Shown piece by piece: positions 1 to 64,000 of a stretch of 64,000 nucleotides of DNA. How positions within the stretch are numbered: the stretch's first letter is position 1; each line of letters starts with the position of its first letter. This DNA is from Candidatus Chloroploca mongolica (lineage in GTDB: Bacteria; Chloroflexota; Chloroflexia; Chloroflexales; Chloroflexaceae): the NCBI RefSeq assembly GCF_004762035.2, contig NZ_SIJK02000015.1, positions 1 through 64,000 on the forward strand, given 5' to 3'. A model generated the notes under the pieces. The model had not been told where the DNA came from and made no database searches. It saw only the letters and a program-made list of their open reading frames with translations. Position numbers and translations under genes: made by a program.

Positions 1-296
1 AGACGCGTCGGTTTGAGGCGGAAGTTGCCACGTGGCAGACACCAATCCAGGAGGCAGTCGTGGAACTGATCACAGAATGGGAATTGAAGGGGCGGGAAGA
101 AGGGCGGCAAGAGGAACGCCAGGCGTTAATCCTCCGTTTGCTCGAGCGCAAAGTGGGGCGTCTCTCTGAAGTCACCATGCGTGAGGTCTTGGCCTTGACA
201 CCCGAGCAGTTACTCACGTTAAGTGAGGCCTTGCTGGAGTTTGCCACGCGTAGCGATCTGACGGCCTGGCTTGGCCAGCAGAAGTCTGACGCATAA
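1..296 (+). CDS. Rpn/DUF4351-type protein, C-terminal part (partial)
   Basis: The frame is open to the left edge from base 3, so only the C-terminal ~98 residues are present. A GTG at base 60 is an internal codon rather than a convincing start. The charged stretch 'LKGREEGRQEERQALI' followed by a helical 'LLERKVGRL' and 'LTPEQLLTLSEALLEF' is the pattern of the DUF4351 tail of Rpn-family recombination-promoting nuclease / putative transposase proteins. The PD-(D/E)XK nuclease domain of such a protein would lie upstream, outside the window. Family assignment is by motif memory from a short fragment. Confidence 0.6.
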   Translation, partial: TRRFEAEVATWQTPIQEAVVELITEWELKGREEGRQEERQALILRLLERKVGRLSEVTMREVLALTPEQLLTLSEALLEFATRSDLTAWLGQQKSDA

Positions 297-300
297 CGTC

Positions 301-751
301 TCCTGGGAGGGTTGGTGAGGCCCGGGGGCAGCGGTGCCCCTTCTACGCACCGGTCAGTTCCACGTTCACGGGTTGCTGGGGCAAGCGGCACACGCGGTCA
401 AGTTGAACGCAAAAAGCCCATCGGCCCGACGGATTTTGCTTAAGCCCTGCTGCGCCACTAGGGCGATTGCATCTTCCTGCCGTGGCCGTCAACGGCTCGG
501 CTCCTGGGGAGCGAAGGCCACCTTCGTGGCCTGATCCAGCCGGCGAAGGCCGGCTTCGCCCTCGGTAGCCGAGGTGTTCACGTCGACGGTGTGGGCGTGT
601 GAGGGCGATCCGCTAGCCTGGTGGCACGTGCCAAGGCAAGATGCAACCGCTCTGCCTCCGCAATCCGCCAGGGTTGCATCAGATCATCAACCCTGGTATC
701 CTGCCTGTATTGAGGTTCAATGGGACGCCGCTGCAAGGTTCAGGCAAAGGA
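301..751. other. 450-bp intergenic region
   Basis: No convincing gene was seen. The stretch holds short GC-rich palindromes, the clearest at 542-560, where GGCGAAG and CTTCGCC flank a 5-base centre. There is no T-tract next to it. Short frames here lack a ribosome binding site and recognisable protein sequence. Confidence 0.5.
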
Positions 752-1549
752 ATGACACGGTTTCATCGCACGTATCGACAGACATCCACGATGCCGCCCT
801 ATCAGCGATATGCGCAGGCCTATGATCAGAGTGGTCAGGTGCGTTTTGCGTTGTTGGTCCACATCTATCTGCGTGAGATTCTCGCCCTGCATCCCGTGCA
901 GGGTCGTCGCTTGCTTGATCTTGCCTGTGGCACAGGCACGCTGGCCTTCTTGATGGCTGAACGTGGATGGAGTGTCGTTGGGGTTGATTCTTCCGCTGCA
1001 ATGCTGGCGATGGCTGCCGAGCGCGTGGCCGAGAACCCTGGTGCAACGGTGCAGTTTCTGCAGGGCGATATGCGTACCCTCGCCGGGGCCGTGCCGCCTG
1101 CTGCTTTTGATCTGGTAACATGTACCTACGATAGCCTGAACTATATGCTGACGCACGACGATCTCGCTGCCTGTTTTGCATCAGCGGCGCTCGCCCTGGC
1201 TCCGGGGGGCCTCTATGTGGCTGATATGAATACGCGCCATTTTCTTGAGTTTGCCTGGGGCACGTGTGCGATCCATGAGCAATCTGGCTATGTCCAGCTT
1301 GAACGGAGCCATTTTGAGCCGACGTCCTCTATCAGTACGATGCTCTTGACCGGTTTTCTTGGTGATGAGACCAGTGGCTACGAACGGTTCGATGAGCTCC
1401 ACGTTGAACGGGCGTATCCGCCTGATGAGGTTGCTGCTTTGTTCAAGCGCGCCGGGCTCACTGTCGAAGCAAGCTATGATAGTTTTACGTTGAGTTCGCC
1501 TGGGCCAGAAACCCAGCGGATCTTTTGGGTTGCTCGCAAGCCCTGGTAG
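752..1549 (+). CDS. class I SAM-dependent methyltransferase
   Basis: About 265 residues. The glycine-rich SAM-binding loop is visible as 'LLDLACGTGTLAFLMA', followed by the acidic ribose-contacting 'VVGVDSSAAML' and a 'GDMRTL' adenine-region motif, so this is a Rossmann-fold methyltransferase of the Methyltransf_25/11 type. The substrate is unknown. The frame is open further upstream to 641, but conserved similarity begins near 'YQRYAQAYD'. The ATG at 752 was chosen; the ATG at 791 (start MPPYQRY) is also possible because neither has a strong Shine-Dalgarno sequence. It is followed 131 bp later by menG on the same strand. Confidence 0.8.
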   Translation: MTRFHRTYRQTSTMPPYQRYAQAYDQSGQVRFALLVHIYLREILALHPVQGRRLLDLACGTGTLAFLMAERGWSVVGVDSSAAMLAMAAERVAENPGATVQFLQGDMRTLAGAVPPAAFDLVTCTYDSLNYMLTHDDLAACFASAALALAPGGLYVADMNTRHFLEFAWGTCAIHEQSGYVQLERSHFEPTSSISTMLLTGFLGDETSGYERFDELHVERAYPPDEVAALFKRAGLTVEASYDSFTLSSPGPETQRIFWVARKPW

Positions 1550-1680
1550 GGCTGATCGGTTTTTCACTGAACCACGTTGCCCGCAAAGTTGGCAGGATGG
1601 TTCAGCAGAGCTTTCATCTTGCTGCCGCAGTGTGCTTGCTTCACTGGCATGTTGCGGCAGCCAAAAAAAGAAACATACCT

Positions 1681-2397
1681 ATGACAGTTCTCCCTCCAAT
1701 TGAAGAAAAAGCTCGTTATGTTGAGCGTATGTTTGCCCAGATTGCGCCGGGCTATGATCGGGTCAATCGCGTCATGACCTTCGGGCTCGATCAGGGTTGG
1801 CGTCGGCGTGTGGTTGAGTATGTTGCACCCCCGGTTGGGGGGCGTTCGCTTGATGTTGGTACCGGTACGGGCGATTTTTTGCCTGAACTCGCCGCCTGGA
1901 GTCGCGATGGCTTGGCCGTTGGGGTGGATTTTACGCTGCCGATGATGGTGGCTGGCCAACCAAAACTTGACGCGCTCGGTGCTCGTTCCAGTCATTTTGT
2001 CGGGGGCGATGCACTCTGTTTGCCGTTTCCCGATCAGACATTTGATGCGATTACGACGGGCTTTGTGATGCGCAATGTCACCGATATTCGCCAGGCTTTC
2101 GCCGAGATGCATCGCGTCGCTCGCCCCGGTGCGATGGTCGCCTGCCTGGAAGTGGCTCGCCCGCGTAATCCGGTGATTCGCTTGGGCCATCGGCTCTATT
2201 TTGAAGGGGTGGTGCCCTGGATTGGGCAGTTGCTCGGCGGTGATCGCCGTGCCTATACCTATTTGCCTCAGTCTGCCCGGGCGTTCCCCTCCCCCGACCG
2301 CCTTGCTGATCTGATGCGTGAGGCCGGTTGGAACTATGTCGCCTATCGTCTCTATGGCCTGGGGGCTGTGGCTATCCATGTGGGTGCCAAAACCTAA
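1681..2397 (+). CDS. menG: demethylmenaquinone methyltransferase
   Basis: 238 residues, the usual size of the UbiE/MenG family, which C-methylates demethylmenaquinone using SAM in the last step of menaquinone synthesis at the membrane. The N-terminal signature 'YDRVNRVMTFGLDQGWRR', the SAM loop 'DVGTGTGDFLPELA' and the second family signature around 'GFVMRNVTDIRQAF' are all present. The frame extends upstream to 1525, but the ATG at 1681 begins 'MTVLPPIEEKARYVERMF', which matches the family start. COQ5/UbiE cannot be separated from MenG by sequence; MenG is inferred because Chloroflexota use menaquinone. Confidence 0.88.
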   Translation: MTVLPPIEEKARYVERMFAQIAPGYDRVNRVMTFGLDQGWRRRVVEYVAPPVGGRSLDVGTGTGDFLPELAAWSRDGLAVGVDFTLPMMVAGQPKLDALGARSSHFVGGDALCLPFPDQTFDAITTGFVMRNVTDIRQAFAEMHRVARPGAMVACLEVARPRNPVIRLGHRLYFEGVVPWIGQLLGGDRRAYTYLPQSARAFPSPDRLADLMREAGWNYVAYRLYGLGAVAIHVGAKT

Positions 2398-2424
2398 TCT
2401 TTTGATGCTAACAATTGCAAGACT

Positions 2425-3306
2425 ATGAATGACTATGATGCGCGTGAACAACGCGAAGATATGATGCAGCGCCGCCTCCGTAAGGCGCGTGGCGAAGAAG
2501 TGCCTGATGAGTTGGCGGATGATCAGGACTTTGATGATTTTGACGATCCTCGTGCGCCGGGCATGGGCTATGATCAACGACCACCGTATCCCCGTTATCG
2601 CCGTGGTTCGGGTGGCGGGGGTGGCTGTGCGCAGGCGGTGCTCTATCTGACGATCGGTGCCCTCGTGTCCCTGTTGATTGGTTTTTTTGCCTTGAATCAG
2701 TTTGCAGGCCGCATTGGTGACATGTTTGCTGGGGTGCCTGCGCTTCCCGATGTGGCGACGCTCATCGCGACCCCGACGCCGCAAATTATTACGAGTGCTG
2801 CTGTGGTGCAGCGGGTGCAGCAGTTGAGCCGCCTCGAGACGGCGTCCTATAGCATTCAGACGGTGATTGATGTTCGCCAGGGCAGCAATATTCCTGTTGT
2901 CGGTGATTTTCTTGAGGGCGATGCGCTGTTACTCATTGCGCATGGTACCGTGATCGCGGGCGTTGATCTTAATACGCTTACGACCGACGATGTGACGGTT
3001 GCTGCTGATGGCCGGAGTGTGACGCTGCGCTTGCCGCCGGCGATGATCTTTGCGACCACCCTCGATAATGAGCGTACCCGCGTCTATAGCCGTAGCCGGG
3101 GCATCTTTGCCCCAGAAAATAAAGATCTCGAGACCGAGGCCCGCCGTCAGGCCGAACAGCAGATCTTGCTCGCAGCTTGCGAAGATGGTGTGCTCAGCAA
3201 GGCAACCGAGCAGGCTCAGGCTTCGCTTACCCAGCTCGTTGGGCTCTTTGACAATATCGTGGTGACGGTCGTTCCAGCCCCTCCAGGCCCGTGCCCCGCC
3301 CCCTGA
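2425..3306 (+). CDS. DUF4230 membrane-anchored protein
   Basis: 293 residues. The first ~65 are charged and glycine/proline-rich (cytoplasmic), followed by one hydrophobic segment at about 68-95 ('VLYLTIGALVSLLIGFFAL'). The remaining ~190 residues contain 'ETASYSIQTVIDV' and a conserved 'RSRGIFAPENKDLETEARRQ' region, the pattern of DUF4230. Function of the family is unknown. It ends just before a long inverted repeat shared with the convergent EamA gene. Confidence 0.75.
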   Translation: MNDYDAREQREDMMQRRLRKARGEEVPDELADDQDFDDFDDPRAPGMGYDQRPPYPRYRRGSGGGGGCAQAVLYLTIGALVSLLIGFFALNQFAGRIGDMFAGVPALPDVATLIATPTPQIITSAAVVQRVQQLSRLETASYSIQTVIDVRQGSNIPVVGDFLEGDALLLIAHGTVIAGVDLNTLTTDDVTVAADGRSVTLRLPPAMIFATTLDNERTRVYSRSRGIFAPENKDLETEARRQAEQQILLAACEDGVLSKATEQAQASLTQLVGLFDNIVVTVVPAPPGPCPAP

Positions 3307-3312
3307 AGAAGC

Positions 3313-3369
3313 GTTGCGGTTCGGGCAACCAAGCCAGCAAAGCTGGCCTTGGTTGCCCGAACCGCAACC
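3313..3369. terminator. long inverted repeat between convergent genes
   Basis: An arm at 3313-3338 pairs with one ending at 3369, with a single bulge and the apex AGC-AAA-GCT. It lies between the stop codons of the convergent DUF4230 and EamA genes, so a bidirectional terminator is plausible. There is no T-tract on either side. It belongs to the hairpin family described in the findings. Confidence 0.6.
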
Positions 3370-3373
3370 GAAA

Positions 3374-4264
3374 TCACCCCTTGCCCTGTTCGGCCTGCAA
3401 GGCCAGGACGATGCCCGCGAGGAGCAGCATGAAGCCGATCAGTTGCAAAGGGGCAAACTGCTCTTGAAAGAGGACGAGCGCAAAGATCGCCGAGCCGATT
3501 GGTTCGCCGAGCAGGGCAATGGCAACAAAGGTTGCCGAGAGGGTCGAAAGCGCGTAATTCAAGGCGGTGTGTCCCAGCAATTGCGGGCCAAGGGCAAGTG
3601 CGAGCACAAGCAGGTAGGCGTACGGGGGAAAGCCGAAGAGCGGTTGCCCTGCGAGCAGCACCCACACCACCAGCACGACGGCTGCGGTGCTATAGACTAC
3701 ATAGATATACGCCAGAATGCTTAGCCGCCGCCGTAGCGAGCGCCCGATCAGCAGGTAGCCACTCGCCGTCGCCGCCCCAACGAGCGCCAGTAGATTGCCG
3801 AGCATCGGGTTAGGTTGAAGGCTCTCGGCACTGTCAGAAAAAGAGATCGCGATGGTGCCAAGGAGCGTCAGACTAATGCCCACCATCGTGCGCCAACCCA
3901 GGCGCTCACGGAAGAAGAAAAATGAAGCCAGGGCAATCCAGAGTGGATTGGTTGCGACTAGGGCGGCACTCGAGGCCACCGAAGTGTAGGCGAGCGAACT
4001 GATCCAACTCGCGAAGTGACCCGCCAGAAAGGTACCCGAGCCAAGCGCCAGCAACAGATCCCGTCGACTCAAGCGTTGCAACTCGGGGCGTGCCCTGGCG
4101 AGCACCAGCGGCGTGAGGATCAGCGAGGCGATCACCAGTCTGCCCGCCGCAATGCTGAGCGACGGGACGCCCGCCGCCTGCGCATACCGGATCATAATCG
4201 AAGCCGTCGAAGCGATCAAGACACCACTAAAGAGAATCAGGTAAGGCCACATCGAACGCTGCAT
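3374..4264 (-). CDS. EamA/DMT-family transporter
   Basis: 296 residues with about ten hydrophobic segments arranged as two EamA repeats, the usual 10-TM drug/metabolite transporter architecture. Repeat 1 contains 'SSLAYTSVASSAALVATNPL' and repeat 2 'LNYALSTLSATFVAIALLGE', the typical end-of-repeat motifs. It is probably an inner-membrane metabolite exporter; the substrate cannot be read from sequence. It starts 7 bp after the stop of the upstream phosphoesterase gene, so the two are probably cotranscribed. Confidence 0.85.
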   Translation of the reverse strand: MQRSMWPYLILFSGVLIASTASIMIRYAQAAGVPSLSIAAGRLVIASLILTPLVLARARPELQRLSRRDLLLALGSGTFLAGHFASWISSLAYTSVASSAALVATNPLWIALASFFFFRERLGWRTMVGISLTLLGTIAISFSDSAESLQPNPMLGNLLALVGAATASGYLLIGRSLRRRLSILAYIYVVYSTAAVVLVVWVLLAGQPLFGFPPYAYLLVLALALGPQLLGHTALNYALSTLSATFVAIALLGEPIGSAIFALVLFQEQFAPLQLIGFMLLLAGIVLALQAEQGKG

Positions 4265-4271
4265 CGTCAGT

Positions 4272-5138
4272 TCATTTCGTTTCTCGGCTACGTTGATAGC
4301 GGTTCAAAAAATCTTGCACGGCGTCTTCAATGCTTATCTTCCCGCTCATAATGCGTTCATGATAGGCCGGTACAAAATCAAAGAGCAGCGATTGCCCCGT
4401 CTGGAGTTCACGGATCATGAGCCGACTATGGGCACCGATGGCTTCGGCCATCCCGCTCGTGTGAAAGAGTTGCTCGGTTGAGGCCACATCATAGCGTAGA
4501 CGAACAATCTCGGCCTGCCATCCTGTCCGTTGCCGACTCAGTCGGGCATAGGCGGCCCGCTGATCACCGTCAAACGGCAGCCCGACCGAGCCAACATTGA
4601 CCACCAGGGTTGGCCCAAACCGGCGCACAAACGGGGCGTGGGTATGCCCAACACAAAAAATGTGGGCGCGTGCATCAATTTGTTCACGCAAGATCTCGGC
4701 GGGTGCAAAAGGGTCAATGCCATCGCGATCATGGCGCACCGATGCATGGTAGACCATCATCGTTGTTCCGTCGAGGTTGAGGGTCAGGTGGGTGGGTAAT
4801 TCGGCAATGGAGGCGATCTGATTGGCAACCTGACTATGGGTCCAGGCAATGACCCGACTTACCTCAAAACGAGGGCCGCTCGTGGGGAAATCGGGGCGGC
4901 GATGCTCTTCATCATAGTGCAGCACATAGCGCTCGTGATTGCCGCGCATCACCAACCAGCCATGCTCAGCCGCAAAACGCCTCACCAGGTCAAAACAGGC
5001 CCCCGAGAGCGGCCCGCGATTCAGGATGTCCCCCGCCACAATGACGAGGTCGGGTTCCCATCGTTCAAGATCCTCAACAACCGCGTGCAACGCGGCCAGA
5101 TTCCCGTGAATATCCGCCAGAAGCGCAATTTTATCCAT
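4272..5138 (-). CDS. metallophosphoesterase (calcineurin-like)
   Basis: 288 residues. All metal-binding blocks of the calcineurin-like phosphoesterase fold are present: 'LADIHGNLAAL' (D-x-H), 'VAGDILNRGP' (GD-x-x-x-R), 'MRGNHERYV' (GNH) and 'CVGHTHAPFV' (GHTH). This resembles the YfcE/MJ0936-like group, phosphodiesterases with a di-metal centre, but with a longer C-terminus. It is first in a two-gene minus-strand operon with the EamA transporter and divergent from the MFS gene. Confidence 0.85.
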   Translation of the reverse strand: MDKIALLADIHGNLAALHAVVEDLERWEPDLVIVAGDILNRGPLSGACFDLVRRFAAEHGWLVMRGNHERYVLHYDEEHRRPDFPTSGPRFEVSRVIAWTHSQVANQIASIAELPTHLTLNLDGTTMMVYHASVRHDRDGIDPFAPAEILREQIDARAHIFCVGHTHAPFVRRFGPTLVVNVGSVGLPFDGDQRAAYARLSRQRTGWQAEIVRLRYDVASTEQLFHTSGMAEAIGAHSRLMIRELQTGQSLLFDFVPAYHERIMSGKISIEDAVQDFLNRYQRSRETK

Positions 5139-5190
5139 AGAAAAAGGCTACTCAAGCCAGGGTATGCTTCAGGTCACTCTCTTAGTATAC

Positions 5191-5205
5191 AGCTTCCCGG
5201 AAGCT
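5191..5205. promoter_or_regulatory. 15-bp palindrome in a divergent promoter region
   Basis: AGCTTCC-c-GGAAGCT is a perfect 7+1+7 palindrome in the 150-bp gap between the divergent phosphoesterase and MFS genes. It lies between a minus-strand TATACT-like hexamer (complement at 5184-5189) and a plus-strand extended -10 (5216-5224). Position and symmetry suggest an operator, but no regulator gene is adjacent. Confidence 0.4.
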
Positions 5206-5215
5206 TGCGAAAATA

Positions 5216-5224
5216 TGGTATAGT
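5216..5224 (+). promoter_or_regulatory. extended -10 promoter of the MFS gene
   Basis: TGG-TATAGT fits an extended -10 (TGN immediately before a TATAAT-like hexamer), about 65 bp before the start codon. No good -35 was seen at the right distance. Confidence 0.4.
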
Positions 5225-5288
5225 CAAACCTAGAAATATTTGACTGAGCAGATACCGAGCACTTTTCTGTGCGCGAAGGAGGCGGCCT

Positions 5289-6776
5289 GTGACCCGCAGA
5301 CGTGTCGTGCTGATCACGCTTGGGGTGATGATGAGCCTGTTTATGGCTTCGATGGAGAGCACGGTGATTGCGACGGCAATGCCGACGATTGTCTCTGAGC
5401 TCGGGGGGATCCAGAGTTACAGCTGGGTCTTTGCGATCTATATGCTGACCTCGACTACGGTGGGGCCGATCTTTGGCAAGCTCTCGGATCTCTATGGCCG
5501 TAGACCATTGTATATGGTTGCGATTGCCGTCTTTATGCTTGGCTCGCTCTTGTGTGGTCTTGCGACTAGTATGAGTCAGTTGATCGCGGCGCGGGCGATC
5601 CAGGGTGTGGGGGCCGGTGGCTTGTTGCCGCTCGCCTTCATTATTGTGGGCGATATTTTTACGCTCGAGCAACGCACCAAGGTGCAGGGGCTCTTTTCGG
5701 GTGTCTGGGGCGTCAGTTCGATCCTGGGGCCATTGATTGGTGGCTTTCTCGTTGACCGCGTGGCCTGGCAGTGGGTCTTCTGGATCAATTTACCGGCGGC
5801 TGTTGTTGCCGCTGGCTTGGTCTGGATGGCATGGCGCGGTGTCCCCCGCCCCGCAGGCGTGCGTCCCGCGATTGATTACGCTGGTGCGATCCTGTTGAGC
5901 ATCGGGGTGGCTTCGTTGTTGCTGGGCCTCAATGAGCTTGGCAGCCTCCAGAGCAATGGATTGCTTCTGCTTGCCGTCGCAACCCTGACGGCGCTCTTTC
6001 TCGTTGAACGTCGTGCCGAGGCCCCAATTTTGCCCCTCCATCTCTTTCGCTGGCGGCTCTTTGCGGTAGCCTGTGTTCACGGTGTGTTCGCCGGCTGGGT
6101 GCTTTTTGGTGGCATGAGCTATGTGCCACTCTTTGTGCAGGGGGTCCTGGGAACCTCGGCGACACAGGCAGGCACAACGCTCACCCCGATGCTGCTTTCG
6201 TGGGTGCTTTCGAGCATTGTGGCGAGTCGGCTCTTGTTGAAGGTTGGCTACCGTACCTTGATTATCACTGGCATGGTCACATTTGTCATTGGTGCCGGCT
6301 TGATGGCCCGCGTGAGCCCTACCACAACTCAGCTTGAGATCATGGTTGCGCTGAGCCTGATGGGCCTCGGTATGGGTGCCTCGATCCCTTCGTTCTTGAT
6401 TGCGGTGCAGAGCAGTGTCAACAAGCCCGATCTTGGCTCGGCGACGGCGATGCTCCAGTTTTCACGCACGATCGGCGGAACCTTCGGCGTTGCTGTGCTC
6501 GGCGCGATCCTTGCGTCGCAGTTGACGGCGATCTTGCTTTCGTATGGGCTCAGCCCTGACTCGGTGCCCCTGGATGCCCTGATCGGCGAAGGTGCTACCG
6601 GTGCCGCCGAGTTGAGTGCGCAGGCCCGCGATGCCCTTGCGCTGGCGATGAGGGCAATGTTCCAGACGACCTTTGTCGTCGCGGTGCTTGCGCTGCTGGT
6701 CGCCTTGCTCACCCCACGTACCGAGATCCAGTCGTCTTCGCAACCCGATCCTGAGCCTGCGATCACGGCCGATTAA
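5289..6776 (+). CDS. MFS transporter, DHA2 (EmrB/QacA) family
   Basis: 495 residues with about 14 hydrophobic segments, as expected for the 14-TM DHA2 drug:proton antiporters. TM1 carries the family motif 'MASMESTVIATAMPTI' (motif D1 equivalent), and the TM2-3 loop has 'GKLSDLYGRRPLY' (motif A). The GTG start is preceded by AAGGAGG at a 7-base spacing, which decides the start. It is a probable proton-driven exporter; the substrate is unknown. It is divergent from the phosphoesterase gene. Confidence 0.88.
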   Translation: MTRRRVVLITLGVMMSLFMASMESTVIATAMPTIVSELGGIQSYSWVFAIYMLTSTTVGPIFGKLSDLYGRRPLYMVAIAVFMLGSLLCGLATSMSQLIAARAIQGVGAGGLLPLAFIIVGDIFTLEQRTKVQGLFSGVWGVSSILGPLIGGFLVDRVAWQWVFWINLPAAVVAAGLVWMAWRGVPRPAGVRPAIDYAGAILLSIGVASLLLGLNELGSLQSNGLLLLAVATLTALFLVERRAEAPILPLHLFRWRLFAVACVHGVFAGWVLFGGMSYVPLFVQGVLGTSATQAGTTLTPMLLSWVLSSIVASRLLLKVGYRTLIITGMVTFVIGAGLMARVSPTTTQLEIMVALSLMGLGMGASIPSFLIAVQSSVNKPDLGSATAMLQFSRTIGGTFGVAVLGAILASQLTAILLSYGLSPDSVPLDALIGEGATGAAELSAQARDALALAMRAMFQTTFVVAVLALLVALLTPRTEIQSSSQPDPEPAITAD

Positions 6777-6831
6777 GTCAGAAAGTTGCTCGATTTGTGC
6801 AAAATGTACAAATGAAAAGCCCCTTGACTTG

Positions 6832-6860
6832 TTGCTTTTGACTAAAAGATCGGGTATACT
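6832..6860 (+). promoter_or_regulatory. sigma-70-type promoter of the 87-aa gene
   Basis: TTGCTT (6832-6837), a 17-base spacer and TATACT (6855-6860), about 100 bp before the ATG at 6959. Two further TTGACT hexamers flank it, but at unsuitable distances. Confidence 0.6.
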
Positions 6861-6958
6861 AACTACAACAAGGCGGCAGTGCTGCTGCACAACTCAGGGT
6901 TAGGGCAACGGTGCCAGAACTCGTAACCTCGACAATGAAGACAGAAGGAGATATCACC

Positions 6959-7222
6959 ATGCGGAACGGTAACTACGAGAATCTTTCGGTTGATGCTGTG
7001 GCTCGTCGCCTTCCCGAGTCGCGTGAATATTTGCGTGAAGCCCGTATTGACCGCACGGCGCGGATGTCGCTGCGTGAGGCTGCCAATGCTACCTCGACCA
7101 ACGCGGATGAACTGCTTGCGCAGATCGAGGCTCGCCTCCGCCGTGAGGCCCGCCGCACGCATATCCAGCCCGTTGAGTTTGTGATGGTCTACGAAGAAGA
7201 AGATGAGATGTCGTTCGTCTAA
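6959..7222 (+). CDS. small DUF1858/ScdA_N-like protein
   Basis: 87 residues. The ATG at 6959 has a strong AAGGAG at good spacing; upstream in-frame starts have none. The pattern 'VDAVARRLPESREYLREARI' followed by 'SLREAANATSTNADELLAQI' follows the helical DUF1858/ScdA_N layout (a short motif, an 'ID' turn, then a LxEAA...ELL helix). The cysteine usual in that family is absent and the C-terminus is acidic (YEEEDEM). The function is unknown. It has its own promoter and a strong terminator, so it is probably a monocistronic, well-expressed gene. Confidence 0.65.
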   Translation: MRNGNYENLSVDAVARRLPESREYLREARIDRTARMSLREAANATSTNADELLAQIEARLRREARRTHIQPVEFVMVYEEEDEMSFV

Positions 7223-7247
7223 TTCCTCCTCGTTCGTTTGCTATCTG

Positions 7248-7280
7248 CGGGCCGTCCAAACTGGACGGCCCGTTGTTTTT
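7248..7280 (+). terminator. intrinsic terminator after the 87-aa gene
   Basis: Ten-base-pair stem (CGGGCCGTCC at 7248-7257, complement at 7263-7272) with a 5-base loop followed by TTGTTTTT. Confidence 0.85.
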
Positions 7281-7588
7281 ATGCTGCCTATCCACGCCCC
7301 ACGGCGATTGCATCTTCTGTGTATGCATCCCACCAGGGCACCCGCAAGGGGTGCCCGTACACCGGGCCCGGCCCCCGGCAACAACGGGACACCCCTTACG
7401 GGTGCCCCGTTGTTGCCGGGGGTCGCCGTTTGCGGCGCTGGTTGCATGCACATGCTGCCACAGAGAGCGTATTTTTTTGTATCCGGTTTCGTATGATGCA
7501 ATCGCCCTAATCCACGCCCCAACAGACCTCCAACATCGCTGGCAAACGTGGTACTATACAACCGTGTCTATGTCGAGAGGAGACCCGT
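7281..7588. repeat. intergenic region with a 17-bp-stem hairpin
   Basis: No gene is seen in this ~310 bp. A nearly perfect hairpin spans 7372-7422: arms 7372-7388 and 7406-7422 pair over 17 bp, and the interior pairs again (CACCC with GGGTG). GC-rich palindromes of similar style recur at 50589-50908. The frames that run through here look non-coding. Confidence 0.6.
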
Positions 7589-8860
7589 ATGGTCAGGAGT
7601 GTCGGTGGTATTGCTCAGGCATCACGGTATCAGTTCGCGAATGGCATGATTGCTCTCGTGCATCGTAATCCCAGTACACCTACGGTCAGTGTGCGGGGTG
7701 AGTTGCGCCTTGGGGCGGTTGATGAGTCGGCTACCGCCAATGGCCTGGCGTTGCTGACCGGCGCTGCGCTCATCCGTGGTGCCGGTGAGCGTACTTTTCA
7801 ACAGTTGGTGGCGGAAACCGAGGCCCGTGGCTGTGGGGTCAGTGCTGCCGGTGGGCTCCACACGACGAGTTTTGGGGGGCGGGCGCTGGTCGAAGATTTG
7901 CCCCTCATCCTTGAACTTCTGGCCGATATGCTCATCCGTCCGACTTTTCCGCTCCACGAGGTCACGAAACTGCGCAATCAGTTCCTGATGAGCCTTCGTG
8001 AACAGGAAGAGGAGCCGATGACCAGGGCGTCACGGGCGATCCACACGTTGCTTTATCCGCCCGAACATCCCTATAGCCGCCTTTCGACTGGGACGCTCAT
8101 GACGGTACAGGCGCTAGAGCGTGACGATCTCGTGCGTTTTCATGGTGCTTATCACCCCCACGATGCGATCATTGCTGTGGTTGGTGATGTTGAGCCTGAC
8201 GCTGTCTTTGAGTCGCTGGAACGCCATTTTGGCTCATGGAACCCCGGCAACCCACCGCCCAAAACTACCCTTTCCGCTGTGCCGCCGCTGCAGGAACCGC
8301 AGCGTTGCGATATCGTGATGGAGGGCAAGCTTCAGTCTGATGTGATCTGGGCTGTCCACGGCCTGGCCCGCAATGATCCTGATTTTTATCCTGCGATGCT
8401 CGCCAATCTGATCCTCGGTCGCCTGGGGCTCGGGGGGCGACTGGGCGAAGAGGTGCGTGAGAACCAGGGGATGGCCTACTATTGTTCGAGCAGCCTCGAC
8501 GCTGATCTAGGCGCTGGCCCTTGGTCAGCCGTGGCCGGGGTGAACCCGCATGATGTCGAACGGGCGATCGAGGCGATGCTGCACGAGATCCGTCTTTTTG
8601 CCCACCAAGGGCCAACGGCACAAGAATTGGCCGATGCACGTGATTTTCTCACCGGCATGCTTGTGCTTGGGCTTGAGACCAACGATGGGATGGCCGGAAC
8701 CTTGCTGGCGATTGAACGCTATCAACTTGGCTTGGATTTTATCGAGCGCTACCCGGCGTTGCTTGCCGCTGTTTCCCACGAACAGATCCTGAATGTGGCC
8801 CGGCGCTATCTGGGTGGTGCTGGCTATGCCCTGGCAGTCGCTGGCCCTCCAGCGGTCTAA
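7589..8860 (+). CDS. M16-family peptidase homologue lacking the zinc motif
   Basis: 423 residues with two M16 domains, about 1-215 and 216-423. The N-terminal domain begins like M16B peptidases ('FANGMIALVHRNPSTPTVSV'). Where family enzymes have the inverted zinc motif HxxEH (context 'GxAHFLEHM'), this protein reads 'ANGLALLTGAALIRGAGE', with neither histidine nor glutamate. It therefore resembles the non-catalytic partner subunit of heterodimeric M16 proteases, but no catalytic partner lies next to it. The ATG at 7589 has a GAGAGGAG upstream. A transport or assembly role is possible; no substrate can be inferred. Confidence 0.82.
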   Translation: MVRSVGGIAQASRYQFANGMIALVHRNPSTPTVSVRGELRLGAVDESATANGLALLTGAALIRGAGERTFQQLVAETEARGCGVSAAGGLHTTSFGGRALVEDLPLILELLADMLIRPTFPLHEVTKLRNQFLMSLREQEEEPMTRASRAIHTLLYPPEHPYSRLSTGTLMTVQALERDDLVRFHGAYHPHDAIIAVVGDVEPDAVFESLERHFGSWNPGNPPPKTTLSAVPPLQEPQRCDIVMEGKLQSDVIWAVHGLARNDPDFYPAMLANLILGRLGLGGRLGEEVRENQGMAYYCSSSLDADLGAGPWSAVAGVNPHDVERAIEAMLHEIRLFAHQGPTAQELADARDFLTGMLVLGLETNDGMAGTLLAIERYQLGLDFIERYPALLAAVSHEQILNVARRYLGGAGYALAVAGPPAV

Positions 8861-9141
8861 CGCCAATCCCTTGCACATAATACCAATGACGGTTCGTACC
8901 CCCGCATTGTCATGCTGAGTACCATATGGCCGACGGGCCAGTGGTATGGAGAGAAACCAGTGCATGTGTGCAGCCTGCATGGTCACCCCGAACGGAGTGA
9001 GGGGTCTTCCATGATGATCCGTGCAGATTCCTCACTGCGCCTGCGGCTTCGTTCGGAATGACAGCGGAGGCGTTGCGATCCAACCATGAATAAGGCAGTC
9101 TTTGAATAAGGCAGTCTTTTTGACGCAAAGAGGAACAATTA
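8861..9141. repeat. intergenic region with a MITE-like element and a 16-bp tandem repeat
   Basis: A ~155-bp element at about 8908-9063 starts with TGTCAT and ends with ATGACA, with internal 'CACCCCGAACGGAGTGAGG' and 'GCTTCGTTCGGAATGACA' blocks, a pattern seen as a dispersed palindromic repeat in many genomes. It is followed by two tandem copies of a 16-bp unit (9088-9103 and 9104-9119), then TTTTTGACGCAAAG (9117-9130), a repeat found elsewhere in this window. Confidence 0.55.
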
Positions 9142-9366
9142 ATGATTGTTGCAGGTACCCGTGATGCCGTGCTGAATCAGGTTCAGGTGGTCAGTATTCA
9201 TGGCACGATCCTCTATGATCTTGTCTATACCCATGTAGGCGAAACACAACCGCGTCAGGCTCGCCTCGGCAGTGAGAGTCTCTATGCTGAACCGCAACCG
9301 GGTGATCTGATTCGTGTGCAGTATATGATGAATGTCGCTACTACGGTAGAGCATCGTACGGGGTAG
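9142..9366 (+). CDS. small hypothetical protein
   Basis: 74 residues, not recognised. An AAAGAGGA sequence precedes the ATG by a few bases. The sequence has beta-like alternation ('LNQVQVVSIHGTILYDLVYT') and no signal peptide, cysteine or membrane segment. It lies alone between a repeat region and the large beta-helix genes. It could be a small beta-barrel or OB-like protein, but nothing supports a function. Confidence 0.5.
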   Translation: MIVAGTRDAVLNQVQVVSIHGTILYDLVYTHVGETQPRQARLGSESLYAEPQPGDLIRVQYMMNVATTVEHRTG

Positions 9367-9519
9367 ATAAGGACTCGATTCCTATCGAGACCCTCTATCA
9401 TATGGCTACGACTCGTGCTAAAATAACAGCGCGTATAGATGCGCTTTTTTGGCATATCCTCTGTTGCTCTCCTCCCGATGGTATCGCCGTTGCCCCGGCG
9501 GCGGCACAAGGAGTTCGGC

Positions 9520-12500
9520 ATGGCTCCGCGCAGGCACACTCTTCTTCTCCTCACGGTCGTTGCTCTGGTCGTTGCTTCGTTTGGTCTGGTCGCCCTGCTT
9601 CCCGCACAGTCTGGTCGTTCCGAGGTCGTCTTTTTTGTTGACACCCTGGAAGATCTTGACGGTGACAATGGATGCGTGGAACCTGGCCCCGGTCGTACCT
9701 GTAGCCTCCGTCAGGCGATTGTGAGTGCGAATGCGCATCCCTCAAGTAGTGATTATAAAGTCATTACCTTCCGCTATTTTACCGATGGCCCGCTCGCAAC
9801 CGAGGGGGGCATTGTCCGGCTTGACCCCTTGAAGCCGGTGTTGCCCAAGCTTACGGCGGATCGCGTTGAAATTATTGCGAACGATCTCTTTGGGATTCCC
9901 AAGATTCAGCTCGATGGCAATGGCCGCGACGTCGGCTTTCAACTTGCTGGCAATGAGAGTTTGATCCGGGGCCTAAGTCTCTATGGCTTTTCGGATTTTG
10001 GGATTGAGGAATTTCTTGGTTCGGCGATCTATATTACCGGCAATAATAATCGTGTCGAGCGCTCGTTTATCGGGGTCAATCCGGATGGGCAGACGCTTGC
10101 CGGGCGGCAGAATTTTAGTGGCGTTCGGATCGAGGGCAGTGCCACTGGCAATGTGATCGGTGGGGCCGGTGGGCCTGGTGTGGCGAATTATATTAGTGGC
10201 AATACGCAAAATGGGGTCATTATTCGTAATGCCTCAGGCAATTTTGTCCAGAATAATTTCATTGGCATTGTCCGTGAGAATCAGTCAACGACGCTCGTTG
10301 CCCGTGGTAATGGGCAGTATGGGGTGCAAATTGCGAGTATTAGCAATAGCCTCAGTACCGATAATGTGATTGGTGGTACGAGTGCCGAACTCGCGAATGT
10401 GATTGCTGATAATGGTCAGGCCGGCATTCTGCTGCGCGGTTCGGGTACCATTACTAATTTTGTTCAGGCCAATTATGTTGGCCTCGATAGTGCGAATAAT
10501 GATTTCAAGAACCGTGCTGATGGTCTTCTCCTTGAGGCTGGCGCACGCAATAACCGCATTGGTGGCTCGGGGGCGGCCCCGCTGGTGATCAGCAACAATG
10601 TCAATTATGGCATCCATTTGCGCCTCAATGGCGATCTCACGCGTGATAACGTGATCGCCGGGACGACGTTTATTGGAACCCGCACCGATGGGGTGACCGC
10701 CTTTGGCAATGGCCGCGGTGGGGTGCTGATTGCCCCCGGGGTGACAGGAACGCAGATTCAGGGTGTTGGCAATAGTCTGCGCATTGCCGCTAATGGCGGC
10801 CCCGGGGTGATTGTTGGTGGCATTGGTGAATTGGCCGCCAATAATCGGATCGAACAGGCACTTATTGGCCTGGTGCCTGCCCCTGATGGGTTTCAGGCTC
10901 GCCCTAATGCGCTCGGTGGGGTCGAGATCGTTACCTCGACGATGACCCTCCTGCACAATAATCGGATTGGTGGCAATACGACTAGTGGGGTGAAGATTGG
11001 CCCTGGCGCGACCGGTGTCACGTTGACGGGCAATGCCATTACTTCCAATACGGCGAGTGGGGTTTTGATCCAGCCTGATGCGGCTGATGTAACGTTGATT
11101 GGCAATACGATCAGCGCCAATGCCACGTATGGGGTTCACGTTGGGGCCGGGGTCCAACGCACGAGCCTCGCGGGCAATACGGTCGCTGACCAGACCCTTG
11201 CTGGGGTCTGGCTCGATGGGGCTAGCAATACAACGCTCATTACCAATACGCTGACTGGCAATGCCGCCGGTGGGCTCGTCGTGCAGGCGGCCAGCAATAC
11301 TACGATCACCGAGAATGTCTTTGGTACGAACGCTCCCTTTGGGCTGCGTATCAGTGCGAGTATGACGACGACGGTTGACCTCAATCGCGTTGGGTTGACG
11401 ATGGATACGCGCACTGCGCTGGGGAACCTCGGTACGGGTATCGAGGTCTTTGATGCGCAGACGACCGCGCTTACCAATAATTTTGTGGCGAGCAATGGCG
11501 GCCCTGGCATTGTGATCACGGGAACCAAGACCCGCGCCACGAATGTGCAAGGCAATGTCACCGGGTTGTTGCGTAATGCCGAAGGTTTTGCCCGCGTGGC
11601 TAGCCCCAACCTTGGGCCACAGATCCTTGTCGCCGAGGGGCCCTATCTGACGTTGATCAGTGGCAATACCCTCGCGGGTGATAATGATCCGCTCACCGCC
11701 TATCCCGGGATTGTCATTTCAGGGACGCAGACCTTCACCGCGACGGTCGAGGCCAATCGCATTGGTTTTGTGCCCACTGCACCACCCGATGGCGAACCCT
11801 TTCTTAGCTTTGGTCATAGCGAGGGCATTGTCGTTGAGGGTGCGCACTATGTCCAGATTCGGAATAATAATCGTATTCGCCGCAATGATGGGGCGGCGAT
11901 TCGCCTCACTGATGTGATGTCGGCGACGGTGACTGATCATTCGGCGGATCGGGCGATCTTTGAGAATGGCCGTGGTCTTGTGGTCACCGGCAATACGCAG
12001 TTTGTGACGCTTGCCCAGAATGAGCTTGTGGCGAATCGTGGCGATGCCATTGCGCTCGAGACGGTCGGCCAGATCGCCGATGTGTTGGTGCGCGAAAATA
12101 CGCTACGGGCCAATCAGGGGTTTGGGATTCTGCTCAACGGCAATGTCCAGCGGGTGAAACTCCCCGGTAATCGGCTCAGTTTCAATCAGGCCGGTGGCAT
12201 CAATTTTGTGCGTGCGGCTCCTTCGCCCGCTGCAACCAATCCTAATCATGATCTTGCCCCGCCCATTATCGATCTCACCGGCACTGATCCGATGCGCCTG
12301 CGGGTTTTTGATAATGGAACGTTCCAGGGACAGGTGATCACCGCGACGCTGGAACCCGGGGCTTTGCCCGCGCCCCTTGATGGCTGTGTCACCTGTACGA
12401 TCGAAGTCTTCCGCCCTGATCCCGAGTCACTCGGCCAGGGGTTGACGTCGCTTGTGACGGTCACAGCCTCGCCCGAAGGTCTCTATAGCGGCCAGTTCGA

Positions 12501-13746
12501 GAATCTGACCGACACCCTCGAGTTGCTGCTCATCGCTACTGATGTGCTCAGCAATAGTTCTGAGTATGGTGTCTTTCCGGTGCGGCGTGGCATGGTCTTC
12601 CAGGAAGCGAATCTAATCCGCGAGGCGATCCCCGACGAGACGCTGCTCTTTACGCTTGCCTTGTCGAATACGGGTACCTTGAACCTCGTTGACCTGCAGG
12701 TCGATGTGTCGGCTCCGCTCGAGGGTTGGACGCTCGTGACGGATCCGGTGACGAGTACCCTTCTGACCCTGGCGGATGGTGAAGTCAAGCAACTGACGTT
12801 CGCGTTGACCTTGCCCCCAGGGGCGCACCCGAATGCACGCGCTGGTCTGGTCAATGTGCTGAATGTGACGGTTCGCAATGCCTATGGCCCACCGACAACC
12901 GCTCGGCTGGAGACGCGCGTCCGGGCGCAGCCAATCCTCCAGGTTGATCCACTGGTGGCCGTGGGCGCTGCCCGACCCGGGGCTTTGGTCGAACATCTGC
13001 ATACGCTCCGCAATCAAGGCAATGTAACGGTTACGGCCAATCTTGCCGCCGTGACCCGTGATGCCATCGGGATCACCGAGCTCTGGACAACGACGTTGCC
13101 GACGACGACGGTGACCCTCGCGCCCGAGACCGAGGTTACCCTGCCCGTGCTGGTGCGTGTGCCCCCTGGTGCCCAGGTGCTCGATCCGCTGGGCAATCCG
13201 GTGCAGGCGACCACGAGTGTGACCGCAACGGTGCCAGCTTTTGAGGAGGCGAATCCGTTGCTCAGTTACCCTGAGTTGACTCTGCCCTTTACCGCGACAA
13301 CCCGCGTTGGCCTTGCTCCTGATGCTGACCTTGAACGTGATGAGACCGCTGAGGCTGCTGCCGGTGGCGAGGCGATCTTTATCCATACGGTGATCAATCA
13401 GAGTAACGGAACGGCCTTTTTCTGTCTGGTTGCTTCGACGACCAAAGGCAGTACGGTGCGCTTCGAGTCGGCAACCCGCGATTTTGTGGTTGATGCGAAT
13501 GGTTGCTTCCGCCTCGATCTGGTCAATGATGGTAGTCAACAGCCACCGCGCTTCCGTGAAGCCCAGTTCCGGACAATCGTCTCGCTTGATCCTCGTCTGT
13601 TGCCCGACGAGCGCGAGATTGTCACGTTGACCTTGCGTGAAGCCTCAACCGAGGAAGTCATCAGCGATGCAACGCTGGTCAATCAGATCACGATTGTGCG
13701 TGGCAACCGGCTGCCAAGGGTATGGTTACCGCTGGTGCAAAAATAA
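9520..13746 (+). CDS. secreted CSLREA / right-handed beta-helix protein
   Basis: 1408 residues. The ATG at 9520 follows AAGGAG and starts an N-terminal signal-type segment ('TLLLLTVVALVVASFGLVAL'); the frame is open upstream to 9439 but without a ribosome binding site. A 'CSLRQAI..AN' motif near residue 65 is the CSLREA N-terminal domain of exported proteins. Residues ~75-940 are repeated short N/G/I-rich strands ('GNxI', 'NRIGG') typical of a parallel beta-helix (NosD/pectate-lyase fold). Residues ~1040-1380 form Ig-like NEW3/CARDB-type domains. The C-terminus ends 'RLPRVWLPLVQK'. Probably a surface adhesin or polysaccharide-interacting protein; no catalytic residues could be identified. The next gene starts 12 bp downstream. 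Confidence 0.82.
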   Translation: MAPRRHTLLLLTVVALVVASFGLVALLPAQSGRSEVVFFVDTLEDLDGDNGCVEPGPGRTCSLRQAIVSANAHPSSSDYKVITFRYFTDGPLATEGGIVRLDPLKPVLPKLTADRVEIIANDLFGIPKIQLDGNGRDVGFQLAGNESLIRGLSLYGFSDFGIEEFLGSAIYITGNNNRVERSFIGVNPDGQTLAGRQNFSGVRIEGSATGNVIGGAGGPGVANYISGNTQNGVIIRNASGNFVQNNFIGIVRENQSTTLVARGNGQYGVQIASISNSLSTDNVIGGTSAELANVIADNGQAGILLRGSGTITNFVQANYVGLDSANNDFKNRADGLLLEAGARNNRIGGSGAAPLVISNNVNYGIHLRLNGDLTRDNVIAGTTFIGTRTDGVTAFGNGRGGVLIAPGVTGTQIQGVGNSLRIAANGGPGVIVGGIGELAANNRIEQALIGLVPAPDGFQARPNALGGVEIVTSTMTLLHNNRIGGNTTSGVKIGPGATGVTLTGNAITSNTASGVLIQPDAADVTLIGNTISANATYGVHVGAGVQRTSLAGNTVADQTLAGVWLDGASNTTLITNTLTGNAAGGLVVQAASNTTITENVFGTNAPFGLRISASMTTTVDLNRVGLTMDTRTALGNLGTGIEVFDAQTTALTNNFVASNGGPGIVITGTKTRATNVQGNVTGLLRNAEGFARVASPNLGPQILVAEGPYLTLISGNTLAGDNDPLTAYPGIVISGTQTFTATVEANRIGFVPTAPPDGEPFLSFGHSEGIVVEGAHYVQIRNNNRIRRNDGAAIRLTDVMSATVTDHSADRAIFENGRGLVVTGNTQFVTLAQNELVANRGDAIALETVGQIADVLVRENTLRANQGFGILLNGNVQRVKLPGNRLSFNQAGGINFVRAAPSPAATNPNHDLAPPIIDLTGTDPMRLRVFDNGTFQGQVITATLEPGALPAPLDGCVTCTIEVFRPDPESLGQGLTSLVTVTASPEGLYSGQFENLTDTLELLLIATDVLSNSSEYGVFPVRRGMVFQEANLIREAIPDETLLFTLALSNTGTLNLVDLQVDVSAPLEGWTLVTDPVTSTLLTLADGEVKQLTFALTLPPGAHPNARAGLVNVLNVTVRNAYGPPTTARLETRVRAQPILQVDPLVAVGAARPGALVEHLHTLRNQGNVTVTANLAAVTRDAIGITELWTTTLPTTTVTLAPETEVTLPVLVRVPPGAQVLDPLGNPVQATTSVTATVPAFEEANPLLSYPELTLPFTATTRVGLAPDADLERDETAEAAAGGEAIFIHTVINQSNGTAFFCLVASTTKGSTVRFESATRDFVVDANGCFRLDLVNDGSQQPPRFREAQFRTIVSLDPRLLPDEREIVTLTLREASTEEVISDATLVNQITIVRGNRLPRVWLPLVQK

Positions 13747-13758
13747 AGGAGGGGCGCC

Positions 13759-16700
13759 GTGGCATCACTCAATCGTCGTCTCGCGCTGGTGCTCGTGCTG
13801 TCGCTGCTCTTCACGTTGCTTGCTCCACTGCCGGTGCCCTGGTCGATTGTCGCTGCTCAAGCGAGCATTGTCGTCAGTAATCTCAATGACCTTGACAATG
13901 GTGGGGCCAATGATTGTGGCTCTGATGGGTGTAGCCTGCGCGAGGCGATCCGCCTGGCGAATAGCCGCAATGGGCCAAATAGCATCACGTTTACGGTGAC
14001 TGGGACGCTTACCCTCGAATCGGCCTTGCCCATCTTGACTGATGACGAGACGACGCTTGATGCGACCAGCGCCGATCCTGCGGCGACACAGCCCAATGTG
14101 ACGCTGAATGCCTTGGGCATTGCGCCGGGCTCGCATGGCTTGCATCTCCAGAGCAACAACAATGTGGTGCGGGGCCTGGCGATTATTCGTGCTCCAGCGG
14201 GTATGTCGGCGGATGTCGCTGGGGCGGGCATCTTTCTTGATGGCGCGAGCGGCAATCAACTCTATCAGAACTGGCTCGGCCTCGCTGCCGATGGGACGGC
14301 CCAGGGCAATCAGGGCTATGGCCTGCTTATCGGCAATGGGGCGAGCAATAATATCATTGGGGCTGACCGTGATGATCAACGCAATGTCTTGACGTCGAAT
14401 GTCATGGGCGGTATTCGCATCAATACGGCGAGCAACACGGCGTTAAACCAGAATAATCTGATCGAGGGCAACTATATTGGGACGACGCCCGCGGGCGATG
14501 CTGCCGGCAATAATGGAACTCGCACTGATAGCGCGGGCATTAGCCTGGGTGCCGGTGCGGTCAAGACGACGATCCGCAACAATGTCATCGGGGGGTTCCC
14601 CCAGTCGTTTGGGATTTTTATGCCCGGCCTTGGTCAGGTGTCGACCAACCCGCTCATTGCGCGTGACAACGTGATTGTGGGCAATGCGATTGGGGTGACG
14701 CGTGGGGGGATACCCGTCCCGAATAAATTTGGTCTTCAGCTTGGGAGCAATGCCTATGGCCCGCGCAATACGACGATTGGTGGGCTCGATCTACTTGACC
14801 GCAATATCATTGCCGGCAATACCAGTTACGGTATTCGCTTTCTCGATACAGGGTTTGTCTGGGGCGATGCGACTATTCTTGGCAATCTGATCGGTTTGAC
14901 TGCCGATGGGACGCCACTCCCGAATGGGACAACCAGTGATAGCTCGTCCGGGGCGATCTTCATTGGTCGGCTTGGCGGTGGTACCGCCCAGTTTCCTCCT
15001 GGTCGCGTCACGGTTGGCGCCAAGAATGTGATCGCGGCGAGCCGTAGTTTTGGCGTTCATGTTCGTTCGAGTAACCATGTTATCAAAGGCAATTATATTG
15101 GGACAAGTCTCTCTGGCGATCGTTCTCAAACCGGCCAGACGGCTTTCGGTGGCGCGAGTGTTTTTCTTGAGCATGGTACCGGAGTTACCATTGGTGGGAC
15201 GACGACAGCTGACCGCAATGTGATTGCATATGGTGGCTCGCAGATCGGCGGTGCGCGTGCCGCGATCCTGATCAATCCGGTGGCGCTGGGAACCAATCGC
15301 TGCAATGGGACCTGTACCACGAGTGGTCACGTGATCGAAGGCAATTATCTCGGGGTGCGCCCCGATGGCGTGACGCCGTTGAATGCGGCGTCGCCTTCCG
15401 GGACCGAGGGCATGCGGATCTGGCGCACGACCGGCGTGACGGTGCGCAATAATCTGATTGGTGGGGTTGGCCAGGGTCTTGCCCTGGGTGAACCGAGCGA
15501 GGCTGCTGGCGCGGTCACGAATCTCTTGATCGAGGGCAATCTTATTGGTGCCCCGGCAACAGGCGAGTTGCCGCTTGATGCCAATCTCGCCGCTGCACCA
15601 CGCAATTTCTCGGTTGGCATTCGTCTCTACAATGGCTCTAACAATGTGATCCGTCAAAACCTCGTTGCTTATAATGGCTCCGGCCAGACGTTTGATGTCG
15701 TACCTGGTATTTTGATTGGTTCGCTGTTTGATGGCAATCTCGCGAGCAATAATGATCTGCTTGGCAATCGTCTGGTGCGCAATGGTGGTGTCGATGCACC
15801 CGGTATTCAGATTCGCGGCGCGACTGGCATTCGGATTTCGCAGACGACGACCGAGTTTCATCAGGGGCCAGGCATTGCCCTGCTTGACGGCGGCAATGCC
15901 GGGCGTACCCCGCCGACGCTGAATCCGCAGTTGCAACAGAATCCCGAGCCTGAGCCTCCCAGTGTTACTGGTTCGACGGATCCCGCCTGTGGCCCCGGTT
16001 GCACGGTTGAGATCTTTACAACTTCGCGTGGCACCGAGGCCGACGAGGGGCCGATCTATTTGGCGTCGGGCTTAACGCTGGCTGATGGAACCTTCAATAT
16101 TCCGTTGCCCGTCTGTCAGCGCTATCTTAATGCAACGGTGACTGATGCTACTGGCAATACGTCGCCTTTTAGTACCCGCATTGACCTCGGAGTTGATAAT
16201 CCCTGTGCGCCAATTGCGTTTGATCTCGTCGCCGATCCGGCTGGTACCGAACGTGCCGTGGCTCCTGGCGAGCAGACGACCTATCTGCATACGCTCAATA
16301 ATACTTCTCCGATCACCCTGACGTTCTCGGTGGCCCTGACTTCGACCCAGCGCTGGGCCAATGGGCCAACCCTGGTTACGGTGCCTCCCAATGCGTCAAC
16401 CGAGATTCCTGTGACGGTGACGGTGCCTGCTACCCAGGCCGAGGCGGCCACCGAAACGACGAGTGTCCGTGCGCTCGTCGGGACGGCGCGTTCGTCGAAT
16501 GTGGTGGTGAATACGACGACGGTGCGTTTGCCTGGCCCTGCCTTCCCTGCGCTCACCGGTCCCCTGACGACGACGCTCGCCGGGCCGACGACGATCTTTA
16601 CGCATACGGTGAGCAATGTCGGCGATGTGGTCGGTGATTTCACGGTCGCTAGTACCGGTTTTGTTGGCGATGCGCCGCCCGGATGGTCGGTGGCGTCGGT

Positions 16701-19700
16701 GACACCAGCGTCATTTACGCTGACTCCTACGCAGACGATGACGGTCACGGTGCTGGTCAATACGCCTGGTACGCCCCCCGCCGGCCCGTTGGTCTTCGGG
16801 CTGCGGGCCTTGGTGACGGGTGACGAGACGCGGGTGGCTCAGACCGCCAATACGATCATCGTGCCGGTGGTCCGTGGCTTTGCCTTTACCCCTGTGACGC
16901 TGCAGCGTGCGACCACTGATCCAGGCGCAACGGTGCGGTTTAGCTACGTTTTGACCAATACCGGCAATGCCGCTGATAGTTTTGCCGTTGCGACATCGGT
17001 ACCACCTGTTGGCTTGACCCTTACAGGCGTAACTGCGACGCCGAGTCTGAGCAATCTGGCGGCTGGCATCACTTCTACGGTGCAGGTGAGCTATGCGGTG
17101 GCGGATGATGCGCTCGCCGGGACTTATCCGTTGACGGTGACGGCGCGTGCGACGGGTGGAGTTGATCCACCTGCACCGGCACTGCGTTCGCTTGAGGTGG
17201 TTGTCCGTGGGAGCGGGGCGGTGACGCTGACCCCGCCACTGGCCGAGCCGCCCGCCGTCGATCTGGCCGGGGCGACGCAGCCGGTCGCAGTGACGGCGGT
17301 CTTTACCGCGACCAATTCGGGCAATGCGTCTGCGCCGATTCTGCCCGGGCCGGTGACCGGTCTGCCGTCTGGCTGGACGGGGAATGTGACGGGCAATGCC
17401 TGTCCGGTTGGCCTCCCCGGTCTTGCGCCAGCGGCCTCATGCCTCTTTACCGTGACAGTCACCGTGCCGCCTACCGCTGATGCCGGGGTGAACGATCTCA
17501 CGGTCGCGGCCACGGCGGATAATAGCGCCCAGACGAATCCGGCTGTGCCTGATGTCACCGATGAAGCGACGCTCCGTGTGCAGGTTGCGGTGGTGCGTGG
17601 GGTGGCCTTGCGTCCTGCGAACCTCGCGCAGGCGGCGTTGCCTGGTGACACGGTGACCTTTGCGCATACGCTCGAAAATACCGGCAATGCGCCCGATAGT
17701 TATACGCTCACCGTGAGCCAGTCGGCGATATTGCCCGCCTGGACGCTCAGTCTGACGCCGACAGCGGTGAGTGACCTGGCGCGTGATGGCACACGGACGA
17801 TCACGACAACGACGGTGGTGCCGGCGAATCTGCTGGCGGGAGATGTCCAGCAGTTGACGGTGCGGGCCGCCGGGGTGAACGATGGGCCGACCGCAGAAGT
17901 GACCGCAGTCGTGACGATCGGGTCACTGGTTGCGGGCGAGTTGCTTGACAGCCCGCGTGGCAGCGTTGATCCTGGTGAGACAACGACCTATACGGTGACA
18001 GTGCGCAATACGGGCACCGAACGTACCAGGTATACGCTGGTCTTGAGCGATACGCTGTCGGGATGGCGTTCTGCAGTTGGCCCGGCGACGCCTGCTTTGC
18101 TACCGGGGATGACCGGCACGCTGGTGATCAGTGTGACCGCACCCGCCGATGCGCCTCCTGACGCGACGAATACAACGCGGCTGCGCCTGGTCGAGGATGG
18201 CGCACCCACGCTCATCCTGGATGAACGGGAAGCAACTACGCGCATTGGGCCGGTGGTACGCGGCTTCCTCTTTACCCCCGCAACGCTCCAGCGTGTGACC
18301 ACCGACCCCGGGACAACCGTACGCTTCAGTTACCGGTTGACCAATACCGGCAATGTGGCCGATAGCTTCACCATCGTTCCAGCGGTGCCGCCTGCCGGAT
18401 TCAGTGTGGCAGGGGTGTCGGCAACGCCGAGTCTGAATGATCTTCCCGTTGGCGCTAGCTCGACCGTGCATGTGAGCTACACGGTTGGGGTTGGCGTGCT
18501 GGAGGGAACGTATCCGTTGACGATTACCGCTCGCGTGAACGGGGGCGATGATCCTCCCCCGGATGCCCTGCGTGCCGCTGAGATTGTGGTGCGTGGGCGT
18601 GGTGCGGTGGCGCTTGCGCCCGAGGTGGCCGAGCCGCCTGCGGTTGATCTGGCCGGGGCGACGCAACCAGTCGCGCTCACGGTGGTCTTTACGGCAACCA
18701 ATACGGGTAACGCACCTGCGCCGATCCTGCCGGGGCCGGTGACTGGTCTGCCGGTTGGCTGGACAGGTGAGGTGACAGACAATGCGTGTCCCGCTGCATT
18801 GCCTGGCCTGGCCCCGGCGGCGACGTGTCGCTTTACCGTTACGGTCTCTATCCCCGTCGATGCTGATGGTGGTGTGACCGATCTGACGGTGGCGGCGACG
18901 GCAGATAATAGCGCACGCACCAATCCGCTTGTACCGGATGTTACTGATCAAGCCACGTTGCGGGTTCGTGTAGCGATCGAACGAGGCGTCGCGTTGCGGC
19001 CTGATGGGCTTGCCCAGTTAGCCGGCCCCGGTCAGACTGCGACGTTTGTCCATACGCTCGAAAATACGGGGAACGCGCCCGATAGCTTTAACCTGAGTGT
19101 GCTCCAGCCCCAGGCTGAACCAGTCTGGGCAGTGGAGGTGCGCCCTGAGGTGGTCAGCGATCTGGCGCGTGATGGAACCCGTACCATTACCACGACAGCG
19201 GTAGTTCCTGCGACGGCGCTGCCGGGCGAAAGTGTGCGCCTGACGATCCGTGCGTCCGGTGTCAATGCTGGCCCGGTGGCCGAGGTCACGGCGCTCGTGA
19301 CGGTCACGGAACAGGTCGTGCGTGACTTTGTCTTTACCCCCGAGCCACTCCAGCGCCGTACCACGGTTCCTGGCACGACGGTGCGTTTCACGTATGTCTT
19401 GACCAATACCGGCAATGGGCTCGATAGCTTTGCCCTTGATAGCTCGGTGCCGCCTGACGGAGTGGCGCTGCTCGATGTGACGGCGACGCCGAGTCTGGTG
19501 AATCTGGCGGCGGGAGTCAGTTCCGAAGTTCAGATCAGGTATGCGGTTGATTCGGCGGCGCTGGCGGGAACCTACCCGTTGACGATCACGGCGCGGTCGG
19601 TCGGTGGCCTTGAGCCGCCTGCGCCAGCCGTGCGTTCAATTGAACTTGGCGTGGTCGCCGGAGGATCGGTCGTGTTGAGTCCTGATCTGGTCGCACCGCC

Positions 19701-21405
19701 CGAGGTTGACCTTGCCGGGGCAACGCAACCCGTCGCGGTGACGGCACTCTTTACGGCGACCAATACGGGCAATGCGTCTGCGCCAATCTTGCCCGGGCCG
19801 GTGACTGGTCTGCCCTCTGGCTGGACAGGTGACGTGACGGGCAATGGCTGTCCGTCTGGTCTTCCCGGTCTTGCGCCAGCGGCGTCGTGTCAATTTACCG
19901 TGACGGTTACGGTGCCGCCTGCGGCTGATGCGGGGGTGACGGATCTGATCGTCGCGGCCACCGCAGATAATAGTGCCCAGACGAATCCGACGGTGCCTGA
20001 TGTCACTGATGAAGCGACGCTCCGTCTGCAGGTTGCGGTGGTGCGCGGCGTTGCTTTGCGCCCTGATGATCTGGCGCAACAGGCCTTGCCTGGCGAGACG
20101 GTGACGTTTGTGCATACACTCGAAAACACCGGCAACGTGCCCGATAGCTATACGCTCAGCGTGAGCCAGACGGCGACCCTGCCAGCGTGGACAGTCAATC
20201 TGACGCCAACCGAGGTGAGTGATCTGCCGCGTGCTGGCACCCAGACGCTCACGACAACGACGGTGGTGCCGGCGAATCTGTTAGCGGGTGAGGAACAGCG
20301 CTTGACCGTGCGCACGGTTGGCGTCAATGAGGGTCCGGTCGCGGAAGTGACCGCTCTAGTGACGATCGGGTCGCTGGTTGCGGGCGAATTGCTCGACAGC
20401 CCCCGTGGCAACGTCAATGTCGGTGGGACAAGCACCACCTATGCCATCACTGTGCGCAATACGGGGACGGAACGCACCAGCTATACGCTGGTCTTGAGCG
20501 ATACGCTGCCGGGATGGCGTTCTGAGGTGGGTGCGGCGACGCCTGCCTTGCTTCCGGGGATGACCGGCACGGTAACCATCAACGTCACCGCGCCGTCCGA
20601 AGCTGTGCGCGGCGATACGAATACAACCGTCTTGCGGCTCGTTGAAGAGGGTGTGCCGGCCGTCATCCTTGATGAGGGTGAAGCCGTCACGCGGGTCGGG
20701 CCGCTCTTTAGTCTCATCCTGACCCCTGATAGAGCGCTTGCTGGTGCGCCAGGCACGCTGGTCGAGAGCAGGCATACCCTGACCAATCTTGGCTCCACCG
20801 AAGGGACGTTCCGCCTGCGCGTGGCCGACTCGCTCGGCTGGTTTACCAACGTCACCCCTGACCTTGTAACCCTTGGTCCTGATGAAGAGATCGAGATCCT
20901 TGCGTTGGTACGTATCCCTGAAGGGGTGCGGGCTGACACGCCGAATGTTGCGATCGTGACCGCGCAACAGCTTGACACACCGGTGCTGGTCGAAGCGCAG
21001 GCTCGGATCGACCTGCGGGTGACCCTGGTTGCCGGTCTCAAACTGGCCTCGTCGCAGGTGCGGCGGGTGCAACCAGGGCAAGGCCTGATCAGTATGAGCG
21101 ATCTTGCGGTGACCAATCTTGGTAGTGGCAGCGATACCATCACCTTGACGGTTGTTGGTGAGAGTGATGGCTGGGAGGTTGATCTGAGTCGCAGCAGTGT
21201 ATGGGTTGATCATACGAGTACCGCCCGCGTTTCGATGCGCGTCGTGGTACCTGAACGCATTGCGCCCGGTACCATCAAAACCCTGCGCATCGAAGGGCGC
21301 TCGACCAATGACGAAACTGTTACTGATGCGATTGAGTTATCGCTGATCTACTTTACGGGTGGGCAGACGCCTTCACGCGTCTTCCTGCCGCTGGTGCGCC
21401 GATGA
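13759..21405 (+). CDS. giant secreted CSLREA / beta-helix protein with repeated Ig-like modules
   Basis: 2548 residues. The GTG start follows AAAGGAGGGG 12 bp after the previous stop, so it is an operon partner and paralogue. It has an N-terminal signal ('LALVLVLSLLFTLLAPL'), a 'CSLREAIRLAN' motif near residue 55, and a beta-helix at about 90-720. From about residue 830 it is a string of Ig-like NEW3/CARDB-type modules. Three large repeats start with a 'VVRxFxFTP' block at about 16870, 18250 and 19312; the middle one lacks the final 'SLVAGELLDSP' module. The C-terminus is 'SRVFLPLVRR', like that of its neighbour. Probably an extended surface fibre or adhesin. The stop overlaps aroQ by 4 bp. 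Confidence 0.85.
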   Translation: MASLNRRLALVLVLSLLFTLLAPLPVPWSIVAAQASIVVSNLNDLDNGGANDCGSDGCSLREAIRLANSRNGPNSITFTVTGTLTLESALPILTDDETTLDATSADPAATQPNVTLNALGIAPGSHGLHLQSNNNVVRGLAIIRAPAGMSADVAGAGIFLDGASGNQLYQNWLGLAADGTAQGNQGYGLLIGNGASNNIIGADRDDQRNVLTSNVMGGIRINTASNTALNQNNLIEGNYIGTTPAGDAAGNNGTRTDSAGISLGAGAVKTTIRNNVIGGFPQSFGIFMPGLGQVSTNPLIARDNVIVGNAIGVTRGGIPVPNKFGLQLGSNAYGPRNTTIGGLDLLDRNIIAGNTSYGIRFLDTGFVWGDATILGNLIGLTADGTPLPNGTTSDSSSGAIFIGRLGGGTAQFPPGRVTVGAKNVIAASRSFGVHVRSSNHVIKGNYIGTSLSGDRSQTGQTAFGGASVFLEHGTGVTIGGTTTADRNVIAYGGSQIGGARAAILINPVALGTNRCNGTCTTSGHVIEGNYLGVRPDGVTPLNAASPSGTEGMRIWRTTGVTVRNNLIGGVGQGLALGEPSEAAGAVTNLLIEGNLIGAPATGELPLDANLAAAPRNFSVGIRLYNGSNNVIRQNLVAYNGSGQTFDVVPGILIGSLFDGNLASNNDLLGNRLVRNGGVDAPGIQIRGATGIRISQTTTEFHQGPGIALLDGGNAGRTPPTLNPQLQQNPEPEPPSVTGSTDPACGPGCTVEIFTTSRGTEADEGPIYLASGLTLADGTFNIPLPVCQRYLNATVTDATGNTSPFSTRIDLGVDNPCAPIAFDLVADPAGTERAVAPGEQTTYLHTLNNTSPITLTFSVALTSTQRWANGPTLVTVPPNASTEIPVTVTVPATQAEAATETTSVRALVGTARSSNVVVNTTTVRLPGPAFPALTGPLTTTLAGPTTIFTHTVSNVGDVVGDFTVASTGFVGDAPPGWSVASVTPASFTLTPTQTMTVTVLVNTPGTPPAGPLVFGLRALVTGDETRVAQTANTIIVPVVRGFAFTPVTLQRATTDPGATVRFSYVLTNTGNAADSFAVATSVPPVGLTLTGVTATPSLSNLAAGITSTVQVSYAVADDALAGTYPLTVTARATGGVDPPAPALRSLEVVVRGSGAVTLTPPLAEPPAVDLAGATQPVAVTAVFTATNSGNASAPILPGPVTGLPSGWTGNVTGNACPVGLPGLAPAASCLFTVTVTVPPTADAGVNDLTVAATADNSAQTNPAVPDVTDEATLRVQVAVVRGVALRPANLAQAALPGDTVTFAHTLENTGNAPDSYTLTVSQSAILPAWTLSLTPTAVSDLARDGTRTITTTTVVPANLLAGDVQQLTVRAAGVNDGPTAEVTAVVTIGSLVAGELLDSPRGSVDPGETTTYTVTVRNTGTERTRYTLVLSDTLSGWRSAVGPATPALLPGMTGTLVISVTAPADAPPDATNTTRLRLVEDGAPTLILDEREATTRIGPVVRGFLFTPATLQRVTTDPGTTVRFSYRLTNTGNVADSFTIVPAVPPAGFSVAGVSATPSLNDLPVGASSTVHVSYTVGVGVLEGTYPLTITARVNGGDDPPPDALRAAEIVVRGRGAVALAPEVAEPPAVDLAGATQPVALTVVFTATNTGNAPAPILPGPVTGLPVGWTGEVTDNACPAALPGLAPAATCRFTVTVSIPVDADGGVTDLTVAATADNSARTNPLVPDVTDQATLRVRVAIERGVALRPDGLAQLAGPGQTATFVHTLENTGNAPDSFNLSVLQPQAEPVWAVEVRPEVVSDLARDGTRTITTTAVVPATALPGESVRLTIRASGVNAGPVAEVTALVTVTEQVVRDFVFTPEPLQRRTTVPGTTVRFTYVLTNTGNGLDSFALDSSVPPDGVALLDVTATPSLVNLAAGVSSEVQIRYAVDSAALAGTYPLTITARSVGGLEPPAPAVRSIELGVVAGGSVVLSPDLVAPPEVDLAGATQPVAVTALFTATNTGNASAPILPGPVTGLPSGWTGDVTGNGCPSGLPGLAPAASCQFTVTVTVPPAADAGVTDLIVAATADNSAQTNPTVPDVTDEATLRLQVAVVRGVALRPDDLAQQALPGETVTFVHTLENTGNVPDSYTLSVSQTATLPAWTVNLTPTEVSDLPRAGTQTLTTTTVVPANLLAGEEQRLTVRTVGVNEGPVAEVTALVTIGSLVAGELLDSPRGNVNVGGTSTTYAITVRNTGTERTSYTLVLSDTLPGWRSEVGAATPALLPGMTGTVTINVTAPSEAVRGDTNTTVLRLVEEGVPAVILDEGEAVTRVGPLFSLILTPDRALAGAPGTLVESRHTLTNLGSTEGTFRLRVADSLGWFTNVTPDLVTLGPDEEIEILALVRIPEGVRADTPNVAIVTAQQLDTPVLVEAQARIDLRVTLVAGLKLASSQVRRVQPGQGLISMSDLAVTNLGSGSDTITLTVVGESDGWEVDLSRSSVWVDHTSTARVSMRVVVPERIAPGTIKTLRIEGRSTNDETVTDAIELSLIYFTGGQTPSRVFLPLVRR

Positions 21406-21866
21406 AGACGCTTGCCGTCATCCACGGACCGAATCTCAATATGCTCGGGCGGCGCGAACCCGCGATCTACGGGCATACCACCCTGGCTGACATCAATGCC
21501 GCCCTGACCGCACGCGCCGAGGCGGCGGGGATGCGCCTGATCGCTTTCCAGTCCAATCACGAAGGTGCCCTGGTCGACTTCTTGCAAGGCGAGGGGTGGG
21601 AGGCCGACGGGGTGATTATCAACCCTGGTGCGTTGACGCACTACGGCCTATCGCTACGCGATGCATTGGCCGCGCTGAGCGCCCCGATCATCGAGGTGCA
21701 TATCTCGAATGTATACCGCCGCGAACCATTTCGCCACACCTCGGTCGTTGCGCCAGTTGCCACCGGACAAATCACGGGCCTTGGCTGGCAGGGGTATATG
21801 CTCGCGCTCGAATGGCTCATTCCGACGCTGCTCCCCCCCTCCCAGGCCACACAACTCAGCACATAA
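21402..21866 (+). CDS. aroQ: type II 3-dehydroquinate dehydratase
   Basis: 154 residues, the normal length for this dodecameric shikimate-pathway enzyme, which dehydrates 3-dehydroquinate to 3-dehydroshikimate. The N-terminal 'IHGPNLNMLGRREPAIYG' includes the catalytic tyrosine and arginine region, and 'VHISNVYRREPFRHTSVV' carries the family histidine and substrate-binding residues. Its ATG overlaps the stop of the giant beta-helix gene (ATGA), so translation is probably coupled to that unrelated protein, which is odd for a housekeeping enzyme. Confidence 0.93.
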   Translation: MKTLAVIHGPNLNMLGRREPAIYGHTTLADINAALTARAEAAGMRLIAFQSNHEGALVDFLQGEGWEADGVIINPGALTHYGLSLRDALAALSAPIIEVHISNVYRREPFRHTSVVAPVATGQITGLGWQGYMLALEWLIPTLLPPSQATQLST

Positions 21867-22141
21867 GGCGGTTTTTTTGACGCAAAGGCGCAAAGGCGCA
21901 AAGGTTGGAGCGTAGGAGCGCTCCCCCTTCGCGGCTTCGCGGCTTCGCGTGAGCTTCTAGGAGCGCTCCCCCTTCGCGGCTTCGCGGCTTCGCGTGAGCT
22001 TCTTTGCTTGGTATTGGAGTCGCATGCGCCGCGTAGCACCGGTGAACGCGGCGTGTTCGCGGCGTAGCATAGACAAGACCGATTTCGGTGGTACAGTTAC
22101 TTCGTAGAACGGGTATAGTGGGTATAGGTGGCAAAAGTGTT
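21867..22141. repeat. intergenic repeat region at the left edge of the cassette array
   Basis: A dispersed repeat at 21873-21904 (TTTTTTGACGCAAAG then GGCGCAAAG units) is followed by two perfect tandem copies of a 45-bp unit at 21913-21957 and 21958-22002, rich in CTTCGCGG. No gene was seen. The start ATAAGGCGGT before the T-run resembles the sequence at 9104-9130. Confidence 0.6.
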
Positions 22142-22175
22142 GCCTAGTTCATATTAGGCATTACAAGGAGACTGC

Positions 22176-22655
22176 GTGACAGTTCTACGACCAATCACAG
22201 AAGCCGAGTATGTAGTCTGGCTTGAGATAGTTATCCCGGCCTATGCCAAAGACAAGGTTTCCTCTGGCCAATGGCCAAAGGATTCAGCGCTCGACTCAGC
22301 TCGAAAGGACTATGCCGAGTTGCTGCCAAATGGAAAGGACACCGACAAAAACCACATCTTCACCGTTCTAAGCCCAGAAGGGTTTCCGGTCGGAACGTTG
22401 TGGTTTGTCGAGCAGGAAAGAGCGAACAGCCGCATCGCTTATGTCTACGACATCTATGTAAAGCCTGAGCACAGAAGGCAGGGTCACGCTTCTCGGGCCT
22501 TTCAGGCTTTGGAAGTGGAAGTTGCAAGACTTCGCCTATCGGGAGTCGCATTGCACGTCTTCGGCCATAATCTTGCAGCCCAAGCGCTCTACACCAAGTT
22601 AGGCTATACCGCCACGAATATCAACATGTTCAAACTGGTGTTCAGTGATGCCTAA
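22176..22655 (+). CDS. GNAT-family N-acetyltransferase
   Basis: 159 residues. The acetyl-CoA pyrophosphate-binding motif A is visible as 'YDIYVKPEHRRQGHASRAF' (R/Q-x-x-G-x-A), and motif B as 'LHVFGHNLAAQALYTKLGY', with the usual N-x-x-A-x-x-x-Y-x-x-x-G-F/Y pattern. The GTG start follows AAGGAG at a 6-base spacing. The substrate is unknown; cassette acetyltransferases often act on small molecules or antibiotics, but nothing here shows that. The gene starts ~17 bp after a TTAGGC core-like sequence and its stop is inside the following attC-like site, as in integron cassettes. Confidence 0.85.
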   Translation: MTVLRPITEAEYVVWLEIVIPAYAKDKVSSGQWPKDSALDSARKDYAELLPNGKDTDKNHIFTVLSPEGFPVGTLWFVEQERANSRIAYVYDIYVKPEHRRQGHASRAFQALEVEVARLRLSGVALHVFGHNLAAQALYTKLGYTATNINMFKLVFSDA

Positions 22656-22693
22656 CACCTGCCTCCGCGGGCAACGTAGCTCGAACGTTAGCC
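22650..22693 (+). other. degenerate attC-like site
   Basis: GCCTAAC (22650-22656, a perfect RYYYAAC) and GTTAGCC (22687-22693, close to GTTRRRY) bracket 30 bp containing a small TGCC/GGCA stem. At 44 bp it is shorter than typical attC sites. It overlaps the stop codon of the acetyltransferase. Confidence 0.45.
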
Positions 22694-22785
22694 AGCCCTT
22701 TGCAATCTCGGCATGTCGCGCTACAATGGTAAGTAGAATCCGTTTGGCAAGGTTATGTTATTGATTGGCGCATCAGGAGAAAGAA

Positions 22786-22815
22786 ATGAAGCCTTTTGCT
22801 ACGTGGCGCACCTGA
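22786..22815 (+). other. 9-codon mini-ORF with a good ribosome binding site, probable gene remnant
   Basis: ATG AAG ... TGA encodes MKPFATWRT. AGGAG lies 6 bases before the ATG. It ends 8 bp before a perfect GTTAGGC core-like heptamer (22824-22830). The likeliest reading is the start of a former cassette gene whose body was lost. Confidence 0.35.
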
Positions 22816-22882
22816 AGCCCCCCGTTAGGCGGGCGTCAAGTGACTGTTTGAGGAACGATGCAATGATTCGGAAGGAACGACA

Positions 22883-23140
22883 ATGCCAACGTTGTCAACG
22901 TTCTATGGCATTAAGATCACGATGAACTACAACGACCATCTGCCACCTCACTTTCATGCAGAATATCAAGACTTCGAGGCGACCATTGAGATCGCCAGTG
23001 GACTGGTTACGGGCAGGATGCCCAGACGCGCCTTGAATCTGATCTGGTCATGGTTGGACGAACATCGCGACGAAGTTATGGAAAACTGGGAACGGGCGCA
23101 AGCGCGACAAGCACTCAAACCCGTGGAACCGCTCCGTTGA
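22883..23140 (+). CDS. DUF4160 family protein
   Basis: 85 residues. 'NYNDHLPPHFHAEYQDFEA' with the conserved H-x-P-P-H-F-H region is diagnostic of DUF4160, small proteins generally paired with DUF2442 and suspected to be toxin-antitoxin-like. A GAAGGAACGACA precedes the ATG. DUF2442 follows after 9 bp, so the two form one operon inside the cassette. A second, decayed copy of the 3' end of this gene is at about 25439-25495. Confidence 0.85.
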   Translation: MPTLSTFYGIKITMNYNDHLPPHFHAEYQDFEATIEIASGLVTGRMPRRALNLIWSWLDEHRDEVMENWERAQARQALKPVEPLR

Positions 23141-23149
23141 AGAGGTGAA

Positions 23150-23401
23150 ATGTTTATCCATGTAACAAATGTGCAATACCTGGACGGCTATCGGCTCCAA
23201 CTGCACTTCAACAACGGCGTTGAGGGTGTTGTCGATCTGGAACCAGAACTCTACGGAGAGGTCTTCGAACCTCTGCGCGATCAGCAGGTGTTTCGGCAAG
23301 TAGCTTTGACCAGTCGCACGATTGAATGGCCCAACGGCGCGGACTTTGCCCCCGAATTCCTGCTGTCATTGGTGCAGAAGACCGAGCATGTCGCCGCATG
23401 A
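23150..23401 (+). CDS. DUF2442 family protein
   Basis: 83 residues. 'YRLQLHFNNGVEGVVDLEPEL' followed by 'IEWPNGADFAPEFLL' is the DUF2442 pattern. It is the standard partner of the upstream DUF4160 gene and AGAGG lies a few bases before the ATG. The pair is thought to work together, possibly as a toxin-antitoxin module; this is family context, not shown by the sequence. A copy with a 160-bp internal deletion is present at 25505-25595. Confidence 0.85.
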   Translation: MFIHVTNVQYLDGYRLQLHFNNGVEGVVDLEPELYGEVFEPLRDQQVFRQVALTSRTIEWPNGADFAPEFLLSLVQKTEHVAA

Positions 23402-23460
23402 GCGGCGACGCGCAATCCGCGATCCTGGGCTACAATTTGTACATATCGCGGGAGGACGCT

Positions 23461-23697
23461 ATGACGACGAAAGAAGTTGAGATCCACGAAGCACAGCAGC
23501 ACCTTGCGGAATTGGTTGCCCAGGTCGTGACCGGAGAGGAAATTATCTTACTGGATGGTCAGACACCCCGCGCGCGCCTGGTGCCCATCACGCCGCACGC
23601 CGCACGGCGAGTCCCAGGGTTACATGCCGGTAGTATGACGATGAGCCCCGATTTTGATCAGCCTTTGCCCGATGAGTTCTGGACCGGAACACCGTGA
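23461..23697 (+). CDS. Phd/YefM-type antitoxin
   Basis: 78 residues. 'VEIHEAQQHLAELVAQVVTG' and 'IILLDGQTPRARLVPI' match the N-terminal DNA-binding part of Phd/YefM antitoxins; the last ~25 residues would wrap the toxin. GGGAGGA precedes the ATG. The stop overlaps the start of the PIN toxin by 4 bp, giving coupled translation. By family knowledge the antitoxin both neutralises the toxin and represses the operon. Confidence 0.87.
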   Translation: MTTKEVEIHEAQQHLAELVAQVVTGEEIILLDGQTPRARLVPITPHAARRVPGLHAGSMTMSPDFDQPLPDEFWTGTP

Positions 23698-24080
23698 AGC
23701 TGTTGCTCGATATGCATACGTTTATCTGGTGGGACAGCGATCCTGCCAAATTATCCGCCACCGCGCTGGCGTTATGCAGTGATCCCGCCAATGATCTCAT
23801 CCTCAGTGTCACAAGTCTATGGGAAATGTACATCAAGCACCAGCTTGGGAAATTGAGCCTGCGGCTGCCGTTGGTCGATATTGTCGCGCATCAACAAGCC
23901 ACGAATGGCGTGAACGTCTTGCCAATTCTGCCTACGCATGTGTTCGCATTGGATGGTCTGCCGACAGTTCATAAAGACCCATTTGATCGCTTATTGGTTG
24001 CGCAAGCGAACAGTGAAGGCGCGACCTTGGTCAGCGCCGATCCCATTTTCAAATCCTATCCGGTTCGTATGGCTTGGTAA
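23694..24080 (+). CDS. vapC: PIN-domain ribonuclease toxin (VapC family)
   Basis: 128 residues. The acidic PIN residues are in place: 'LLLDMHTFIWW' (first Asp), 'SVTSLWEMYIK' (Glu), 'KDPFDRLLVAQA' (Asp) and 'LVSADPIF' (last Asp). This is the Sll0205-like VapC group that pairs with Phd-type antitoxins and cleaves RNA with Mg2+. The GTG start overlaps the antitoxin stop. It appears intact and is the only complete toxin gene of the array. Confidence 0.88.
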   Translation: MKLLLDMHTFIWWDSDPAKLSATALALCSDPANDLILSVTSLWEMYIKHQLGKLSLRLPLVDIVAHQQATNGVNVLPILPTHVFALDGLPTVHKDPFDRLLVAQANSEGATLVSADPIFKSYPVRMAW

Positions 24081-24083
24081 CGC

Positions 24084-24534
24084 CTATGTGAGTTGACCAT
24101 GAGCATTGCCATCGGCCACTCCACGATTCGCGCTTGGGCGTTGGATGATGCTGAGGCACTGGCCAGATATGCCAACAACCCCAACGTTGCGGCGAACCTT
24201 CGCGATGGATTTCCGCATCCGTATCCAAAGTCTGATGCCGAAGCCTTCTTGCGCAACGCAATCGCTCGATCGCCACGTACCATCTTCGCCATTGCGCGTG
24301 ACGAGGAGGCCATCGGGAGCATTGGCCTGATGATCGGCAGCGATGTTCACCGATTCACGGGCGAGTGCTCGATCAATTCATGTATGCCAAGACCAATGTA
24401 CAATAACCGAGCATCGTTGGATCATCCTCGGCACATCGGACGTGGGTCGGCTCTTGTTTGTTGCCCATACGGATCGTGGCGATCACCTCCGCATCATTAG
24501 CGCACGGACGGTGAACCCTAACGAACAAGGATGA
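24084..24534 (+). pseudogene. chimeric remnant: GNAT N-terminus joined to BrnT C-terminus (copy 1)
   Basis: The ATG at 24099 opens 88 residues of a RimJ/RimL-like acetyltransferase ('IRAWALDDAEALARYANNPN' to about 'DVHRFTGE', ending near 24365). The sequence then switches, in another frame, to a BrnT-like C-terminal half ('RWIILGTSDVGRLLFVAHT', then 'LRIISARTV'), whose stop lies in the attC at 24516. Neither half is a complete gene. Bases 24084-24468 recur almost unchanged at 27783-28167, so the fusion is older than the duplication. Confidence 0.75.
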
Positions 24535-24575
24535 TGTGGCGGCTTCGCGCCACATGAATCCGTAGTTCGTTGGGC
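24516..24575 (+). other. attC recombination site
   Basis: 60 bp running from CCCTAAC to GTTGGGC (perfect GTTRRRY, 24569-24575). CCTAACGAAC pairs with GTTCGTTGGG over 10 bp (one G-T), followed inward by GGAT/ATCC, then ATGTGGCG/CGCCACAT around the tip. The interrupted stem with unpaired bases mainly on one side is the attC architecture. Confidence 0.85.
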
Positions 24576-24582
24576 CGCAAAA

Positions 24583-25290
24583 GTGGAGGACATGAGGCAC
24601 GCAATCAACATCGCGTTCGACTTTCGTAGCGATACGCCTGTGGGAAAGGATCCAGATGTCGCGAGCCCTACGCTGCGGCGCTACCATAAGCTTCTGTGGA
24701 GCAAACCGTTGCCTGGAGGAGTTCCTTTTGAACTCAGCGACTCAAGGACGGATTGCTATTTGTATCACCGATCAGAATTGGGCGAGTTTTTCCTGGCCAG
24801 CGATACGGTGATCCCGTCCTTTCGGAAAGTTCCGCACATAAAGGCGCTTATACCGCAAAAAGAAATTGAGGCCTTCAACACAATCGGATACACGATTGGC
24901 GGAATGATGGTGTTCCCAGGAAACAAGATCGACGGGAAGATGACGATGAATGGTGCTCGCGGGTTCCACCCGCTGATCAGGGATCGGTTTGATCTTACCT
25001 TGGAATGCATCCGCAGACACTATGCCGGCGAAGCGAGTCCATTGAGCGAACCGTTGCGTCGGTATTCCGACTTCTTCATGCTCTTTGCTGACTTCCGTGG
25101 CTACGTCGAGTTCTTTCTGCTACAGGATCTTGTCATCGGAAATGAGGTAAAAATCTCAGGGCCTTACGACAACTTCAGGAGTTCGCCGGTTCCAAAGGAT
25201 GCCTATGAATATAGGGCGTATCGTGACGACGCTGTTGCCTTCATCAATGCGCGCAATCAGCGCATTCAGTCGGCAACGACAGCGGCCTAA
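24583..25290 (+). CDS. hypothetical cassette protein (DUF6994-like)
   Basis: 235 residues from the GTG at 24583; the ATG at 24592 (MRHAINIAFDF) is an alternative, both near a GGAGG. Conserved-looking blocks are 'FDFRSDTPVGKDPDVASPTL', 'LRRYHKLLWSKPLP' and 'LGEFFLASDTVIPSF'. I recall this pattern from proteins labelled DUF6994, of unknown function, but cannot verify it. It is soluble, with no signal peptide or metal motif. It begins 8 bp after an attC core site and its stop lies within GCCTAAC (25285-25291), a left attC half, so it is cassette-borne. Confidence 0.7.
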   Translation: MEDMRHAINIAFDFRSDTPVGKDPDVASPTLRRYHKLLWSKPLPGGVPFELSDSRTDCYLYHRSELGEFFLASDTVIPSFRKVPHIKALIPQKEIEAFNTIGYTIGGMMVFPGNKIDGKMTMNGARGFHPLIRDRFDLTLECIRRHYAGEASPLSEPLRRYSDFFMLFADFRGYVEFFLLQDLVIGNEVKISGPYDNFRSSPVPKDAYEYRAYRDDAVAFINARNQRIQSATTAA

Positions 25291-25600
25291 CAACCGATGG
25301 CGTTCATTCAGGAGGTGTTCTCGTGAGCAGTCCCCAGCCCTTGCCGCTAGCCGAATTAAATACGCGGGCGATCCGGGTACTCATTCAAGAAATGGGTGTG
25401 GTAAACACGGCTTGTTTCATTCATCAATTGCGATCGCCAATTGGGAACGGGCGCAAGTGCGACAAGCACTCAAACCCGTGGAACCGTTCCGTTGAAGAGG
25501 TGAAATGTTTATCCATTGAATGGCCCAACGGCGCGGACTTTGCCCCCGCATTCCTGTTGTCATTGGTGCAGAAGACCGAGCATGTCGCCGCATGAGCAGC
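25291..25600 (+). pseudogene. chimeric ORF joining an unknown N-terminus to DUF4160/DUF2442 remnants
   Basis: A GTG at 25323 with AGGAGG upstream opens a 90-codon frame ending at 25595. Its first ~36 residues ('LNTRAIRVLIQEMGVVNTAC') belong to an unidentified small family. The middle is the 3' end of DUF4160 read out of frame (in-frame remnant 25439-25495, 'NWERAQVRQALKPVEPFR'). The last 27 residues are the true C-terminus of DUF2442. In the DUF2442 remnant, ATG at 25505 runs straight into TGA after four codons because of a 160-bp deletion relative to 23161-23320, joined at a shared AT. Confidence 0.7.
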
Positions 25601-26101
25601 GACGAGCAATCCGACTGATGCGGTCTGCAACATCTCAACGTGAGCGCAACGTGGAATGCAGCGGGTCTCTGGGCTCAGCCTTGATCAGGACGGCGCACTG
25701 GTTTTAGCGTAGGCCGCCGCTCAACACCCCGTCCAGTTGACCGGCGCATGGGCCAGGTTTCGCATCGAGTGTTCGCGATCACCGGCGGCTGACAGCTAAC
25801 CGTTCGGCGGCGGCAGCCCGTAACGCCATGCCGGCGGTTTATCCAAATCGTGGCTAGGCGGCAACCGTGCGACGTCGCACCATACAGGGCCAATTGAGGT
25901 GGCATCATCGCGGTATCGCACGGCTAAGGCTGATCGAGGCCGCAGAATCGCCGTCTGCTTCACGTTAGGAGTGGTACTTTACCTTGATCGATTTCAAATC
26001 GATTTTTGAAGTATCATCCCAATGTGAGTACACTTGTTTATCTCGCGTCGCCGCCATCCGTTCTGGCACCCTTGCTTGCTGCATCTCACCAGTTGGTGTG
26101 C
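25601..26101. other. non-coding stretch with the first copy of a 120-bp repeat
   Basis: No gene could be supported. Bases 25850-25969 form a ~120-bp repeat whose other copy is 26751-26870. It ends at GTTAGGA (25964-25970), a near-consensus attC core heptamer. The rest is GC-rich sequence without recognisable protein similarity. Confidence 0.6.
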
Positions 26102-26130
26102 TTGCCTTTCTCGGTGTCCCCGGCTATACT
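26102..26130 (+). promoter_or_regulatory. promoter of the brnT-brnA remnant
   Basis: TTGCCT (26102-26107), a 17-base spacer and TATACT (26125-26130). The brnT ATG is at 26137, about where transcription would begin, so the mRNA may be leaderless. Confidence 0.6.
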
Positions 26131-26136
26131 GCGTCT

Positions 26137-26298
26137 ATGAAGTTTGCATGGGATGAGCAGAAGAACCAAAGCAACATGCGCAAGCACGGCTTTAGTTTCG
26201 CCGATGCTTGGGAAATCTTTGCAGCACCCATGCTCATCTCGCTGCGAAAGGCCTTGAGCCATGAGCGACAAACCTATGAACAAGCCTTCGGAAACTGA
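26137..26298 (+). pseudogene. brnT: BrnT toxin with an internal deletion
   Basis: 53 residues against about 90 for intact BrnT. The N-terminus 'MKFAWDEQKNQSNMRKHGFS' and 'FADAWEIFAAPM' are typical, and the end 'RKALSHERQTYEQAF' is the normal BrnT C-terminus. The central beta-sheet with the 'ERWIxIG...RxLxVVY' block is missing; the join 'MLISLRKA' keeps the frame, probably through homology between an ATCTCGCTGCG and the usual 'RIISLRK' codons. BrnT is an mRNA-cleaving toxin by family knowledge; this form is probably inactive. It overlaps brnA by 38 bp. Confidence 0.78.
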
Positions 26299-26536
26299 TT
26301 GGGCGCGCATCGACGCGATGACCGATGCGGAGATCGACACATCGGACATTCCGCCGCTCACGGAAGCGTTTTTCAAACGGGCCAACGTACGGATGCCACG
26401 GCATCTGATTGCGGTGACCGTGCAGGTTGACCCTGAGGTGTTGGCCTGGTTCAAAGCGCAGGGTGAGGGCTACGAGCAACGTATGCATGCCGCCCTCCGT
26501 ATCTATGCGGAAGCCCATAAAACTGCCCAACCCTAA
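26261..26536 (+). CDS. brnA: BrnA antitoxin
   Basis: 91 residues, full length. 'DWARIDAMTDAEIDTSDIPP' followed by 'VTVQVDPEVLAWFKAQGEGY' and a 'RMHAALRIYAEAH' helix is the BrnA pattern, with a C-terminal ribbon-helix-helix DNA-binding domain. BrnA neutralises BrnT and represses the operon. The ATG at 26261 lies within the brnT frame; ATG 26276 is an alternative. The antitoxin is intact while its toxin is deleted internally. Confidence 0.85.
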   Translation: MSDKPMNKPSETDWARIDAMTDAEIDTSDIPPLTEAFFKRANVRMPRHLIAVTVQVDPEVLAWFKAQGEGYEQRMHAALRIYAEAHKTAQP

Positions 26537-26893
26537 CCGTCCGTGCCGCCCAACCCTGATCGGTATGTGGCCGAGGGACATTGCGCATGATTTATGAAAA
26601 GTACCAGCGCAACCACACGATCAAATCGCCAGAAAGCTGAGGGTTGGCATGGAAAGGCATACCTCATCCCAGAGTCGAGTTTGTAGCGAGCCGCATGGGG
26701 TGGCTTAGCGGTGGATAGACGGCACAAGCACCATCGTACCGACCAGGAGCGTGGATAGGCGGCAACCGTGCGGCGTCGCACCATACAGGGCCGATTGAGG
26801 TGGCATCATCGCGATATCGCACGGCTAAGGCTGATCGAGGCCGCAGAATCGCCGTCTACTTCATGTTGGGCCGCACGAAGGGAAGGGAAACTT
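26537..26893. other. non-coding stretch with the second copy of the 120-bp repeat
   Basis: No gene is seen. GCCCAAC (perfect RYYYAAC) occurs at 26525-26531, overlapping the brnA end, and again at about 26548. The repeat copy at 26751-26870 is about 95% identical to 25850-25969 and ends at GTTGGGC (26865-26871), a perfect GTTRRRY heptamer. I could not fold a normal-sized attC from these halves. Confidence 0.55.
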
Positions 26894-27667
26894 GTGACTA
26901 ATGACCAGACAAAGCACCTAGCAGCGTCACTCGATGCAGAGGAAGCCTTGCTTCCGTTCGTTCCGCACCTGTTGCAGGACCTTTGGTCGCTCGGGTTCTC
27001 GCCAGAGGCTCCTCTGCGGCTTCTGGAAAGGAATCTCCATGAGGCTCCGCAGCATGTGGTGGATCTCGGGTGCGGCAAAGGAGCACTGCTGATCCACCTC
27101 GCGAAACGCTTCGGCTGGCACGGACGTGGAGTCGATATCGTACCGGAATTCATTGCGGAGGCTCGCAGGTACGCCAATGATTGGGGGGTCGCTGACGCGC
27201 TCGACTTCGAGGTCAAGGACATGGGGGAAGAGTTAGCCAAGGGCGGAGAACGGAACCTCGTCCTCTTCGGCTTCGACTCCGAGGCGCTTGGCGAACTTCA
27301 AGAGGCACTTGCTCGCATCGCAGCGTGTGTCGCACTGTCGGGGCACCTTCTGGTCGATCTTGCCTGGGCGCGGTCAGGACACTCGGCCGATTTACCTTCC
27401 GAAGCGCAAGTGCTCGACAGCGCTCATGCGGTGGGACTCCGGTTGGTTGATCGGGAAATGCTGGATCCTGCTTGGGTGGCAACCGAAGGGTCGCGGCATG
27501 TTGAGCTCATCCGTCGCCGAGCTAAGGAACTTGCGATAAGATACCCGGAACACTCAGCGGCATTCGAGGCGTACGTGATGGAGCAGGAAGCGGAGAACCA
27601 GCTGCTCACCAAAGAGGCACACTGCGGGTATCTGCTCTTCGCTCGGAGCGGGCAAAAGGCGAGGTGA
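26894..27667 (+). CDS. class I SAM-dependent methyltransferase (cassette gene)
   Basis: 257 residues. The SAM loop is 'HVVDLGCGKGALLIHLAKRF' (about residues 54-73), followed by 'GRGVDIVPEFIAEARRYA' and 'VKDMGEEL'. The frame runs upstream to 26768, but that portion is the 120-bp repeat, so the GTG at 26894 (VTNDQTKHLA), with GAAGGGAAA before it, is the likely start, 22 bp after the core site at 26865. The next attC begins 9 bp after the stop. The substrate is unknown; nothing resembles an rRNA-resistance methylase specifically. Confidence 0.82.
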   Translation: MTNDQTKHLAASLDAEEALLPFVPHLLQDLWSLGFSPEAPLRLLERNLHEAPQHVVDLGCGKGALLIHLAKRFGWHGRGVDIVPEFIAEARRYANDWGVADALDFEVKDMGEELAKGGERNLVLFGFDSEALGELQEALARIAACVALSGHLLVDLAWARSGHSADLPSEAQVLDSAHAVGLRLVDREMLDPAWVATEGSRHVELIRRRAKELAIRYPEHSAAFEAYVMEQEAENQLLTKEAHCGYLLFARSGQKAR

Positions 27668-27675
27668 GGTGAGCG

Positions 27676-27735
27676 GCCCAACAACAGCATGCAGCCGACG
27701 GCGCTTCGCGCCGCAGCTGACGCTGAGCGTTAGAA
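27676..27735 (+). other. attC recombination site
   Basis: 60 bp from GCCCAAC (perfect RYYYAAC, 27676-27682) to GTTAGAA (27729-27735, one base off GTTRRRY). CAGC/GCTG and further GC-rich arms lead to a GGCG-CTT-CGCC tip. It lies 9 bp after the methyltransferase stop, the usual cassette arrangement. Confidence 0.85.
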
Positions 27736-27782
27736 GCAGCCACTATCACGCCCATTCCCCACAAACGAGGTACCGCTATCTG

Positions 27783-28335
27783 CTATGCGAGTTGACCATG
27801 AGCATTGCCATCGGCCACTCCACGATTCGCGCTTGGGCGTTGGATGATGCTGAGGCACTGGCCAGATATGCCAACAACCCCAACGTTGCGGCGAACCTTC
27901 GCGATGGATTTCCGCATCCGTATCCAAAGTCTGATGCCGAAGCCTTCTTGCGCAACGCAATCGCTCGATCGCCACGTACCATCTTCGCCATTGCGCGTGA
28001 CGAGGAGGCCATCGGGAGCATTGGCCTGATGATCGGCAGCGATGTTCACCGATTCACGGGCGAGTGCTCGATCAATTCATGTACGCCAAGACCAATGTAC
28101 AGTAACCGAGGATCGTTGGATCATCCTTGGCATATCGGACGTGGGTCGGCTCTTGTGTGTTGCCCATGCTGACAGTTTGCTCACAGGTGAGATTGTTGAA
28201 CGCCAAAAAGACGCTGTTACTGGTGAGTGGAAGTATCTGGTCAAAGGCGACACGGTTGCAGGCGATGAAATGACGACCGTTGCAAAAATCAGCCCTACGG
28301 GCAAGTTGGTGATCATCACGGTCTATCGGTTATAA
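27783..28335 (+). pseudogene. chimeric remnant: GNAT' + BrnT' + DUF4258-like C-terminus (copy 2)
   Basis: Bases 27783-28167 repeat 24084-24468 with only a few substitutions and no indels. The ATG at 27798 opens the same truncated acetyltransferase. In the other frame (28042-28335) the BrnT-like piece ('DRWIILGISDVGRLLCVAHA') stops at the shared boundary and continues in frame into 'LLTGEIVERQKDAVTGEWKY' and 'AKISPTGKLVIITVYRL', which resembles the C-terminal part of DUF4258-type cassette proteins. Three gene pieces are therefore joined. The DUF4258 assignment is from memory. Confidence 0.7.
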
Positions 28336-28476
28336 AGGTGACTTTGATTTCGATATGCAAACAGGTAGCCTCGTGCATCACCGTAATGCGGTGTCGTCAA
28401 GGTTAATTGGTATTAGTCGGCACTCCTGTTGACAACCCAGATAGGACTGCTATAGCTTGTGGCGAGGAGCACAACG

Positions 28477-28725
28477 TCACGCCTCGGTGGGCGGAAGCGA
28501 CGTGGCGATGTCGTAGACAAGCACCTGCACGTCGAGGCCCTCGCTGGTGAGTAGGTCGATCGTGTCCTCGTGGGTCGCTGCTTTGATCGCCGTTTCGACG
28601 CCTGCCGGAGCATAGACACGGATGCTTGCTTCTTCCTCGGAAGCACGGGCAATCCGCAGCACCGCCTCGGGGCAAATCGTCGTGATGCGCTGACTCAGTT
28701 CGGTGATGGCGTCTTCCAGGGTCAT
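28477..28725 (-). CDS. small hypothetical protein at the end of the sulfur cluster
   Basis: 82 residues from the ATG at 28725 (MTLEDAITELSQR), with GAGAGGA upstream; the open frame reaches 28788 without a better start. It is not recognised. The pattern of acidic helix plus 'ASIRVYAPAGVETAIKAATH' and 'LDVQVLVYDI' suggests a small alpha/beta protein without a metal motif. It follows the MoeB-like gene by 74 bp on the same strand and may be the last gene of that operon. Confidence 0.55.
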   Translation of the reverse strand: MTLEDAITELSQRITTICPEAVLRIARASEEEASIRVYAPAGVETAIKAATHEDTIDLLTSEGLDVQVLVYDIATSLPPTEA

Positions 28726-28799
28726 GCGAAGATCCTCTCGTGGGCAATGCAGCGGGGGCAGTCCGGTGTGTACGAAACTGCCCCGCAAGAAGGTGCTAC

Positions 28800-29960
28800 C
28801 TAATACTTCGCCATGGTCGGATCAACCTCGTCGCTCCAGCGGAGCACTCCGCCAACCATGTTTTTGACCTTGCGGAATCCGGCGGCTTTGAGCATCTCGA
28901 CGGCCTGCCCACTGCGAGCCCCACTGCGGCAGTAGACAACGATCTCGACGGAACTGTCGAGCTTATTGATCTGTTCAGCAAGTTGATCGACCGGAATAAG
29001 CAGGTCGGTTCCTTCGATGCTGGCGATCTCAACTTCATACGAATTGCGTACATCAAGCAGGAACGGTCGCTCGGGCGTCTCAAGCAATGCCGCCAATTCG
29101 ACCGGGGTAATCTCATACTGGCTACTCAAGGTCTGTACCTCAGGGACAATGCCGCAAAATTGTTCATAGTCAATCAACTCGGTGACGGTTGGGTGGTCGC
29201 CACAGACGGGACAATTGACATTGCGGCGTAGCTTCAACTCACGAAAACGCATCTCAAGGGCATCATAGAGCAGCAAACGTCCGATCAGCGGCTCACCAAT
29301 GCCAGTGAGCAATTTGATTGCCTCAGTTGCTTGCAGTGTGCCAATGACCCCAGGCAAGACACCGAGCACGCCTCCTTCCGCACATGACGGTACCAGGCCA
29401 GGAGGCGGTGGTTCGGGATAGAGGCAGCGATAGCACGGCCCGCCATCTTTTGGTGAAAAGACGGTGACCTGCCCTTCAAAACGAAAGATGCTGCCATAGA
29501 CATTCGGCTTGCCGAGCATCACGGCGGCATCGTTGGTCAGATAACGAGTTGGAAAATTGTCGGTACCGTCAATAATTATATCGTAAGGCCGCATCAGGTC
29601 AAGTGCGTTCGCCGAGGTGATTGGGGTCTCGTAGGTCGTCACTTCAACCAGCGGATTCAGATCGTGGAGGCGCCGTCGGGCCGATTCGGTCTTGGCAAGA
29701 CCAACCGTCGAGGTACCGTGTACAATCTGGCGTTGCAGGTTGCTCTCGTCAACCACGTCGAAGTCAACCAACCCGATATGGCCGACGCCCGCTGCGGCGA
29801 GATAGAGCGCCAGCGGTGAGCCGAGGCCACCGGTACCGATCAGCAAGACACTGCCCTGCTTCAGGCGGCGCTGGCCCCCCATCCCCACTTCGGGCATAAT
29901 CAAATGGCGACTATAACGCCGGATCTCTTCATTCGACAAGTCTGGTGGTGCCATGCTCAC
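28800..29960 (-). CDS. moeB: MoeB/ThiF-family adenylyltransferase with C-terminal rhodanese domain
   Basis: 386 residues. Residues 1-250 are the ThiF/MoeB/E1-like domain with the ATP loop 'LLIGTGGLGSPLALYL' and zinc cysteines in 'CYRCLYPEP' and 'CPVCGDHPT'. Residues ~275-386 are a rhodanese domain with the active-site loop 'VVYCRSGARSGQ'. MoeZ/MoeB-rhodanese fusions adenylate the C-terminal glycine of a ubiquitin-like sulfur carrier and then transfer sulfur to make the thiocarboxylate. The ATG overlaps the end of the carrier gene by 4 bp, so the two are almost certainly functional partners. Confidence 0.92.
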   Translation of the reverse strand: MSMAPPDLSNEEIRRYSRHLIMPEVGMGGQRRLKQGSVLLIGTGGLGSPLALYLAAAGVGHIGLVDFDVVDESNLQRQIVHGTSTVGLAKTESARRRLHDLNPLVEVTTYETPITSANALDLMRPYDIIIDGTDNFPTRYLTNDAAVMLGKPNVYGSIFRFEGQVTVFSPKDGGPCYRCLYPEPPPPGLVPSCAEGGVLGVLPGVIGTLQATEAIKLLTGIGEPLIGRLLLYDALEMRFRELKLRRNVNCPVCGDHPTVTELIDYEQFCGIVPEVQTLSSQYEITPVELAALLETPERPFLLDVRNSYEVEIASIEGTDLLIPVDQLAEQINKLDSSVEIVVYCRSGARSGQAVEMLKAAGFRKVKNMVGGVLRWSDEVDPTMAKY

Positions 29961-30232
29961 CTTCCTCCAGCAATCGCAGGAATAATCGAAACCGTCTCGC
30001 CATCCTTGAGCGGGGTCGCTTCGCCCTGGAGGTAGCGAATATCCTCGTCGCCGACATAGACATTGACAAAGCTGCGGAGCTTGCCGCTATCAAAGATGTG
30101 CTTGCCAAGGGTGGGATACTGCTCGATAAGGCCGTGCAGGAGCGCACCGACTGTATCGGCTTCAAGGGCCACCGTCGCGTTATTCCCTGCATACTGGCGC
30201 AGGGCCGTTGGAATCGTAATGGTAATCGCCAT
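29957..30232 (-). CDS. ThiS/MoaD/CysO-like sulfur carrier ending in Gly-Gly-Arg
   Basis: 91 residues with the beta-grasp MoaD/ThiS pattern ('ITIPTALRQYAGNNATVAL', then 'FVNVYVGDEDIRYL'). The C-terminus is 'VSIIPAIAGGR': the diglycine needed for adenylation is followed by one arginine before TGA. In analogous systems such a residue is removed by a JAMM protease, one of which is encoded just upstream. The GGA GGA AGG codons also form the Shine-Dalgarno of the downstream moeB gene. Context (CysM, JAMM, MoeB-rhodanese) points to cysteine synthesis rather than molybdopterin or thiamine. Confidence 0.88.
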   Translation of the reverse strand: MAITITIPTALRQYAGNNATVALEADTVGALLHGLIEQYPTLGKHIFDSGKLRSFVNVYVGDEDIRYLQGEATPLKDGETVSIIPAIAGGR

Positions 30233-30258
30233 TGGTTTCTCCTTCTGCTTGGACAGAA

Positions 30259-30308
30259 GATGGGGTTAGCGGTATCGCGGCCCATACCCGACACCGCTAG
30301 CCCCCATC
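30259..30308 (-). terminator. hairpin between the JAMM and carrier genes
   Basis: GATGGGG-TTAGCGGT pairs with ACCGCTAG-CCCCCATC across a ~20-base loop, overlapping the JAMM stop codon. There is no T-tract on the minus strand. It could be a partial terminator or RNA-processing site inside the operon. Confidence 0.4.
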
Positions 30309-30770
30309 TCCAATCACAACAGTCTCTTCCACAAAGGCCTCGCCGCCATCAAGTAGACACCACGAGGCAAGGCTGGTTGCCTGTCCAGCTTCAACGGTTT
30401 GGATCGCAAAGGCAAAGCCGGGGCCGGCAATCGCCTGAGCCCCGACGCGATCGCGTTCCGAGGGTGTTGGTGGGTGATCGGGATGCGAATGGTAACACCC
30501 AACGATGTCGAGTGCACGAGCCTGCGCGGCGCGGTCGGCGCGCATGTAATCGCGGGGATCGAGGTAGAACCGATCCCGTCGCGAGGTTGGATCGTCGGTC
30601 TCAGCCAGACTCATCTGGCCTGCCCAGCGGTTTTCGACCGGAAAGGCTTCGCTGACGACTTTATCTTCGCCGTCGAAGTGGCCGAGCAGCAGGCCGACAC
30701 ACTCATCAGGGTAGGTTGCTTCGGCGTGGCGGGCAATGGTGTTCGCCGCCTCAGAGGCTACACGGATCAT
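30297..30770 (-). CDS. M67 JAMM metalloprotease (Mec-like)
   Basis: 157 residues. The JAMM zinc site is complete: an early glutamate in 'YPDECVGLLLG' and 'CYHSHPDHPPTPSERD' (H-x-H-x(7)-S-x-x-D). Bacterial JAMM proteins next to CysM and a ThiS-like carrier include mycobacterial Mec, which releases cysteine from the CysO-cysteine adduct; others trim extra residues after the carrier's Gly-Gly. Either or both jobs fit here. The ATG directly follows the cysM stop codon (zero gap). Confidence 0.9.
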   Translation of the reverse strand: MIRVASEAANTIARHAEATYPDECVGLLLGHFDGEDKVVSEAFPVENRWAGQMSLAETDDPTSRRDRFYLDPRDYMRADRAAQARALDIVGCYHSHPDHPPTPSERDRVGAQAIAGPGFAFAIQTVEAGQATSLASWCLLDGGEAFVEETVVIGDGG

Positions 30771-31703
30771 TTAGATGCCCGCCCCTTCTATCAGATCGCT
30801 ATCTTCCCAGAAACGTTCGCTGAGATAGCGGTTGGCGCTATCGCAGAGAATGGTGACGACCACGCCATGCTCCAGTTCACGCGCTACCCGCAAGGCGGCG
30901 GCCACATTTGCTGCCGCCGAGATGCCTACCAGCAACCCTTCGCGGCGCGCCAAGCGGCGTGCCATTGCGAAAGCTTCTTCGCTGCGCACTTCGATGACCG
31001 CATCAGGCGCTGCGGGGTTGTAAATGTCTGGCACCAGGCGGGTCGAGGCCATATGCTTGACCCCTTCGAGCGCATGATAGGGGCTGTCGGGTTGCACCGC
31101 AAGTGCCTGGATCTGCGGATTGAGTTCACGCAGGCGGCGACTGCTGCCCATAAAGGTGCCACTGGTGCCCAGCGCCGCAACAAAATGGGTGATCCGACCA
31201 TCCGTCTGCGCCCAGATTTCGGGCGCGGTTGTCTCGTAGTGGGCCTGTGGATTGGCTGGGTTACTGTATTGATCAGGATAAAAAAAGCGCTCGGGTTGCC
31301 CGGCAACCAGTTCGCGAATCGTCGTGATCGCCAGATCCATCCCTTCGCTCGCGTCGGTCAGGATCAGTTCCGCCCCGAGGGCACGCAGGGTACGGATGCG
31401 CTCAGGGCTCGCGTTGGCCGGCAGCGCCAGCGTGACGCCATAGCCCAACGCAGCCCCAAGCGTCGCATAGGCAATGCCGGTGTTGCCACTGGTGGCGTCG
31501 GCAATGCGCATCCCCGGGCGCAACGCACCCCGCCGCTCACCGTCGCGTACCATCCATAAGGCTGGCCGGTCTTTCACCGACCCCCCGAGGTTGTACCACT
31601 CGGCCTTGCCGTAGACCTCGACCCCCGGGGCAAGCCCCGTTGTTAGGCGGGTCAAACGCAAGAGTGGTGTGTTGCCAATCAGATCCAGTGGCGTTGTGCG
31701 CAT
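30771..31703 (-). CDS. cysM: cysteine synthase, CysM type
   Basis: 310 residues of a fold-type II PLP enzyme. The PLP lysine is in 'NLGGSVKDRPALWMV', the phosphate/asparagine loop is 'ADATSGNTGIAYATLG', and 'HFVAALGTSGTFMGSSRR' is the PLP-phosphate glycine loop. The 'PYHALEGVKHMAS' stretch resembles mycobacterial CysM, which uses O-phosphoserine and thiocarboxylated CysO instead of O-acetylserine and sulfide. Neighbouring carrier, JAMM and adenylyltransferase genes support that mode. Substrate preference is inferred, not shown. Confidence 0.88.
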   Translation of the reverse strand: MRTTPLDLIGNTPLLRLTRLTTGLAPGVEVYGKAEWYNLGGSVKDRPALWMVRDGERRGALRPGMRIADATSGNTGIAYATLGAALGYGVTLALPANASPERIRTLRALGAELILTDASEGMDLAITTIRELVAGQPERFFYPDQYSNPANPQAHYETTAPEIWAQTDGRITHFVAALGTSGTFMGSSRRLRELNPQIQALAVQPDSPYHALEGVKHMASTRLVPDIYNPAAPDAVIEVRSEEAFAMARRLARREGLLVGISAAANVAAALRVARELEHGVVVTILCDSANRYLSERFWEDSDLIEGAGI

Positions 31704-31710
31704 ACCTTTA

Positions 31711-31740
31711 AACCTTCGCGTCTCAGCGCCTTTGCGTCAA
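31711..31740. repeat. dispersed repeat (GCGCCTTTGCGTCAA type)
   Basis: AACCTTCGCG...GCGCCTTTGCGTCAA fills the cysM/IscU-like gap and supplies the TGA stop of the IscU-like gene (complement at 31737-31739). The same repeat is at 43480-43512 and, inverted, at 9117-9130 and 21873-21904. Confidence 0.65.
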
Positions 31741-32123
31741 TGCCGACGCCGATACGCTTGCACGGCAGCTTTCATCGTGTTCAACGCGAGCGTTGCACAA
31801 CGTGGGCGGGCACGGACAACTTCGCGTCCCAGGAGATCGAGCACTTCGCTGTCGTCCATGGTTTCAATGAGCGTTAGCGGCTGGCCCTGGAATTGCTCGC
31901 TGAGTAATGAGGCTGCCGCCTGACTGATTGTGCAGCCCTGACCCTCGAAGCTGAGCGCAGCGACATGCTCGCCACTGGCAGCAACCTTGAGATAGATGGT
32001 AATCATATCGCCGCAATCAGGAATGCCTCCCGAGAGGGTGATATCCGCCTCGGCGAGCGGCCCGTGGTGACGGGGATGGTCATAGTGCTCAAGCAGCCGC
32101 TCAATGATAGCCTGGCGATCCAT
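31737..32123 (-). CDS. IscU/NifU-N-type scaffold protein (second copy)
   Basis: 128 residues. The three cluster-ligand cysteines are in 'GIPDCGDMITIYL' (with the conserved Asp), 'GQGCTISQAAASLL' and 'RARPRCATLAL'. This is the NifU N-terminal domain fold used for Fe-S assembly or as a zinc-dependent sulfur acceptor. It is separate from the sufU gene in the same cluster and sits directly before cysM, so it may deliver sulfur or clusters to that pathway. The stop codon falls within a dispersed repeat. Confidence 0.85.
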   Translation of the reverse strand: MDRQAIIERLLEHYDHPRHHGPLAEADITLSGGIPDCGDMITIYLKVAASGEHVAALSFEGQGCTISQAAASLLSEQFQGQPLTLIETMDDSEVLDLLGREVVRARPRCATLALNTMKAAVQAYRRRH

Positions 32124-32155
32124 TGGTGTCTCGCTTGGTCATCGTTTAACCCTAC

Positions 32156-32208
32156 GTTGCGGTTGGTGGCAGCGGCTAGCGAAGCTAGCCGCTGCCACCA
32201 ACCGCAAC
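32156..32208. terminator. perfect 25-bp hairpin with GCGAAGC tip
   Basis: Arms 32156-32180 and 32184-32208 are perfectly complementary with a GAA loop. It lies between the sulfurtransferase stop (32217) and the IscU-like start (32123) on the minus strand and probably separates transcription units. No T-tract is present. Confidence 0.6.
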
Positions 32209-32216
32209 TAGACATC

Positions 32217-33068
32217 CTACCCGCGTTCGATGGGAAGGCCAACCGCGTTGCCCCATTCGGTCCAACTTCCGTCGTAGTTGCGTACCTGTGGGAAACCGAG
32301 CAGATAGGTGAGCACAAACCAGGTATGGCTCGAGCGCTCGCCGATGCGACAGTAGGTTGTCACTTGCTTGTCAGACGTGACGCCCTGACTTGCATAGAGT
32401 GCCCGCAACTCGTCAGCACTCTTGAACGTGCTATCCTCGTTGACAGCCTGCGCCCATGGGATGCTGACGGCGGTTGGGATATGCCCCCCGCGGAGCGTAC
32501 CCTCCTGCGGGTACTCGGGCATATGCGTGCGTTCGCCGCTGAACTCCTGCGGGCTACGGACATCCACAAGCGCGGTGCCTGCGGCATGCTTGATCTGCTC
32601 ACGCACCTCGTCGCGGAAGGCGCGGATCGTTGTATCGTCGCGCTCGGGGGCGTGGTAGGTGCCCTGTGCATAGGTTGGTGCCACGCGGGTCAACTCGCGC
32701 CCGTCGGCGATCCAACGCGCCCGCCCGCCGTTGAGCAAGCGAACATCCTTGTGTCCAAAGAGCTTGAAGACCCAGAAGGCATAGGTCGCCCACCAGTTGT
32801 GGCGATCCCCATAGAGTACCACGGTTGTATCGTTGCTAATCCCTTTGCTCGCCATCAATTCGGCGAAACGTGGTGCATCAAGATAGTCGCGCACCACGGG
32901 ATCATTCAAGTCGCCAACCCAATCAAGCTTGACCGCACCGGGGATGTGCCCTGTCTCATAGAGCAACACATCTTCATTGCTCTCGACCAGGCGCACTCCC
33001 GGGTCATTGAGATGGTCAGCTACCCAGGTGGTATCAACCAGCACCTCGGGATGGGCATATGCATTCAT
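32217..33068 (-). CDS. sulfurtransferase with two rhodanese domains (thiosulfate/3-mercaptopyruvate type)
   Basis: 283 residues with two tandem rhodanese domains (about 1-140 and 150-283). The N-terminal domain has the family '[11 protein letters not shown]' motif but no catalytic cysteine. The C-terminal domain has '[17 protein letters not shown]' with the active-site cysteine in CRIGER. It is the SseA/TST class, donating sulfane sulfur. The position between the suf genes and the cysteine set suggests it feeds sulfur to one of them. The upstream gap contains a short T/A-rich stretch but no clear promoter. Confidence 0.88.
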
Positions 33069-33164
33069 CGGAAACTCCTCGCCAAAAGCTTCATATTTGA
33101 AAGAGGGAAGGCAACGCCCTCCCTCTTGTGCAGTATACCGCTGGTCTGGTGTAAAGTCAAGTTC

Positions 33165-33482
33165 TTAAGTAGAATACTCAACAAATAAGGCGTCGCCTTC
33201 GGCATAGACACGGTAGGTCTTGACCGGCTTGTAGGCCGGCAGGGTACGCGCCTCGCCGGTACGGAGGCTAAAGAGCGCCCCGTGATGAGGGCACTCGACA
33301 CAGAGCATGTCGGGATCAAGCTCGCCCGCGCTCAACGAGGCATCATCGTGGGTACAGGTATCATCAATCGCAAAGAGTTCGCCCTCAACGCGAAAGACCG
33401 CAATCGCATGGCCCTGAACCATAAAGGCCTTGCCGCCCTCTTCGGGCACCTCCGCCAGCGTTCCAATCTGAATTGCGCTCAT
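33165..33482 (-). CDS. Rieske-type [2Fe-2S] ferredoxin
   Basis: 105 residues. Both Rieske boxes are present: 'CTHDDASL' and 'CPHHGALF', giving C-x-H ... C-x-x-H ligands. It is the small BphF/NirD-like ferredoxin group commonly found inside suf operons. The ATG at 33482 was chosen over a TTG one codon upstream. It lies 116 bp after sufB on the same strand and may act as an electron donor or as a client of the Suf machinery. Confidence 0.87.
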   Translation of the reverse strand: MSAIQIGTLAEVPEEGGKAFMVQGHAIAVFRVEGELFAIDDTCTHDDASLSAGELDPDMLCVECPHHGALFSLRTGEARTLPAYKPVKTYRVYAEGDALFVEYST

Positions 33483-33518
33483 CAACTCTCTTCTTCTTCA
33501 ACAAGGACGTCATTTCCC

Positions 33519-33600
33519 CAGCCAGAGGCGAACGCTGCGGACGTGAGCCCGCTAGCCTTCACCAGCAGGCTACGGCTGCGGGCGTCAGCCCGCTATCCTT
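33519..33600. repeat. short direct repeat between the Rieske and sufB genes
   Basis: Two imperfect copies of a ~24-bp GCTGCGG-C-GTCAGCCCGCTA unit, separated by about 15 bp. Copies of this kind of GC-rich unit are probably dispersed; no gene function is implied. Confidence 0.45.
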
Positions 33601-35014
33601 AGCCTACCGACCCCTCCATCTCCATCTGGATCAGGCGGTTCAACTCGACCGCGTATTCCATCGGCAACTCGCGGGTGAACGGCTCCATAAAACCAAGCAC
33701 AATCATCGAGAGCGCATCGGCCTCGGGCAAACCGCGGCTCATCAGGTAGAAGAGTTGCTCGGCACCGATGCGTCCGACGGTCGCTTCGTGGGCGAGGGTG
33801 CAGCGATCCTCTTCGATCTCGATAAAGGGGATCGTATCGGAGGCTGACCGCTCATCGAGGATCAGTGCGTCACAGTTGACGTTGATCTTGGCCCCGTAGG
33901 CCCCACGCGCAACCTTGGCGAGACCACGATAGGTCGTTTTGCCGCCATCCTTGCTGACCGACTTGTTGGTAATGCGGCTCGTCGTCTCGGGAGCCAGGTG
34001 AACCATCTTGGCACCGGCATCCTGATGCTGGCCCTTGCCGGCGTAGGCGACGCTCAACACTTCGCCCCGTGCCTTGCGGCCCATCAGGTAGACCGACGGA
34101 TACTTCATCGTCAGCTTACTGCCGATATTGCCGTCCACCCACTCCATGCTCGCCTCTTCGTGGGCGACGGCGCGCTTGGTCACCAGGTTGAAGATGTTGT
34201 TCGCCCAGTTCTGGATTGTGGTGTAGCGGAATTTGCCACCCTTTTTGACGACGATTTCGACGACAGCCGAATGGAGCGAGTTCGTCGAATAGATTGGCGC
34301 GGTACAACCCTCGATATAGTGCGCCTCGGCTCCTTCATCCACAATGATCAGCGTACGCTCGAACTGGCCCATATTCTCAGCATTGATGCGGAAATAGGCC
34401 TGCAGCGGAATGTCAACCTTGACGCCCTTGGGCACATAGACAAACGAGCCACCCGACCAGACGGCAGTGTTGAGCGCGGCATACTTGTTGTCAGCCGAAG
34501 GAATGATCGTGCCGAAATACTCCTTGAAGAATTCCGGATGCTCCTTCAACGCCGTATCGGTATCAAGAAAGATCACACCGAGTTTCGACCACTCTTCGCG
34601 CAGCGAGTGGTAGACCACTTCAGACTCGTACTGCGCACCAACACCCGCGAGGAACTTGCGCTCGGCCTCGGGAATGCCCAGTTTCTCGAAGGTGTCCTTG
34701 ATCTCCTGCGGCACCGCGTCCCAATCAGTCTGCGGGCGCTCACCGGCGCGCACAAAATAGTGAATCTCGTCGTGGTTGAGGTCGGCAAGCTCGTGGTTCG
34801 CCCACATGCCTGCGAGGGGCACGGGCTTCTTATTGAAAATATCGAGCGCACGCAGGCGTCGCTTCAGCATCCACTCGGGTTCATCCTTCATCCCCGAAAG
34901 TTCGCGGACGACCCGCTCGTTCAGCCCCTTGGGAGCCTTGAACAGGTAGTTCTCTTCGTTCCGAAACCCGTACTTGGTGTAATCAAACTGGAGATTGGTT
35001 GCTTCTGCGACCAT
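33599..35014 (-). CDS. sufB: Fe-S cluster assembly protein SufB
   Basis: 471 residues, the standard length. Diagnostic stretches are '[20 protein letters not shown]' at the start, '[20 protein letters not shown]' in the middle and '[20 protein letters not shown]' near the C-terminus. SufB is the scaffold subunit of the SufBC2D complex, on which the cluster is built in the cytosol. The order here is unusual: sufB is last, separated from sufC and sufD by sufS and sufU. It starts 26 bp after the sufU stop. Confidence 0.96.
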
Positions 35015-35040
35015 TTTCTATCCTCCTGAAATATATCTTG

Positions 35041-35442
35041 TTACAGATCGTCGTCGTCCTCATTGAGATGATCGATGCCATAGAGCCCGGCTTTCAGTGC
35101 TTTGAGTGAGAGCAGCGCACACTTGAGCCGCGTCGGATTGCGGGTGAGCGGAATGCCGATCAGATCGAGCAGTTCCTCTTTGCGAAAGACCTTGGCGGCC
35201 TCAACCGGCATCCCTTTGAGCTCATCGGTCAAAAGCGAGGCCGAAGCCTGGCTGATCGCACATCCGCGCCCTTCAAAACGTACATTAGTAATGATGTCAT
35301 TCTCGATCAATAATTCAATCCGTACCCGATCACCACAGAGTGGATTATGTTCTTCATGCGAAATGTCCGGCTCTTCGAGTCGTCCAAAATTATGCGGATA
35401 TTTCGCATGTTCAAGGATCTGTTGTTGATAGAGATCGTCCAT
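35041..35442 (-). CDS. sufU: SufU / IscU-like sulfur acceptor
   Basis: 133 residues. The cysteine ligands are in 'HNPLCGDRVRIELL', 'GRGCAISQASASLL' and 'TRLKCALLSLK'. SufU receives persulfide sulfur from SufS and passes it to SufBCD. The spacing between the second and third cysteines is 46 residues, nearer to what I remember for IscU than for Bacillus SufU. It begins 14 bp after the sufS stop. Confidence 0.9.
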   Translation of the reverse strand: MDDLYQQQILEHAKYPHNFGRLEEPDISHEEHNPLCGDRVRIELLIENDIITNVRFEGRGCAISQASASLLTDELKGMPVEAAKVFRKEELLDLIGIPLTRNPTRLKCALLSLKALKAGLYGIDHLNEDDDDL

Positions 35443-35456
35443 ATTCTGGCCTATTC

Positions 35457-36695
35457 TTATTGAAAGAGCTTGCTCGCTTTTTCGAGGCCGACCGCCAGCC
35501 GATCCACTTCTTCGGGCAGATTATAAATATAGAAGCTCGCGCGAGTGGTTGCTGGCACATCAAAGTGGCGATGCAGTGGCTGCGTGCAATGGTGGCCTGC
35601 CCGCACGGCAATGCCTTGTCCGTCGAGAATAGCGGCGACATCGTGGGGATGCACGCCCTCGAGAGTAAAGCTAAAGGCACCTCCACGCTGTTCAGTCGTC
35701 AACGGGCCATAGAGGGTCAACCCTGGCACATTGCCCAGCCGCTCGAGCGCGTAGGCCATCAATTCGACCTCGTGCTGATAGATCGCCTCCATCCCAATGG
35801 CGCTGAGGTAATCAATCGCTTCGCCCAGCGCGATCGCTTCGCCAATTGCGGGCGTTCCGGCTTCAAAACGTGCCGGCACATCAGCATACGTACTCTGGTT
35901 AAGCTCTACCACCTTGATCATCGAGCCGCCCCCGAGGAATGGTGGCATGGCCTCAAGCAACTTGCGGCGCCCCCAGAGCACCCCGATGCCGGTTGGGGCA
36001 CACATTTTATGCCCGCTGAAGGCAAGAAAATCGCAACCGAGTTCAGCAACATTGACGGGCATATGCGGCACACTTTGGGCACCGTCGACTAGCATCACTG
36101 CCCCAACCGCGTGCGCACGTTCGGCGATCATCCGCACCGGGTTGATCGTTCCAAGCATGTTGGACTGGTGCGTCAGCGCAACTAATTTGGTCTGCTCAGT
36201 CAATTTCTGGTCAAGCTCTTCGAGCACGAGTCGCCCTTCGCCATCAATGCTGAGGTAATCGAGGATGGCTCCGGTACGCTGCGCGATCATCTGCCAGGGC
36301 ACGATATTCGAGTGATGTTCCATCAGCGAGAGCAAGATTCGATCGCCGGGACGCAGATTGGTTGCGCCCCAGGTTTGGGCCACCAGATTGATCGCTTCGG
36401 TCGTATTGCGGGTAAAGATAATCTCGCGCTGACTGGCGGCCCCGATGAAGCGTGCCACCTTGCCCCGTGCGCGCTCGTAGGCAAAGGTGGCCTCTTCGCT
36501 GAATTTGTAAACCCCCCGATGCACATTGGCGTTGTAGCGGCGATAGTAATCTTCCAGGCAATCAATCACCTGCCGCGGTTTCTGCGACGAGGCCGCACTG
36601 TCGAGAAAGGCCAGCCGATGACCATGCACCTCTTGCTGGAGGATCGGAAACTCACGCCGAATTGCCAGCACATCGAATTGGGTTAGAGTTGACAT
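35457..36695 (-). CDS. sufS: cysteine desulfurase SufS
   Basis: 412 residues. The PLP lysine is in 'FLAFSGHKMCAPTGIGVLWG', and the catalytic cysteine loop is 'VRAGHHCTQPLHRHF'. The first residues 'LAIRREFPILQQEVHGHRLA' and 'YLDSAASSQKP'-like block match SufS (group II). The ATG at 36695 (MSTLTQFD) is preferred; the frame reaches 36752. The enzyme takes sulfur from cysteine as persulfide for SufU. It follows sufD by 40 bp in the operon. Confidence 0.95.
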   Translation of the reverse strand: MSTLTQFDVLAIRREFPILQQEVHGHRLAFLDSAASSQKPRQVIDCLEDYYRRYNANVHRGVYKFSEEATFAYERARGKVARFIGAASQREIIFTRNTTEAINLVAQTWGATNLRPGDRILLSLMEHHSNIVPWQMIAQRTGAILDYLSIDGEGRLVLEELDQKLTEQTKLVALTHQSNMLGTINPVRMIAERAHAVGAVMLVDGAQSVPHMPVNVAELGCDFLAFSGHKMCAPTGIGVLWGRRKLLEAMPPFLGGGSMIKVVELNQSTYADVPARFEAGTPAIGEAIALGEAIDYLSAIGMEAIYQHEVELMAYALERLGNVPGLTLYGPLTTEQRGGAFSFTLEGVHPHDVAAILDGQGIAVRAGHHCTQPLHRHFDVPATTRASFYIYNLPEEVDRLAVGLEKASKLFQ

Positions 36696-36735
36696 AACCA
36701 CTCGCTTCGCAACTGGTGGGCCGTGGCCCCAGTGC

Positions 36736-37944
36736 CTAGATCTTCGCTTCAATCACCGCTTCGAGCTGGTGTCGCAGCGCTTCAACCGGGATCGTATCAA
36801 GGGCCGGGCTAAAGAAGCCCATCACGATCATACGGCGTGCTTCATTTTTGCTGAGCCCGCGGGTCTGCATATAAAAGAGTTGCTCGTCGTCCACATCGCC
36901 ACTGGTCGAGGCATGACCGCCCTTGAGCACACTATTGGTGTCAATCTTCAGCCCCGGGATCGAGTCGTTGCGTGCCCCCGGTTTGAGGTGCAGCGCATGC
37001 TCTTCGAGCCGTGTGCTGGTTGCGGTGGACTCGTGCTCGATCTTGATCATCCCATCAAAGACACTGTAGGCAGTATCGTTGACCACCGTCTTGAACTGCA
37101 TAAAGCTCTCGGCGTTGTGGCCGATGTGGCGCAGCCAGGGTGCGGTGACCAGCACCTGTGAGCCATTGGCAAACGTGGCTCCAAGCCAGTTGACGCGTGA
37201 GCCATTGCCCTTGAGCGTCGTCTCGGCTTCGATATGCTGCACTTTCGCCCCGAGCGCCAGCGAGGTCCACTCGAGCGATGCGTTATTGCCAAGCACAGCC
37301 TTTTGTCCACCGATATGATAGACACCATCGCCCCATTGTTGCACACTGATAAAGCGCAGGGTGCTATTGGGGCCAGTGATCAGCTCAGTAACCGGCGCGG
37401 CCAGCGCCTGTTCGCTGCGATCAGCCGAGACAAACTCTTCGATCACCGTCGCACTGGCGTTGGCTTCCAGGATCACCAGGGTGCGCGGCATGATCATGTG
37501 GTGGTCGGCAGGCAGTGTGTAGCGCACATGAATCGGCGTATCGACAGCGACATTTTTTGGCACATAGAGCAAGACGCCATCGGTCCAGAGGGCGGCACGC
37601 AACGCGCTGAATTTGTGGTCAAGCGGCGCAACGGCGGTATCCATATGCGCCTTGATCAGTTCTTCGTGGCTGTTGAGTGCCTGGCGCAGTGGTTTGAAGA
37701 CGATCCCCTGATCGGCCAGCGATGCATCCCAGATCAACTCGGTACCTACTGATCCGCTGAGGGTCAGGGCATCGGGTGCCAACCCGCTCAGGTCAGTTCG
37801 GCGCCACTCGGGTGGCCCTGACTGGGCAAAAAACGTCCATGCCTCGTGGCGACGCTCGGCAAGCCAACCCGGCTCCTGCTCGGCGTGAGCCTGCTCGACA
37901 ATCAGGTCGGCGGTCAGGTCTTTGAGAGTAATGCTTTGCTTCAT
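36736..37944 (-). CDS. sufD: Fe-S cluster assembly protein SufD
   Basis: 402 residues from the ATG at 37944 (MKQSITLKDL); upstream in-frame codons overlap sufC and lack similarity. 'ILEANASATVIEEFVS' and the C-terminal 'LKGGHASTSGDVDDEQLFYM' followed by 'TRGLSKNEARRMIVMGFF' are typical of SufD. It is a SufB paralogue in the SufBC2D scaffold. The start is 1 bp after the sufC stop, so the two are translationally coupled. Confidence 0.94.
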   Translation of the reverse strand: MKQSITLKDLTADLIVEQAHAEQEPGWLAERRHEAWTFFAQSGPPEWRRTDLSGLAPDALTLSGSVGTELIWDASLADQGIVFKPLRQALNSHEELIKAHMDTAVAPLDHKFSALRAALWTDGVLLYVPKNVAVDTPIHVRYTLPADHHMIMPRTLVILEANASATVIEEFVSADRSEQALAAPVTELITGPNSTLRFISVQQWGDGVYHIGGQKAVLGNNASLEWTSLALGAKVQHIEAETTLKGNGSRVNWLGATFANGSQVLVTAPWLRHIGHNAESFMQFKTVVNDTAYSVFDGMIKIEHESTATSTRLEEHALHLKPGARNDSIPGLKIDTNSVLKGGHASTSGDVDDEQLFYMQTRGLSKNEARRMIVMGFFSPALDTIPVEALRHQLEAVIEAKI

Positions 37945-37945
37945 C

Positions 37946-38725
37946 TTACGCTGCTCCAGCCAGTTCCTCGCGGAGCCAGTCGTAGCCCTTTTCTTCCAGC
38001 TCCAGGGCCAGTTCGGGGCCACCATCGCGCACGATGCGTCCGTCCATCATCACCGAAACAAAGTTGGGTTTGATATAGTTGAGCAAGCGCTGATAGTGCG
38101 TAATCACGAGGGCACCTAGCTCTGGCCCGGCGAGGCGATTGACGCCCTCAGCGACGATGCGCAGCGCATCAATATCGAGCCCCGAGTCGGTCTCGTCCAT
38201 CACCACCATCCCTGGCTTGAGCATGGTCATCTGCAGGATTTCGAGGCGCTTTTTCTCACCACCGCTGAATCCTTCGTTGAGGTAGCGGCGGGCAAAGCCT
38301 TCGTCCATCTCGAGGGTCTTCATCCCTTCGCGCAGCATCTTGCGGAATTCCGCCATCGGAATAGCGGTCGCTTTGGGATCTTTACCCTCCTCGGCCCGAT
38401 GCGCATTGATCGCGGCGCGCAGGAAGTTCGCGACGGTTACCCCAGGAACGGCCACTGGGTACTGGAAGGCCAGGAAGAGACCTAGCTTGCTTCGCTCATC
38501 CGCTTCCAGTTCAAGAATATTCTGCCCACCATACCAGATCTCACCAGCGGTTACTTCGTAGTCGGGATGCCCGGCAATAACATGCGCGAGCGTGCTTTTG
38601 CCACTGCCATTCGGACCCATAATGGCGTGAATGGTGCCGCCGCGTATGGTCAGATTGACGCCTTTGAGAATCTCGTTGTCGCCAATGTTTGCGCAGAGAT
38701 CCTTGATGACCAGATCGTTGCTCAT
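37946..38725 (-). CDS. sufC: Fe-S assembly ATPase SufC
   Basis: 259 residues. Walker A '[20 protein letters not shown]', ABC signature '[14 protein letters not shown]' and Walker B '[20 protein letters not shown]' are all present; the ETDSGLD Walker B is specific to SufC. ATP binding by SufC drives rearrangement of SufBD. The ATG at 38725 ([10 protein letters not shown]) with GAGGAG upstream is preferred. It is the first structural gene after sufR (29-bp gap). Confidence 0.96.
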
Positions 38726-38754
38726 GTGCTCCTCATTACAAAAAATCAAAACCC

Positions 38755-39411
38755 TTACTCAGACTGAACTGGCACAAGCGGAATCACTCCGCTTCGTACC
38801 ACAAAACGACAGGTGTGCGACCCTTCCCGGATGGTGCTCTCGAGCTGTAATTTCTCGCCAAGGACAAACTCGATCATCTGCCGCTCCATCGAGCAGACTT
38901 CAGGATGATCCTGAGCAATATCATAAAACGGACACGCAAAGAGGCGAATGCTGTCACCACTCTCGGCTACTTCAGCCGGTACACCGCGCTGTTCAAGCAG
39001 GCGGCGCAACTCACCAAGACGTTCAGGCACATCGCTGCCTGCCATGCGGTCGGCATACTCGTTGGCCAGGCGTCGGCTTACCCGTTCAAGCAGTTCACCG
39101 ACTTTATCAGGACCTTCGAGCGCGATCAATTCTCGTAACAGGCCATTGATCAGGCGATCGTACTGCTTGGGAGAGCGGCTATGGGCTTCGTCGCTGAGCA
39201 TGTAGATCAGACGTGGTCGCCCTGGTCCGTACCGCTCGGCTCGTACTGCCACGAGCCCTTCGGCCTGCAGATGAACGAGATGTTCACGCGCGGCCGTGGT
39301 GCTGACCCCAAGCACCGTCGCCAGTTCTTTCACGGTTGCCTCGCCCTGACGCTGCAAGTGTTGCAGGATCTGGCCCGAGGCGCTGGTTGTGGCATAACCG
39401 ATGACGGGCAT
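38755..39411 (-). CDS. sufR: SufR-type Fe-S repressor
   Basis: 218 residues from the ATG at 39411 ([10 protein letters not shown]). An N-terminal winged helix ('[23 protein letters not shown]' region) is followed by a C-terminal Fe-S domain with '[18 protein letters not shown]' and 'SHTC' (C-x12-C-x27-C). Cyanobacterial SufR has an additional cysteine between these, not seen here. By homology it senses Fe-S status and represses the suf operon it heads. The frame continues to 39540, but the promoter at 39512-39540 excludes a start there; ATG 39489 is an alternative. Confidence 0.86.
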
Positions 39412-39511
39412 AGCTGTTGTTCGCCTCTTGCGAAGGCCATGGCCTTCGGTATGGCCCCGCCTGGGGCGCATCATCAACTTGATGAGCATGTTGTGCTGCA
39501 CGTATAGAAGT

Positions 39512-39540
39512 ATTGTACCGACCTCGCTTCTTTTTGTCAA
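39512..39540 (-). promoter_or_regulatory. promoter of the sufR-sufC operon
   Basis: On the minus strand TTGACA (complement at 39535-39540), a 17-base spacer and TACAAT (complement at 39512-39517): nearly consensus. Transcription would begin near 39505, ahead of the sufR start codons. Confidence 0.75.
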
Positions 39541-39566
39541 TAAAAACGGAAAATACCGTTTTTATT
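39539..39566. promoter_or_regulatory. 11-bp inverted repeat touching the sufR -35 element
   Basis: AATAAAAACGG - 6 bases - CCGTTTTTATT is perfectly symmetrical and overlaps the first two bases of the minus-strand -35. It also overlaps the stop codon of the upstream CNNM gene. It may be a SufR operator, a terminator of the CNNM gene (T-rich arm), or both. Confidence 0.5.
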
Positions 39567-40584
39567 CAAACCGGCGGCGATTTTTGAGGCGTGCTTCGGC
39601 CTGTAGGTCGGCGACGCGATCGGTTTCATCCACAATTTCGCCGGTGATCACTTCGAGCACATCTTCAAGCGTGATCACTCCGGCCACCCCGCCATATTCG
39701 TCAATGACCACCGCGAGGTGTTGGCGGGTCTGGCGAAAGACTTCAAGTAGACGGTCGGCCCGTACGCTCGCCGGAATCAGATTGGCTGGCCGCATAACCG
39801 TCGTAACGAATTCGTCGCCGCGCCCCTGCAACAGGGCCGCCAGGATCTCTTGACGCAAGGCAATGCCCCGTACTTCGTCAATCGAGTCGCCAATGACCAG
39901 CATACGCGTGTGTTCTGAGGCGAGCACGCGCTCACGCGCTTCGGCAAGACTCTCGTCGGCATACAGGTACGAAAGGCTGACCCGCGGGGTCATAATATCT
40001 TCGGCAATGGTATCGTTGAGCCGGAAGACGCGCTCGATCATCTCAGACTCATCGCGCTCAATGATGCCCTCCTGTTGCCCGATCCGCGCCAGGAGCCGGA
40101 TCTCGGCTTCGGTGGTGGTCGGCGCTTTCCAGCTTCCCACAATCGGCGCAACAAGGCGCTCGATCATCCAGACAAGTGGCGTGAGCAGCATGGTCAGCGT
40201 TGCCACCGGGCGGGCCGCCACTAGTGCAATTGGCTCAGAATACCGTTCACCAACATTCTTGGGGATAATCTCGGCAAAAATAATGACCGCCAGGGTCAAC
40301 CCGGCGGAAAAGGCTCCGATCCATTGGCTGCCAAACACCGTTGTGGCCAGATCACCAACGATAATGCTGCCACCAATATTGGCAATGTTATTCAAGACCA
40401 CAATGGTGCTGATGGGCCGCCCCATGTTTTCACGGATTTTGAGCAGGGTCTTTGCCGAAGCACTCCCACCTTCGGCGAGTTGGCGTACCCGCACAAGGTT
40501 GGTCGAAAAGAAGGCCGCCTCGACCCCCGAACAGAGGGCCGAGATGATGAGAACCAGGGCAATGAAGAGAAAGAGTTGCTCCAT
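39562..40584 (-). CDS. CNNM/CBS-domain transporter (HlyC/CorC family)
   Basis: 340 residues. The N-terminal CNNM (DUF21) domain has about four hydrophobic segments with 'CSGVEAAFFSTNLVRVRQLA' and 'AEIIPKNVGERYSEPIAL', followed by a CBS pair from 'DIMTPRVSLSYLYADESL' to 'AVVIDEYGGVAGVITLEDVL'. These proteins are implicated in Mg2+/Co2+ transport or resistance. The CorC_HlyC C-terminal domain of longer members is absent. It is upstream of sufR on the same strand, ending at the sufR promoter palindrome. Confidence 0.88.
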   Translation of the reverse strand: MEQLFLFIALVLIISALCSGVEAAFFSTNLVRVRQLAEGGSASAKTLLKIRENMGRPISTIVVLNNIANIGGSIIVGDLATTVFGSQWIGAFSAGLTLAVIIFAEIIPKNVGERYSEPIALVAARPVATLTMLLTPLVWMIERLVAPIVGSWKAPTTTEAEIRLLARIGQQEGIIERDESEMIERVFRLNDTIAEDIMTPRVSLSYLYADESLAEARERVLASEHTRMLVIGDSIDEVRGIALRQEILAALLQGRGDEFVTTVMRPANLIPASVRADRLLEVFRQTRQHLAVVIDEYGGVAGVITLEDVLEVITGEIVDETDRVADLQAEARLKNRRRFE

Positions 40585-40608
40585 ACGGCGGTGCTCCGAA
40601 TGCTTTGT

Positions 40609-41565
40609 TTAGGTACGCCCGACGCCAAGCAGGTAGGTGTAGAGCGCGATGCCCGAGCCGATTGCGACGGCATATTTGATCGCTAGCGGCAGAGCCGAGG
40701 GTGAGATAAAGGCCTCGATCAGGCCGGCAATGATCAAGAGGGGGATACAGCCGAGGATCAAGATCAGGGCGCGGCGTGCGGCAACCACCAGAGCCCCCCG
40801 GCGGGTCAACAGGCCAGGGCGCAGGATCGCCCAGCCCAGTTGCAATCCGGCCCCCCCCGCGATAAAGATGACACTCAGTTCAACCACCCCATGCGCGGCA
40901 ATGAACCCCCAGAGGTTGCCGGCAAAGGCAAAACGTTGCGCGGCACCGGCGATAATGCCGAGAAAGAGCCCATTCATCATCAGAATGTAGCCCGTATAGA
41001 TGCCAAGCGTTACGCCTCCCGCAAAGGCGCGAAAGGCGACGCCGATGTTATTGGTCATAATTTCTGCCGAGGCGAGCGAGCGTCCTTCTTCGTTGATGCG
41101 TAGCCACCATTCGTTGCCCGCCTGGACTTCACCCACGACAAGGTCGGCCCCAGGCATCAGTACCCCCGCCAGGGCCGGATCATTCATGGTCAGGCCAAAG
41201 CCGATGAGCGCTGGTACCAGGAACATCAGACAGGCGATCAGCGTTGCTCTCCATGTGGCGCGAAAGGTCTGGGGGAGATCGGTGCGGAAAAAGGTGCGGA
41301 TCCGCGTTGTGCCACCAGCCCCACTCTCGCGATAGACGGCGCTATGCCCGCGGGCAACCAGGCCATTGAGAAAGCCGACAATCGTGTGCCCAGGCAGATC
41401 GCGTCGGGCCGTCGCCAGGTCGGCGGCAGCCTGCCGATAGAGCCGCCCGAGTTCGCGGAGTTCGCTCGCCGATAGCCCAGCCAGACCAGCCCCGGCCTGC
41501 TCAATCAGGCGCTCGAGCCGCTCCCAGTTGGCCCGACGCTGCGCAATAAACTCATCGTGGCGCAT
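40609..41565 (-). CDS. SpoIIM-family integral membrane protein
   Basis: 318 residues from the ATG at 41565 (MRHDEFIAQRR), with a coiled N-terminal ~100 residues and then six or so hydrophobic segments. 'NNIGVAFRAFAGGVTLGIYT' and 'AAHGVVELSVIFIAGGAGLQ' are the diagnostic blocks of the stage II sporulation protein M (DUF95) family, which is widespread in non-sporulating bacteria with unknown function. The start overlaps the upstream kinase gene by 14 bp and CNNM follows by 24 bp, so an operon is likely. Confidence 0.85.
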   Translation of the reverse strand: MRHDEFIAQRRANWERLERLIEQAGAGLAGLSASELRELGRLYRQAAADLATARRDLPGHTIVGFLNGLVARGHSAVYRESGAGGTTRIRTFFRTDLPQTFRATWRATLIACLMFLVPALIGFGLTMNDPALAGVLMPGADLVVGEVQAGNEWWLRINEEGRSLASAEIMTNNIGVAFRAFAGGVTLGIYTGYILMMNGLFLGIIAGAAQRFAFAGNLWGFIAAHGVVELSVIFIAGGAGLQLGWAILRPGLLTRRGALVVAARRALILILGCIPLLIIAGLIEAFISPSALPLAIKYAVAIGSGIALYTYLLGVGRT

Positions 41566-42370
41566 AGGCTCTGATGATTGTTCCGCTCTCCAGAGGGCTT
41601 CCACTCACCGCCGCTGCCAGATTGCCCGGGGTAGGGCCAATCAATTGGACTTCGAGCCCGGGGCAGGTTGTCACGAGCCGCCACATCAGTTCGAGCTTGC
41701 TCCGCATGCCGCCGGTCACATCGACCCCGTGTGACCCAGAGGCTCCGTGCAGCACCGTTGCGAGGTTGTCGGCACTGATCACTGGAATGCGGGTCGCTTC
41801 CGGATCACGGCGCGGGTCAGCTGTATAGACCGCATCTTCGCCTACGAGAATGATCCGGTTGGGGACGACATTGCTGCTCAGCGCCAGATGGGCCAGCAAC
41901 AACTCGGTCGAGATGATCGCCGTCCCCTGCTGATGATCAAAGGCGACATCACCGTGGATCACGGGCAGCAACCCCTCTTCCAGGGCGTGCTCGATATGGT
42001 CTGTCGCCCACGACGCAATCTGGCCGCCCTCGGCCCAGAGCGTGGCCGAGGGTTGGAACGCCATCGCGGGCAAACCCGCGTCGAGCAGGGCCTCAACCAC
42101 AATGCGATTGAGGCGCAGCGCGGCACCGGCGGTCATCGCCAGGCCAAATGGCTCAACCCCGGCAGCGCGACCGCGATGCACCCCGTAGCGGGTCGCCGCG
42201 ACATGCCCAAACGAGCCACTCCCATGCCCCAGAATCACCCGCACCTCGGGCCTGCGTTGGCGGGCCACCGCTAGTTCAGCCGCCAGTTGCCGGATCACCG
42301 GCAGATCGGCAGCCTCCTCGCCGCGCTTATCAGTAATGACGGAACCACCAAGTTTGATAAAGGTATACAC
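41552..42370 (-). CDS. isopentenyl phosphate kinase
   Basis: 272 residues of the amino-acid kinase fold. 'YTFIKLGGSVITDKRGEEAA' gives the ATP-binding lysine/GGS, and 'VILGHGSGSFGHVAATRYGV' includes the histidine that distinguishes isopentenyl phosphate kinase from other members. 'PVIHGDVAFD' and 'RIILVGEDAVYTADPR' complete the pattern. It phosphorylates isopentenyl phosphate to IPP in the alternative mevalonate pathway known from archaea and some Chloroflexota (Roseiflexus). No other mevalonate gene lies in the window. A UbiA-type prenyl-phosphate enzyme is the next gene upstream. Confidence 0.88.
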   Translation of the reverse strand: MYTFIKLGGSVITDKRGEEAADLPVIRQLAAELAVARQRRPEVRVILGHGSGSFGHVAATRYGVHRGRAAGVEPFGLAMTAGAALRLNRIVVEALLDAGLPAMAFQPSATLWAEGGQIASWATDHIEHALEEGLLPVIHGDVAFDHQQGTAIISTELLLAHLALSSNVVPNRIILVGEDAVYTADPRRDPEATRIPVISADNLATVLHGASGSHGVDVTGGMRSKLELMWRLVTTCPGLEVQLIGPTPGNLAAAVSGSPLESGTIIRAYAPR

Positions 42371-42403
42371 ACCGCACCTGATGGCTACACGGGCGCAAGC
42401 CCA

Positions 42404-43384
42404 CTAAAAAAAGAACAACACCCCAAGCACCGTGATTCCCCACAGCACTACACTGCTCGCCAGCGGTCGATCGCGGAGCAACAGATCTTCGGGTGCCCCG
42501 CCTTCGCCGCGTTGATAGATCAAATAGAGGTACCGGAAGATCGCGTAGATCACAAACGGGATCGTCATCATCAACATCGGGTACGGTTCCTGAGGGGCCA
42601 CCGGGGCCAGAAAAGCGGTAATGCTATAGGCCATAATGATGCTTGCCGTCACAATTGACATCATCTGGTCGAGCATTGGCACCGAGTATTCCTGGAGAAT
42701 CCGGCGATGCTCACCCGCGCCATGCTCAAGCAGGGTCAACTCGTGGCGCCGTTTGCCAATGCCGAGGAAGAGCGCCAGCAAGAGCATGCAGAGCAGAAGC
42801 CACGGCGTAATCTGGATATCCAGGATGGCGGCACCTGCCACGGCGCGCAAGACAAAACCAGCCGCAAGCACGAGGATATCAAAGATAACCACATTTTTGA
42901 GCCAGTAGGTGTAGAGGAAGCCCTGAATGACAATATAAAGCACGAGCACCGCAAGAAAGTCGAGATCGAGCGGGGCGGGTGGCGGATCGCGATCAAGCAC
43001 GATGGCGAGCGGGATCACGGCGAGCATCAGTACGGCTGCCGCGACGATGCCTATGCGTGGATCGAGGCGCCCGGACGCAAAGGGCCGCTCACGTTTTTTA
43101 GGGTGGGCGCGATCCTTCTCGATATCAACGAGATCATTGACCAGATAGATGGCACTGGCGGCCATCGAAAAGGCGATGAACGCCCCGATCACCCGTAAGA
43201 GAGGTATGGGCCCCGCTTCACCCCAGAATTGCCAGAGGCGATCCTCAGAAAAAGCTAGGGCCGCAAAGACAAAAGCGTTTTTTACCCACTGCCGTGGACG
43301 CATTGCTCGCAATAGTTCGCGCAAGGGGTTGACGGTTCCCGTTGTGAGCGTGGGTGTCGCACGATCGGTCGAAACATTATTCAT
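42404..43384 (-). CDS. UbiA-family decaprenyl-phosphate phosphoribosyltransferase-like protein
   Basis: 326 residues, about eight to nine membrane segments. 'AMRPRQWVKNAFVFAALAFS' and the Asp-rich 'NDLVDIEKDRAHPKKRERP' are characteristic of the Rv3806c-type subfamily, which transfers phosphoribose from PRPP to polyprenyl phosphate; true quinone prenyltransferases have a different second motif. Whether this organism makes decaprenyl-phosphoribose is unknown. The ATG at 43384 (MNNVSTDRAT) is preferred; the frame reaches 43474. Confidence 0.8.
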   Translation of the reverse strand: MNNVSTDRATPTLTTGTVNPLRELLRAMRPRQWVKNAFVFAALAFSEDRLWQFWGEAGPIPLLRVIGAFIAFSMAASAIYLVNDLVDIEKDRAHPKKRERPFASGRLDPRIGIVAAAVLMLAVIPLAIVLDRDPPPAPLDLDFLAVLVLYIVIQGFLYTYWLKNVVIFDILVLAAGFVLRAVAGAAILDIQITPWLLLCMLLLALFLGIGKRRHELTLLEHGAGEHRRILQEYSVPMLDQMMSIVTASIIMAYSITAFLAPVAPQEPYPMLMMTIPFVIYAIFRYLYLIYQRGEGGAPEDLLLRDRPLASSVVLWGITVLGVLFFF

Positions 43385-43479
43385 ACAGCGTAAGAGTGCT
43401 ACTGTGGTATCATGCCTCAAGATTGTATATACTATGCACAGGGGATTGTACTGCATATCTACACTATGCGTCAATCACC

Positions 43480-43512
43480 TTAAACCTTCGCGCCTCGGCG
43501 CCTTTGCGTCAA
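43480..43512. repeat. dispersed repeat (GCGCCTTTGCGTCAA type)
   Basis: TTAAACCTTCGCGCC...GGCGCCTTTGCGTCAA, nearly identical to 31709-31740 and the inverse of 21873-21904, in the divergent gap before rdgB. Confidence 0.65.
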
Positions 43513-43561
43513 ATAACCTGACGTATTTGCCAGGTATTGGGCTTAGCCTGGAGACAGACCA

Positions 43562-44158
43562 ATGCAAGAACTCTTGATCGCAACGCGTAATCCCGGTAAG
43601 CTACGTGAGTTTGCGGCGATCTTTGCCGGGCTCGATCTGCAGTTGCGGACGCTTGATGAGTTGGGCATTGTTGATGACGTGGATGAGACGGGGGCTACGT
43701 TTGCCGCCAATGCGACCCTCAAAGCTGAACAGTACCGTGACCTGAGCGGCTTGCCGACGCTTGCCGATGATAGTGGCCTCGAAGTGGCGGTGCTCAATGG
43801 GGCACCGGGCGTCTATTCGGCGCGCTATGGCGGCGTCACCGGCGAGGCTCAGTTGCGCTACTTGCTGGATCAGTTGCGCGATGTGCCCTGGCATGCTCGC
43901 CTCGCTCGGTTTGTCTGCGTGATTGCCCTGGCCCATCCCTCGCATTCGACTGAACTGGTGGAAGGGGTGCTGCCAGGGGTGATCGAGTGTGAGCCAAAAG
44001 GCACCGGGGGCTTTGGCTATGATCCGCTCTTCTATCTGATCGATGAAGATAAGACCATGGCTGAATTGCCCCCCGAACGTAAGAATGCCATTAGCCATCG
44101 TGCCCGCGCTGCCCACGCCGCCCGTGCGATCCTCGCCCGCTGGGCCACGCTGCTGTAG
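43562..44158 (+). CDS. rdgB: XTP/dITP diphosphatase (RdgB/HAM1)
   Basis: 198 residues, standard length. 'LLIATRNPGKLREFAAIF' (substrate loop), 'TLADDSGLEVAVLNGAPGVY' (metal and base-binding) and 'GFGYDPLFYL' with 'RAAHAARAI' mark the family. It hydrolyses deaminated purine nucleotides such as dITP and XTP to monophosphates, cleaning the nucleotide pool. It is convergent with rpmB, with an inverted repeat between them. Confidence 0.95.
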   Translation: MQELLIATRNPGKLREFAAIFAGLDLQLRTLDELGIVDDVDETGATFAANATLKAEQYRDLSGLPTLADDSGLEVAVLNGAPGVYSARYGGVTGEAQLRYLLDQLRDVPWHARLARFVCVIALAHPSHSTELVEGVLPGVIECEPKGTGGFGYDPLFYLIDEDKTMAELPPERKNAISHRARAAHAARAILARWATLL

Positions 44159-44176
44159 CCAACCTCCCCCAAACGA

Positions 44177-44206
44177 TCACCGCGAAGCCTCAGGGCTTCG
44201 CGGTGA
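44177..44206. terminator. inverted repeat between convergent rdgB and rpmB
   Basis: TCACCGCGAAGCC (44177-44189) pairs perfectly with 44194-44206 around a TCAG loop, 18 bp after the rdgB stop. It is a probable bidirectional terminator, though the T-tracts are poor. Confidence 0.6.
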
Positions 44207-44274
44207 TTCGGTGGAAAATTCCTATTGCATCGGCTCTGGCGTTCGGCTATAATGGGCAACGCTGTGGCCGGTGC

Positions 44275-44460
44275 TTAACGAACTTTAGACATCGTACGAA
44301 TACACTGCGTACACGCCTTGACCTGTACCGACGAACCATCTTTGTTGGTGATGGTTGTCTTCTGAATGTTGGGCCGCCACATCCGGTTTGTGCGACGTTT
44401 CGAGAAGCTGACGTTGTGACCGAAGGATGGCTTTTTTCCGCAGATTTGACACTTTGCCAT
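44275..44460 (-). CDS. rpmB: 50S ribosomal protein L28
   Basis: 61 residues. '[20 protein letters not shown]' and '[12 protein letters not shown]' are the L28 signature. It carries C-x-x-C pairs at 'CQIC' and 'CTQC', so it is the zinc-binding (C+) form. It is monocistronic, with its own promoter at 44596-44624 and a ~135-base leader. Confidence 0.96.
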
Positions 44461-44595
44461 TGGGTAACTCCAGGCTTTTGTTTACAAGGATTTCAGGATA
44501 CTGGTTTTTTCTTGCGAGCGACGGTTGGCATGTTGCGTATCCGCGCACAAACAGATATCCGCACACCTTGTTCAATAGATGCACATCTCTGCGAG

Positions 44596-44624
44596 ACTAT
44601 ACCATACTGATGGATCTTTGGCAA
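44596..44624 (-). promoter_or_regulatory. rpmB promoter
   Basis: On the minus strand TTGCCA (complement at 44619-44624), 17 bases, TATAGT (complement at 44596-44601). Confidence 0.65.
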
Positions 44625-44684
44625 ACCAATGCTTTTGGGTGCGCTTTGCGATGAGGTTGTAGGGCAGATCGGTAGGTTTTTTTC

Positions 44685-45539
44685 ATGACCAAGATTAAAA
44701 TTGTGACTGATGGATCGGCGGATATTCCTCCTGATATAGCCCATGAATTGGGTATTGAGGTCGTGCCAATTCTCGCTCATGTTGACGAGAAGGTGTATCG
44801 CGTTGGTATCGACCTGAGTGATGATCAAGTCTATGATCTTATTGTGAGTGGTCATCACCGGGTGCGTATGGCAACGCCTTCCTCTTCGGTCTTCGAGCAG
44901 GTCTATCGGAGCATGATCGGGACGGTGGATTATGTCTTTTCGGTTCATCTGGGTACACGCCTTGGTTCGGTGCTTGGTGAGGCTGTGGCCGCCAAGCAGC
45001 GCCTCCCCGCTAGTACGACGCGTTTGCAATTGGTTGATAGCAAATCGGCGTCGCTCGGCCTTGGTTCGGTGGCGATCAGTGCCGCCCGCGCCGCTGCTGA
45101 TGGCGCCCATCCCGAGGAGGTCAGCCGTTTGATCCACGCGACGATCCGCCATACGCACGTGGTCTTTTTTGTCGATACCATGGAGTATCTTGAGGTCACT
45201 GGTCGCCTGACGCTCGCTGGGTCGGTGCTTGGCTCGATGCAGCGCATCAAGCCGCTGATGATCCTCGATGAGGGCGAGATTGTGCCCTACGAGCGTACTC
45301 GTACGCGCGCGAAGGCGATCGAGGGCCTCTTTACGTTCGTTGAGGATTTTCCCCGTGTCCAGGATGTGATCGTGCTCTATGCGACAACCCCCGAAGATGT
45401 TGAGAAGTTGCTCGAGAAGCTCGATCCTATTTTTCCTCGTGAACGCGTGCAGGTGGCTCGCTTTGGTTCTGCTGTTGCCGCGCATCTCGGCCCTGGTGCG
45501 ATGGGGGTGACGGTCTTTGAAGGTTTTGAAGAGGGTTAG
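44685..45539 (+). CDS. DegV-family fatty acid-binding protein
   Basis: 284 residues. 'IVTDGSADIPPDIAHELGIE' at the N-terminus, 'MATPSSSVFEQVY' and the C-terminal domain block 'ERTRTRAKAIEGLFTFVEDF' are the DegV pattern. Bacterial DegV/FakB proteins bind a fatty acid for phosphorylation by FakA kinase; a fakA gene is not in the window. It is followed by recG after 21 bp on the same strand. Confidence 0.92.
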   Translation: MTKIKIVTDGSADIPPDIAHELGIEVVPILAHVDEKVYRVGIDLSDDQVYDLIVSGHHRVRMATPSSSVFEQVYRSMIGTVDYVFSVHLGTRLGSVLGEAVAAKQRLPASTTRLQLVDSKSASLGLGSVAISAARAAADGAHPEEVSRLIHATIRHTHVVFFVDTMEYLEVTGRLTLAGSVLGSMQRIKPLMILDEGEIVPYERTRTRAKAIEGLFTFVEDFPRVQDVIVLYATTPEDVEKLLEKLDPIFPRERVQVARFGSAVAAHLGPGAMGVTVFEGFEEG

Positions 45540-45560
45540 GGCGTCGCTACGTTGGGGGTT

Positions 45561-48110
45561 ATGCAGGATCGCGACCATATTATTAGTCTCGGGCGTCTCC
45601 TCGCCGCTGAGTTGCGCCGGGGCTGCGATGATACCGCTGCCGATGACGGCCTCGACCACTTCCTTGCGCAGTGGCAGGCTCAGGCTGATGGTTCGCTCGA
45701 TCTCCCTGCCGTTCAGGCGACCCTTGCCTTGCTCGCTGATTATGGGGCCCAGTCGATCCTTGAGCGCCGTGCCCGCGTGACCCGCGCGGTCGAGGATCTG
45801 CGCGGGCTCTTTCGTCACGAGACTGCGCCTCCTCCTCCTCCTGCGCCACCGGCCAAAAAGAAGCGTGCCCGCCCGCCCGCTTCGCCTCCTCAACCTCCTG
45901 CTCCTGTCCGCACGGCCGCCGATCTCGCGCTCACTGATCCCCTCGATCTGGTGCCGGGGATCGAGCGCCGTGACGTCACTGCGTTTCGCCGCCTCGGCCT
46001 CAAGACCGTTGAGGATCTGCTGTACCATGTGCCCCATCGCTATGATGATTTTTCGTCGCAGCACGGCATTGCCGATCTCGAAGTCGGTGCGGTTGGTACG
46101 CTTATTGCGGAAGTAAGCGATGTCCGGCTCGTGGGCGGTGGGCCGCGCTCGCGCGTTGAGGTGACGTTTAGTGATACGAGTGGGTCGATCAAGGCGGTCT
46201 TTTTTAATCAGCCCTGGTTGCCCAAACAGTTGACCGTCGGACGCCAGCTTGTGCTCAGTGGCAAGGTGTCGTCCTATCAGGGGATGCGCCAGATGACGAG
46301 TCCGACCTGGGAGCCGTATGTGCCTGATGGGACGATGCTCCATACTGGGCGTCTCGTGCCCGTCCATCCGCTCAGCAAGGGTCTGCACGAGCGCAATGCC
46401 CGCAAGACGATCAAGTTTGTTGTTGATGCGATGACGCCTCGTATGGTCGATCATATGCCCGAAATGAGTCGGCAACGCTGTAATCTGTTGCCCCTCGGCG
46501 AGGCGCTGGCGCAGATCCATTATCCCGATACGCCCGAACAGTTGCAACAGGCACGTACACGCCTTGGGTTCGATGAGTTCCTCTTTATTCAGTTGGGTGT
46601 GCTGCAGCGCAAGTTGCTCTGGCAGGGCGAACTCGGCTATCAGTTGGCGTTCCTCCCCGATCTCCACCAGCAGTTGCTCGATCATGTTGGCTTTCGTTTG
46701 ACCAATGCCCAGCAGCGTGTGCTTGATGAAATCTTCCGCGATATGGCCCGCCCGCTTCCGATGGCGCGTTTGCTCCAGGGCGATGTTGGTTCGGGTAAGA
46801 CGGTGGTCGCGGCGGCGGCGCTGGTGCAGGCGATTGGCAATGGCTTTCAGGGGGCGTTGATGGCCCCCACCGAGATCCTGGCTGAACAGCACTACAAGGG
46901 GCTCAAGCAGTTGCTTGGCAAGCTTGCCGTGCCCCGTGCCGCTCGCCAAGAGGCGGAAGGTGAGACGTGGAAGGATCGCCTTGAGCCTGAAGAGGCCGCC
47001 AAACTCGCCGAGATCAAGGCGCTGCTCGGGATGACCGATGAGGAAGATATGGCCGGTCAGGGTGTTCGGGTCGCGCTCTTGACCGGGAGCCTCGGCATCA
47101 GGGCGCGCCGACGGGTGCTCGAGGGCATTGCGAATGGTGAGATTGATCTGGTCATCGGGACGCACGCGCTCATTACCGAAGGGGTGCGGTTTCAGTCGCT
47201 TGGACTGGTGGTGGTTGATGAGCAGCACCGTTTTGGCGTCGAGCAGCGTCAACGCCTGCGTGATAAGGGCTTTAATCCCCATTTGCTTGTGATGACGGCG
47301 ACGCCGATTCCGCGTACGCTCACAATGACCATTTATGGCGATCTCGATACGTCGATCCTCGATGAGTTGCCCCCGGGCCGTGAGCCGATCCGTACGCGCT
47401 GGGTGCGCAAAGCAGAACGCTCGAAAGCGTATCGCCATCTCCGCCGTGAAATCGAGCATGGCCGCCAGGCTTTTGTGATCTGTCCCCTCGTCGAAGAGAG
47501 TGAGAAGGTCGATCTGCCGTCGGCGGAAGAGATGTACGAAACTCTGCAAGGCTCGGTCTTCCCCGATCTGCGTGTGACCCTGCTGCACGGGCGGATGTTG
47601 CCACGCGAAAAGGATGAGGTGATGCTGGCGTTTCGTGACCACGCCTACGATATTATGGTCGCAACGGCAGTGATCGAGGTTGGCATTGATATTCCGAATG
47701 CCTCGACGATTCTGATCGAAGGGGCCGAACGCTTTGGTCTGGCGCAGTTGCACCAGTTTCGTGGCCGCGTTGGACGGGGTGCACACAAGAGCTATTGCAT
47801 CCTGATTAGTGATAAAGATGATAATGTGATCACGCGTCAGCGCCTCGAAGCGATGGAACAGACCAACGATGGCTTCAAGCTCTCGGAGGTTGATCTGCAA
47901 CTTCGTGGCCCCGGTGAGTTTTTTGGCACGCGCCAGAGTGGGACGCCAGATCTGAAGGTCGCTCGCCTGGCCGATACCCGTCTGCTCTACGCTGCCCGCA
48001 ATGAAGCTGAGTTGATCCTGAACGATGATGTCCGTTTGAGCAAGCCTGAACATGCCCTTTTGAAACAGAAAGTAGACGCCTTCTGGGCCGAGGCCGCGAA
48101 GGCGGGATGA
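45561..48110 (+). CDS. recG: ATP-dependent DNA helicase RecG
   Basis: 849 residues from the ATG at 45561 (MQDRDHIISLGRLL). The first ~135 residues are an extension ending in a Pro/Lys-rich linker, followed by the OB/wedge domain ('YDDFSSQHGIADLEVGAVGT'). Helicase motifs are 'LLQGDVGSGKTVVAAAAL' (Walker A), 'VVVDEQHRFGVEQRQRL' (DEQH), 'MTATPIPRTLTMTIYGDL' and 'QFRGRVGRG'. RecG remodels stalled forks and branched DNA. The E2-like gene begins 7 bp after its stop, so they are cotranscribed. Confidence 0.95.
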   Translation: MQDRDHIISLGRLLAAELRRGCDDTAADDGLDHFLAQWQAQADGSLDLPAVQATLALLADYGAQSILERRARVTRAVEDLRGLFRHETAPPPPPAPPAKKKRARPPASPPQPPAPVRTAADLALTDPLDLVPGIERRDVTAFRRLGLKTVEDLLYHVPHRYDDFSSQHGIADLEVGAVGTLIAEVSDVRLVGGGPRSRVEVTFSDTSGSIKAVFFNQPWLPKQLTVGRQLVLSGKVSSYQGMRQMTSPTWEPYVPDGTMLHTGRLVPVHPLSKGLHERNARKTIKFVVDAMTPRMVDHMPEMSRQRCNLLPLGEALAQIHYPDTPEQLQQARTRLGFDEFLFIQLGVLQRKLLWQGELGYQLAFLPDLHQQLLDHVGFRLTNAQQRVLDEIFRDMARPLPMARLLQGDVGSGKTVVAAAALVQAIGNGFQGALMAPTEILAEQHYKGLKQLLGKLAVPRAARQEAEGETWKDRLEPEEAAKLAEIKALLGMTDEEDMAGQGVRVALLTGSLGIRARRRVLEGIANGEIDLVIGTHALITEGVRFQSLGLVVVDEQHRFGVEQRQRLRDKGFNPHLLVMTATPIPRTLTMTIYGDLDTSILDELPPGREPIRTRWVRKAERSKAYRHLRREIEHGRQAFVICPLVEESEKVDLPSAEEMYETLQGSVFPDLRVTLLHGRMLPREKDEVMLAFRDHAYDIMVATAVIEVGIDIPNASTILIEGAERFGLAQLHQFRGRVGRGAHKSYCILISDKDDNVITRQRLEAMEQTNDGFKLSEVDLQLRGPGEFFGTRQSGTPDLKVARLADTRLLYAARNEAELILNDDVRLSKPEHALLKQKVDAFWAEAAKAG

Positions 48111-48117
48111 ACCTTTC

Positions 48118-49272
48118 ATGCATACTCTTTCCCTGCCAGCGTTGCCAGGTGGTGCGGCGGTGGTCACACGGTGGCTCGTTCAACCCGATGCCCACGTGAC
48201 CCTGGGCACGCCCCTCGTGATTGTGGTCACGTCGTCGGTCGAGGTGCTCATTCCTGCCGATGTGACGGGACGCCTGTGCGATCCTGTGCCCACAGGGATG
48301 CGCGTGGCTCCTGGTGCCCTCCTGGCTCGCATCGAGGCTCTAGCCGAGGCCGAGCCTGCGCTGGCTTTGCCTGCTGCCCCTGCGCGCTGCAAAGCGACTC
48401 CGCTGGCTCGCCGCATCGCGCTGGTGCATGGCATCGCGCTGGATCAAGTCACTGGCAGTGGCCCGCACGGTCAGATCCGGGCCGCTGATGTGCGTGCCCT
48501 GTTGCCCCCGCCCGCGACGCTGCTTGCCGAGCATGCTGATGGAGAGACCGGGGAGGATGGACAATCGCAGTCGCAGGACGTTACGCACCCTCCCCACCTC
48601 ACCGATAATGAGCGAGAGCCCAGTTGCGCTGATGCGGCACCGCAACCAGCACTCACCCCGGTCTCAGTTGATCCTGAATCTGGCCTGCGTCCGGTTGCTA
48701 GCCTGACAATGGAGTTTGACGCAACCGCCACACTCGCACAAAGTGCCGCTTTGCCTGCGCATCTCGCCCGTCTGGAAGTCACGCCCTTTATTGCTCCGGT
48801 GGTGCTTGAAGCGCTTGCCGCGTTGCTGCCGGCCTACCCGTTGCTCAACGGTGCGCCTGGTGAAGATGGCAACCTTGTCCTGCGGCGGCGCCTGCACTTT
48901 GCCATTGGCTTGCCAGACACTGCGCACTACCAATGGCATCTCGTGTACGATGCCAGCGATCTCAATCAGCGCGGCCTGACGAGGGCGCTTGCGCACCAGG
49001 TGGCTCCCGCGCTCGATGAGGCCACCTTTGCCATCGTGTTTCGGCCCGAAGGCGCTGCTGGTTGGCAAGGGATGTCGCCGTTGCCGCATTGCCTGGCTGT
49101 AGTGAGCGTCACGCCTCCGGTGCGACGCCTGCTTGTCGTGAACGACAGCCTGGCGATTCGGCCTGTTGGCGTATTGACCATCAGCTACGATGCCCGTATC
49201 ATTGATGAGCAACTGGCGAACACCTTTCTGCGTACCCTCTGTACGCACCTTGAAGCGCCGTCAACGCGATAA
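48118..49272 (+). CDS. degenerate 2-oxoacid dehydrogenase E2-like protein lacking active-site residues
   Basis: 384 residues with the E2 layout: lipoyl-like domain (1-75), peripheral subunit-binding domain (about 91-128, 'ATPLARRIALVHGIALDQV'), a long linker, and a CoA acyltransferase-like domain (190-384). The lipoyl lysine is missing: where E2 has 'ETDKAxVEV' this has 'VVTSSVEV' (residues 36-43), two residues shorter. The catalytic 'HRxxDG' reads 'ARIIDE' (359-364), so the histidine and glycine are lost. It cannot be a normal acyltransferase. No E1 or E3 genes are adjacent; hisS follows after 14 bp. Confidence 0.82.
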   Translation: MHTLSLPALPGGAAVVTRWLVQPDAHVTLGTPLVIVVTSSVEVLIPADVTGRLCDPVPTGMRVAPGALLARIEALAEAEPALALPAAPARCKATPLARRIALVHGIALDQVTGSGPHGQIRAADVRALLPPPATLLAEHADGETGEDGQSQSQDVTHPPHLTDNEREPSCADAAPQPALTPVSVDPESGLRPVASLTMEFDATATLAQSAALPAHLARLEVTPFIAPVVLEALAALLPAYPLLNGAPGEDGNLVLRRRLHFAIGLPDTAHYQWHLVYDASDLNQRGLTRALAHQVAPALDEATFAIVFRPEGAAGWQGMSPLPHCLAVVSVTPPVRRLLVVNDSLAIRPVGVLTISYDARIIDEQLANTFLRTLCTHLEAPSTR

Positions 49273-49286
49273 AATAAAGTAGAGAC

Positions 49287-50588
49287 ATGGCAAAAGTACA
49301 AAATATCAAAGGCATGCGCGACCATCTGCCCCAGGCGATGTTGCTCCGGCAGCACATCCTGACGGTGGTACAACGCGTCTGCGAGCGTCACGGTTTTGAT
49401 CCACTGCAAACACCGGTGATCGAGTATGCCGAAGTGTTGGAAGGCAAGCTCGGCGACGACGAAAAGCTCATTTACCGGTTTGAAGACCACGGCGGGCGGA
49501 GTTTGGCGCTCCGATATGACCAGACAGTTCCACTTGCCCGGGTGGTCGCGCAGTATGCGGGCCAACTCGCCTTCCCGTGGCGTCGGTACGCCTATGGACC
49601 GAGTTACCGTGGCGAACGTCCGGCCCGTGGGCGCTACCGCGAGTTTTATCAGTTTGATGCCGATATTGTCGGCAGCAGTTCGCCGCTGGCCGACGCCGAG
49701 ATTGTCGCACTCTTGAGTGAGGCGCTCGCCGAACTCGGTTTTCCCGACTTTGTCACCTTGCTCAACCACCGCCAGGTGATCGGCGGCATTGCCCGTGCCA
49801 GTGGCCTCGATGAAGCAGCGGCGGGCGGCGTCTACCGGGCCATTGACAAATTCGACAAACTTGGCGCAAGCGGGGTTGGCGAGGAACTCGTACGAATGGG
49901 CGTCAACGCCACCGCAACTGAGCAGATCCTCACCCTGGTGCAGACCGAAGGTTCACCTGCGACCGTGCTGGCGACCCTGCGTGAGCATCTGGCAGGTGAC
50001 GAGCGAGCCGTGGCCGCGCTTGACAACCTGCACGCAATCATCGCAGCGCTTGATGCCATGGGTGTCCCCCCGGAGCGCTACCGCATCGCCCCACGGCTTG
50101 CCCGTGGGCTCTCGTACTACACCGGGCTTGTCTTCGAGACCATCACCCCGCACTGGCCGGAAGGCTCATTGCTGGGTGGGGGACGGTATGACGAACTGAT
50201 CGGCCAGTTTGCCGGACGCGCCATTCCGACCGTGGGGCTTGCCTTTGGCCTTGATCGCCTGCACGATGTCATGGAAGAGCTAGGGCTAGGCCCCCGCCTG
50301 ACCACAACTGCGATTGCCTTTGTCACGATCTTTGGTTCTGACTTGGCCGGCGAGGCGATGGCACTTGCCAGCGAACTACGTGCTGGCGGGGTCAACACCT
50401 TGTTGAGCCTTGATCCAGCCCAGGGCCTGGGCAAACAATTCAAAGAGGCCGACCGTAAAGGGGCCCGCTATGCCCTCGTGCTTGGCCCCGACGAACGCGA
50501 CCGTGGCGAAGTTGTGATCAAAGACCTGCGCGACGGCAGCCAGCGCAGCGTCGCCCGCGCAGACGTTGTCGCCGCATTGACCCCGTAG
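49287..50588 (+). CDS. hisS: histidyl-tRNA synthetase
   Basis: 433 residues, class II synthetase. 'KGMRDHLPQAMLLRQHILTV' (motif 1 region), 'SLALRYDQTVPLARVVAQY', motif 2 'RYAYGPSYRGERPARGRYRE', the histidine-specific 'LARGLSYYTGLVFET', and motif 3 'GGGRYDELIGQFAG' through 'VGLAFGLDRL' are present. It charges tRNA-His. It is likely the last gene of the recG operon; an array of palindromes starts at its stop codon. Confidence 0.95.
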   Translation: MAKVQNIKGMRDHLPQAMLLRQHILTVVQRVCERHGFDPLQTPVIEYAEVLEGKLGDDEKLIYRFEDHGGRSLALRYDQTVPLARVVAQYAGQLAFPWRRYAYGPSYRGERPARGRYREFYQFDADIVGSSSPLADAEIVALLSEALAELGFPDFVTLLNHRQVIGGIARASGLDEAAAGGVYRAIDKFDKLGASGVGEELVRMGVNATATEQILTLVQTEGSPATVLATLREHLAGDERAVAALDNLHAIIAALDAMGVPPERYRIAPRLARGLSYYTGLVFETITPHWPEGSLLGGGRYDELIGQFAGRAIPTVGLAFGLDRLHDVMEELGLGPRLTTTAIAFVTIFGSDLAGEAMALASELRAGGVNTLLSLDPAQGLGKQFKEADRKGARYALVLGPDERDRGEVVIKDLRDGSQRSVARADVVAALTP

Positions 50589-50908
50589 GGGCACGGCTCG
50601 CCCGTGCCCGGCGTGGGGGGGGCACGGGCGAGCCGTGCCCGTACCGCACCGCCCGTGCCCGGCGTAGGGGGCACGGGCGAGCCGTGCCCGTACCGCGCCG
50701 CCCGTGCCCGCCGTAGGGGGCACGGCTCGCCCGTGCCCGTACCGCACCGCCGTGCCCGGCGTAGGGGCACGGCTTGCCCGTGCCCCTACCGCGCCGCCGT
50801 GCCCGGCGTAGGGGCACGGCGCCGCCGTGCCCGTACAGGGGCACGGCTCGCCCGTGCCCGTACCGCACCGCCGTGCCCGGCGTAGGGGGGCACGGGCGAG
50901 CCGTGCCC
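50589..50908. repeat. array of eight 21-bp palindromes in alternating orientation
   Basis: GGGCACGG-x5-CCGTGCCC type units start at 50589, 50620, 50669, 50718, 50765, 50812, 50839 and 50888, mostly 47-49 bp apart. The stem is constant; the 5-base centre reads CTCGC or its complement GCGAG, so units 2, 3 and 8 are inverted relative to 1, 4 and 7. Unit 5 has CTTGC and unit 6 CGCCG. The region 50589-50965 has no gene. Confidence 0.8.
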
Positions 50909-50965
50909 CTACCGCGCCGCCGTGCCCGGCTTGCCCGTGCTCGGCATCGCCCGAACCCCTGCCAG

Positions 50966-51268
50966 TCACGTCGCAAACAGACGTACTTCCACCACAGCAT
51001 CAAGGTTCAGCGGCCCATAGAGGTGAGGGAAAGCTTCGCCTGGTTCCGCCTCCTCATAGCGCAATTCAGCCTCGAGGCGATCAACCGCCACGACAAGTAG
51101 GATCATCTCGGGCTGATGCTGATAAAAACGCTCGACCACCCCGGGCAACTGCGCCTCGGTGGAAAAATGGATAAACCCCTCGCTGTCCAGCGACCGAGGT
51201 GCATAGAACCCCACGTGTTGTGCCTCAGCCCATGCGGCGGCGTGAGCAAGGTGAAGGATCATCGTCAC
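50966..51268 (-). CDS. DUF952 family protein
   Basis: 100 residues. 'FYAPRSLDSEGFIHFSTEAQ' and 'LRYEEAEPGEAFPHLYGPLN' are the DUF952 signature, a small fold related to glutathione-S-transferase-unrelated ADP-ribosyltransferase-like proteins of unknown function. It is divergent from the amino-acid transporter operon. Starts at 51268 (MTMILHL) and 51262 (MILHL) are both possible. Confidence 0.85.
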   Translation of the reverse strand: MTMILHLAHAAAWAEAQHVGFYAPRSLDSEGFIHFSTEAQLPGVVERFYQHQPEMILLVVAVDRLEAELRYEEAEPGEAFPHLYGPLNLDAVVEVRLFAT

Positions 51269-51347
51269 AGAGAAACTCCTTTAAATGGTAGGGCTGACGC
51301 CCTAAAAACCAGTCCCTATAGCGTGACCCCAAACCTTGGCACGACTC

Positions 51348-51382
51348 GTGCTGATTGTCAAGCCACGCTTGACAATCAGCAC
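51348..51382. promoter_or_regulatory. 16-bp perfect inverted repeat overlapping the -35 of the liv-type promoter
   Basis: GTGCTGATTGTCAAGC (51348-51363) and its complement (51367-51382) flank a CAC loop. The right arm contains the TTGACA -35 (51369-51374). It may be an operator for the transporter operon, or a hairpin terminator between the divergent genes. Confidence 0.5.
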
Positions 51383-51397
51383 ACAATCCGGTAGACT
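51369..51397 (+). promoter_or_regulatory. promoter 1 of the amino-acid transporter operon
   Basis: TTGACA (51369-51374), a 17-base spacer and TAGACT (51392-51397). Confidence 0.6.
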
Positions 51398-51401
51398 CGC
51401 G

Positions 51402-51430
51402 TTCTGTCACCCAACAAAAAAGTGTATAAT
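51402..51430 (+). promoter_or_regulatory. promoter 2 of the amino-acid transporter operon
   Basis: A perfect TATAAT (51425-51430) with a weak TTCTGT at -35 and a 17-base spacer. It would give a leader of about 225 bases before the ATG at 51662. Confidence 0.5.
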
Positions 51431-51540
51431 AGGGCTATGTGTGGTACCCTACCGCACAGTGGCACCATAGTTTCTCACACGTCAACGCTGAATCCAAACC
51501 TGCCCTACGTCAGGGCCAACAACACCGAAAGGAGGTGTCT

Positions 51541-51631
51541 GTGCCTGTGCCGCTATCTCGATGAGCGTCAGTCAGGTGTGGGTTGGCAACCCCGGTTTAC
51601 GATGACGTTAGTTTCGTTTCCGATACGGTAG
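51541..51631 (+). promoter_or_regulatory. leader with three chained mini-ORFs
   Basis: A strong AAAGGAGGTG precedes a GTG at 51541 that opens MPVPLSR (stop 51562-51564). An ATG at 51561 overlaps that stop (ATGA) and opens 14 codons (MSVSQVWVGNPGLR, stop 51603-51605). A further ATG at 51602 overlaps again and opens MTLVSFPIR (stop 51629-51631). About 9 of 30 residues are Val, Leu or Ile, upstream of a probable branched-chain amino-acid transporter. Leader-peptide control is an inference. Confidence 0.5.
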
Positions 51632-51661
51632 CTTACAGATTGTGTAAGGAGTCCTACGTTT

Positions 51662-54115
51662 ATGAAGCGTGTAAGTCTTTTGGTTCTCATTGCACTGCTC
51701 GGGGCGCTCATCGCGGCCTGTGGTGGTGCTCCCGCAGCCCAGCCGACAGCGGCTCCGGGTGATCCCGCTGCGACGGCCGCGCCCGAGCAGCCCACGACCC
51801 CTCCGGCTGAAGAGCCGACCACGGCTCCGTCTGGTGCAACGATTAAGATTGCTTCACAGAGTCCCCTTAGCGGCCCGCAGGCCGCCCTTGGTACGGGTAT
51901 TCGCAATGGTGCCCAGTTGGCGATTGAGCAACTGGCTCAGCCGTTGATCGATCTCGGCTTTACGGTCGAACTGGCCCCGTTTGACGATCAGGCGCGCGCT
52001 GAGGTTGGCTCGGCCAATGCCAAGAACATCGTCTCGGATCCCGAGATTATGTGTGTTGTTGGTCACCTGAACTCGGGTGTGGCGCTGGCCTCGCTGCCCG
52101 ATTATCAGAATGCCTCGTTGGCGATGGTGTCGCCGGCCAATACCAACCCGAACATCACCGAGGGTGGCTATGGCGTGGCCTTCCGCGTCGTTGGTCGCGA
52201 TGATGTCCAGGGGATCGTGGGCGAGCAGTTTGCCCGCGAAGAGCTTGGCGCTGCCTCGGTCTATATCATTCACGATACGACCGCATACGGCCAGGGTGTA
52301 GCCGAGTTCTTCCGCCTGGCGGCTGAAGAGAATGGCATGGAAGTGCTGGGCTTCGAGGGTACCGAAGAGCAGAGTGATTTCTCGGCGATTCTGACCCCGA
52401 TCCAGGCCGCCAATCCTGACCTGATCTACTTCGGTGGGCTCTATCCGCAGGCTGGCCCGCTCTTCCGCCAGGCCCGCGACCGTGGCATCACGGCGCAGTT
52501 CCTTGGCCCCGATGGTCTGGATAGCCCCGAGTTGGCGACGCTGGCGGGTGATGCCGTTGATGGCATGCACTACACCTCGGTGGCCGCACCGGTGAGCCAG
52601 TTCCCCAATGCAGCCCAGTTTGCAACTGACTACGAGGCGCAGTTTAATGGCACGGCAACACCTTTCTCGGCTCAGTCGTATGATGCCGCTGGGATCTGTA
52701 TTACTGGTATTGCCGCTGCTGCCGAGGCCGCTGGTGGCGTGCCGACCCGTGCCCAGGTGCTTGAAGAGTTGAAGGGTCTGGCTGCGTATGAGGGTATTAC
52801 TGGCGACTATACCTTCAATGAGAATGGCGACCCCAATCCGGCAACCTACTTTGTGCTTCAGGCCAATGTTGCTGATTGGAATGCCAATGCGTTAATTACC
52901 CGCCTCGAAATTGCTCCTCCAGGATCTGAGAGTACGACGACTCCTCCTCCTGCGGCAACCGAGGCTGAGCCACTGGTTGATTTGATTGCTGCGCTTGGGG
53001 CTGAAGTTGCCGATCTGAACCTTGGCACAATCAAGCTTGCGTCGCAGAGCCCGCTGAGTGGCCCGCAGGCCGCGCTTGGTACGGGTATCCGCAATGGCGC
53101 CGAATTGAATGTGGAACAACTCAATGAGTTACTGGCTGATGCTGGTGTGACCTTTGAGTTGGCCCCGTTTGACGATCAGGCTCGTGCTGAGGTTGGCTCG
53201 GCCAATGCCAAGAACATCGTCTCGGATCCCGATGTGCTGTGTGTCGTTGGCCACCTGAACTCGGGTGTGGCGCTGGCCTCGCTGCCCGATTATCAGAATG
53301 CCTCGTTGGCGATGGTGTCGCCGGCCAATACCAACCCGAACATCACCGAGGGTGGCTATGGCGTGGCCTTCCGCGTCGTTGGTCGCGATGATGTCCAGGG
53401 GATCGTGGGCGAGCAGTTTGCCCGCGAAGAGCTTGGCGCTGCCTCGGTCTATATCATTCACGATACGACCGCATACGGCCAGGGTGTAGCCGAGTTCTTC
53501 CGCCTGGCGGCTGAAGAGAATGGCATGGAAGTGCTGGGCTTCGAGGGTACCGAAGAGCAGAGTGATTTCTCGGCGATTCTGACCCCGATCCAGGCCGCCA
53601 ATCCTGACCTGATCTACTTCGGTGGGCTCTATCCGCAGGCTGGCCCGCTCTTCCGCCAGGCCCGCGACCGTGGCATCACGGCGCAGTTCCTTGGCCCCGA
53701 TGGTCTGGATAGCCCCGAGTTGGCGACGCTGGCGGGTGATGCCGTTGATGGCATGCACTACACCTCGGTGGCCGCACCGGTGAGCCAGTTCCCCAATGCA
53801 GCCCAGTTTGCAACTGACTACGAGGCGCAGTTTAATGGGCCTGCTACACCTTTCTCGGCTCAGGCGTATGACTCGGCTGCTTTCTGTGTGGCTGGTATTC
53901 TCCAGGCGGCCGTTGATGCCGCTGCTGCCCCGACGCGTGCCCAGGTGGTTGACGCGATCCGTGGCTTGCCAGCGCTTGGTGGCATTACCGGTGACTACAA
54001 GTTCAATGAGAATGGTGATCCCGAGGTTGCGACCTACTTCGTGCTCCAGGCCAACATTGTTGACTGGAATGAGAATGCCCTGATCACCCGGTTGGATATT
54101 GCGCCGCCGCAATAG
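51662..54115 (+). CDS. tandem-duplicated ABC transporter substrate-binding lipoprotein (LivK type)
   Basis: 817 residues. The lipobox 'ALIAAC' puts the lipidated cysteine at residue 20, followed by a Pro/Thr/Ala linker. Two Peripla_BP_6 (LivK-type) domains follow, beginning at about residues 59 and 455 with nearly the same sequence ('ASQSPLSGPQAALGTGIRNG'). They are offset by exactly 396 codons. Bases 52064-52650 and 53252-53838 appear identical. A fused double binding protein is unusual; LivK is normally ~380 residues with one domain. It heads a five-gene liv-type operon and probably captures branched-chain amino acids or a related ligand. Confidence 0.9.
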   Translation: MKRVSLLVLIALLGALIAACGGAPAAQPTAAPGDPAATAAPEQPTTPPAEEPTTAPSGATIKIASQSPLSGPQAALGTGIRNGAQLAIEQLAQPLIDLGFTVELAPFDDQARAEVGSANAKNIVSDPEIMCVVGHLNSGVALASLPDYQNASLAMVSPANTNPNITEGGYGVAFRVVGRDDVQGIVGEQFAREELGAASVYIIHDTTAYGQGVAEFFRLAAEENGMEVLGFEGTEEQSDFSAILTPIQAANPDLIYFGGLYPQAGPLFRQARDRGITAQFLGPDGLDSPELATLAGDAVDGMHYTSVAAPVSQFPNAAQFATDYEAQFNGTATPFSAQSYDAAGICITGIAAAAEAAGGVPTRAQVLEELKGLAAYEGITGDYTFNENGDPNPATYFVLQANVADWNANALITRLEIAPPGSESTTTPPPAATEAEPLVDLIAALGAEVADLNLGTIKLASQSPLSGPQAALGTGIRNGAELNVEQLNELLADAGVTFELAPFDDQARAEVGSANAKNIVSDPDVLCVVGHLNSGVALASLPDYQNASLAMVSPANTNPNITEGGYGVAFRVVGRDDVQGIVGEQFAREELGAASVYIIHDTTAYGQGVAEFFRLAAEENGMEVLGFEGTEEQSDFSAILTPIQAANPDLIYFGGLYPQAGPLFRQARDRGITAQFLGPDGLDSPELATLAGDAVDGMHYTSVAAPVSQFPNAAQFATDYEAQFNGPATPFSAQAYDSAAFCVAGILQAAVDAAAAPTRAQVVDAIRGLPALGGITGDYKFNENGDPEVATYFVLQANIVDWNENALITRLDIAPPQ

Positions 54116-54130
54116 CTTGTACGCTGTGGC

Positions 54131-54245
54131 CAAGCGTGTGTACCAGGCGCGTCCTGGTCACACGCTTGCTCACCTTCACTCCTGGCCTTGTGCGGTGCTC
54201 CCGCACAACAGTTTGTCGTGCGTGCGGTATGCCGTACGCACGACA
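54131..54245 (+). promoter_or_regulatory. three successive hairpins between the binding-protein and permease genes
   Basis: Stems at 54131-54168 (CAAGCGTGTG...CACACGCTTG with an inner ACCAGG/CCTGGT), 54189-54209 (TTGTGCGG/CCGCACAA) and 54216-54245 (GTCGTGCGT/ACGCACGAC). They lack T-tracts, so they are better explained as mRNA-stabilising or processing structures that keep binding-protein levels above permease levels. Confidence 0.5.
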
Positions 54246-54265
54246 TATATAGTCTGGTGAGGTTC

Positions 54266-55438
54266 ATGGCTGCGGAAGCAAACGCCCAAACGTCAGCTCA
54301 AGCTGTTCGACGCCCCATTGTTGAGACCCTGCGAACCGTCTTTGGCCCGCTTGTTCAGTTGTTGCTCTTTGTGGTTGGCAGTGCCATCGCGTTGAGTTTG
54401 CTGGTGATCCTTCTCTCACTGGTGCAACTTGGCGCACGCCCCGATCTTTTGACCCGGACGCTGACCATTCTCCCACAGGTGCTTATTGATGGTCTGGTGC
54501 GCGGGTTTCTTTTTTCAACCATCGCGCTCGGCTATACGATGGTCTATGGTGTGCTCGAGTTTATTAACTTCGCCCATGGTGAGATCTTTATGGTGGGTGG
54601 TGTCACCGGGGCGGCAGTGGGGCTCTTTCTGGCTAGTATTGGTCTCCTGGAAGGCATGAACCCACTGTTCTTTGTGCTGCTAGTGGTGCTGATCGGGATG
54701 ATCGTCAGTGGGACGCTGGCCGTGACCGTGGAACGAGTCGCCTATCGGCCCTTGCGTGGGACGCCCCGTCTCGTGCCGCTGATTTCAGCGATTGGGGTGT
54801 CGCTGGTGCTCCAGGATGTTGTGCGCTTGATTATGACCAATTCCCCGATGGGTTTCAATGCGCGTTATAATGCCCCTGATTTTGGCCCGCCTATTCGCCT
54901 CTTTGAGATGACCCTCGGTGATCGTCCCGTGCCGATTATTATTAGTCCCAAGGCGTTGGTCTTCATTACCGCTGCGGTGATTATGCTGATCGTGCTCAAT
55001 TATCTGGTCAATGCAACCCGCCTTGGCAAAGCAATTCGGGCGACAGCACAGGATATGCCGACGGCAAGTTTGATGGGCATTAATGTTAATCGCATTATTA
55101 CCCTCACCTTCTTGATCGGTGGGGCCCTGGGTGGTGCCGCTGGTGCGCTCTTTGGTCTCAATGTCGGTACCGTCAACCCCTATATGGGCTTTATTCCTGG
55201 TCTCAAGGCGTTTACCGCAGCGGTGCTCGGTGGTATCGGCAATATTACCGGTGCGATGGTCGGCGGGTTGGTGCTTGGCTTCCTCGAGGCGTTTGTGGCG
55301 TCGTATCTGTCGCTCTTTACCAATGGTGCGCTCTCTGGAGCGGCCTATGCCGATATTGTCGCTTTTAGTATCTTGATTCTGATCCTGATCTTCCGACCCT
55401 CCGGCTTGCTCGGTGAGTCGACAACGCAGAAGGTGTAG
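54266..55438 (+). CDS. livH: branched-chain amino acid ABC transporter permease (LivH type)
   Basis: 390 residues from the ATG at 54266 (MAAEANAQTS). A ~95-residue N-terminal extension with one hydrophobic segment precedes the usual permease ('FSTIALGYTMVYGVLEFINF' and 'AHGEIFMVGGVTGA'). The ABC coupling loop near 'ATAQDMPTASLMGINVNRII' and 'ALGGAAGALFGLNVG' are typical of LivH. It forms the membrane channel with LivM, whose gene starts 2 bp downstream. Confidence 0.92.
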   Translation: MAAEANAQTSAQAVRRPIVETLRTVFGPLVQLLLFVVGSAIALSLLVILLSLVQLGARPDLLTRTLTILPQVLIDGLVRGFLFSTIALGYTMVYGVLEFINFAHGEIFMVGGVTGAAVGLFLASIGLLEGMNPLFFVLLVVLIGMIVSGTLAVTVERVAYRPLRGTPRLVPLISAIGVSLVLQDVVRLIMTNSPMGFNARYNAPDFGPPIRLFEMTLGDRPVPIIISPKALVFITAAVIMLIVLNYLVNATRLGKAIRATAQDMPTASLMGINVNRIITLTFLIGGALGGAAGALFGLNVGTVNPYMGFIPGLKAFTAAVLGGIGNITGAMVGGLVLGFLEAFVASYLSLFTNGALSGAAYADIVAFSILILILIFRPSGLLGESTTQKV

Positions 55439-55440
55439 CT

Positions 55441-56820
55441 ATGGCGACGATGTCTCCACCAACCAATCTCTGGGAGCAGGTGAAGGCTACATTATCGCGT
55501 GGGCCGACCGGCTATAGCTTTCTCGGTCTGTATGCGGCGATCTGTACCTGGCTCTTGCTGACGAATCCGCGGACAAGCCTCAATACCGATATTGCCTTTG
55601 CCCTTTTTCTGCTGCTGCTGCTCATTATTTATCGCTCGCAGGTGGCCCTTGGCTTCAAGGTGGCCCTCGGTGGTGTGATGCTCCTGGTGGTCTTGCCGAT
55701 CTTTGGAACACTCAATCCTTTCTATATTGATGTGGCGACCCAGGCTGGTATCTTTGTGGCGCTGGCCCTGGGGCTCAATGTGGTGGTCGGTTTTGCGGGC
55801 TTGCTTGACCTTGGCTACGTGGCCTTTTTTGCTGTCGGGGCCTATCTCTGGGGGATCTTGAGCACCGAACAGATGACGCTCATGAATCCGGCCTGGAGCC
55901 CGGTGCCGCCGATTATGTTCTACCCTTTTATTTTCCTTGGCCTGATCGTCGGGGCCATTTTCGGTGTGCTCCTTGGCCTCCCGGTGCTGCGCTTGCGCGG
56001 CGACTATCTGGCGATTGTTACCCTCGGCTTTGGTGAGGTAATCCGGGTGCTGGCTAATAACCTTGATCGCCCGATCAATATTACCAATGGCTCGCAGGGT
56101 ATTCGTGGGATTGCACGCCCTCCGCTGATTTTTGCCGATTTTGTGCGCAATACCCTCGGTCTCAACCTCGATGATCAGCAACTCTATCAGCAGTTTTTCT
56201 ACTTTACGGTGCTGCTGATTGTGCTGTTGACTGTGGTGGTAGTGAGTCGCCTCAAGCACTCGCGGATCGGGCGTGCCTGGGAAGCGATCCGTGAGGACGA
56301 AACCGCCGCGATTGCCCAGGGTATTCCGCTGGTGCGCACCAAATTGCTGGCCTTTGCCGTCGGCGCTTCGTTTGCCGGGGCGATGGGCGTGATCTTTGCC
56401 TCCAAGCAGCTCTTCATTAATCCGCCGACCTTCGACCTCATTCGGTCGATCAATATTCTGGCGATGGTCATTCTTGGTGGGATGGGTTCGATTCCTGGGG
56501 TTATGCTTGGGGCCGTGCTGGTGACGATGCTTGATCTGCAGATCCTGCCTCGTTTGGCGACGGTGCTGCGTGATCTGCAGCGCGCTGGTGCGCCGATTCC
56601 GTCGGCTTTTGACCCGACCCAGTATCAGCGCCTCTTCTTTGGTCTGCTGCTGATCTTGATGATGATCTTTCGCCCGACAGGAATTCTTCCCGATGAACGG
56701 CGCAAGGAAGAACTGGTGGAAGATCAGGTGGTAGATTTGCCCCTCGATGATGGCGAAGTTGATGGTGGCCAGCCACCCCCGCCGACCCAGGCTCCGCCCG
56801 GTAGTGGTCCAATTACCTAG
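55441..56820 (+). CDS. livM: branched-chain amino acid ABC transporter permease (LivM type)
   Basis: 459 residues with about ten hydrophobic segments. 'ALGLNVVVGFAGLLDLGYVA' and 'VTLGFGEVIRVLANNLDRPI' with 'GSQGIRGIARPPL' are LivM hallmarks, and 'AIREDETAAIAQGIPLVRTK' is the coupling loop. The final ~45 residues are an acidic, proline-rich tail ('DDGEVDGGQPPPPTQAPPG'), which is not part of the usual family. It partners with LivH. Confidence 0.92.
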   Translation: MATMSPPTNLWEQVKATLSRGPTGYSFLGLYAAICTWLLLTNPRTSLNTDIAFALFLLLLLIIYRSQVALGFKVALGGVMLLVVLPIFGTLNPFYIDVATQAGIFVALALGLNVVVGFAGLLDLGYVAFFAVGAYLWGILSTEQMTLMNPAWSPVPPIMFYPFIFLGLIVGAIFGVLLGLPVLRLRGDYLAIVTLGFGEVIRVLANNLDRPINITNGSQGIRGIARPPLIFADFVRNTLGLNLDDQQLYQQFFYFTVLLIVLLTVVVVSRLKHSRIGRAWEAIREDETAAIAQGIPLVRTKLLAFAVGASFAGAMGVIFASKQLFINPPTFDLIRSINILAMVILGGMGSIPGVMLGAVLVTMLDLQILPRLATVLRDLQRAGAPIPSAFDPTQYQRLFFGLLLILMMIFRPTGILPDERRKEELVEDQVVDLPLDDGEVDGGQPPPPTQAPPGSGPIT

Positions 56821-56845
56821 CTTGTATGATGCGAGAGGAACCGTT

Positions 56846-57625
56846 ATGGCGCTGTTGGAAGCAACCAACATTACCAAAACCTTTGGCGGCTTGACTGCGG
56901 TCAACGATGTGACGTTGATCATCGAAAAGGGCGTGATTGCTAGTGTGATCGGACCCAACGGCGCAGGGAAGACGACCTTTTTTAATATGTTGACCGGGAT
57001 CTACAAGCCCGATAAAGGGGCGATCCTCTTTGATGGCAAGTCGATCGCTGGGACACGCCCGGATCAGATTGCGGCCCTCGGGATGCGTCGGACGTTTCAG
57101 AATATTCGGCTCTTTGATAATATGACGGTGCTCGAAAATGTGCTGGTTGGGATGCATACCCGCCTCCATGTCCCTTTCTGGCAAATTATTGCGAGCGCCC
57201 CTGGTGTCCGTCGTGAAGAGACGAAGGCGCGCGATGAGGCCCGCGAACGCCTTGCCTACGTTGGCCTTGATGCTAAACGCGAAGAGCTTGCCAAGAATTT
57301 ACCCTATGGTGACCAGCGTCGCCTTGAGATTGCCCGTGCGCTCGCTGGTGATCCCAAGTTGATTTTGCTCGATGAGCCGACCGCAGGGATGAATCCCCAG
57401 GAGACCGATGCGGCTACGGGTTTGATTCGCCGCCTCCGCGATGATCTTGGTCTGACTGTGGTGTTGATCGAGCACGATATGCGCCTCGTGATGGCGATTT
57501 CTGAGCGCATTTCGGTGCTCGATTATGGGACGAAGATCGCTGAGGGAGATGCGCATACGATTCGTTCTAATCCGCGGGTGATCGAGGCCTACCTCGGTAA
57601 GGGAGCCGCCGGGGCCGCTGCCTAG
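56846..57625 (+). CDS. livG: branched-chain amino acid ABC transporter ATPase (LivG type)
   Basis: 259 residues from the ATG at 56846 with GAGAGGA upstream. Walker A 'VIGPNGAGKTTFFNMLTGIY', LivG-type signature 'LPYGDQRRLEIARAL' (YGDQR instead of SGGQ) and Walker B 'LILLDEPTAGMNPQE' are present. It energises the transporter together with LivF. It lies 25 bp after livM. Confidence 0.94.
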   Translation: MALLEATNITKTFGGLTAVNDVTLIIEKGVIASVIGPNGAGKTTFFNMLTGIYKPDKGAILFDGKSIAGTRPDQIAALGMRRTFQNIRLFDNMTVLENVLVGMHTRLHVPFWQIIASAPGVRREETKARDEARERLAYVGLDAKREELAKNLPYGDQRRLEIARALAGDPKLILLDEPTAGMNPQETDAATGLIRRLRDDLGLTVVLIEHDMRLVMAISERISVLDYGTKIAEGDAHTIRSNPRVIEAYLGKGAAGAAA

Positions 57626-57729
57626 CTGCCCCGGTAACGTGGCGCGCTCGCCCTGGTGGGGCATCCTTCTCAGGATACCGGTCGTGCGCTGTGCATTGTA
57701 GATAAACGATCGGCTACATAGAGGAATAT

Positions 57730-58446
57730 ATGGCTCTACTCAAGCTCGAAGATGTTCATACATACTACGGTAAAATTCATGCCTTAAAGGGTGTTTCCAT
57801 TACTGTCAATAAAGGTGAGATTGTTACCCTGATTGGCTCTAATGGTGCTGGGAAGAGTACGACCCTGCGGACGATCTCAGGGTTGCTTGTGCCTCGCCAG
57901 GGGCAGGTGGTGCTGAATGATGAGCGCATCGATCGCATTCCGTCACACGAGATTGTTAAACGCGGGATTGCGCAGTCGCCCGAGGGCCGTCGGATCTTTC
58001 CCCGTCTGACGGTGCTCGAAAATCTTGAGATGGGCGCGTATCTCCATAGTACACGCAGCGCGATCTATCAAGAGGATCTTGAGCGCGTCTTTACGCTCTT
58101 CCCGCGCCTCCGCGAGCGCGTTTCCCAGAAGGGCGGTACTCTCTCGGGTGGCGAACAGCAGATGCTGGCGATTGGACGTGCCTTGATGACCCGTCCCCAG
58201 GTGCTGTTGCTCGATGAACCTTCCATGGGTCTCGCCCCGGTGCTGGTTGAACAGATTTTTGAGATTATCGAGACGATCAATGCCCAGGGGATGACCGTGC
58301 TGCTCGTTGAGCAAAATGCGCTCCAGGCGCTCGGCATTGCCCACCGTGGCTATGTGCTGCAGAGTGGCCGGATTATTCTTGAGGATGAAGCCAAAGCGCT
58401 GCGTGAAAATGAGACGGTACAGAAGTCGTACCTCGGCCTCGAATAA
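57730..58446 (+). CDS. livF: branched-chain amino acid ABC transporter ATPase (LivF type)
   Basis: 238 residues. Walker A 'LIGSNGAGKSTTLRTISGLL', signature 'LSGGEQQMLAIGRALM' and Walker B 'VLLLDEPSMGLAPVLVEQIF' match LivF. It is the last gene of the operon, separated from livG by 104 bp, and followed by a strong terminator. Confidence 0.95.
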   Translation: MALLKLEDVHTYYGKIHALKGVSITVNKGEIVTLIGSNGAGKSTTLRTISGLLVPRQGQVVLNDERIDRIPSHEIVKRGIAQSPEGRRIFPRLTVLENLEMGAYLHSTRSAIYQEDLERVFTLFPRLRERVSQKGGTLSGGEQQMLAIGRALMTRPQVLLLDEPSMGLAPVLVEQIFEIIETINAQGMTVLLVEQNALQALGIAHRGYVLQSGRIILEDEAKALRENETVQKSYLGLE

Positions 58447-58465
58447 GGCTTGATCTATCCCCTAA

Positions 58466-58500
58466 CAATGCGAGCAAAGCTCGCATTGTCTCTTTTTCTA
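58466..58500 (+). terminator. intrinsic terminator of the liv-type operon
   Basis: CAATGCGAGC / GCTCGCATTG stem (58466-58475 and 58479-58488) with an AAA loop, followed by a T-rich TCTCTTTTTCT run. The tip AGC-AAA-GCT is shared with other hairpins in the window. Confidence 0.85.
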
Positions 58501-61065
58501 TTCCCCAACTTCCCGCGGTACCCGTGGCAAAATGCCGGTGACGACATCGTAGCTGATGGTGTTGAGCCAGCTTGCCACTTCGTCGGCGGTAATGACGTCG
58601 TCGCCCTGTTGTCCGATGAGCACCACTGGATCACCGCGCCGTACCTCGGCAAGGTCGGTGACGTCAAGCATCGCATAGTCCATGCAGATGCGCCCTACCA
58701 GCGGGGTGCGTTGCCCCCGCACGAGCACTTCACGCCACGCCGGGCTACGGCGTAGACCATCGGCATAGCCAACCGGAATGGTCGCGATGCGACTGCTGCG
58801 CCTGGTGATGTAGCTGCCCCCATACGAGATCGGCGTGCCCTCTGGGTGGTCGCGGATCTGGGCGATTTCGCTGTGAAAGCTTAAGGCGGGGCGGAGCGCA
58901 GTTGGCAGCGGTACCGTTGGCGCCGGGGCCAGGCCGTAACACGCAATGCCAGGACGAATCATGTCAAAGCAGGCCGTTGGGAAGCGCAATGTTGCGGCGC
59001 TATTGGCGGCGTGGGCCAGCGGTGGCCGTAGCTCGGCAGTCGCGAGTTCGTCGAGCAAACGACGGAAACGCTCGATCTGCATGGTTGTCTGCGCAAGATC
59101 TTCGGCATCGGCACTGGCAAAATGGGTGTAGATCCCGACTACTTCTAGCCCGGGGAGTTGACGTAAGCGGCTGAGAAACGGCCCAACTTCATCGGGGGCC
59201 AACCCGAGACGCGCCATGCCGGTGTCTACTTTGATGTGAACCCGGACGCGACGGTCTGATGAGGCTGCCGCACTCAGTGCCTGGGCTGTATCGTCGTCAA
59301 AGAGCGTGCAGTCCAGGCCGAGTCCAACGATCGCTTCGGCTTGCCACGGTGGGGTATAGCCAAGCACCAGGATCGGCGCAAGAATGCCCTGTTCGCGCAG
59401 GGTGCGCCCCTCACCGAGCGTTGCTACGGCTACGGCACTCGCGCCGGCCCCAAGTGCTGCCCGGGCAACGCGGACGGCCCCGTGTCCATAGCCATCGCCT
59501 TTGAGCACGACCATCAATGGCACGCCACGCAACTGTTGTAGCCAGCGAATATTCGTGGCAATCGCATCAAGATCAACCCGGAGCCATGTGGGACGGTCAG
59601 GTGCCCCGATCCGCACACTACGCCAGGCCGTTTCTTGCCGCACTAACAGGTGATCGAGCCGGGGTGTGGCCTGGTACCCCGCGATCGGCGTACCTCCCGG
59701 CGCATCTGAAGGATGCGCCATCAACACACGGGCCACGAACCGTTCCATGCGTGCCCCGGCTGATCCGCTCACGAGCACAAGATCGCCGGTACGGCTCACG
59801 GGCATCGCTCGCAAGGCTGCATCGGTGGTATCAACGATAGTGATCGGCAGATCGTTGCGTACCGTGCGGGCGGCGCGCGCCGCAGTGACGCCCCAGTCAC
59901 CTTTGAGGATCAAGGCATCACTGCAGTGCGCGGCGAGTTGGCCGATCTCACGGGCAGCAACGGTTGCCTCGTCGGTTCTCAGTTCGGTGAAAGGCCCAAG
60001 CACTGCAATGCGGCGCCGCGCTGGCAGGGCAGCCAGCGTTTTCAGCGCTGCCTCCACCGAGGGCGGCGACGCATTGAAGGTATCGTCGAGCAGCACGGCC
60101 CCACTGGGCAACCGCAATGGTCGCAGGCGCCCTGCCACTGGCTCGATCGTTGGCAGCGCCGCCACACAAGATGCCAACGGCAAGCCACAGACGAGACCGG
60201 TTGCAATGGCGGCAAGCGCTGCATAGACCGCAGGGAGGCCAATAAGGGAGATCGAGGCGCTTTCTATCGCTCCTTGCCAGTGCAACTGGAAACGGGTGCC
60301 TTCAAGGCTATAGCTGATCGCATCTGCGCGCACGTCACAGTCGGGGCCAAGCCCATAGCGTAGCAGCTGGGGCGCTATGCCTTGCTCCAACAATCCGTTC
60401 TGATCGTCGCCATTCATGATGGCAATGCCATTGGGAGGCAACGCGGCGAGAAGGGTTGCAAATTCGGTGGCTACTTGATCGAGCGTGCCAAAGCGGTGCA
60501 GATGGACGGCCCCAACCGAGGTGACAACCGCGATCTGTGGAGGGAAGAGTGCGGCCAGTGCTTTGATTTCGCCAGGGTGATCGCTGCCATATTCGAGCAC
60601 CGCAAAACGATGCTCATCGTGCAGGCGGGCAAGCGCAACCGGCAAGCCTAGCAATGAATTGAAACTGCGCCGACTCTGAAAGGTTGGCTGGGCAGTGGTG
60701 AGCACGGCGGCAATGGCACGACGGGTGGTCGTTTTCCCCACGCTACCAGTGACCCCGATGACCTGTGGTGCGGTGGCAGTGAGGTGCGCTGCGGCCCAGC
60801 GTTGCAAAACTGCCTGTGGATCATCGGCGAGCAGCACCGTCACCTCGGTGCTTGCCGGTGCCCACCGACAGAGCACGCCGCTGGCCCCGGCGGCAATCGC
60901 CGCAGCGATGAAATCATGCCCATCGGCCCGCGAGGTGCGCAGAGCCACAAAACAGGCTCCAGGGATCATTAAACGCGAGTCGTAGCACCAGTCGGTAAAG
61001 GCTGTCGCCCCGGGTGGGCCTGCAAGACGTGCGCCAGCCGCCAGCAGATCGGGAACAAAAATCAT
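58498..61065 (-). CDS. bifunctional MurF / alanine racemase fusion
   Basis: 855 residues. Residues 1-455 are a Mur ligase of the MurF type: 'VIGVTGSVGKTTTRRAIAAV' (ATP loop), 'VLEYGSDHPGEIKALAALF', and 'LLDDTFNASPPSVEAALKTL'. Residues ~490-855 are alanine racemase: PLP lysine in 'VVLKGDGYGHGAVRVARAAL', 'KVDTGMARLGLAPDEV', and 'IPVGYADGLRRSP' / 'GRICMDYAMLDVTDL'. The enzyme would make D-Ala and attach D-Ala-D-Ala to the UDP-MurNAc-tripeptide in peptidoglycan synthesis. Such fusions are known in Bacteroidetes. It overlaps the upstream ABC ATPase gene by 4 bp. Confidence 0.92.
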   Translation of the reverse strand: MIFVPDLLAAGARLAGPPGATAFTDWCYDSRLMIPGACFVALRTSRADGHDFIAAAIAAGASGVLCRWAPASTEVTVLLADDPQAVLQRWAAAHLTATAPQVIGVTGSVGKTTTRRAIAAVLTTAQPTFQSRRSFNSLLGLPVALARLHDEHRFAVLEYGSDHPGEIKALAALFPPQIAVVTSVGAVHLHRFGTLDQVATEFATLLAALPPNGIAIMNGDDQNGLLEQGIAPQLLRYGLGPDCDVRADAISYSLEGTRFQLHWQGAIESASISLIGLPAVYAALAAIATGLVCGLPLASCVAALPTIEPVAGRLRPLRLPSGAVLLDDTFNASPPSVEAALKTLAALPARRRIAVLGPFTELRTDEATVAAREIGQLAAHCSDALILKGDWGVTAARAARTVRNDLPITIVDTTDAALRAMPVSRTGDLVLVSGSAGARMERFVARVLMAHPSDAPGGTPIAGYQATPRLDHLLVRQETAWRSVRIGAPDRPTWLRVDLDAIATNIRWLQQLRGVPLMVVLKGDGYGHGAVRVARAALGAGASAVAVATLGEGRTLREQGILAPILVLGYTPPWQAEAIVGLGLDCTLFDDDTAQALSAAASSDRRVRVHIKVDTGMARLGLAPDEVGPFLSRLRQLPGLEVVGIYTHFASADAEDLAQTTMQIERFRRLLDELATAELRPPLAHAANSAATLRFPTACFDMIRPGIACYGLAPAPTVPLPTALRPALSFHSEIAQIRDHPEGTPISYGGSYITRRSSRIATIPVGYADGLRRSPAWREVLVRGQRTPLVGRICMDYAMLDVTDLAEVRRGDPVVLIGQQGDDVITADEVASWLNTISYDVVTGILPRVPREVGE

Positions 61066-62618
61066 GTCACTTCAGATGCCACCCCTGCCATCAACAACCC
61101 GAGCCGCTCTGGAGTCGCCTCGGCGTGGGGCAGGATGGCGGCAATGTTCCCCGCGTGAATGACCGCAATACGGTCAGCGAGGGCAAGAATTTCGTCGAGA
61201 TCCTCTGAGATGAGCAGTATTGCCCCCCCCCGTTGCCGCAATTCGATCAGCAACTGGTGAATGGCTGCGGTTGCGCCAATGTCAACGCCTCGGGTGGGTT
61301 GCGCTGCAACCAGCACCGCTGGCTCACGCGAAAGCTCGCGCGCCATAATCACCTTTTGAATATTACCACCAGAAAGACTTTTGAGGGGCGTGTGTGGGCC
61401 GGGGGTTTTGATGTTAAAACGCTGGATCAAATCGCGACCGGCCTGATCAACTGCCGATCGGTCGAGCAGCGGGCCACGTGCAAACGGGGCCTCGGTATGG
61501 TTGCGCAGAATCAAGTTCTCGGCTACGCTAAATTCCAGCACTGCCCCGTCGCGCATCCGCTCTTCGGGAATATAACTGATGCCTGCATTGGCACGCTCGG
61601 CGGGATTGCCCATCAGTTCTTTCCCCGCCAGCTTGATTGTGCCCGCACTCGTAGGGCGTAGCCCGGCAATAACCTCGGCCAGTTCGCGTTGCCCATTGCC
61701 CGATACACCAGCCAGTCCGAGAATTTCGCCTGCCCGCACTTGTAGTGTCACGCCGTGCAATGCCGGTGTATTGCGGTCGCTCTGCGCTGATATGCCGTGC
61801 AACTCTAATGCAACCGAACCTGCATGCTCAGTAGGGTGACTATTGTCCGCTCGGGCAGCAACCACTTCGCGCCCGACCATCAATCGGGCTAGATCACTCC
61901 GGCTTTTGCCTGCGGTGGCAAAGGTGCCGACCAGGCGTCCATCGCGTAAGACACTCACTCGGTCGCTCAGTGCAATGACTTCGCGCAGTTTGTGTGAAAT
62001 AAAGATCAGCGCCCGTCCCTCGGTGCGCATCTGACGGAGCATCGCAAACAGATCATCAACTTCTTGCGGGGTAATAACCGCCGTTGGCTCGTCTAGCACC
62101 AGCAATTCAGCGCCTCGATAGAGCGCTTTGAGGATTTCAACACGTTGCTGTTCACCAACACTCAGTTGCCAGATAGAGGCCTTTGGATCAACCCGTAGCC
62201 CATAGAGCTCAGCCAGGCGTTGCACCTCAGCCGAAACGCGGTCAAGGTCAAGGCGTAAACCACGTGATGAGCGCAGACCAAGAGCAATGTTTTCGGCGAC
62301 TGTCAGCGAGGGCACCAGCATAAAATGCTGGTGAATCATCCCGATACCACGCGCAATCGCATCTTGCGGCGAGCTAATCGTCACTGGCTGATCATTAATC
62401 CTCACTTCGCCTGCATCCGGCTGATAGAGCCCATAGAGGATCTTCATCAACGTGCTCTTGCCAGCTCCGTTTTCACCAAGCAGCGCATGGATCTCGCCTC
62501 CGTGTACCGACAGATTGACCGTATCATTGGCAATCACGCCGGGGAAACGTTTCGTAATGCCGCGCAACTCAAGTGATGTGATCGTTGAGGTGGTGCGTCT
62601 CGGTGGAAAAGCCTGCAT
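61062..62618 (-). CDS. BMP-type (nucleoside-like) ABC transporter ATPase, duplicated
   Basis: 518 residues with two ABC domains. The first has Walker A 'LLGENGAGKSTLMKILYGLY', signature 'LSVGEQQRVEILKALY' and Walker B 'ELLVLDEPTAVITPQEVDDL'. The second has a degenerate Walker A ('LGLAGVSGNGQRELAEVIAG') and signature 'LSGGNIQKVIMARELS', as is usual for the RbsA/MglA/YufO group. It is cotranscribed with the binding protein at 62739. Substrate is inferred from that partner: purine nucleosides or a related compound. Confidence 0.92.
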   Translation of the reverse strand: MQAFPPRRTTSTITSLELRGITKRFPGVIANDTVNLSVHGGEIHALLGENGAGKSTLMKILYGLYQPDAGEVRINDQPVTISSPQDAIARGIGMIHQHFMLVPSLTVAENIALGLRSSRGLRLDLDRVSAEVQRLAELYGLRVDPKASIWQLSVGEQQRVEILKALYRGAELLVLDEPTAVITPQEVDDLFAMLRQMRTEGRALIFISHKLREVIALSDRVSVLRDGRLVGTFATAGKSRSDLARLMVGREVVAARADNSHPTEHAGSVALELHGISAQSDRNTPALHGVTLQVRAGEILGLAGVSGNGQRELAEVIAGLRPTSAGTIKLAGKELMGNPAERANAGISYIPEERMRDGAVLEFSVAENLILRNHTEAPFARGPLLDRSAVDQAGRDLIQRFNIKTPGPHTPLKSLSGGNIQKVIMARELSREPAVLVAAQPTRGVDIGATAAIHQLLIELRQRGGAILLISEDLDEILALADRIAVIHAGNIAAILPHAEATPERLGLLMAGVASEVT

Positions 62619-62660
62619 AGATCGCTTTCTTACAGATCGAGTCTATAGGCCCGCAGAAAT

Positions 62661-62719
62661 CTTGCGTATGCTGGCGAAAACATCCAGCGAAGCTGGATGT
62701 TTTCGCCAGCATACGCAAG
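62661..62719. terminator. perfect 28-bp hairpin with GCGAAGC tip
   Basis: Arms 62661-62688 and 62692-62719 are perfectly complementary around a GAA loop, in the gap between the binding-protein and ATPase genes (minus strand). A GGTTTTT run follows on the + strand only. It may attenuate or stabilise the operon mRNA. Confidence 0.6.
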
Positions 62720-62738
62720 GGTTTTTAGCCCCACCCCT

Positions 62739-63773
62739 TTATGGCAACACCGTTATGGTGCCTGAGCTAATTCCCTGAATTGCCGTATCAACGGCAGCCT
62801 GCATCTCGGGTGTCACACCTGGGAATTCGCTGTTGAATACGATCTTCAACCCGCCATTCTCAAGGGTTAGGTCATATGCTGTACCGCCAAGCGTACCTGC
62901 CTGAATCTTCGCAATGATATCCTTGAGCACCCCAGTCCAGTCGTAGAGTTGCGTTGCTACAACAATGTCAGGGGCAAGTGAAGCCTGGCTAGATTGCGTC
63001 CCGAGCCAAAGTGCACCACGCTCTTTGGCAACCCCGATCGCACCGACGACCTGTTGTGCTGAACCGGTCAACACATCGGCACCGGCGGCAATGTGCGTAT
63101 TTGCTGCTTCGGCCGCAGCAGCTGTATCGCCGAACGAACCGGTATACGTCTTGTTGACCGTTGCGTCTGGCTTCATCGAGAGCACGCCTTGCTCAAAGCC
63201 ATCAATATAGGCTTTGGCATCACCCGCCTCAACTGGCCCGACAATGCCGACAATATTTGATGTTGAAAGCATTGCCGCGATCACGCCATTGACATAGCCA
63301 CCCTCTTCGGCACTGGCATTATACGAAAAGACATTGGTAAAGCCCTCGGCTTCACCGGTATCAGTCGCAGTGCCCCAGGCAAACGAAACCTCGGGGAAAT
63401 CGCGGGCTACCTCAAACATTGATGTTCCGTACTGCGTACCGTGGGCAATCACCAGTTGGTTGCCTGCCGATGCATAATCGCGGAGTGCCGCTGCCGCATC
63501 AGTCACATTGAACATATTCTCGGAAATCGAAATCTGCATCGCCTCTTCGCCGCCCATCTCGGCCTGAATGCTACGCAATGCATCAATCATCGCCTGGCTC
63601 CAGGCTAGATCTGTTTCGGCACTCGGCATGACCACTGCAACCTTGAAGGGCTCAGTGGCAACCGGGGCATCTGTGTTTGCAGGGGCAGCAGGGGTTGCTG
63701 GCGCACCTCCACAGGCGGTTAAAAGCACTGCCAGGACAAAAGCTACCGCGACTGTCGTTCCATGCTTGAACAT
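62739..63773 (-). CDS. BMP-family substrate-binding lipoprotein
   Basis: 344 residues. A signal peptide ends in the lipobox 'LLTAC' near residue 21, followed by a Pro/Ala linker. 'FKVAVVMPSAETDLAWSQAM' and 'GIVGPVEAGDAKAYIDGFEQ' are the PnrA/BmpA (PF02608) pattern; members bind nucleosides or thiamine-like ligands. It is upstream of its ATPase and downstream of the permease fragment on the same strand. Confidence 0.9.
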   Translation of the reverse strand: MFKHGTTVAVAFVLAVLLTACGGAPATPAAPANTDAPVATEPFKVAVVMPSAETDLAWSQAMIDALRSIQAEMGGEEAMQISISENMFNVTDAAAALRDYASAGNQLVIAHGTQYGTSMFEVARDFPEVSFAWGTATDTGEAEGFTNVFSYNASAEEGGYVNGVIAAMLSTSNIVGIVGPVEAGDAKAYIDGFEQGVLSMKPDATVNKTYTGSFGDTAAAAEAANTHIAAGADVLTGSAQQVVGAIGVAKERGALWLGTQSSQASLAPDIVVATQLYDWTGVLKDIIAKIQAGTLGGTAYDLTLENGGLKIVFNSEFPGVTPEMQAAVDTAIQGISSGTITVLP

Positions 63774-63842
63774 ACAACTTCCTCCTCATCCGCGCTTATA
63801 CCGGGCGCGCCGGCGACACTGACGGATCGCGCAGAGACCACG

Positions 63843-64000
63843 CTACACCATGCCCCGGTTGAAGGGACGGGTCAAGGCTGCCGGCTGTCCCGTGCGCTGT
63901 GGGGCGAGGGCCAGGGCGATGATAGTTAAAATATAGGGCAGCATCACCGCTAGGTCAGAAGGAATGCCGATCCCAACGAGTTGAAGCCAGATCTGAAGGG
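63843..64000 (-). CDS. BMP-type ABC transporter permease, C-terminal part (partial)
   Basis: About 51 residues remain before the right edge. The frame reads 'LQIWLQLVGIGIPSDLAVML' then 'PYILTIIALALAPQ' and ends 'FNRGMV'. The 'P.DL..MLPYILTIIAL' block is the end of the YufQ/NupC-type permease (last membrane segment) of BMP transporters. The stop codon complement is at 63843-63845. The order permease, binding protein, ATPase differs from the more common binding protein-first arrangement. Confidence 0.8.
   Translation of the reverse strand, partial: LQIWLQLVGIGIPSDLAVMLPYILTIIALALAPQRTGQPAALTRPFNRGMV

Follow-up and report, generated by a model that had tools for sequence, protein, structure and literature searches.

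Gene cassettes that end in attC sites and have no integrase gene (intI) nearby are described in the literature as CALIN (cluster of attC sites lacking an integron integrase), and it is debated in that literature whether their origin is intI loss, insertion at off-target sites or rearrangement, a question still named as open (PMC8618304). In sedentary chromosomal integrons with an inactivated intI (e.g. Xanthomonas, PMC12444791), the integrase gene decays and cassette arrays persist. A complete integron, with intact intI, attI and attC, is present in Candidatus Chloroploca sp. Khr17 (contig C102). A first-pass annotation of the present locus had held integrons to be little described in this phylum; reviews in fact already list Chloroflexota as integron-bearing (PMC8618304, PMC9668308), and IntI proteins above the TIGR02249 family cut-off occur in 43 of 400 sampled Chloroflexota genomes.

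The locus lies in a 64,000-nt chromosomal stretch (the window, whose numbering is used throughout) of a green filamentous bacterium of the genus Candidatus Chloroploca (Chloroflexota). The first-pass annotation was right to see in this Chloroflexota chromosome a cassette array of integron type that lacks an integrase. We consider it very probable that the locus is a partly decayed, attI-headed integron array with no cis integrase, its cassettes having been joined by an IntI either lost in cis or acting in trans.

Results and discussion

The cassette array

The cargo region covers around 6 kb of the + strand and is bounded by aroQ and the minus-strand genes at 28477-29960. Pfam assigns GNAT, DUF4160, DUF2442, Phd/PIN, DUF6994, BrnT/BrnA, methyltransferase and DUF4258 genes, in agreement with the families originally named. 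The genes and cassettes are the following.

21402-21866, aroQ (Pfam DHquinase_II)
22154..22693, + strand, GNAT cassette, gene 22176-22655 (Pfam Acetyltransf_1), with a shortened relic attC at 22650-22693
22883..23401, + strand, DUF4160 and DUF2442 gene pair (Pfam PF13711, PF10387)
23461..24080, + strand, Phd/YefM-like antitoxin and PIN-domain toxin pair (PF02604, slightly under the cut-off; PF01850)
24084..24515, + strand, first D1 copy, a truncated GNAT gene fused with a 3′ portion of brnT (Pfam Acetyltransf_3)
24576..25304, + strand, DUF6994 cassette, gene 24583-25290 (Pfam PF22507, E 2e-89), the 5′ half of its attC remaining
26138..26536, + strand, brnT (truncated) and brnA (Pfam PF04365, PF14384)
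26866..27735, + strand, complete methyltransferase cassette, gene 26894-27667 (Pfam Methyltransf_25), with its own attC at 27676-27735
27736..28335, + strand, second GNAT/brnT copy (truncated; D1 duplicate) and DUF4258 gene 28042-28335 (Pfam PF14076)

D1 is a recent duplication, 300 bp of the 24084..24515 segment being identical to 27783-28082. The locus was compared across three genomes, all drafts: that of the window, that of the sister species Khr17 and that of Ca. C. asiatica. Khr17 has a longer GNAT frame than the truncated gene of the first D1 copy, and its brnT frame is also longer than that at 26138..26536.

attC sites

A covariance model for attC was trained on sites adjoining integrases in other Chloroflexota, with the window genome excluded from training. 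Such a model had been proposed as the check on the first-pass annotation, and it bore the array out: 27676-27735 is an attC (57.5 bits, E 3.9e-11 over 125 kb), and 25719-25808 is a degenerate + strand attC, GCTCAAC...GTTCGGC (26.2 bits, E 0.001), whose orthologues score 32.0 bits in Ca. C. asiatica and 23.9 bits in Khr17. These two sites, 1.9 kb apart and each with E about 0.001 or better in our attC model, give the locus the two or more close attC without intI by which a CALIN is recognised. The first-pass annotation had missed the attC at 25719-25808, as well as three attI-like sites and, at other places in the genome, one truncated intI gene and pieces of intI.

The remaining attC are relics. 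That of the GNAT cassette is partly deleted (22650-22693; 18.9 bits, E 0.06), and the DUF6994 cassette appears on reading the sequence to retain only a 5′ half, GCCTAACAACCGATGGCG, which scores 6.5 bits. Among DUF6994 genes in four other Chloroflexota, one of the four loci has an attC neighbour, a weak one (23 bits). A further putative relic lies 5′ of the DUF4160 gene and was recognised by reading the sequence only.

22803..22830, + strand, putative relic attC 3′ half, ...CACCTGAAGCCCCCCGTTAGGC

It resembles an attC 3′ end in the Khr17 array (L044 1777-1909). All attC and relics in the array, one strong, one weak and the relics, are on the + strand.

The first-pass annotation had claimed two convincing attC, of which the one at 27676-27735 stands. 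The other is the following hairpin.

24516..24575, + strand, 60-nt hairpin with a terminal GTTGGGC box, solo right end of an integron-associated IS91-like element

It scores 12.3 bits (E 0.13 in 7 kb with all filters off) and its copies in C86, C13 and Ca. C. asiatica form the right end of an IS91-like/tyrosine-recombinase element; score and copies together rule it out as a canonical attC. The left half of the hairpin derives from a truncated brnT gene end. A transposase is present at the C86 and C13 copies; no IS91 transposase was found in the window, which has the end hairpin only.

An Rfam scan of the window at the gathering threshold gave no match. A loose heptamer-plus-complementarity scan, made without a structural model, yields about 50 candidates on both window strands, most of them outside the array, and is thus non-discriminating. 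Such a yield speaks for the idea that the sites are coincidental hairpins and heptamers, unrelated to integrons, in a GC-rich island of toxin-antitoxin genes. This idea has a negligible probability, being refuted by the calibrated attC and attI models, which pick out the region, and by base-exact junctions in related species.

attI-like sites and their junctions

The attI profile was built from the tails and boxes of six attI from integrase loci, and the window was not used. Three attI-like sites are located in the window; a hand-written attI core pattern, which proved too strict, had no match there.

21990..22159, + strand, attI-like site 1, degenerate repeat units of about 40 nt ending ...TAGGTGGCAAAAGTGTTGCCTAGTTCATA^TTAGGC, array head (left end approximate, as inferred)
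25849..25970, + strand, attI-like site 2 (repeat D2, copy a), three units, ...GTCTGCTTCACG^TTAGGA
26750..26871, + strand, attI-like site 3 (repeat D2, copy b), ...GTCTACTTCATG^TTGGGC, putative crossover between 26865 and 26866

Site 1 scores 28.3 bits at 22117-22159 (whole-genome E 8e-6); its crossover would fall between 22153 and 22154 and its left flank resembles the attI-like sites C74 and, in Ca. C. asiatica, C51. Site 3 scores 28.1 bits at 26838-26871 (genome-wide E 9.5e-6). Site 2 is weak when taken alone (15.8 bits at 25937-25969) and is 94% identical to site 3. As judged by the profile, sites 1 and 3 are candidate attI of the kind found in a complete integron. Since one attI-like site starts the array and two more sit inside it, we read the locus as what is left of one or several integron platforms after the loss of intI, and not as a distal fragment or off-target cluster; neither of the earlier alternatives, a CALIN and the far end of a larger integron, is thus the best description.

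In an off-target CALIN, a distant IntI would have inserted cassettes singly at non-att sites and the locus would never have been a platform. The presence of neither intI nor an intI remnant at the locus agrees with this, as does the arrangement in Ca. C. asiatica, where the GNAT cassette is directly joined to the end of aroQ without the 281 bp containing attI site 1. The proposal does not account, however, for the three attI-like sites in the array, which are related to attI found beside integrase genes in this genus, and we regard it as improbable.

The profile finds 10 attI-like matches in the window genome and 17 in Khr17. Averaged over pairs of 32 attI-like sites from the three species, identity is 0.70 at positions -40 to -1, reaches 1.00 at the two T's and drops to 0.27 at +7 to +60, the profile spanning tail and box so that similarity at those positions is partly selected. 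On their left these sites resemble one another as far as the G^TT crossover, beyond which their flanks show no relationship; a right-flank match starting at the crossover is seen in only three site pairs. Within 10 kb of attI-like matches, 15 attC lie downstream on the same strand, two upstream and none on the opposite strand.

Individual junctions were compared between species. The GNAT cassette (TTAGGCATTACAAGG...) is preceded by attI in the window and by a relic attC in Khr17, the switch falling exactly at TTAGGC, an argument weakened by the degenerate state of that Khr17 attC (7.7 bits, one base lost at the cut). Site 3 is orthologous in Khr17, with a left flank 96.6% identical over 640 nt and a different right flank: TTGGGCCGC... 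follows in the window and TTATGTG... in Khr17. Site 2 is followed by TTAGGAG... (the brnTA cassette) in the window and Khr17, and by TTGGATCGC... in Ca. C. asiatica. At first sight Khr17 cleanly lacks 25809-27735, with two R′ boxes on either side of the gap, but a wider comparison places brnTA elsewhere in the same Khr17 locus and shows the junction to be only approximate, and this reading is rejected.

Because the switches between species are exact to the base, we infer that IntI joined the cassettes to attI and attC, with G^TT in the GTTRRRY box as the point of cutting. The caveat is that homologous recombination between attI copies, which would likewise break where similarity ends, could give the same switches, since the copies stop being alike at that very base. 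The attI-like units would then belong to a repeat family that duplication or transposition has scattered. Several non-orthologous copies do have 300-700 nt of left flank in common, including intI remnants. Nevertheless, right flanks begin with TTRRRY-like letters and lead, on the same strand, to attC further downstream; the GNAT cassette is found behind attI in one species and behind an attC in another, two sites with no left sequence in common; and the attI-like unit also adjoins intact intI genes. Dispersed repeats are thus an unlikely account, though one deserving more weight than off-target insertion.

Integrase genes

As first annotated, the region has no integrase: tblastn with two related IntI proteins found nothing significant in the window, which thus lacks the cis intI of a complete integron. 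No intI remnant is detectable upstream of the attI-like sites in the window (0 of 3), which weakens the case for cis loss at this locus as part of our preferred explanation. The proposed intI search, empty for the window, did locate one truncated intI (C86) and several intI fragments elsewhere in the genome. The C86 gene is truncated at the C-terminal end (TIGR02249 positions 2-254 of 315) and so falls short of a full-length catalytic domain. Khr17 has an intact full-length intI. Several other orphan attI-like sites also have intI fragments upstream, at a distance of 134-492 nt and on the strand expected.

For the decayed, attI-headed array that we favour, IntI may have come from a lost intI that once adjoined these attI sites or from an intI elsewhere acting in trans. 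At attI 3 the trans route appears the better of the two, because there is no adjoining intI in two species yet the downstream sequences differ. As the best remaining intI of this genome is without its C-terminal catalytic part, the array is probably no longer active, barring the arrival of another integrase in the cell.

The occurrence, in related species, of different genes at the exact putative cutting point of many stray sites suggests that one distant enzyme once served many. This could amount to a distributed integron, in which one trans integrase supplied about ten to seventeen attI platforms scattered across a single chromosome, each heading a small array, and in which capture site and integrase gene would be uncoupled; we put this forward tentatively, at somewhat less than even chances. 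The living example would then be Khr17, which has 17 attI-like sites and a single intact intI, and the window would be the fossil. The many orphan attI sites appear to be undescribed so far, and if one IntI did serve many attI, the textbook picture of a one-platform integron would need widening. The three related genomes have decayed to different degrees and still keep attI in front of arrays that lack an integrase, which makes both intI loss and trans action directly testable. The attI pattern specific to this family, in which units of about 40 nt stand in tandem, could be used in finding such relics.

Comparison with known systems

ISCR28/IS91-family elements beside attC (PMC12772301; ISShvi3, PMC9229058) are similar to the Chloroploca element in having an IS91-type transposase adjoining attC or R′ boxes; the latter differs in being paired with a tyrosine recombinase gene, and the window keeps its end hairpin only. 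The array also differs from CALIN as described in the literature, which are defined by attC alone, whereas here attI sites are found at the head and inside. Compared with the Xanthomonas-type sedentary integron (PMC12444791), which has one conserved platform, the attI-like sites of Chloroploca are many and dispersed. With the Khr17 integron on C102 the window has in common the same attI tail and similar attC boxes, but its own locus is without intI and its array is worn.

Integron sites and cargo

The window contig (C65) is part of a 6.32 Mb draft assembly of 160 contigs from the genus Chloroploca (Chloroflexota, order Chloroflexales). This genome, which represents a third species of the genus, was compared with Ca. 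C. asiatica B7-9 (G222) and Ca. C. sp. Khr17 (G260) using drafts, and assemblies break at integron repeats. The attC covariance model was trained on 26 attC sites adjoining integrase genes in other Chloroflexota genomes, with no sequence from the genus Chloroploca. The attI profile was built from six intI-adjacent attI tails. One is in contig C86 of the window genome, where tandem units of about 40 nt (at least 79% matching in a tandem-repeat search) lie between intI and the first cassette and end in TAGGTGGCAAGATTGCCGTCTACTTCATG^TTCGGC (^, crossover in G^TT); the same tail is found beside intI in Khr17, Ca. C. asiatica, another window-genome contig (C149) and genomes G347 and G230.

Integron sites in the window (attC, E for 125 kb searched; attI, genome-wide E)
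22117-22159, + strand: attI-like site 1 (28.3 bits, E 8e-6)
22650-22693, + strand: attC relic (18.9 bits, E 0.06)
25719-25808, + strand: weaker attC (26.2 bits, E 0.001)
25937-25969, + strand: attI-like site 2, weak (15.8 bits, E 0.07)
26838-26871, + strand: attI-like site 3 (28.1 bits, E 9.5e-6)
27676-27735, + strand: attC (57.5 bits, E 3.9e-11)

Orthologues of 25719-25808 score 32.0 bits in Ca. C. asiatica and 23.9 bits in Khr17. Sites 2 and 3 lie inside two copies of a 121-bp repeat that are 94% identical; the attI-like units of the window, read by eye, are degenerate. The 21881-22003 stretch, between aroQ and site 1, carries tandem repeats of 8 nt (CGCAAAGG, CTTCGCGG) together with a 45-nt segment duplicated exactly in tandem; related pieces are found again close to other attI-like sites in this genome. 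Upstream of aroQ, 13759-21405 encodes a 2548-residue repetitive surface-type protein with internal duplications.

The first-pass annotation had proposed two attC sites. That at 27676-27735 was confirmed, whereas 24516-24575 (12.3 bits with all filters off, near regional background matches) is ruled out as a canonical attC by this score and by its copies at the ends of IS91-like elements. The cargo it had listed is borne out, with DUF6994 and DUF4258 now added. The array genes are largely damaged: brnT is split, a GNAT fragment is present twice (300 bp identical between copies) and the DUF6994 cassette retains only half an attC.

Near-identical copies of the 24516-24575 hairpin are present in all three Chloroploca genomes. 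Most have shared sequence on the left which, where complete (contigs C86 and C13), is part of a tyrosine-recombinase and IS91-transposase unit; 3′ of these copies is a GTTGGGC or similar box, then differing sequence. On these grounds we take 24516-24575 to be the right end of an IS91-like element, standing alone at a cassette boundary. Its left side is the brnT end in both the window and Khr17. IS91-type elements adjoining attC have precedent (PMC12772301, PMC9229058). We note that the C86 unit (locus L010, 4950-7305) sits directly 3′ of an attC box and terminates in the same hairpin as that at 24516-24575; the C13 unit (L107, 824-5650), also hairpin-ended, sits directly 3′ of an attI-like box and appears to be interrupted by an IS21-type insertion. 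Behind the C86 hairpin, at the contig end, a minus-strand frame (L010, 7336-7731) matches SduA_C, the domain at the C-terminus of the Shedu defence protein.

Integrase genes

The C86 intI matches positions 2-254 of 315 of TIGR02249 in a profile search and is thus missing the C-terminal portion of its recombinase domain. The Ca. C. asiatica gene has the same truncation, that of Khr17 is full-length, and the window genome has extra intI fragments in C149, C72 and C138. An attC match overlaps the broken 3′ end in C86 (L010, 1914-2042), and another overlaps or abuts it in Ca. C. asiatica (L066, 1372-1500); the integrase remnant is thus flanked by cassettes on either side. TIGR02249 is matched at E 1e-60 or better in 45 of 400 Chloroflexota genomes (43 above the curated cut-off). 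One integron attC from the same order (G150, L046 9808-9867) looks much like those of aadA resistance cassettes.

Dispersed attI-like sites

At E 0.01 or better the attI profile gave 10 matches in the window genome, 17 in Khr17, 6 each in Ca. C. asiatica and G347, 5 in G198, and 4 in G375, while 27 of 41 family genomes had none; a few matches are adjacent units within one site. Within 10 kb of matches, attC was found downstream on the same strand 15 times, upstream twice and never on the opposite strand. For about one-third of the orphan sites searched, a fragment of the intI N-terminus lies 134-492 nt upstream, on the strand expected for it; a search upstream of the three window sites found none. 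In Khr17, sites cluster on C92 (55945, 94684, 101602) and C136 (23225, 26226, 27241).

An alignment of 32 sites from the three species, anchored at the crossover, has a mean pairwise identity of 0.70 over -40..-1 and 1.00 at both T's, which falls to 0.63 over +3..+6 and to 0.27 over +7..+60. Left-flank matches are widespread; the right flank from the crossover is common to three pairs only. Four-site sets from G347, G198 and G375 have left but no right matches, the G375 set being indicative only because the search pattern put the cut at the wrong position for some of its sites.

Junction switches and proposed mechanism

Orthologous loci change partner at exact junctions. The GNAT cassette, starting TTAGGCATTACAAGG, lies behind attI in the window and in Khr17 behind ...CGCCGCTGAAGCCCGGC, a worn attC end that scores 7.7 bits and lacks one base at the cut; in Ca. 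C. asiatica the GNAT gene directly abuts the aroQ end, with no att site between them. Site 3 is followed by a methyltransferase cassette in the window and by other sequence in Khr17; its left flank (96.6% identity over 640 nt) contains brnA and no intI in either. Site 2 is followed by brnTA in the window and Khr17, whereas in Ca. C. asiatica other sequence follows it. Similar left flanks with differing right ones are also seen in a fourth orthologous pair, C138 of the window genome and C71 of Ca. C. asiatica. Homology between attI copies could be the source of the site 2 and site 3 switches; it cannot be that of the GNAT switch.

The junctions are consistent with the integrase IntI as their maker, which would cut attI and a folded attC at G^TT and join the cassette behind attI. 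Since site 3 has no adjacent intI in the window genome or Khr17, yet the downstream sequences differ, IntI action in trans would be the simplest route. Copies of the platform may have spread or been acquired, with intI then decaying while attI and cassettes persisted, and the array is probably now inactive.

A literature search of open-access full texts turned up no description of orphan attI sites that are dispersed. The first-pass annotation took integrons to be little described in this phylum; reviews already list Chloroflexota among integron carriers (PMC8618304, PMC9668308). The iterated attI is unusual, since direct repeats are absent from most attI sites (PMC8191803).

Follow-up and report, generated by a model that had tools for sequence, protein, structure and literature searches.

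The central portion, of about 600 bp, of the two domains of a tandem substrate-binding protein gene has very probably been homogenised repeatedly through recombinational exchange between the halves of this gene, either by gene conversion or by successive unequal crossovers. The gene lies in the window, that is, the whole stretch of 64,000 nucleotides that was analysed, and its 817-residue product, from a Ca. Chloroploca species (Chloroflexaceae), is inferred from its sequence to be a substrate-binding lipoprotein of the LIV type (type I, HAAT family) with a tandem-duplicated domain, of predicted function and ligand. The features of the locus, all on the forward (+) strand, are the following:

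51662..54115, +, tandem-domain substrate-binding protein gene (ORF, 817 aa; two Peripla_BP_6 stretches, E 8.6e-96)
51662..51721, +, lipoprotein signal peptide with a lipobox-like IAAC (C20) at its end (translation read by eye)
51842..52921, +, domain 1, aa 61-420 (profile match and codon alignment)
52064..52650, +, homogenised tract copy 1, 587 bp (identical-run search)
52922..53029, +, inter-domain linker, aa 421-456 (translation; comparison with relatives)
53030..54109, +, domain 2, aa 457-816 (profile match; predicted model)
53252..53838, +, homogenised tract copy 2, 587 bp (identical-run search)
54188..55438, +, LivH-like permease (profile match)
55441..56820, +, LivM-like permease (profile match)
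56747..57625, +, LivG-like ATPase (as listed, the ORF begins inside livM; the ATG near 56846, MALLEATN, is the more probable start)
57730..58446, +, LivF-like ATPase (profile match)

The profile search matched the 817-aa protein to PF13458 with 322 bits (cut-off 31.7) in two stretches. In the translation, the signal peptide is followed by an A/P/T-rich low-complexity spacer; the linker of 36 residues is composed of an S/T/P-rich stretch and then of a helix-like PLVDLIAALGAEVADLN ahead of domain 2. The structure prediction of the whole two-domain protein was set aside (pLDDT 48.7) and kept solely for the linker helix, which this low-confidence model presents as possible. The model of domain 2 (mean pLDDT 81.5) has the type I periplasmic-binding fold, with LivK (3td9), the leucine-binding protein (1usg) and Atu2422 (3ip5) as its best PDB matches (TM 0.69-0.75). 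Furthermore, each half matches 3ip5 by sequence (E 3.7e-49), so that each domain groups, by sequence and fold, with LivJ/LivK and with Atu2422, a GABA/amino-acid binder. The score against NCBIfam PRK15404 (LivJ/LivK branched-chain substrate-binding proteins) was 395 bits, below the cut-off of 477; hence, the substrate annotation is kept general.

Upstream of the gene, between hisS and a small reverse-strand ORF, window positions 50588-50928 hold a GC-rich array of units of about 49 bp, rich in inverted GGGGCACGGCTCGCCCGTGCCC motifs. The same motif occurs at a few other places in the genome and in both sister genomes, and the reversed control gave 0 matches; the array looks like a genus-level dispersed palindromic repeat.

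The two LIV-type domains are offset by exactly 1188 bp and, as the earlier note had claimed, positions 52064-52650 and 53252-53838 (587 bp) are identical as assembled, third positions included: they represent the sole identical run longer than 50 bp at this offset, and third-position identity between the halves is 1.00 at domain codons 80-260 and about 0.40-0.55 in the C-terminal flank. According to a sequence search of the whole 6.32-Mb genome, the tract pair occupies two places, both on one 116.5-kb contig, with no third copy elsewhere. When the codon columns of the two halves were shuffled, the longest run obtained in 5000 tries was of 122 bp or less, versus the 587 bp observed. At codons 20-40 and 280-360, similarity between the halves is lower (about 0.45-0.75), and dS between them (Nei-Gojobori) is 0.00 in the core, whereas the N and C flanks reach 1.05 and 1.24, respectively. 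These values contradict the alternative that the halves are equally alike throughout. The further claim, that the sequence differs clearly on both sides of the tract, is borne out by these flank values and by the abrupt right edge, but not at the left edge, which is gradual, since identical runs of 47 and 22 bp (51998-52044 and 51972-51993) lie just beside it.

The two halves were then set against those of Ca. Chloroploca asiatica by means of quartet patterns; sites were regarded as concerted if the halves agree within each species and differ between species, and as orthologous if the copies match across species. In the core (codons 60-260), 29 quartet sites were concerted and 0 orthologous (8:0, 13:0 and 8:0 in three successive bins), versus concerted-to-orthologous counts of 1:26 and 1:45 in the outermost flanks (codons 0-60 and 300-360; 2:71 in total), where the orthologues of the two species are more alike than the window's own two halves. 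The trees agree with this: the core protein tree pairs the two window halves with each other and the two C. asiatica halves with each other, and the flank tree joins the first halves of the two species as a terminal pair and likewise the second halves, the latter with a support of 100. Judging from flank orthology, the window and C. asiatica share a single domain duplication.

Compared with C. asiatica, the window has a core dS of 0.20, and compared with Chloroflexus, one of about 0.85; species-specific synonymous states are common to both halves of the gene. Since core dS is 0 between the halves versus 0.20 between the species, and since selection at the protein level cannot remove synonymous differences, DNA has been exchanged after the two species split. 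Provided that the identity of the tract survives the assembly caveat discussed below, the last exchange probably fell in the final tenth of the interval since that split; this estimate is based on about 30 core differences between the species and 0 between the halves, the Poisson term exp(-30f) being 0.05 at f = 0.1. When Viridilinea was used to polarise the core differences between the two species, 24 of 30 sites were ambiguous, and each species received three derived states. Recent homogenisation confined to the domain core, as proposed in the earlier note, is thus strongly upheld by a core dS of 0 against that to the sister species and by the orthologous flanks; gene conversion and unequal crossing-over fit these data alike.

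A search of 61 genomes retrieved ten complete two-domain genes (window included), to which the one from the single-contig genome G276 was added. The double-domain gene was found across Chloroflexaceae; in a phylum-wide sample, the full double form was limited to this family, and the matches elsewhere were single-domain. In nearly all the species harbouring the double gene, the two cores are closer to each other than to the orthologous cores, synonymous sites included, and nearly all species pairs have a core excess of concerted sites, the exception being G022/G036, with hardly any. Within a genus, orthology of copy 1 with copy 1 and of copy 2 with copy 2 is clear in the C-terminal flanks and less clean in the N-terminal ones. 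In the core tree, the halves pair by species in both Chloroploca and Viridilinea; in the flank tree, pairing is by copy in Chloroploca and, for the most part, also in Viridilinea. Each of these two genera shows a single shared duplication.

Perfect runs are also present in the relatives. That of the single-contig Chloroflexus genome G276 (4,684,931 bp) is 629 bp long and lies nearly at the same place as in the window; others measure 224 and 282 bp in the single-contig genome G033, 483 bp in G010 and 482 bp in C. asiatica. Genome G029 (5,258,541 bp) has shorter runs only (91 and 76 bp), yet its core is concerted. In seven out of the ten species tested, the observed run was unmatched by any of 5000 shuffles. 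These data indicate that homogenisation is recurrent, episodic and limited to roughly one stretch; its episodic character is further suggested by Viridilinea G024, which possesses concerted sites and no long identical run. The check proposed in the earlier note, whether the tract is converted independently in relatives, thus gave a positive answer in several species, single-contig genomes included.

The alternative that fares best concerns the route: homogenisation may have proceeded via unequal crossing-over (from two to three to two copies, or from two to one) rather than via gene conversion, which we consider possible but rather unlikely. Since the repeat unit measures 1188 bp, a multiple of 3, every crossover product would be in frame, and domain number does vary: a Chloroflexaceae draft genome (G017) carries a three-domain version of 1232 aa (L042, 7681-11379), and other genomes, Roseiflexaceae-type ones and further members of the phylum among them, have single-domain genes. 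However, the first and third units of the three-domain gene are nearly alike and the middle one is divergent, unlike a simple fresh expansion, and most of the complete genes sampled in these genera have exactly two domains. Single-domain genes also exist within Chloroflexaceae, in g4, g11 and some g5 genomes (L037, L038, L039, L040). A linker-like helix stands before their domain, as it does before domain 2, and the flanks of this single domain group with those of domain 2, which suggests that domain 1 may have been lost in these genes, an ancestral single-domain state being the alternative. An improbable extension of these observations is that the gene acts as a recombinational switch, whose near-perfect in-frame repeat would move cells between one-, two- and three-domain proteins and so alter the number of capture sites per lipoprotein.

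It is very unlikely that the tract is an assembly artefact, with one real domain, or two unlike cores, made identical by a short-read assembler. The tract of 587 bp exceeds short-read length, and scattered differences within such a repeat can be lost in short-read assembly; the C. asiatica assembly was obtained from 150-bp Illumina pairs with SPAdes (PMC6180586). Moreover, the gene of Chloroploca Khr17 consists of the left flank of domain 1, 446 N (L041, 8468-8913) and the right flank of domain 2, the gap corresponding exactly to one repeat interior. The domain-1 C-terminus and the linker are absent from the Khr17 assembly, where the search gave the known pieces only. The gap represents either a collapsed repeat or a real single-domain allele; if the gene were a switch, its single-copy spacing would be a real variant. 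On the other hand, both window copies reside on one contig, with unique and diverged flanks that are orthologous to copies 1 and 2 of C. asiatica, and G276 and G033 have the same architecture and perfect tracts in single contigs; the 629-bp tract of the former implies that the phenomenon is not merely an artefact of assembly. The two-domain form is real in Chloroflexaceae, on the evidence of the single-contig genomes, and the base-exact identity of the window copies is as assembled. The case is also a warning that genes of this type can be collapsed or broken when these bacteria are assembled from short reads.

An independent recent domain duplication in each lineage, without conversion, is even less credible. 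The pairing of the halves by species in the core trees agrees with it, as does the flank tree for Chloroflexus, in which domain 2 is nested among the domain 1 sequences of the same genus and the flanks are partly mixed, so that a separate duplication there is conceivable. Nevertheless, the by-copy pairing of the window and C. asiatica flanks contradicts it within Chloroploca, the C flank of Chloroflexus species also pairs by copy (e.g., 3:25 and 1:28 concerted to orthologous sites), and the linker helix ahead of domain 2 is common to the Chloroploca, Viridilinea, Chloroflexus and Oscillochloris-type genes. This conserved linker suggests that the duplication is probably common to the whole of Chloroflexaceae. 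Finally, strong purifying selection on the protein or on codon usage, keeping the cores alike without recombination, can practically be dismissed, because the core, although it forms the ligand cleft and is conserved at the protein level, has 0 synonymous differences between the halves against the dS values to the sister species and to Chloroflexus, and the species-specific synonymous states present in both halves contradict a reading based on selection only.

In the favoured scenario of recurrent recombination between the halves, the core, kept by selection, would stay long and similar enough for RecA-dependent recombination, and too much divergence would have built up in the codon 20-40 helix and in the final 80 or so residues for them to recombine. 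Recombination would then remain in the core, where alone homology is long enough, and conversion would be self-limiting. Both domains would keep one ligand pocket and deliver the same or a very similar amino acid to LivHMGF, thus doubling the sites per lipoprotein, and the divergent termini might have functions particular to each domain, for instance in docking or spacing.

As for the pocket, the canonical LIV-BP head-group positions, which we take to be Ser, Ala, Thr, Tyr and Asp, map to S78, A99, T101, Y149 and D224 (domain numbering). All five fall inside the 587-bp tract, and in the species checked both halves have the same residues there. Furthermore, livHMGF lies downstream of the double-domain gene at all loci whose length allows this to be seen, relatives included. 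Given these two observations, it can soundly be predicted that two identical pockets feed one ABC importer of the branched-chain-amino-acid type; the likeliest product is a lipoprotein anchored in the membrane, whose two equal capture sites would serve one importer.

Like the LIV-type substrate-binding proteins (LivJ/LivK, T. maritima TM1135 3td9, Agrobacterium Atu2422 3ip5; PF13458), each half is a complete domain by sequence and fold, with livHMGF downstream; the solved relatives listed here are single-domain, whereas the window protein fuses two domains in one lipoprotein. In GlnPQ, tandem substrate-binding domains serve one importer, bind independently and have diverged in specificity (PMC8025302). 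The window protein resembles it in having two tandem binding domains for one importer (predicted in our case), but the GlnPQ domains belong to another class, are fused to the permease and differ in specificity, whereas the fusion described here is a separate protein with identical pockets. The profile search found no permease domain in the 817-aa ORF and, therefore, no GlnPQ-type fusion of a substrate-binding domain with a transmembrane one.

Long-lasting concerted evolution of prokaryotic paralogues has been described between separate genes, along the whole of their length, partial-length cases being left as future work (PMC6053082). As in those paralogues, the copies studied here are closer to each other than to their orthologues, synonymous sites included, and recurrently so across lineages; there, however, whole separate genes are involved, whereas in the window the exchange occurs inside one gene and in the domain core only. 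Tandem binding domains, as in GlnPQ, and concerted evolution are thus combined here within a single gene. Literature searches on tandem substrate-binding proteins with gene conversion, Chloroflexus substrate-binding proteins and bacterial intragenic conversion, whose coverage left out many subscription papers, retrieved nothing directly relevant. The process is already known; its place, partial extent and recurrence are new.

The gene provides a clean, family-wide case in which recombination keeps part of a domain identical in tandem copies and the remainder diverges. It also constitutes a natural experiment on whether selection favours identical pockets or whether these arise as a by-product of recombination limited by homology.
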